A stretch of DNA of 17,678 nt from Alphaproteobacteria bacterium (lineage in GTDB: Bacteria; Pseudomonadota; Alphaproteobacteria; Rhodobacterales; Rhodobacteraceae): NCBI GenBank assembly GCA_003694465.1, contig RFKM01000020.1:1-17678 (forward strand), read 5' to 3'. Of this stretch, positions 1 through 17,678 are shown one piece after another; within the stretch, counting starts at the first letter, position 1, and each line of letters begins with the position of its first letter. Position numbers and translations under genes: made by a program. The notes beneath the pieces were generated by a model. That model had not been told where the DNA came from. It did not search any database and saw nothing but the letters and a program-made list of their open reading frames with translations.

Positions 1-438
1 ACCCGGTTCCAGCCGGTTTTCGTTGATGACGTCGCGCGGGCGGCGGTCGCCGGTGCGACGGGGGCGGCGCAGCCGGGCGTTTACGAGCTGGGCGGGCCCG
101 AGGTGAAGACCCTGCGCGAGCTCATCCACATCATGCTCGAGGTGATCGAGCGCCGGAAGGCGGTGGTCAATCTTCCCTTCGGCCTCGCCCGGTTCTTCGC
201 ATGGTGGTTCGACCTGTGGCAGACGGTTTCGGGCGGGCTCATCCGTTCGCCGCTGACGGTGGATCAGGTCCGGATGCTCGAGCACGACAACATCGTGCAC
301 GAGGGCGCCCGGAGCTTCGCCGATCTCGGGATCGAGCCGCACGATCTCGCCTCGGTCCTGCCGGGATACCTTTGGCGGTTCCGCGTTGCCGGCCAATATA
401 CGGCGATCCGCGATTCGGCGCTGCATATCAAGGGCTGA
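1..438 (+). CDS. NDUFA9-like complex I-associated NAD(P)-binding protein, 3' end only
   Basis: The reading frame is open from the first base, so the gene begins upstream of the window; about 145 C-terminal residues are visible, ending at TGA 436-438. The visible part starts with RFQPVFVDDVARAAVAG, the F-x-P-V-x-V-x-D-V-A block of atypical/extended short-chain dehydrogenases of the NDUFA9 (complex I 39-kDa subunit) type. Next comes YELGGPEVKTLRELI, where such proteins describe the retrieved sugar-epimerase-like fold, and then a C-terminal region rich in W, F and R. The NAD(P)-binding Rossmann glycines would lie in the missing N-terminal half (family length is about 320 residues). Family members bind a structural nucleotide at complex I or act as quinone-biosynthesis/assembly factors; which one applies here cannot be told. 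It lies 39 bases upstream of uppP on the same strand, so co-transcription is likely. Confidence 0.8.
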   Translation, partial: TRFQPVFVDDVARAAVAGATGAAQPGVYELGGPEVKTLRELIHIMLEVIERRKAVVNLPFGLARFFAWWFDLWQTVSGGLIRSPLTVDQVRMLEHDNIVHEGARSFADLGIEPHDLASVLPGYLWRFRVAGQYTAIRDSALHIKG

Positions 439-477
439 AGCCCGGTCGAAGTTGATCCGGCGAACGAGGGCCTACCC

Positions 478-1272
478 ATGAATTACCTGACCGACGTGGC
501 CCTCGGGGTTGTCGAGGGCGTGACCGAGTTCCTGCCGATCTCGAGCACCGGCCACCTGCTGCTTGCCGAGCATTGGGCCGGGGCGCGCTCCGATACCTAC
601 AACATCGTGATCCAGGCCGGGGCAATTCTCGCGGTCACGCTGATCTACTGGCGGCGGATCGTGGCCTTGCTCACCGGATGGAACGACGAAGGCAGCCGGG
701 ATTACCTCTTCAAGATCGCGGTGGCCTTCGCGGTCACCGCGGTTCTGGGGCTGGTCGTCAAGAAGCTCGGCTTCGAGCTGCCGACGACGATCGCGCCGGT
801 CGCATGGGCGCTGGTCATCGGCGGGGTCTGGATGATCGTTGCCGAGCGCTTCGCCGCGCGGCTTCCCGAAAGTTCGGTCATCACCATGAAGGTGGCGGTC
901 GCGGTCGGCCTCGCGCAGATCGTCGCGGGCATCTTTCCCGGCACATCGCGTTCGGCAACGACGATTTTTGTCGCCATGCTGCTTGGTGCCTCGAACCGGG
1001 CGGCGGCGACGGAATTTGCCTTTCTTGTCGGCATTCCGACGATGTATGCGGCCTCGGGCTACGAACTTCTGAAGCAGGTTGGCCAAGGCGGCGCTTCGGA
1101 AGACTGGATCGGCCTCGGCGTCGCCTTCGTGACCTCGACAATCACCGCGTTCATCGCGGTGAAATGGTTGCTGGGATACATCCAGAGCCACCGGTTCACG
1201 GTCTTTGCCATCTATCGAATCATCTTCGGGGGGGCGCTGCTTGTCCTCCCCGCGGTCGGGGTCGCGCTCTGA
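478..1272 (+). CDS. uppP: Undecaprenyl-diphosphate phosphatase (BacA/UppP family)
   Basis: This 264-residue integral membrane protein removes a phosphate from undecaprenyl diphosphate, regenerating the C55-P carrier for peptidoglycan and other envelope polymers; activity in this family also confers bacitracin tolerance. Both family signatures are present. One is EGVTEFLPISSTGHLLL, with E13, E17 and H26 in the positions of the catalytic Glu/Glu/His of E. coli UppP. The other is GIFPGTSRSATT, with S157 and R158 in the second catalytic loop. About seven hydrophobic segments alternate with short polar loops, as expected for the inverted-repeat membrane fold. The length matches the family (about 265-275). 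The ATG at 478 is preceded by GAGGG at 466-470 with a 7-base gap. No clear hairpin terminator follows. It sits upstream of gltD but is separated from it by a 189-base control region. Confidence 0.96.
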   Translation: MNYLTDVALGVVEGVTEFLPISSTGHLLLAEHWAGARSDTYNIVIQAGAILAVTLIYWRRIVALLTGWNDEGSRDYLFKIAVAFAVTAVLGLVVKKLGFELPTTIAPVAWALVIGGVWMIVAERFAARLPESSVITMKVAVAVGLAQIVAGIFPGTSRSATTIFVAMLLGASNRAAATEFAFLVGIPTMYAASGYELLKQVGQGGASEDWIGLGVAFVTSTITAFIAVKWLLGYIQSHRFTVFAIYRIIFGGALLVLPAVGVAL

Positions 1273-1325
1273 AACGGTCAATGGCCGGAAAACGCGCCGA
1301 TTTTACGGCAAAAGGGAATACATGC

Positions 1326-1393
1326 TGACCTAAAATTGCGAGGGAAAATCCTTGCGAGTCGGGCGAGTTGGTAATTTATCGCATTTTAGGTCA
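1326..1393. promoter_or_regulatory. Widely spaced inverted repeat upstream of gltD (candidate operator pair)
   Basis: The left arm TGACCTAAAATTGCGA (1326-1341) is matched in reverse complement by TCGCATTTTAGGTCA (1379-1393). The pairing is perfect except for one unpaired T in the left arm. The 37 bases between the arms look non-coding, and the area is markedly more AT-rich than the flanking genes. The same element recurs upstream of ilvE (12347-12362). Two like half-sites about 50 bp apart would suit cooperative binding or looping by a dimeric regulator. The right arm overlaps the candidate -10 region, which would suit repression. No protein can be assigned from the sequence alone. Confidence 0.55.
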
Positions 1394-1397
1394 TATA
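1368..1397 (+). promoter_or_regulatory. Candidate sigma-70-type promoter of gltD
   Basis: TTGGTA (1368-1373) and CATATA (1392-1397) are separated by 18 bases; TCATAT (1391-1396) gives 17. Transcription would start near 1404, leaving a leader of about 58 bases before the gltD ATG at 1462. The right arm of the inverted repeat overlaps the -10 hexamer. The match is imperfect, and alphaproteobacterial promoters are degenerate, so this is only the best candidate in the gap. Confidence 0.3.
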
Positions 1398-1449
1398 GGC
1401 TGACTTTTCTTTTCTGCCGGCCATGCTAAAAGCTGCTCCGAAACCAATC

Positions 1450-1454
1450 GGAGG
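1450..1454 (+). promoter_or_regulatory. Shine-Dalgarno site that fixes the gltD start
   Basis: GGAGG lies 7 bases before the ATG at 1462. An in-frame ATG at 1423 has no comparable site, and its 13 extra residues do not resemble the usual N-terminus. This favours 1462. Confidence 0.85.
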
Positions 1455-1461
1455 CGCACTC

Positions 1462-2895
1462 ATGGCAAGGCAGCCAATGTTGAAATTCGTGGATATCGGG
1501 CGCGACATGCCGACGAAGCGCCCCGCCGATGAACGGCGCCGCGACTTCAATGAAATCTACGCCGAGTTTTCCGACGAGAAGGCCGCCGAACAGGCCTCGC
1601 GCTGCTCGCAATGCGGCGTTCCCTATTGCCAGTCGCATTGCCCGCTTTCCAACAACATCCCCGACTGGCTGCGGATGACGGCGATGGGGCGCCTGCGCGA
1701 AGCCTACGAGATCAGCCAGGCGACCAACACCTTCCCCGAGATCTGCGGCCGGATCTGCCCGCAAGACCGCCTTTGCGAGGGCAACTGCGTCATCGAGCAG
1801 GCCGGCCACGGGACGGTGACGATCGGCGCCGTCGAGAAATACATCACCGATACGGCGTGGGAGCAGGGCTGGGTCGAAGACATCGCGCCGATCGCCGAGC
1901 GCGAGGAAAGCGTCGGAATCATCGGGGCCGGCCCGGCGGGGCTGGCCGCGGCCGATGCGCTGCGCCGCGCCGGGGTTCAGGTCACCCTCTATGACCGGCA
2001 CGACCGCGCCGGCGGCCTGCTGACCTATGGCATTCCGGGCTTCAAACTCGACAAGAGCGTCGTGATGCGGCGGATCGGCCAGCTCGAACGCTCGGGCGTG
2101 AAGTTCGTTCTCAACTGCAATGTCGGCGAAGACATCACCTTCCAGGAATTGCGCGGCCGGCATGACGCGGTGCTGATCGCCACCGGCGTTTACAAGAGCC
2201 GCGATCTGGGCGGTCCGGGGGCGGGCGCGCGCGGAATCGTCCGGGCCATCGACTACCTCACCGCTTCGAACCGGGTGAATTTCGGCGATACGGTCGAGGA
2301 ATACGAAAACGGCACGCTGAACGCCAAGGGCAAGAAGGTCGTGGTGATCGGCGGCGGCGACACCGCGATGGACTGCGTGCGCACCGCGATCCGGCAGGGC
2401 GCGACCTCGGTGAAGTGCCTTTACCGGCGCGACCGCAAGAACATGCCCGGCTCGCAGCGCGAAGTTGCCAATGCCGAGGAGGAGGGCGTCGAATTCGTCT
2501 GGCTGGCGGCGCCGAAGGGCTTTGCCGGTGACCCGGTGACGGGCGTTCTCGTCCAGCGCATGCGCCTTGGTCGGCCGGATTCGTCGGGGCGGCAGTCGCC
2601 CGAACCCATCGAGGGGTCGGATTACGTCGAAGAGGCCGACCTCGTGATCAAGGCGCTGGGTTTCGAGCCGGAAAACCTGCCCGAAGCCTGGCAGGAGCCC
2701 GATCTGCCGGTCACCCGCTGGGGCACGGTGAATGCCGAGTTCGACACCGGCGCGACGATGCTGGCCGATGTCTTCGCCGCCGGCGACATCGTGCGCGGCG
2801 CCTCGCTGGTGGTCTGGGCGATCAAGGACGGGCGCGACGCGGCGGGCGCGATCCTGCGCAAGTTCGATTCCGCGCGCCGGGTGGCGGCGGAATGA
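1462..2895 (+). CDS. gltD: Glutamate synthase (NADPH) small subunit
   Basis: This 477-residue subunit oxidises NADPH at FAD and passes electrons to the large subunit GltB, which makes glutamate from glutamine and 2-oxoglutarate. The N-terminus begins MARQPMLKFVDIGRDMPTKR, typical of the family. Two cysteine groups bind the [4Fe-4S] clusters: C48/C51/C56/C60 (CSQCGVPYCQSHC) and C95/C99/C105/C109 (CGRICPQDRLCEGNC). The FAD Rossmann motif GAGPAG begins at G155, and the NADPH-binding GGGDTAMD at G297. The C-terminal AAGDIVRGASLVVWAIKDGR is the conserved FAD-contacting end. The length fits the family (about 470-480). The start at 1462 is chosen by its GGAGG. The stop overlaps the next gene's start (ATGA at 2892-2895), indicating translational coupling. 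Here gltD precedes gltB and is separated from it by a hydrolase gene, unlike the contiguous gltBD of enterobacteria. Confidence 0.97.
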   Translation: MARQPMLKFVDIGRDMPTKRPADERRRDFNEIYAEFSDEKAAEQASRCSQCGVPYCQSHCPLSNNIPDWLRMTAMGRLREAYEISQATNTFPEICGRICPQDRLCEGNCVIEQAGHGTVTIGAVEKYITDTAWEQGWVEDIAPIAEREESVGIIGAGPAGLAAADALRRAGVQVTLYDRHDRAGGLLTYGIPGFKLDKSVVMRRIGQLERSGVKFVLNCNVGEDITFQELRGRHDAVLIATGVYKSRDLGGPGAGARGIVRAIDYLTASNRVNFGDTVEEYENGTLNAKGKKVVVIGGGDTAMDCVRTAIRQGATSVKCLYRRDRKNMPGSQREVANAEEEGVEFVWLAAPKGFAGDPVTGVLVQRMRLGRPDSSGRQSPEPIEGSDYVEEADLVIKALGFEPENLPEAWQEPDLPVTRWGTVNAEFDTGATMLADVFAAGDIVRGASLVVWAIKDGRDAAGAILRKFDSARRVAAE

Positions 2896-3680
2896 ACGCA
2901 TCCCCCCAGCCACGCCCGGCTGAGTCCGAGGCGCGACTGCCGATCGAGCTGCATCTCGAGCGCGATGACCTCGTTGTCTGGCGGCATCGCGGCACCTCGG
3001 GGCGGCTTGCCCTTTCCTTCTCCGGCATCGGTCCGAAAGACGGGACGATGCCGCCGATCGAATTTGCCCGGATCGCAACGGCGGGGGGGCTGCACAATGC
3101 GCTTTTCATCATCGACCCGAAGCGCACATGGCTCAACGGCGACGGGCTGATCGAGCGCATTGCCGACATCGTGCGCGCCTTTGCCGAGAACGTGGGTGCC
3201 GAGGAGACCGTGGCGCTCGGCCATTCGATGGGCGGGTTCGCGGCGATCGTCATGTCGGGCTTCATTCCGATGAAATCGGCCGTCGCCTTTTCGCCGCAGG
3301 TCTCGGTGCACCCCGACATTGCCGGCGACGATCCGCGCTGGATGTATTTCCGTCGCCACATCACGCGCCACCGGCTCGGAAGCGCCGCCGATCACATGGT
3401 GCCGGAGACGGCCTATCACGTCTTTCACGGCGCCAATGTCGCCGAACGCCCGCAGCGCGACCGGTTTCCGGTGGCGGCGAACCTCTCGCATCTCGTCCTG
3501 CCGCGCATCACCCACCAAGTCCCGCAGAAGCTCAAGGAAGTCCGGCTTCTGGGCAAGGTGGTGCGCGCGGCGCTCAACAACCGTGCCCGCATCGTGCGCG
3601 AGACGCTGAAACCGCTCGGCGCACATCGTCGCACGCTGGACACCTACCCGATATTGCCGCCCTCCGCCGAATGCGCATGA
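2892..3680 (+). CDS. Uncharacterised alpha/beta-hydrolase-fold protein between gltD and gltB
   Basis: This 262-residue protein overlaps gltD by ATGA and ends 46 bases before gltB, so it is almost certainly made from the same transcript. The segment VALGHSMGGFAAIVMS contains a G-x-S-x-G nucleophile elbow, with S112 as the likely nucleophile. H208, in RITHQVP near the end of the fold, is a plausible catalytic histidine, and the acid may be an Asp in the ERPQRDRF stretch before it; both assignments are inferred from position. The N-terminal half reads as alternating beta strands (LALSFSGIG, NALFIID), also consistent with this fold. There is no signal peptide or membrane segment, so it is probably cytosolic. 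The roughly 45-residue C-terminal tail is basic and looks helical. The substrate is unknown: it could be an esterase, thioesterase or amidase, or non-enzymatic. Codon usage looks like that of its neighbours, so recent acquisition is not suggested. Confidence 0.8.
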   Translation: MNASPQPRPAESEARLPIELHLERDDLVVWRHRGTSGRLALSFSGIGPKDGTMPPIEFARIATAGGLHNALFIIDPKRTWLNGDGLIERIADIVRAFAENVGAEETVALGHSMGGFAAIVMSGFIPMKSAVAFSPQVSVHPDIAGDDPRWMYFRRHITRHRLGSAADHMVPETAYHVFHGANVAERPQRDRFPVAANLSHLVLPRITHQVPQKLKEVRLLGKVVRAALNNRARIVRETLKPLGAHRRTLDTYPILPPSAECA

Positions 3681-3726
3681 CGCTAAGGCAGGGCTTGGCC
3701 GAACACCTCTCTTCAGGAGACGCCCC

Positions 3727-6700
3727 ATGACCAAATACGACGAAAACTGGAAGGCCGAGGAAGAAGCCCGGCGCGCCTGGCTGGCCGAGAACGGCCTTTA
3801 CCGGTGCGAGGACGAGCACGCCTCCTGCGGGGTCGGTCTCGTCGTCTCGATCGACGGCAAGCCGTCGCGGAAGGTGGTCGAAAACGGCATCGAGGCGCTC
3901 AAGGCCGTCTGGCACCGCGGTGCCGTCGATGCCGATGGCAAGACGGGCGACGGCGCCGGCATTCATGTCCAGATCCCGCGGGCCTTCTTTTTCGACCAGA
4001 TCCGCCGCACCGGCCACGAGCCGCGCCCCGGCGAGCAGATCGCCGTCGGGCAGGTGTTTCTGCCGCGCACCGATTTCAGCGCGCAGGAAACCTGCCGGAC
4101 GATTGTCGAATCGGAAATCCTGAAGCTCGGCTACTACATCTATGGTTGGCGCGGTGTGCCGGTCGACATTTCCTGCCTTGGCGAAAAGGCCAACGCCACG
4201 CGCCCGGAGATCGAGCAGATCCTCATTTCCAACTCCAAGGGTGTCGACGACGAGACCTTCGAGCGCGAGCTCTACGTGATCCGCCGCCGGATCGAGAAGG
4301 CCGCCGCCGCCGCCGGGGTGCGCGATCTCTACATCGCCTCGCTCTCCTGCCGGTCGATCATCTACAAGGGGATGATGCTGGCCGAGCAGGTGGCCGAGTT
4401 CTACCCCGATCTCAAGGACGAGCGCTTCGAGAGCGCTTTCGCCATCTACCACCAGCGCTATTCGACCAACACCTTCCCGCAATGGTGGCTGGCCCAGCCC
4501 TTCCGGATGCTGGCCCACAATGGCGAGATCAACACCCTCAAGGGCAATCTCAACTGGATGAAGAGCCACGAGATCCGGCTGGCGAGCGCCACCTTTGGCG
4601 AGCTTGCCGAAGACATCAAGCCGATCGTGCCGCAAGGCTCGTCCGACTCGGCGGCGCTCGATGCCGTGTTCGAGATGCTGGTCCGGGCCGGCCGCTCGGC
4701 GCCGATGGCCAAGATCATGCTGGTGCCGGAAGCCTGGTCGAAACAGGCCACCGCGCTGCCGCAGGCCTGGATCGACATGTATGCCTATGCCAACGCGATC
4801 ATGGAGCCGTGGGACGGCCCCGCCGCCCTGGCCATGACCGACGGGCGCTGGGTCTGCGCCGGGCTCGACCGCAACGGCCTGCGCCCGATGCGCTACGTCG
4901 TGACCGGCGACGGGCTGGTGATCGCCGGCTCCGAGGCGGGAATGGTTCCCATCGACGAGTCGACCGTCGTCGAGAAGGGCGCCCTCGGGCCGGGCCAGCT
5001 CTTGGCCGTGGACATGGCCGAGGGCCGGCTGTTCCACGATGCCGAGATCAAGGACAAGCTTGCCGCCTCGCGCCCCTTCGGCGATGCCGTCACCCATGTG
5101 AACGACATCGACGAAGAAATCAGCCAGACCGCCGAGAAGCCCATCTTTACCGGCGCCGAGCTGCGCAAACGGCAGGTCGCGGCGGGCTACACGCTCGAAG
5201 ACCTCGAGCAGATCCTTTCCCCGATGGTCGAAGACGCCAAGGAACCGCTCGCCTCGATGGGCGATGACACGCCGGTCGCGGTGCTGTCGAACCAGTATCG
5301 GCCGCTCAGCCATTTCTTCCGGCAGAACTTCAGCCAGGTCACCAACCCGCCGATCGACTCGCTGCGGGAATACCGGGTGATGAGCCTCAAGACGCGGTTC
5401 GGCAACCTCAAGAACGTGCTCGACGAAACCGGCAGCCAGACCGAGATTCTCGTTCTCGAAAGCCCCTTCGTCGGCAATTCGCAGTTCGAGGAGCTGGTCA
5501 AGCGCTTCAAGGCGCCGATGACCGAGATCGACTGCACCTTCCCCGCCGATGGCGGGCCGGACAGCCTGCGCGAGGCCCTCGAGCGCATCCGCAGCGAGGC
5601 GGAAGACGCCGTGCGCTCCGGCGCCGGTCACCTCGTGCTGACCGACATGCACCAGAACGAGAACCGCATCGCCATGCCGATGATTCTCGCCACCAGCGCG
5701 GTGCATTCGTGGCTGACGCGGCAGGGCCTGCGCACCTTCACCTCGCTCAACGTGCGCTCGGCCGAGGCGATCGACCCGCATTATTTCGCGGTTCTGATCG
5801 GCTGCGGGGCGACGGTGGTCAACGCCTATCTCGCCGAAGACAGCATTGCCGACCGGATCGAGCGCGGCCTGCTCGACGGCCCGCTTACCGAGGCGGTGCG
5901 CCGCTACCGCGAAGCGATCGACCAGGGCCTTTTGAAGATCATGTCGAAAATGGGCATCTCGGTGCTGTCGTCCTATCGCGGCGGGCTCAACTTCGAGGCG
6001 GTCGGGCTCTCGCGGGCGATGGTGAACGAATATTTCCCCGGCATGACCAGCCGCATTTCCGGGATCGGGGTTTCGGGCATCCAGAAAAAGCTCGAGGAAG
6101 TCCACGCGAAAGGCTGGCGCACGCAGGGCGCCACGGTGCTGCCCATCGGCGGGTTCTACAAGGCCCGCAAGGGCGGCGAAGCCCACGCCTGGACGGCGCA
6201 GGCCATGCACCTCATGCAGAGCGCCTGCGACCGCGCCTCCTATGACCTGTGGAAGAAATACTCCGCGGCGATCCGCGCCAACCCGCCGATCCACCTGCGC
6301 GATATCCTCGACATCAAGCCGCTCGGCGCGCCGGTGCCGATCGAGGAAGTCGAGAGCATCACCGCGATCCGCAAGCGCTTCGTGACCCCGGGCATGTCTC
6401 TCGGCGCCCTCAGCCCCGAGGCGCACAAGACGCTCAACGTCGCCATGAACCGGATCGGGGCGAAATCCGACAGCGGCGAGGGCGGCGAGGATCCGGCCCA
6501 TTTCGTTCCCGAGCCGAACGGCGACAACCCGTCGGCAAAGATCAAGCAGGTCGCCTCCGGGCGCTTCGGGGTGACGGTCGAATATCTCAACCAGTGCGAA
6601 GAGCTCGAGATCAAGGTCGCCCAGGGGGCCAAGCCCGGCGAGGGCGGTCAGCTGCCCGGCATCAAGGTGACCGAGCTCATCGCCCGCCTGCGTCATTCCA

Positions 6701-8268
6701 CCAAGGGGGTGACGCTGATTTCGCCGCCGCCCCACCACGACATCTACTCGATCGAAGACCTCGCGCAGCTGATCTATGACCTCAAGCAGGTCAACCCCCG
6801 CGCCAAGGTGACGGTCAAGCTCGTCGCCGCCTCCGGTGTCGGCACCATCGCCGCGGGCGTGGCCAAGGCCAAGGCCGACGTGATCCTGATTTCCGGTGGC
6901 AATGGCGGCACCGGCGCCTCGCCGGCGACCTCGATCAAGTTCGCGGGCCTGCCGTGGGAAATGGGCCTGACCGAGGCGCAGCAGGTGCTTGTGATGAACA
7001 ACCTGCGCAACCGCGTGACGCTGCGCACCGACGGCGGCCTGCGCACCGGGCGCGACATCGTCATGGCGGCGATGATGGGGGCCGAGGAATTCGGCATCGG
7101 CACCGCGGCCCTGATCGCCATGGGCTGCATCATGGTGCGCCAGTGCCAGTCGAACACCTGTCCGGTCGGCGTCTGCACCCAGCGCGAAGACTTGCGAGAA
7201 AAATTCACCGGCACCGCCGACAAGGTGGTGAACCTCATCACCTTCTATGCCCAGGAAGTGCGCGAGATTCTCGCCAGCATCGGCGCGCGCTCGCTCGATG
7301 AAGTGATCGGGCGCGCCGACCTGTTGCACCAGGTGAGCCGCGGCGCCGCGCACCTCGACGATCTCGACCTCAATCCGCTGCTGATCACGGTCGAATCGCC
7401 CGAGGGCGGGCTCTACGATCTCAACCGGCCGCGCAACGAGGTGCCCGATACCCTCGACGCCGAGATCGTGCGCGATGCCGCCCGTTTCCTGAACGATGGC
7501 GAGAAGATGCAGCTGCAATACGCGGTGCGCAACACCCACCGCAGCGTCGGCTCCCGCATCTCCAGCCACATCGTGCGCCGCTTCGGGATGCGCAACAGCC
7601 TCCAGCCCGACCACCTGACCGTGAAGCTCACCGGCTCGGCGGGCCAGTCGCTGGGGGCGTTCGCCGCGCCGGGGCTCAAGATCGAGGTGTCGGGCGATGC
7701 GAACGACTACGTCGGCAAGGGCCTGTCGGGCGGGATCATCGTGGTTCGCCCGCCGATGAATTCGCCGCTTGTTGCCGCCGAGAACACCATCATCGGCAAC
7801 ACCGTGCTCTACGGCGCGACCGATGGCTATCTCTTCGCCGCCGGGCGCGCGGGCGAGCGGTTCGCCGTCCGCAACTCCGGCGCGAAGGTCGTGGTCGAAG
7901 GCTGCGGCTCGAACGGGTGCGAATACATGACCGGCGGCGTTGCCGTCATTCTCGGCCCGATCGGCGCCAATTTCGGCGCCGGCATGACCGGCGGCATGGC
8001 CTATGTCCATGACCCGGACGGCACCGCCGAACAGGCCCTCAACATGGAAACGCTGGTCACCGCCCGGGTGACGGTCGACCATTGGGAAGCAGAGCTGAAG
8101 GGGCTGATCGAGCGGCACGTCGCCGAAACCGGTTCGGTGAGGGCGCAGCACATCCTGCAGCATTGGGACGAGGAGCGGCAGAACTTCCTTCAGATCTGCC
8201 CGAAGGAAATGCTGCCGCACCTTCCGGTGCCGCTGTCGCTCGAGGCAAACGCGGTTCCGGCCGAGTAG
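3727..8268 (+). CDS. gltB: Glutamate synthase (NADPH) large subunit
   Basis: This 1513-residue enzyme converts glutamine plus 2-oxoglutarate to two glutamates using electrons from GltD; it is the GOGAT half of the GS-GOGAT ammonium assimilation cycle. Domains in order: a short propeptide (1-33); a class II glutamine amidotransferase domain starting at Cys34 (HASCGVGLVV), which becomes the N-terminal nucleophile after cleavage; a central domain (about 480-780); an FMN-binding synthase domain (about 830-1200) with GEGGEDPAHF, KPGEGGQLPG, SPPPHHDIYSIEDL and ISGGNGGTGASP; the [3Fe-4S] cysteines C1134, C1140 and C1145 (MGCIMVRQCQSNTCPVGVC); and a C-terminal glycine-rich beta-helix (about 1270-1500). 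The length matches bacterial large subunits (about 1480-1520). AGGAG at 3715-3719, 7 bases before the ATG, supports the start. No frameshift is visible. Confidence 0.98.
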   Translation: MTKYDENWKAEEEARRAWLAENGLYRCEDEHASCGVGLVVSIDGKPSRKVVENGIEALKAVWHRGAVDADGKTGDGAGIHVQIPRAFFFDQIRRTGHEPRPGEQIAVGQVFLPRTDFSAQETCRTIVESEILKLGYYIYGWRGVPVDISCLGEKANATRPEIEQILISNSKGVDDETFERELYVIRRRIEKAAAAAGVRDLYIASLSCRSIIYKGMMLAEQVAEFYPDLKDERFESAFAIYHQRYSTNTFPQWWLAQPFRMLAHNGEINTLKGNLNWMKSHEIRLASATFGELAEDIKPIVPQGSSDSAALDAVFEMLVRAGRSAPMAKIMLVPEAWSKQATALPQAWIDMYAYANAIMEPWDGPAALAMTDGRWVCAGLDRNGLRPMRYVVTGDGLVIAGSEAGMVPIDESTVVEKGALGPGQLLAVDMAEGRLFHDAEIKDKLAASRPFGDAVTHVNDIDEEISQTAEKPIFTGAELRKRQVAAGYTLEDLEQILSPMVEDAKEPLASMGDDTPVAVLSNQYRPLSHFFRQNFSQVTNPPIDSLREYRVMSLKTRFGNLKNVLDETGSQTEILVLESPFVGNSQFEELVKRFKAPMTEIDCTFPADGGPDSLREALERIRSEAEDAVRSGAGHLVLTDMHQNENRIAMPMILATSAVHSWLTRQGLRTFTSLNVRSAEAIDPHYFAVLIGCGATVVNAYLAEDSIADRIERGLLDGPLTEAVRRYREAIDQGLLKIMSKMGISVLSSYRGGLNFEAVGLSRAMVNEYFPGMTSRISGIGVSGIQKKLEEVHAKGWRTQGATVLPIGGFYKARKGGEAHAWTAQAMHLMQSACDRASYDLWKKYSAAIRANPPIHLRDILDIKPLGAPVPIEEVESITAIRKRFVTPGMSLGALSPEAHKTLNVAMNRIGAKSDSGEGGEDPAHFVPEPNGDNPSAKIKQVASGRFGVTVEYLNQCEELEIKVAQGAKPGEGGQLPGIKVTELIARLRHSTKGVTLISPPPHHDIYSIEDLAQLIYDLKQVNPRAKVTVKLVAASGVGTIAAGVAKAKADVILISGGNGGTGASPATSIKFAGLPWEMGLTEAQQVLVMNNLRNRVTLRTDGGLRTGRDIVMAAMMGAEEFGIGTAALIAMGCIMVRQCQSNTCPVGVCTQREDLREKFTGTADKVVNLITFYAQEVREILASIGARSLDEVIGRADLLHQVSRGAAHLDDLDLNPLLITVESPEGGLYDLNRPRNEVPDTLDAEIVRDAARFLNDGEKMQLQYAVRNTHRSVGSRISSHIVRRFGMRNSLQPDHLTVKLTGSAGQSLGAFAAPGLKIEVSGDANDYVGKGLSGGIIVVRPPMNSPLVAAENTIIGNTVLYGATDGYLFAAGRAGERFAVRNSGAKVVVEGCGSNGCEYMTGGVAVILGPIGANFGAGMTGGMAYVHDPDGTAEQALNMETLVTARVTVDHWEAELKGLIERHVAETGSVRAQHILQHWDEERQNFLQICPKEMLPHLPVPLSLEANAVPAE

Positions 8269-8317
8269 GACGGGCGCGGCGGTCGGGGAAAGTGGCCTTG
8301 ACCGCCCGCGCGCGGGC

Positions 8318-9100
8318 ATGCTCAGAAACACCATGGCCCGGCGCAAGCAAACCCCACCGCCCTCGCTCACCCTCGGCATCCTGCGGGGGCTGGGCCGGCT
8401 TTTCCTGCGCCACGCCGCCCGGGTGTGGGGCTGGATCTGGCATTGGGCCCGGCTCGTGCTTGCGGTGTTCTTTGCCGCCGTGGTGACGGCAACGCTGCTC
8501 TACATCCCGATCAACCCGCCGACGACCCTGTTGATCGCCGCCGAAAAGGCGCGCCTCGGGTCGGTCGAATGGCAATGGGTCGATCTCGAACAGATCGCGC
8601 CGGTCATGGCCAGGGCGGCTGTCGCGGCGGAAGACGCAAATTTCTGCAATCACTGGGGGTTCGACGTCAATGCGATCCGCCAGGTCATTGCGCGCGGCGA
8701 ATCGCGCGGGGCCTCGACGATCACCCAGCAGACGGTGAAGAACGTCTTTCTCTGGCCGGCGCGCAGCTGGCCGCGCAAGGCGCTCGAGGCGGTCATCACG
8801 CCGATCGTCGAGCTGTTCTGGACAAAGCGGCGGATCCTCGAAGTTTACCTGAACGTGGCCGAGTTCGATGCCGGAGTCTTTGGCGTCGAGGCGGCGGCGC
8901 GGCACTATTTCGGCGTTTCCGCCGCAGACCTGACGGCCGAGCAGGCGGCGCGTCTGGCGGCAGTCCTGCCCGATCCGCGGAAGCGCTCGGCTTCGCAGCC
9001 ATCGCAATTCGTCCTGCGTCGGGCGGAAGCGATCATGGACGGCGCCGAGACCATCCGGGCCGACGGGCGTGCCGCCTGTTTCCAGGATCAGAGGCGGTGA
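8318..9100 (+). CDS. mtgA: Monofunctional biosynthetic peptidoglycan glycosyltransferase
   Basis: This 260-residue protein polymerises lipid II into glycan strands at the periplasmic face of the inner membrane, without a transpeptidase domain. A basic N-terminus is followed by one membrane anchor (about residues 47-67, LVLAVFFAAVVTATLLYI) and a GT51 domain. The catalytic glutamate is E105 in AAEDANFCNHWGF, the first GT51 motif. GASTITQQTVKNVFLW (second motif), KRRILEVYLNVAEF (with its conserved E and N) and the GVEAAARHYFG segment follow in family order. The length fits MtgA (about 230-260) and excludes a bifunctional penicillin-binding protein. The start is uncertain: ATG 8318 and in-frame ATG 8333 both lack a clear Shine-Dalgarno site. 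It lies 49 bases after gltB, so read-through from the glt operon is possible. Confidence 0.93.
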   Translation: MLRNTMARRKQTPPPSLTLGILRGLGRLFLRHAARVWGWIWHWARLVLAVFFAAVVTATLLYIPINPPTTLLIAAEKARLGSVEWQWVDLEQIAPVMARAAVAAEDANFCNHWGFDVNAIRQVIARGESRGASTITQQTVKNVFLWPARSWPRKALEAVITPIVELFWTKRRILEVYLNVAEFDAGVFGVEAAARHYFGVSAADLTAEQAARLAAVLPDPRKRSASQPSQFVLRRAEAIMDGAETIRADGRAACFQDQRR

Positions 9101-9191
9101 ACTTGGGCCGGCCACTTCCCGCCACATTCCCGCAAAAGGCGAAACGGGATTGAAAGCGCGCGCGAGCCGGGCCAAAACCCCGGGAGTTTGC

Positions 9192-9196
9192 GAGGA
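9192..9196 (+). promoter_or_regulatory. Shine-Dalgarno site that fixes the GST start
   Basis: GAGGA lies 9 bases before the ATG at 9206. It favours that start over an in-frame TTG at 9188, which would add six residues that the family does not have. Confidence 0.65.
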
Positions 9197-9205
9197 CACC
9201 GAGAC

Positions 9206-9871
9206 ATGAACCGCCTGTTTCATTTTCCCTTGTCGCCATTTTCCCGAAAGGTGCGCCTTACCCTGGCCGAGAAGCGGTTGGAGGTGGAACTCGTCGAGGT
9301 GCGCTACTGGGAAAGGCCCGCGGAATTTCTGCGTCAGAACCCGGCGGGCAAGGTGCCGGTGTTGCGCTATGGCAATCGGGTGATGAGCGAGAGCACGGCG
9401 ATCTGCGAATACATCGAAGAGCGCCACCCGACCCCGGCTCTGATGCCCGCCACCCCTGAGGGGCGCTACGAGGTGCGCCGGCTCGTGGGCTGGTTCGACG
9501 ACAAGTTTCATGCCGAGGTCACGTCAAAACTGCTCTATGAGCGCGTTCACAAGAAGATCGCCGGCACCGGTTACCCCGACTCGGCAAATATCAAGGCCGG
9601 GGCGAAGGCGATCAAGTATCATCTCGACTACATGGGCTGGCTGCTCGACAAGCGCCGCTGGCTGGCCGGCGATACCATGACACTCGCCGATTTCGCCGCC
9701 GCGGCGCACCTTTCCTGCCTCGACTACATCTCCGACGTGGACTGGGACCGGAACGAAAACGTGCGCGAGTGGTATGCCAAGATCAAGTCGCGGCCGGCCT
9801 TCCGCTCGATCCTTGCCGACCATGTGCCGGGTTTCATCCCGGCGGCCCATTACGCGGATCTCGACTTTTGA
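9206..9871 (+). CDS. Glutathione S-transferase family protein
   Basis: This 221-residue protein has the two-domain GST layout. The N-terminal thioredoxin-like domain (about 1-80) opens with [18 protein letters not shown]10 or S13 is in the position of the catalytic Ser/Cys. It carries NPAGKVPVL, with the cis-proline that contacts glutathione, and [12 protein letters not shown], the E-S pair that binds the gamma-glutamyl group. The C-terminal helical domain includes [19 protein letters not shown], the N-capping/hydrophobic-staple motif. It is cytosolic. Substrate and class are not determined by sequence; detoxification, stress or a protein-partner role are all possible. Its TGA overlaps a possible TTG start of queG (9868-9870), so the two genes are close-coupled. 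From memory, this GST/queG neighbourhood recurs in alphaproteobacteria. Confidence 0.9.
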
Positions 9872-9891
9872 GCGCCTCGCGCGCCCCGGAC

Positions 9892-10938
9892 ATGAAAGAC
9901 CCGGCGCGCCTTGCCGCGCGCCTCAAGGCCCGGGCGCGCGAAGAGGGGTTTGCCGCGGTCGGGATCACCCGTCCGGACGCGCGCCCCGACATTGCCGGCC
10001 GGCTCGAGGCCTTCGTGGCCCGGGGGTGGCAGGGCGACATGGCCTGGATGGCCGAACGCATGGCCTGGCGCGGCAATCCCGCGGCGCTCTGGCCCGAGGC
10101 AAGGTCGATCGTGATGCTGGCCGAGCCCTACACGCCGGAATGTGATCCGACCGAGGTTCTCGGGCAGCCGGAAAAGGGGGCGATAAGCGTTTATGCCCGC
10201 AATCGCGACTATCACGACATCGTCAAGAAGCGCCTGAAACGTCTTGGGCGCTGGCTGATCGAAACGGCCGGCCCCGAGACCGAGATCAAGGTGTTCGTCG
10301 ACACGGCGCCGGTCATGGAAAAGCCTCTGGCCGAGGCGGCGGGGCTGGGCTGGCAGGGCAAGCACACCAACCTGGTTTCGCGAGAGCTGGGGAACTGGTT
10401 CTTTCTGGGCGCGATCTTCACGACGCTGGACCTGCCGGCCGACGCACCGGGCGCCGATCATTGCGGAAGCTGTTCGGCCTGCATCGCGGCCTGTCCGACC
10501 GAAGCGTTCCCCGCCCCCAGGCAACTGGATGCCCGCCGCTGCATCTCTTACCTCACGATCGAGCACAAGGGGCCGGTTCCCCTCGATCTGCGCGAGAAGC
10601 TCGGCAACCGGATCTATGGTTGCGATGATTGTCTCGCCGCCTGCCCCTGGAACAAGTTTGCCGTCACGGCCTCGGAAGCGCGCTACCACGCCCGCGAAGA
10701 CCTGAATGCGCCGGCCCTCGAAGAGCTTGCCGGGCTGGATGATGCCGCGTTCCGAAAGATGTTTTCAGGGTCCCCCATCAAGCGTCTCGGGCGCGCGCGC
10801 TTCCTGCGCAATGTCTGCTACGCGATGGGAAATTCCGGCGAGAGGCGATTTCTCGATGCGTTGCGGCCATTGACGGGCGAGGACGACCCCGTTCTTGCCG
10901 AGGCGGCACGCTGGGCCGTCGCGCGGCTTGGCGGCTGA
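9892..10938 (+). CDS. queG: Epoxyqueuosine reductase
   Basis: This protein, 348 residues from the ATG at 9892, is a cobalamin- and iron-sulfur-dependent enzyme reducing epoxyqueuosine to queuosine in the wobble position of tRNAs with a GUN anticodon; it is the last step of the pathway and acts in the cytosol. The N-terminal domain contains [21 protein letters not shown]137 corresponds to the family's proposed proton-donating Asp. The ferredoxin-like part has C191/C194/C197/C201 ([12 protein letters not shown]) and C244/C247/C251 ([10 protein letters not shown]) for two [4Fe-4S] clusters, with C218 or a nearby Cys in RRCISYL probably completing the second. The C-terminus has HEAT-like helices, as in QueG. 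A TTG at 9868 that overlaps the GST stop would add eight residues. Neither start has a strong Shine-Dalgarno site. The gene converges on the next one with 10 bases between stops. Confidence 0.95.
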
Positions 10939-10948
10939 CGGACCCCGT

Positions 10949-11362
10949 TCAATGCATGCGAAGCGCCTGCGAGGCGGGCTCGACACCCGCCACGGCCCGG
11001 CTGACCGGAAAGGGCCCGAGTTCGGAACCGCCGATTCGATAGGTCACCTGCGACACTCCTTTGCCGGGGTGGAAGCGCACCCAGACGTCGGTGATACCCT
11101 TTGCCGCGAATGCCCTTGTGATCGAGTCGGCCAGCTTGAATTTCGTCAGGCCGCCGTTCTTTCCGTCGACCCAGGTGACATCGGCGATGATGACAAGCGA
11201 TTGATCGCCGATGCCAAACTCCTGAAGTGCCTGCTTGGTTATGGCGAGGGGCCGAAGCAACGGATTGTTCGTGAAGTGATACCCTGCGATCATCGCGACC
11301 GTCGGCGCGACGATGACGAAAATCAAGAGGAGCAGGTAACGGATCTTTTGGGAATAAGACAT
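10949..11362 (-). CDS. Small membrane-anchored protein of unknown function
   Basis: I do not recognise this 137-residue protein. Residues 8-27 (IRYLLLLIFVIVAPTVAMIA) form one strong hydrophobic segment after a short polar N-terminus with one basic patch, so it is an N-in membrane anchor or uncleaved signal. No lipobox is seen. The remaining 110 residues would be periplasmic and look like a small mixed alpha/beta domain: SLVIIADVTWVDG, a helix LADSITRAFAAKG, a strand TDVWVRFHPGKGVSQVTYRIGG, and a conserved-looking LGPFP near the end. It has no cysteines and no obvious catalytic motif. The start codon lies just downstream of ilvE (61 bases), and the 3' arm of a perfect hairpin covers the weak Shine-Dalgarno region. 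Coding is supported by the codon-position bias and domain-like protein; the function is unknown. Confidence 0.72.
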   Translation of the reverse strand: MSYSQKIRYLLLLIFVIVAPTVAMIAGYHFTNNPLLRPLAITKQALQEFGIGDQSLVIIADVTWVDGKNGGLTKFKLADSITRAFAAKGITDVWVRFHPGKGVSQVTYRIGGSELGPFPVSRAVAGVEPASQALRMH

Positions 11363-11366
11363 GGCG

Positions 11367-11397
11367 GCCCCAAGGTTTTACCAGTCAACCTTGGGGC
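11367..11397 (-). terminator. Perfect 11-bp hairpin between ilvE and the small membrane protein gene
   Basis: GCCCCAAGGTT (11367-11377) and AACCTTGGGGC (11387-11397) are exact reverse complements around a 9-base loop. On the minus strand the hairpin lies 27 bases after the ilvE stop and four bases before the next ATG. No U-run follows the stem on that strand (the next bases are CGCCATG), so it is not a canonical intrinsic terminator. It could be a partial terminator/attenuator or mRNA-end stabiliser after ilvE, or a structure that hides the ribosome site of the downstream gene. Confidence 0.5.
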
Positions 11398-11423
11398 AAA
11401 ACGATTTCGATTTGGTAAATCGC

Positions 11424-12290
11424 CTAGGAGCGCACCAGGGCTTCGTAGGCGTTTGAAATTTCGCGGGTGAGCTCACCAACCTCGAACGTATAGTCACCGA
11501 TCTGCCCGACGGGGGTGACCTCGGCCGCCGAACCCGTGAGCCAGCATTGCTGGAAGCCGGCCATCTCTTCGGGCATGATGTGGCGCTCGTGCACGGGGAT
11601 GCCCCTGTCCTTCAGAAGCCCGATCACGGTCTGGCGGGTGAGGCCGTTGAGAATCGCGTCGGGAAGCGGGGTGTGAACCTCGCCGTCCTTGACGAAGAAG
11701 ACGTTGGCGCCGGTCGCCTCGGCGACATATCCGCGGTAGTCGAGAAACAGGGCGTCGGAGCATCCCTTGGCCTCGGCAGCGTGTTTCGACATGGTGCAGA
11801 TCATGTAAAGACCCGCGGCCTTGGCGGCGGTGGGGATGGTTTCGGGGCTGGGGCGCTTCCATTTCGAGATGTCGAGCTTGGCCCCCTTGAACTTTGCGTC
11901 GCCGTAGTAACTTCCCCATTCCCAAGCGGCGATGAACAGCCGAATCGGGTTGCGCGACGAACTCACGCCCATGTCTTCGCCGGCGCCGCGAAAGGCGATG
12001 GCGCGCACATAGGCATCGGAAAGCCCGTTGGCCTCGAGCACGGCATATTTCGCCTCTTCGATCTGGTCGACCGTCCAGGGGATGTTCATGTCCATCATCT
12101 CGCCCGAGCGCCGCAGCCGCTCGCTGTGCTTGCGCGAGAGGAAGATCTTGCCGCCATAGGCGCGCTCACCCTCGAAAACCGAGGAGGCATAGTGCAGCGC
12201 ATGGGTCAGAACGTGCACCTTGGCATCGCGCCAATCGACGAGGTCGCCATCCACCCAGATCTTTCCGTCGCGATCGTCATATGCCGTCAT
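11424..12290 (-). CDS. ilvE: Branched-chain amino acid aminotransferase
   Basis: This 288-residue cytosolic PLP enzyme is of fold type IV and interconverts valine, leucine and isoleucine with their 2-oxo acids, using glutamate/2-oxoglutarate. The N-terminus, with KIWVDGDLVDWRDAKVHVL followed by HALHYASSVFEGERAY, closely follows E. coli IlvE. The Schiff-base lysine is K157 in IPTAAKAAGLY. The PLP-contacting glutamate lies in YVAEATGANVFFVKDGE, and the phosphate-binding LNGLTRQTVIGLL follows. This pattern separates it from D-amino acid aminotransferase and aminodeoxychorismate lyase, although substrate range cannot be proved. The start is fixed by AAGGAGG six bases upstream. A longer frame reaching 12416 would run over the promoter and operator region and adds non-family residues. 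It is divergent from the MarR-like gene, with which it shares 170 bases of control region. Confidence 0.95.
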   Translation of the reverse strand: MTAYDDRDGKIWVDGDLVDWRDAKVHVLTHALHYASSVFEGERAYGGKIFLSRKHSERLRRSGEMMDMNIPWTVDQIEEAKYAVLEANGLSDAYVRAIAFRGAGEDMGVSSSRNPIRLFIAAWEWGSYYGDAKFKGAKLDISKWKRPSPETIPTAAKAAGLYMICTMSKHAAEAKGCSDALFLDYRGYVAEATGANVFFVKDGEVHTPLPDAILNGLTRQTVIGLLKDRGIPVHERHIMPEEMAGFQQCWLTGSAAEVTPVGQIGDYTFEVGELTREISNAYEALVRS

Positions 12291-12296
12291 CTTGAG

Positions 12297-12303
12297 CCTC
12301 CTT
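12297..12303 (-). promoter_or_regulatory. Strong Shine-Dalgarno site of ilvE
   Basis: On the minus strand this reads AAGGAGG, six bases before the ATG at 12290. It decides against in-frame upstream starts at 12416 and between. Confidence 0.9.
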
Positions 12304-12333
12304 CGGCGGGCACGGTTGTCACAAATTGCGTCG

Positions 12334-12356
12334 TTTAGGTCCGTTGCGGACATAAA
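12334..12356. promoter_or_regulatory. Near-perfect 23-bp palindrome, candidate MarR-type operator
   Basis: TTTAGGTCCG (12334-12343) and CGGACATAAA (12347-12356) are inverted copies with one mismatch around a central TTG. The element is flanked on both sides by the direct repeat AAATTGCG (12323-12330 and 12355-12362). Size and symmetry fit a winged-helix MarR dimer site, and a MarR-family gene lies next to it, so autoregulation and ilvE control are a natural reading. It would sit within the ilvE leader if the candidate ilvE promoter is right. The half-site also occurs upstream of gltD. Confidence 0.55.
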
Positions 12357-12375
12357 ATTGCGCAAAACTCGAGAT

Positions 12376-12404
12376 TCGCTATCAGTTCGATCTTGGAATG
12401 TCAA
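12376..12404 (-). promoter_or_regulatory. Candidate ilvE promoter
   Basis: On the minus strand a perfect TTGACA (12404-12399) is followed after 17 bases by TAGCGA (12381-12376), a poor -10. Transcription would begin near 12369, giving a leader of about 79 bases that contains the palindrome. The -35 is convincing and the -10 is weak. Confidence 0.35.
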
Positions 12405-12421
12405 CAAGACTGACATAAACT
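12393..12421 (+). promoter_or_regulatory. Candidate promoter of the MarR/response-regulator pair
   Basis: TTGGAA (12393-12398) and TAAACT (12416-12421) are 17 bases apart, placing a start near 12428 and a leader of about 33 bases. The -35 directly abuts the candidate ilvE -35 on the other strand, and the -10 overlaps a further half-site, TGACATAAACTTGCC (12411-12425). Both hexamers match only four of six consensus bases. Confidence 0.3.
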
Positions 12422-12425
12422 TGCC
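12411..12425 (+). promoter_or_regulatory. Isolated half-site similar to the gltD and ilvE elements
   Basis: TGACATAAACTTGCC matches TGACCTAAAATTGCG (1326-1340) at 12 of 15 positions. It lies 36 bases before the MarR-like start codon and overlaps its candidate -10. Alone it would be weak evidence; it gains weight from the palindrome 55 bases upstream. Confidence 0.35.
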
Positions 12426-12460
12426 ATTGAAACCGCAGCTTTCAGCCGGAGACCCAGCGC

Positions 12461-12964
12461 ATGACCGAAAGATCGCCGTCCGGCAGCCCCTCGTTGCTGT
12501 TCCTGACCGATGAACAGCTGCGGCAGGGGATCGAGGCCATGTTCTTCGCCTATCGCGGCTTCACCGCCGACCCCGACCGGATTCTGGCCGAACACGGATA
12601 CGGGCGGGCCCATCACCGGGCGATCCATTTCATCCACCGCTCGCCCGGGACCACCGTGAACAACCTGCTGTCGATTCTCGGAGTGACGAAACAGTCGCTC
12701 AACCGGGTTCTGCGCTCGCTGATCGACGAGGGGCTTGTCGAGGTGCGGGTCGGCACCCGTGACCGGCGCGAACGCCACCTTTATCTGACCGAAAAGGGCG
12801 CGGCGCTCGAACGCGAACTTTCCGACGTTCAGCGCGAACGGATGCGGGCGGCCTACCGGCAGGCCGGGCCCGAGGCCGTGCAGGGGTTCCGGGCGGTTCT
12901 GGAAGCGATGATGGATCCGCAGATCCGGCGTCACTTCCGAGACCTGCAGGACAACGGGTCATGA
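12461..12964 (+). CDS. petP: MarR-family transcriptional regulator, PetP-like
   Basis: This 167-residue winged-helix protein has the MarR plan: an N-terminal dimerisation helix (about 15-40), then GYGRAHHRAIHFIHRSPGTTVNNLLSILGVTKQSLNRVLRSLIDEGL as the helix-turn-helix (about 47-95), a wing VRVGTRDRRERHLYLTEKG with the conserved D-x-R-x-R pattern, and C-terminal dimer helices. It acts as a DNA-binding dimer; a ligand is not evident. GGAGA precedes the ATG. Its stop overlaps the next start (ATGA at 12961-12964), so the regulator and response regulator are coupled. From memory, the petP-petR pair of Rhodobacter capsulatus, lying upstream of the cytochrome bc1 genes and needed for growth, has this composition. 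The name rests on that pairing and family resemblance. No bc1 genes are visible here. Confidence 0.75.
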   Translation: MTERSPSGSPSLLFLTDEQLRQGIEAMFFAYRGFTADPDRILAEHGYGRAHHRAIHFIHRSPGTTVNNLLSILGVTKQSLNRVLRSLIDEGLVEVRVGTRDRRERHLYLTEKGAALERELSDVQRERMRAAYRQAGPEAVQGFRAVLEAMMDPQIRRHFRDLQDNGS

Positions 12965-13617
12965 GCGGGCTGCCCGGGGCGCATCTTCTGGTGATCGGTG
13001 CCGACGCCCGGCTGCGCGACCCGCTTTGCGCGTTCCTGCGGGGGCGGGGGTTTCTGGTGAGCGCGGCGCGAGACGAGGCGCACGCCGGAAACCTGCTGCA
13101 GGGGCTCGAGTTCGATCTCATCCTGTGCGACGGCGATTCAGCCGATGCCAAGGCATGCCTGTCGAATATCGCCACGCCGGTGATCCATCTCGGGCACCGC
13201 GGCGCCAAGGTGCCGGACGGGGCAACATTCCTCGAAAAGCCCGCCTCTGCGCAACGCATCGCCGAGACCGTCGGCGCCCTGCTCGGCCTCGGGGCGGAAC
13301 GGCCTGCCCGCACTGGAACCATCGTTCTGGGGCGGATGCGGTTCGACCCGGAAAGCGGCGTTCTGCGCGATGGAAGCCGGCACATTCGCCTCACCGCCAC
13401 GGAAGCGGCACTTCTGAGAACCCTCGCCGCGCGGCCGGGGGAGCCGATGACGCGCGAGCAGCTCGTTGCCTGCCTTGGACGCGGCGCGACGGAGGTGAAG
13501 CCGCGGGCCATCGACGTGCAGATCACCCGCCTGCGCCGCAAGCTCGAAGACGACCCCAGAGCCCCCCGCGTTCTGCAGACCATCCGCCGTGCGGGGTATG
13601 CCCTGATCTGCGGTTGA
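12961..13617 (+). CDS. petR: OmpR-type response regulator with a degenerate receiver, PetR-like
   Basis: This 218-residue protein has a receiver-like domain (about 8-110) and a complete OmpR winged-helix domain (about 118-218). The latter contains IRLTATEAALLRTLAARPG, the recognition region AIDVQITRLRRKLEDDP and the wing LQTIRRAGYALI. In the receiver, D57 (FDLILCD) and K93 (FLEKP) are in place of the phosphoacceptor Asp and conserved Lys. The usual acidic pair after beta-1 is replaced (VIGADARLR instead of a V-D-D type motif; only D15 remains). The switch Thr/Ser after beta-4 is G78. The alpha3-beta4 part is about a dozen residues shorter than usual. Mg2+ binding and phosphorylation are therefore probably impaired. 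No histidine kinase gene is nearby. The symbol rests on pairing with the PetP-like gene; a divergent paralogue is possible. Confidence 0.75.
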   Translation: MSGLPGAHLLVIGADARLRDPLCAFLRGRGFLVSAARDEAHAGNLLQGLEFDLILCDGDSADAKACLSNIATPVIHLGHRGAKVPDGATFLEKPASAQRIAETVGALLGLGAERPARTGTIVLGRMRFDPESGVLRDGSRHIRLTATEAALLRTLAARPGEPMTREQLVACLGRGATEVKPRAIDVQITRLRRKLEDDPRAPRVLQTIRRAGYALICG

Positions 13618-13671
13618 GGCAGGCCCCGATGCCCCCTTGGCACGGCGGCCGGAAAGGCTCATGGTCGCGCC

Positions 13672-14622
13672 ATGACCACCGCGCTCTTTACCCATCCCGA
13701 CTGCCTGAAGCACGTCAACCCGCCCGGCCATCCCGAACAGGTTGCGCGCCTCGAAGCGATCAACGCCCGCCTCGCCGCGCCGGTCTTTGCGCCGCTCGAC
13801 CGGCGCGAGATGCCCCTCGGCGCCGAAAGCGACATTCGCCGCGCGCATCCGCGCGATTATCTCGAGCGCGTGCGGGGGCAGGTTCCCTCCGAAGGCACCG
13901 CCAAGCTCGACCCCGACACCTGGCTTTCGCCCGGCTCGTGGGAGGCGGCCCTGCGCGCCGTGGGCGGGGTGTGCGCGGCGGTTGACGCGGTTCTGGCCGG
14001 CGAGGCCGACAACGCCTTCGTGGCGGCCCGCCCCCCCGGGCACCATGCCGAACGGGCGCGGGCGATGGGGTTCTGCATCCTTTCCAACGTCGCCATCGCC
14101 GCGCTGCACGCGCTCGAAGTGCAGGGGCTGCGCCGCGTGGCGATTCTCGACTTCGACGTGCATCACGGCAACGGCACGCAAAACGTCCTGTGGAATGAAA
14201 GCCGCATCCGCTTTGCCTCGAGCCACCAGATGCCGCTCTATCCCGGCAGCGGCGGGCGGCACGAAAAGGGCGCCTATGGGCAGATACGAAACGTCCCCCT
14301 TCCAGAGGGCAGCGGCGACGAGGCGATGATGGAGGCCTGGCAAGACGAGATCCTGCCCTGGGTGGCAGAGTGGGAGCCGGAGCTGGTCCTGGTTTCGGCC
14401 GGGTTCGATGCCCACCGCGCCGACCCGCTCGCCGGGCTGCACTGGGAAACCGCCGATTTCGCCTGGCTGACGCACCGGATCTGCGACCTCGCCGATGCGT
14501 GCTGCTCCGGCCGGGTGGTCTCGACACTCGAGGGCGGATATGATCTTGAAGCGCTGGCCGAAAGCGTCGGCGAACATGTGAAGGTTCTGATGGAGCGGGG
14601 CGATGACGGACAAGCCGGTTAG
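13672..14622 (+). CDS. Class II histone-deacetylase-like zinc amidohydrolase
   Basis: This 316-residue protein belongs to the arginase/deacetylase superfamily, whose bacterial members (acetoin-utilisation-like proteins, acetylpolyamine amidohydrolases) remove acetyl groups from lysine or amines in the cytosol. The active-site sequence is complete: RPPGHHAE with H124/H125 (charge-relay histidines); DFDVHHGNGTQ with the zinc ligands D162 and H164; SAGFDAHRADPL with the third zinc ligand D246; and LEGGYDLEAL with Y290, the transition-state tyrosine. The length is typical (about 300-310). It starts 54 bases after the response regulator with only a weak upstream GGAAAGG, and overlaps xseB by 20 bases. 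The substrate is unknown: protein lysine, polyamine or other acetyl-amide. Confidence 0.92.
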   Translation: MTTALFTHPDCLKHVNPPGHPEQVARLEAINARLAAPVFAPLDRREMPLGAESDIRRAHPRDYLERVRGQVPSEGTAKLDPDTWLSPGSWEAALRAVGGVCAAVDAVLAGEADNAFVAARPPGHHAERARAMGFCILSNVAIAALHALEVQGLRRVAILDFDVHHGNGTQNVLWNESRIRFASSHQMPLYPGSGGRHEKGAYGQIRNVPLPEGSGDEAMMEAWQDEILPWVAEWEPELVLVSAGFDAHRADPLAGLHWETADFAWLTHRICDLADACCSGRVVSTLEGGYDLEALAESVGEHVKVLMERGDDGQAG

Positions 14623-14845
14623 CGAAATGAGCTTCGAAGAGGCCATGGCGGAACTCGAGGCCGTCGTGCGTCAGCTCGAGCAGGGCGACGTGCCGCTCGC
14701 CGATTCGATCGAGCTCTATTCGCGCGGCGCCGAACTCAAGGCCCATTGCGAGCAGAAGCTCAAGGAAGCCGAGGAAAAGGTCGCCCTCATCACCCTTGAC
14801 GGCAACGGCCAGCCGACGGGAACGAAACCGGCCGAAGGTCTGTGA
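14603..14845 (+). CDS. xseB: Exodeoxyribonuclease VII small subunit
   Basis: This 80-residue subunit binds the large nuclease subunit XseA (not in this window) to form exonuclease VII, which degrades single-stranded DNA into short oligonucleotides. The family pattern is clear: MSFEEAMAELEAVVRQLEQGDV, then PLADSIELYSRGAELKAHCEQKL, forming a two-helix coiled coil, and a polar tail. The ATG at 14603 has GGAG seven bases upstream (14592-14595), inside the end of the preceding gene; an internal ATG at 14627 is possible. The 20-base overlap upstream and the TGATG junction with ispA downstream show translational coupling. The xseB-ispA-dxs order is common among proteobacteria. Confidence 0.95.
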   Translation: MTDKPVSEMSFEEAMAELEAVVRQLEQGDVPLADSIELYSRGAELKAHCEQKLKEAEEKVALITLDGNGQPTGTKPAEGL

Positions 14846-15705
14846 TGTTTCTGAAGCGTCTGAACGAGGCGGCCGAAACCGCGCGCCGCTGCCTGTCCGA
14901 TGCCCTGCCGGCCGACGGGCCGCTGGCCGAGCCGATGCGCTATGCGGTGCGCGGCGGCAAGGGGCTGCGGGGGTTCCTTGTGCTCGAGGGTGCGCGCATT
15001 CATGGCATCGATGACGCCGCCGCGTGCCATGCCGCCGCCGCCGTCGAGGCGATCCACGCCTATTCGCTGGTCCATGACGACCTGCCGGCGATGGACGATG
15101 ACGATTTGCGCCGCGGCCAGCCGACGGTGCACCGGAAGTGGGACGAGGCGACGGCGATTCTGGTCGGCGACGGGTTGCAGTCTCTGGCCTTCGAACTGCT
15201 GGCCCATCCGGCCCTCGGGTCGGCCGGGGTGCGCCTTGCCCTCGTCGAAAGCCTTGCGCAGGCTGCCGGGGCGCGGGGCATGGTTCTTGGTCAGGCGCTC
15301 GACATCGCCGCCGAAACCGCCCCCGAGCCACTGACGCTCGACGAGATCATCGCCCTTCAGGCCGGCAAGACCGGGGCGCTTATCCGCTGGTCGGCGATGG
15401 CGGGGGCGCTGATGGCGGGCGCCGACCCGGCCCCGCTCGCCCGCTATGGCGAGGCGCTGGGGCTGGCCTTCCAGATCGCCGACGACGTGCTCGATGTGGA
15501 AGGCGATGCCGAGACCGTCGGCAAGGCCGTGGGCAAGGATGCCGAAGCCGGGAAGGCGACCTTCGTTTCGCTGCTCGGGCTGGAGGCGGCGAAAATCCGC
15601 GCACGCGAGCTTGTCGACGAAGCCTGCGCGGCGCTCTCGGTGTATGGGGGAAGGGCGGAAACCTTGCGAGAGGCTGCCCGTTTCGTTATTGCCCGCAAGA
15701 CTTGA
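14845..15705 (+). CDS. ispA: Farnesyl diphosphate synthase (geranyltranstransferase)
   Basis: This 286-residue cytosolic all-helical prenyltransferase condenses dimethylallyl and isopentenyl diphosphates to farnesyl diphosphate, precursor of undecaprenyl, ubiquinone and, where present, carotenoid and bacteriochlorophyll chains. The first aspartate-rich motif is D78-D79-L-P-A-M-D84 with D85-D87 following ([16 protein letters not shown]). The two-residue insertion is typical of eubacterial FPP synthases. The second motif is D213-D214-V-L-D217. GKGLRG near the start binds the pyrophosphate. A GGPP synthase cannot be strictly excluded by eye, but the resemblance to E. coli IspA is strong. The ATG at 14845 shares its A with the xseB stop and has AAGG six bases upstream; a GTG at 14842 would add one residue. 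Confidence 0.93.
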
Positions 15706-15725
15706 ACACACGAGATGAATTGAAC

Positions 15726-17654
15726 ATGCCCGACCGCCCCGAAACCCCGCTGCTCGACAAGATCAAGTCTCCCGCCGACATGAAGACCCTCAGCCTGGCC
15801 GAACTGCGCCAGCTGGCCGACGAATTGCGGGCCGAGACGATCAGCGCGGTTTCGCAGACCGGCGGACATCTTGGCGCCGGTCTCGGGGTGGTCGAACTGA
15901 CCGTGGCGCTGCACCATGTCTTCGACGCGCCGCGCGACCGGATCATCTTCGATGTCGGTCATCAGGTCTATCCGCACAAGATTCTCACCGGCCGGCGCGA
16001 CCGGATCCGCACCCTGCGCCAGAAGGGCGGGCTTTCGGGTTTCACCAAGCGCAGCGAAAGCCCCTATGACCCGTTCGGCGCCGGGCACAGCTCGACGTCG
16101 ATCTCGGCGGCCACGGGCTTTACCATGGCGCGCGAACTGGGCGGCGCACCCGAGATCGCGCTGGGCGACGCCGTGGCCGTCATCGGCGACGGGTCGATGA
16201 GCGCCGGCATGGCCTTCGAGGCGATGAACAACGCCGGCCACCTGAAAAAGCGCATGTTCGTCATTCTCAACGACAACGAGATGTCGATCGCCCCGCCGGT
16301 GGGGGCGCTGTCGAGCTACCTCACCCGGCTCTACGAGGCCGAACCTTTCCAGGAACTGAAGGCCGCCGCGAAGGGTGCGGTGAAACTCCTGCCCGAACCG
16401 CTGCAGGAGGGCGCGCGCCGCGCCAAGGAAATGCTCAAGGGCATGACCGTGGGCGGCACCCTGTTCGAGGAACTCGGGTTTTCCTATGTCGGCCCGATCG
16501 ACGGGCACAACATCGACCATCTCGTCGGGGTGCTTCGCACCGTCCACGAGCGCGCCACCGGGCCGGTGCTGATCCATGTCCTGACCACCAAGGGCAAGGG
16601 CTATGCCCCGGCCGAAAAGGCCAGCGACAAGGGCCACGCCACGGCGAAATTCGACGTTCTGACCGGCAAGCAGCACAAGAGCCCGTCGAACGCGCCGTCA
16701 TATACCTCGGTTTTCGGGCGCACCCTGACCGATCTGGCCGAGGCCGACGAAAAGGTGGTTGCCATCACCGCAGCCATGCCCGACGGCACCGGAGTCGGGA
16801 TGATGGCCGAGCGTTTCCCGGCCCGCGTCTTCGATGTCGGTATCGCCGAGCAGCATGCCGTCACCTTCTCGGCCGGCCTTGCCGCGGGCGGGATGAAACC
16901 CTTCTGCGCGATCTATTCGACCTTCCTGCAACGCGGCTACGACCAGGTGGTCCATGACGTTGCCATCCAGAGCCTGCCGGTGCGCTTCATGATCGACCGC
17001 GCCGGCCTCGTCGGGCAGGACGGGGCGACCCACGCCGGCAGCTTCGATCTTGCTTATCTCGGCAACCTGCCCGGCTTCGTCATCATGGCGCCGGCCGACG
17101 AGTCGGAGCTCGTGCACATGGTGACCACCGCCCATGCCATCGACGACCGGCCCAGCGCCGTGCGCTATCCGCGCGGCGAAGGGGTGGGGGTCGACATGCC
17201 CGAGAAGGGGCGCGTGCTCGAGATCGGCAAGGGGCGGATCGTCCAGGAGGGCCAGCGCGTGGCACTGCTTTCGCTGGGCACCCGGCTCGAACAGGTGCGC
17301 ATCGCCGCCGAGAAACTGGCCCAGCGCGGCATCACGCCCACCGTGGCCGATGCGCGTTTCATGAAGCCGCTGGACGAGGCGCTCATCCTCGGCCTTGCGC
17401 GCGATCACGAGGTGCTGATCACCATCGAGGAGGGGGCCGTCGGCGGTTTCGGCAGCCACGTCGCCCAGCTCCTCGCGGAAAACGGCGCCTTCGACAAGGG
17501 GCTGAAATTCCGCTCCATGGTTCTGCCCGACATTTTCATCGACCATGCCAGCCCGGCGGAAATGTATGAAACCGCGGGGCTGACCGCCGCCGATATCGAG
17601 CGCAAGGTTCTGAGTGCGCTGGGCGTGTCGGACCTGTCGGCGAAAACCGCCTGA
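15726..17654 (+). CDS. dxs: 1-Deoxy-D-xylulose-5-phosphate synthase
   Basis: This 642-residue enzyme condenses pyruvate and glyceraldehyde 3-phosphate in a thiamine-diphosphate-dependent reaction, the first and often rate-limiting step of the MEP isoprenoid pathway. It acts as a cytosolic dimer. The N-terminal domain has [10 protein letters not shown] (H48), [15 protein letters not shown] and the ThDP motif [18 protein letters not shown] (D155), followed by an Asn in LNDNEMS. The pyrimidine-binding domain has [16 protein letters not shown] with E375, the counterpart of the catalytic Glu370 of E. coli. The transketolase C-terminal domain ends with [18 protein letters not shown]. The length matches the family (about 620-645). 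The ATG is 20 bases after ispA, with only a weak GAG-type ribosome site, so expression probably depends on the upstream genes. Twenty-four bases remain after the stop, with no visible terminator. Confidence 0.98.
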
Positions 17655-17678
17655 CCTGAACCGATTTCGCAACACTTC

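Follow-up and report, generated by a model that had tools for sequence, protein, structure and literature searches.

The locus raises the question of why one short element should stand before both the genes of glutamate synthase and the divergent pair ilvE/petP. The window analyzed here, a stretch of 17,678 nt from an Alphaproteobacteria bacterium of the Rhodobacteraceae (GCA_003694465.1, RFKM01000020.1, positions 1-17,678), carries GACCTAAAATTGCG at 1327-1340 and GACATAAAATTGCG at 12349-12362, as checked in its sequence. This pair of 14-mers, the inverted partners at 1379-1393 and 12334-12343 and a looser copy at 12411-12425 had been reported in an initial annotation, and all of them are present. 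A degenerate form of the 14-mer occurs twice in the window and in none of 2000 local shuffles (60-base blocks); with three mismatches allowed there is a weak excess of four matches over a mean expectation of 1.36 (at least four in 14 of 200 shuffles). The 14-mers are thus not a product of chance, but they are fragments of a larger unit. As a motif in its own right the 14-mer does not hold: 6 of 29 Rhodobacteraceae gltD loci, the window's own among them, read TTGC there, and GACMTAAAWTKGCR, with one mismatch, yields 423 matches against 396 for the reversed control over 61 genomes and is hence not enriched genome-wide. Nor is GACMTAAA enriched across the draft genome of the organism (1.96 Mb, about 74% complete), with 14 sites against 28 for the reversed control; five of these 14 fall in the gltD and ilvE/petP intergenic regions.

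As judged from the sequence, the functional unit is a 21-bp inverted repeat, WWRGTCA-N7-TGACMTW, and the elements are quite probably half-sites of operators at which PetP, a MarR-family regulator whose gene adjoins ilvE, would bind. A matrix built without the window's sites finds three strong copies in the window (Table 1), the next-best place scoring 0.5. The distal gltD copy, with a strong right half and a weak left one, overlaps the 1327-1340 element, and the proximal copy overlaps the inverted partner at 1379-1393. The pairing first given for gltD must therefore be redrawn, because the 1327 element is the right half of the distal palindrome and the 1379 element the left half of the proximal one. 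The elements at 12334 and 12349 had been paired correctly, and the best-conserved site of all, that of ilvE/petP, has the looser copy at 12411 as its right half.

Table 1. Genes, predicted promoters and predicted operators of the window.
Feature	Position	Strand	Remarks
gltD distal operator (predicted), AAGGGAATACATGCTGACCTA	1312..1332	+	score 16.8, third best in window
gltD proximal operator (predicted), TAGGTCATATAGGCTGACTTT	1387..1407	+	score 23.9
gltD, glutamate synthase small subunit	1462..2895	+	TIGR01318 above cut-off
ORF between gltD and gltB	2892..3680		
gltB, glutamate synthase large subunit	3727..8268	+	NF008730 above cut-off; behind gltD and the ORF
ilvE, branched-chain amino acid aminotransferase	11424..12290	-	NF005726 above cut-off; divergent from petP
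ilvE-leader palindrome, TTTAGGTCCG-TTG-CGGACATAAAATTGCG	12334..12362	+	dyad core 12339-12351
ilvE promoter (predicted)	12376..12404	-	-35 TTGACA (12399-12404), N17, -10 TAGCGA (12376-12381)
petP promoter (predicted)	12393..12421	+	TTGGAA (12393-12398), N17, TAAACT (12416-12421)
ilvE/petP operator (predicted), AATGTCAACAAGACTGACATA	12397..12417	+	score 28.5, top of window
petP, MarR-family regulator	12461..12964	+	PF12802 and PF01047 above cut-off
petR, OmpR-type gene	12961..13617	+	PF00486 only
ORF after petR	13672..14622		

Within the Rhodobacteraceae, sites recur upstream of petP, ilvE, gltD, the indolepyruvate:ferredoxin oxidoreductase gene (ior) and a PLP aminotransferase gene. The petP promoter site is found in all 29 loci scored (21-29 of 29 letters), a set that leaves out L022/G034 because an insertion there separates petP from ilvE, and none of the 80 named petP loci lacks the ilvE/petP operator. 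At gltD the proximal site is matched in 30 of 30 loci (19-25 of 25 pattern letters), and the distal site precedes it by 74-75 bp in 22 of 29. A common amino-nitrogen regulator of gltD and ilvE had been proposed initially, with missing conservation upstream of the orthologous genes as the observation that would speak against it; the cross-genus comparison lends the proposal good support, since orthologues of gltD and of ilvE/petP have retained the sites in their upstream regions.

The palindrome in the predicted ilvE leader, which includes the 12349-12362 element, has a spacer two bases shorter than the other sites. It recurs, with 16 or more of the 20 specified letters matched, in 76 of the 80 named loci of petP, 72 of which have it at a distance of 59 bases from the petP operator, and in 25 of 29 Rhodobacteraceae loci; none was seen by eye in the loci of other families that were inspected. 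With its different spacer, this palindrome may have a binder other than PetP. An RNA hairpin was also considered for the leader, and a DNA site is preferred because, by eye only, changes in the left arm seem to go unmatched on the right.

In a scan of 26 genomes the 21-bp palindrome matched 61 times and its reversed control 8 times, and 22 of the genomes had a match to the palindrome. Upstream of ior the site stands in 21 of 22 anchored Rhodobacteraceae loci, including that of the window's organism (8 of 30 loci without an anchor, and ior matches beyond those 30, are left out of the count), and in 11 of the 12 ior loci not already found through the palindrome scan. For the PLP aminotransferase gene the count is 5 of 6, one locus truncated by the end of its contig (G028) being left out, or 3 of 4 once the two genomes through which the gene was found are set aside. 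Both putative targets fit the theme of amino-group and 2-oxoacid metabolism. The arrangement at ior brings in another candidate: the nine loci inspected there have a divergently oriented LysR gene, with the palindrome in the space between it and ior. LysR boxes have T-N11-A spacing, and GTCA-N7-TGAC satisfies it through its T-CAN7TG-A part, a pattern too generic to name a binder. It is nevertheless unlikely that the sites are bound by a LysR-type regulator, such as that encoded divergently from ior, given that in other families 44 of 50 loci have the palindrome at the promoter or start codon of petP itself and that four Rhodobacteraceae genomes without an ior match at E<=1e-80 (G007, G016, G018 and G034) keep their gltD sites.

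Other families were scored with a matrix trained on Rhodobacteraceae sites, two window sites included, at a threshold of at least 10, a score reached in 2 of 608 and 1 of 163 background windows, which are mostly coding. The 50 petP loci (49 of 112 non-Rhodobacteraceae genomes, and G058) comprise the 44 with a site just mentioned and six misses (G043, G048, G058, G075, G096 and G236). In 31 of the 44 the start codon apparently falls inside the repeat, so that coding conservation contributes at these distant sites; the remaining 13 show no overlap, one of them (G122) being a weak and unconvincing match. Upstream of gltD, a site is present in 33 of 45 genomes with petP and in 3 of 14 without it (Fisher 0.0011). 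These counts derive from 95 genomes of the class with gltD, 3 of them Rhodobacteraceae, 14 without petP at E<=1e-20 and 78 with petP; the sample took all 14 petP-less genomes, counting G209 as one of them despite its borderline match (1.5e-19), and 46 of the 78, leaving out the nine genomes with a weak petP match and, from the gltD count, G236 (58 bases). Five more petP genomes scored 13.3-22.5 with the matrix lacking the window sites. In one distant family a site also stands at a gltB gene that is only partial.

The association of gltD sites with petP has its exceptions. The site is absent at the threshold in 12 of the 45 petP genomes, and the petP-less G092, G095 and G132 still score 18.6, 26.6 and 13.7 at gltD; G095 is 90% complete and holds only a MarR match of 27% identity. 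At thresholds of 18 and 20 the difference between the two groups stands at 0.057 and 0.044. Among the Rhodobacteraceae, G019 and G028 retain gltD sites (24.7 and 28.0) although no petP was found in either, and counting them as petP-less gives 5 of 16 against 33 of 45 (Fisher 0.006); assembly gaps likely explain the missing petP in both, since ilvE ends at the contig end in G028 and no ilvE was found in G019 either. Moreover, lineage confounds the co-occurrence, because many of the genomes without petP are small and distantly related. A third regulator, for instance of the Lrp family, might bind the petP, ilvE, gltD and ior promoters with petP as a mere target: joint loss of the sites and petP could follow lineage, G095, G019 and G028 keep gltD sites where petP was not found, and E. 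coli Lrp controls gltBD and ilvIH. We consider this improbable. MarR operators typically form a sharp dyad in the promoter of the regulator gene itself, and at the sequence level petP shows one; the site does not match the E. coli Lrp consensus, and co-occurrence was assessed with petP alone.

The adjacent MarR protein, already named among possible binders, hence stands as the best candidate from the sequence. PetP matches PF12802 (5.5e-13) and PF01047 (2.3e-07) and 33 distinct PDB sequences at E<=0.01, most of them named as MarR family, and its segment TKQSLNRVLR, taken as the recognition helix, is nearly invariant across 89 sequences. Rhodobacter capsulatus SP108 encodes a MarR protein 76% identical to it, divergent from ilvE and followed by petR, an identity and gene order that mark the two as orthologues, and the R. 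capsulatus locus (L403) has the same operator and ilvE-leader element as the window. PetR, the response regulator encoded behind petP, has gene adjacency and a retained OmpR-type output domain in its favor, yet it is very unlikely to be the binder. OmpR-type sites are usually direct repeats, as opposed to the inverted repeat seen here; the PetR receiver looks degenerate in the window, when aligned with that of R. capsulatus PetR, although the sites are intact; and seven petP-less genomes in which ilvE has, as judged from the sequence, a petR-like neighbour show no site upstream of ilvE (0 of 7).

With PetP as the preferred binder, we infer a circuit in which PetP, as a dimer on the inverted repeat, would repress petP itself and probably control transamination and glutamate synthesis. 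The spacer of the predicted petP promoter, whose form TTGGAA-N17-TAAAAT is conserved in relatives, holds most of the ilvE/petP operator, and the predicted ilvE -35, as read from the sequence and its conserved columns, falls within it; bound there, PetP should act as a repressor of petP and probably of ilvE too. Cooperative binding along a single DNA face is suggested by the second site that ilvE and gltD each have at a fixed distance. Repression is suggested at ior, where in several genomes the operator runs into TATAAT-like letters; at gltD it abuts a likely -35, so that either repression or activation could result. A metabolite linked to transamination, be it a 2-oxo acid or an amino acid, may release PetP. 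The site marks glutamate-making and glutamate-using genes in many α-Proteobacteria, which would be parts of a shared circuit.

What is new here is the proposed regulon; the kind of protein, a MarR-family regulator, is known. LdtR, another such regulator from α-Proteobacteria (Liberibacter, Sinorhizobium), is described in the portions of the reports consulted as binding its own promoter and acting as activator or repressor according to site position (PMC3999280, PMC5481520); it is paired with ldtP and not with ilvE, and its footprinted motif, ATATTCCTTGTATTTTAA, is by eye unlike the consensus presented here. HmgS, a MarR protein assigned to amino acid catabolism, was predicted by comparative genomics to regulate tyrosine degradation, its targets and taxa differing from those of PetP, and the same source, in the part consulted, names NtrC for gltBD in some α-Proteobacteria (PMC5343134). 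Open-licence PMC papers yielded nothing relevant on a PetP operator, its letters, or a regulon or targets, and neither 'ilvE' nor 'glutamate synth' appears in the main text of PMC4344238. The name petP is tied to photosynthesis and respiration; a specific operator with a small set of targets would place the protein in amino-acid and 2-oxoacid metabolism, and, in many families of the α-Proteobacteria, give glutamate synthase a regulator in addition to NtrC and Lrp. The specificity of the predicted sites would allow binding to be tested directly.

A broader reading, which we put forward tentatively and as rather doubtful, would make PetP the master switch of a transamination regulon throughout the α-Proteobacteria (glutamate synthase, branched-chain aminotransferase, 2-oxoacid ferredoxin oxidoreductase and another aminotransferase), sensing a 2-oxo or amino acid and coupling amino-nitrogen status to respiratory electron flow through the position of petPR before the bc1 genes in Rhodobacter. 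R. capsulatus PetR is described, in the part of the source consulted, as needed for cytochrome bc1 expression (PMC9603854), and in SP108 the ORFs after petR read as the Rieske protein, cytochrome b and cytochrome c1. In the window a different ORF follows petR, a difference of neighbourhood and not of protein.

A 21-bp inverted repeat (WWRGTCA-N7-TGACMTW) in the gltD and ilvE/petP control regions of the window is a genuine and conserved element that very likely has a functional role. The initial annotation had proposed a 14-base motif shared by these regions, and the positions of its sequences were all confirmed. The degenerate 14-mer occurs twice in the window and in 0 of 2000 local shuffles of it; the excess becomes weak once three mismatches are permitted (four matches, a number reached by 14 of 200 shuffles). 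Over the whole draft genome, the 8-mer GACMTAAA shows no enrichment (14 sites, five of them within the two intergenic regions, versus 28 for the reversed control). The regulatory idea is a good one. The motif is only part of the element, the 14-mers being right halves of inverted repeats plus adjacent bases; TTGC at the 14-mer's position is conserved in 6/29 gltD loci.

Features of the window, with scores from a matrix trained on 57 sites from relatives
Feature	Position	Strand	Score	Remark
gltD distal operator	1312-1332		16.8	
gltD proximal operator	1387-1407		23.9	
ORF	10949-11362	-		137 aa; no Pfam/NCBIfam match at E<=0.001
ilvE-leader palindrome	12334-12362			
ilvE/petP operator	12397-12417		28.5	
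petP	12461-12964			MarR family
petR	12961-13617			OmpR type
ORF after petR	13672-14622			deacetylase-like

The window carries uppP, gltD, an ORF (alpha/beta-hydrolase match below threshold), gltB, a monofunctional peptidoglycan transglycosylase gene, ilvE on the reverse strand, a divergent MarR gene and, directly after it, an OmpR-type gene. Rhodobacter capsulatus SP108 presents the same ilvE/MarR/OmpR-type arrangement, followed by ORFs whose translations read as Rieske protein, cytochrome b and cytochrome c1, whereas the window has the putative deacetylase at that place. From this gene order we take the MarR gene to be petP. The name petR rests on the same order and on PMC9603854, which describes PetR as required for bc1 expression in R. 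capsulatus. The window PetR retains its DNA-binding domain, and its receiver appears degenerate: VDDDER of the R. capsulatus protein reads IGADAR, and the loop beyond the phospho-acceptor region is shortened.

Alignment of ilvE/petP regions across Rhodobacteraceae genera reveals a conserved block upstream of petP, CTTGGAAAGTCAACAAGGCTGACATAAAAT (29 loci, whose best matches cover 21-29 of its 29 letters), and a second block, GGTCCGnnnCGGACATAAnnTTGCG, beginning 55-56 bases from it in 25/29 loci. Among named loci the two are present in 80/80 and 76/80, with pattern starts, defined differently from those of the smaller set, 59 bases apart in 72 of the 76; of the other four, two have 60 and two have 61. 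Upstream of gltD, TAGGTCAGCANNNCTGACTTTTATT recurs in relatives as the proximal site (30 loci); the distal site, of TAGGT type, has ACCTAAA at its end and lies 74-75 bp from the proximal one in 22/29 loci. All blocks except the ilvE-leader palindrome have in common GTCA-N7-TGAC with A/T flanks. With the matrix trained on relatives, the three operators scored in the table stand out in the window; the fourth-best score is 0.5, and in 40 local shuffles the score never reached 16 (largest, 10.7). The ilvE-leader palindrome, whose spacer is two bases shorter and which was not seen outside Rhodobacteraceae in the loci sampled, may be bound by PetP as a variant or by another protein. In one genome (G034; L130, L131) an insertion places petP 1.6 kb from ilvE; both blocks remain beside ilvE (site score 30.4), and the stretch examined for petP has no site.

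Beyond this family, a family-trained matrix (59 sites, two from the window) scores at least 10 in 44/50 petP loci and at least 15 in 43/50, typically at TATGTCAACATGGCTGACATA; the one intermediate site (G122) is an unconvincing match. A start codon with open frame lies inside the repeat in 31 of the 44 scoring loci and outside it in 13. In G052 (L141, G052:C51:9220-9600) a TCAAC..GGCTG-type unit is repeated at 26-bp intervals, with three copies ahead of the petP start and across it.

The proposed binder is PetP, and the response regulator PetR is a less likely candidate. Seven genomes have ilvE beside a divergent response-regulator gene with no petP between, and the site is found there in 0/7, which counts against PetR and for PetP. 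Co-loss of petP and the ilvE-side site is partly trivial, because losing petP also removes its promoter, a limitation that does not apply to the gltD comparison. Upstream of gltD, scores of at least 10 occur in 33/45 petP-bearing genomes versus 3/14 without a petP match at E<=1e-20 (Fisher, 0.0011; 0.00012 to 0.057 across thresholds 8-20), background windows reaching 10 in 2/608 and 1/163 cases, respectively. Against their own shuffles, 35/45 and 3/14 stretches stand out (p<=0.01). Five further petP-bearing genomes, for which the region scanned was slightly longer, give scores of 13.3-22.5. Since many petP-less genomes are small and distant, shared ancestry weakens this test. Some gltD sites count against PetP: the petP-less G092 and G132 still score 18.6 and 13.7, and G095 (90% complete) combines a near-perfect operator (L195, 26.6) with a MarR match at only 27% identity, through either an assembly gap or another binder. 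Within Rhodobacteraceae, G019, G028 and G033 yielded no petP, and the first two retain gltD sites; assembly gaps are likely in both, because ilvE reaches the contig end in G028 and is not seen in G019. Counting these two as petP-less gives 5/16 with a gltD site (Fisher, 0.006).

A search of open-licence PMC literature found neither an operator nor a regulon described for PetP. The proposed regulon is new; its regulator is of a kind already known. LdtR, an alphaproteobacterial MarR regulator, has an operator that differs from the one here (PMC3999280, PMC5481520). A comparative regulon study places gltBD under NtrC in some alphaproteobacteria (PMC5343134).

An exact palindrome search over 26 genomes, in which perfect palindromes score on both strands for the real and the reversed pattern alike, returned 61 matches in 22 genomes versus 8 for the reversed pattern. 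Several matches look like chance, lying within genes or in one genome only. Besides petP and gltD, the recurring location is that between a LysR gene and an indolepyruvate ferredoxin oxidoreductase family gene (ior; nine loci inspected). The site is present in 21/22 ior upstream regions that could be anchored, the window organism's own included; ten were already known through the site, and the remaining twelve have it in 11 cases. A PLP aminotransferase gene has the site about 70-80 bases upstream in 5/6 genomes; two of the six had pointed to the gene in the first place. In a distant family, TTGGTCAATGTTGTTGACCTA precedes a partial gene for the large subunit of glutamate synthase.

The ilvE/petP operator would lie within the 17-base spacer of the predicted petP promoter and cover the predicted ilvE -35, and that of ior, where the right half runs into TATAAT-like letters in several loci, would touch the likely -10. 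From these predicted positions, PetP would naturally be expected to repress its own gene as well as ilvE and ior. The gltD proximal operator would adjoin the likely -35, where regulation could take either sign. Centre-to-centre distances in the window (62 bp at ilvE-petP, 75 bp at gltD) come to roughly 6 and 7 turns of the helix, a spacing that suggests cooperative binding at the paired operators. To judge from the set of targets, the ligand may be a 2-oxo acid or an amino acid.
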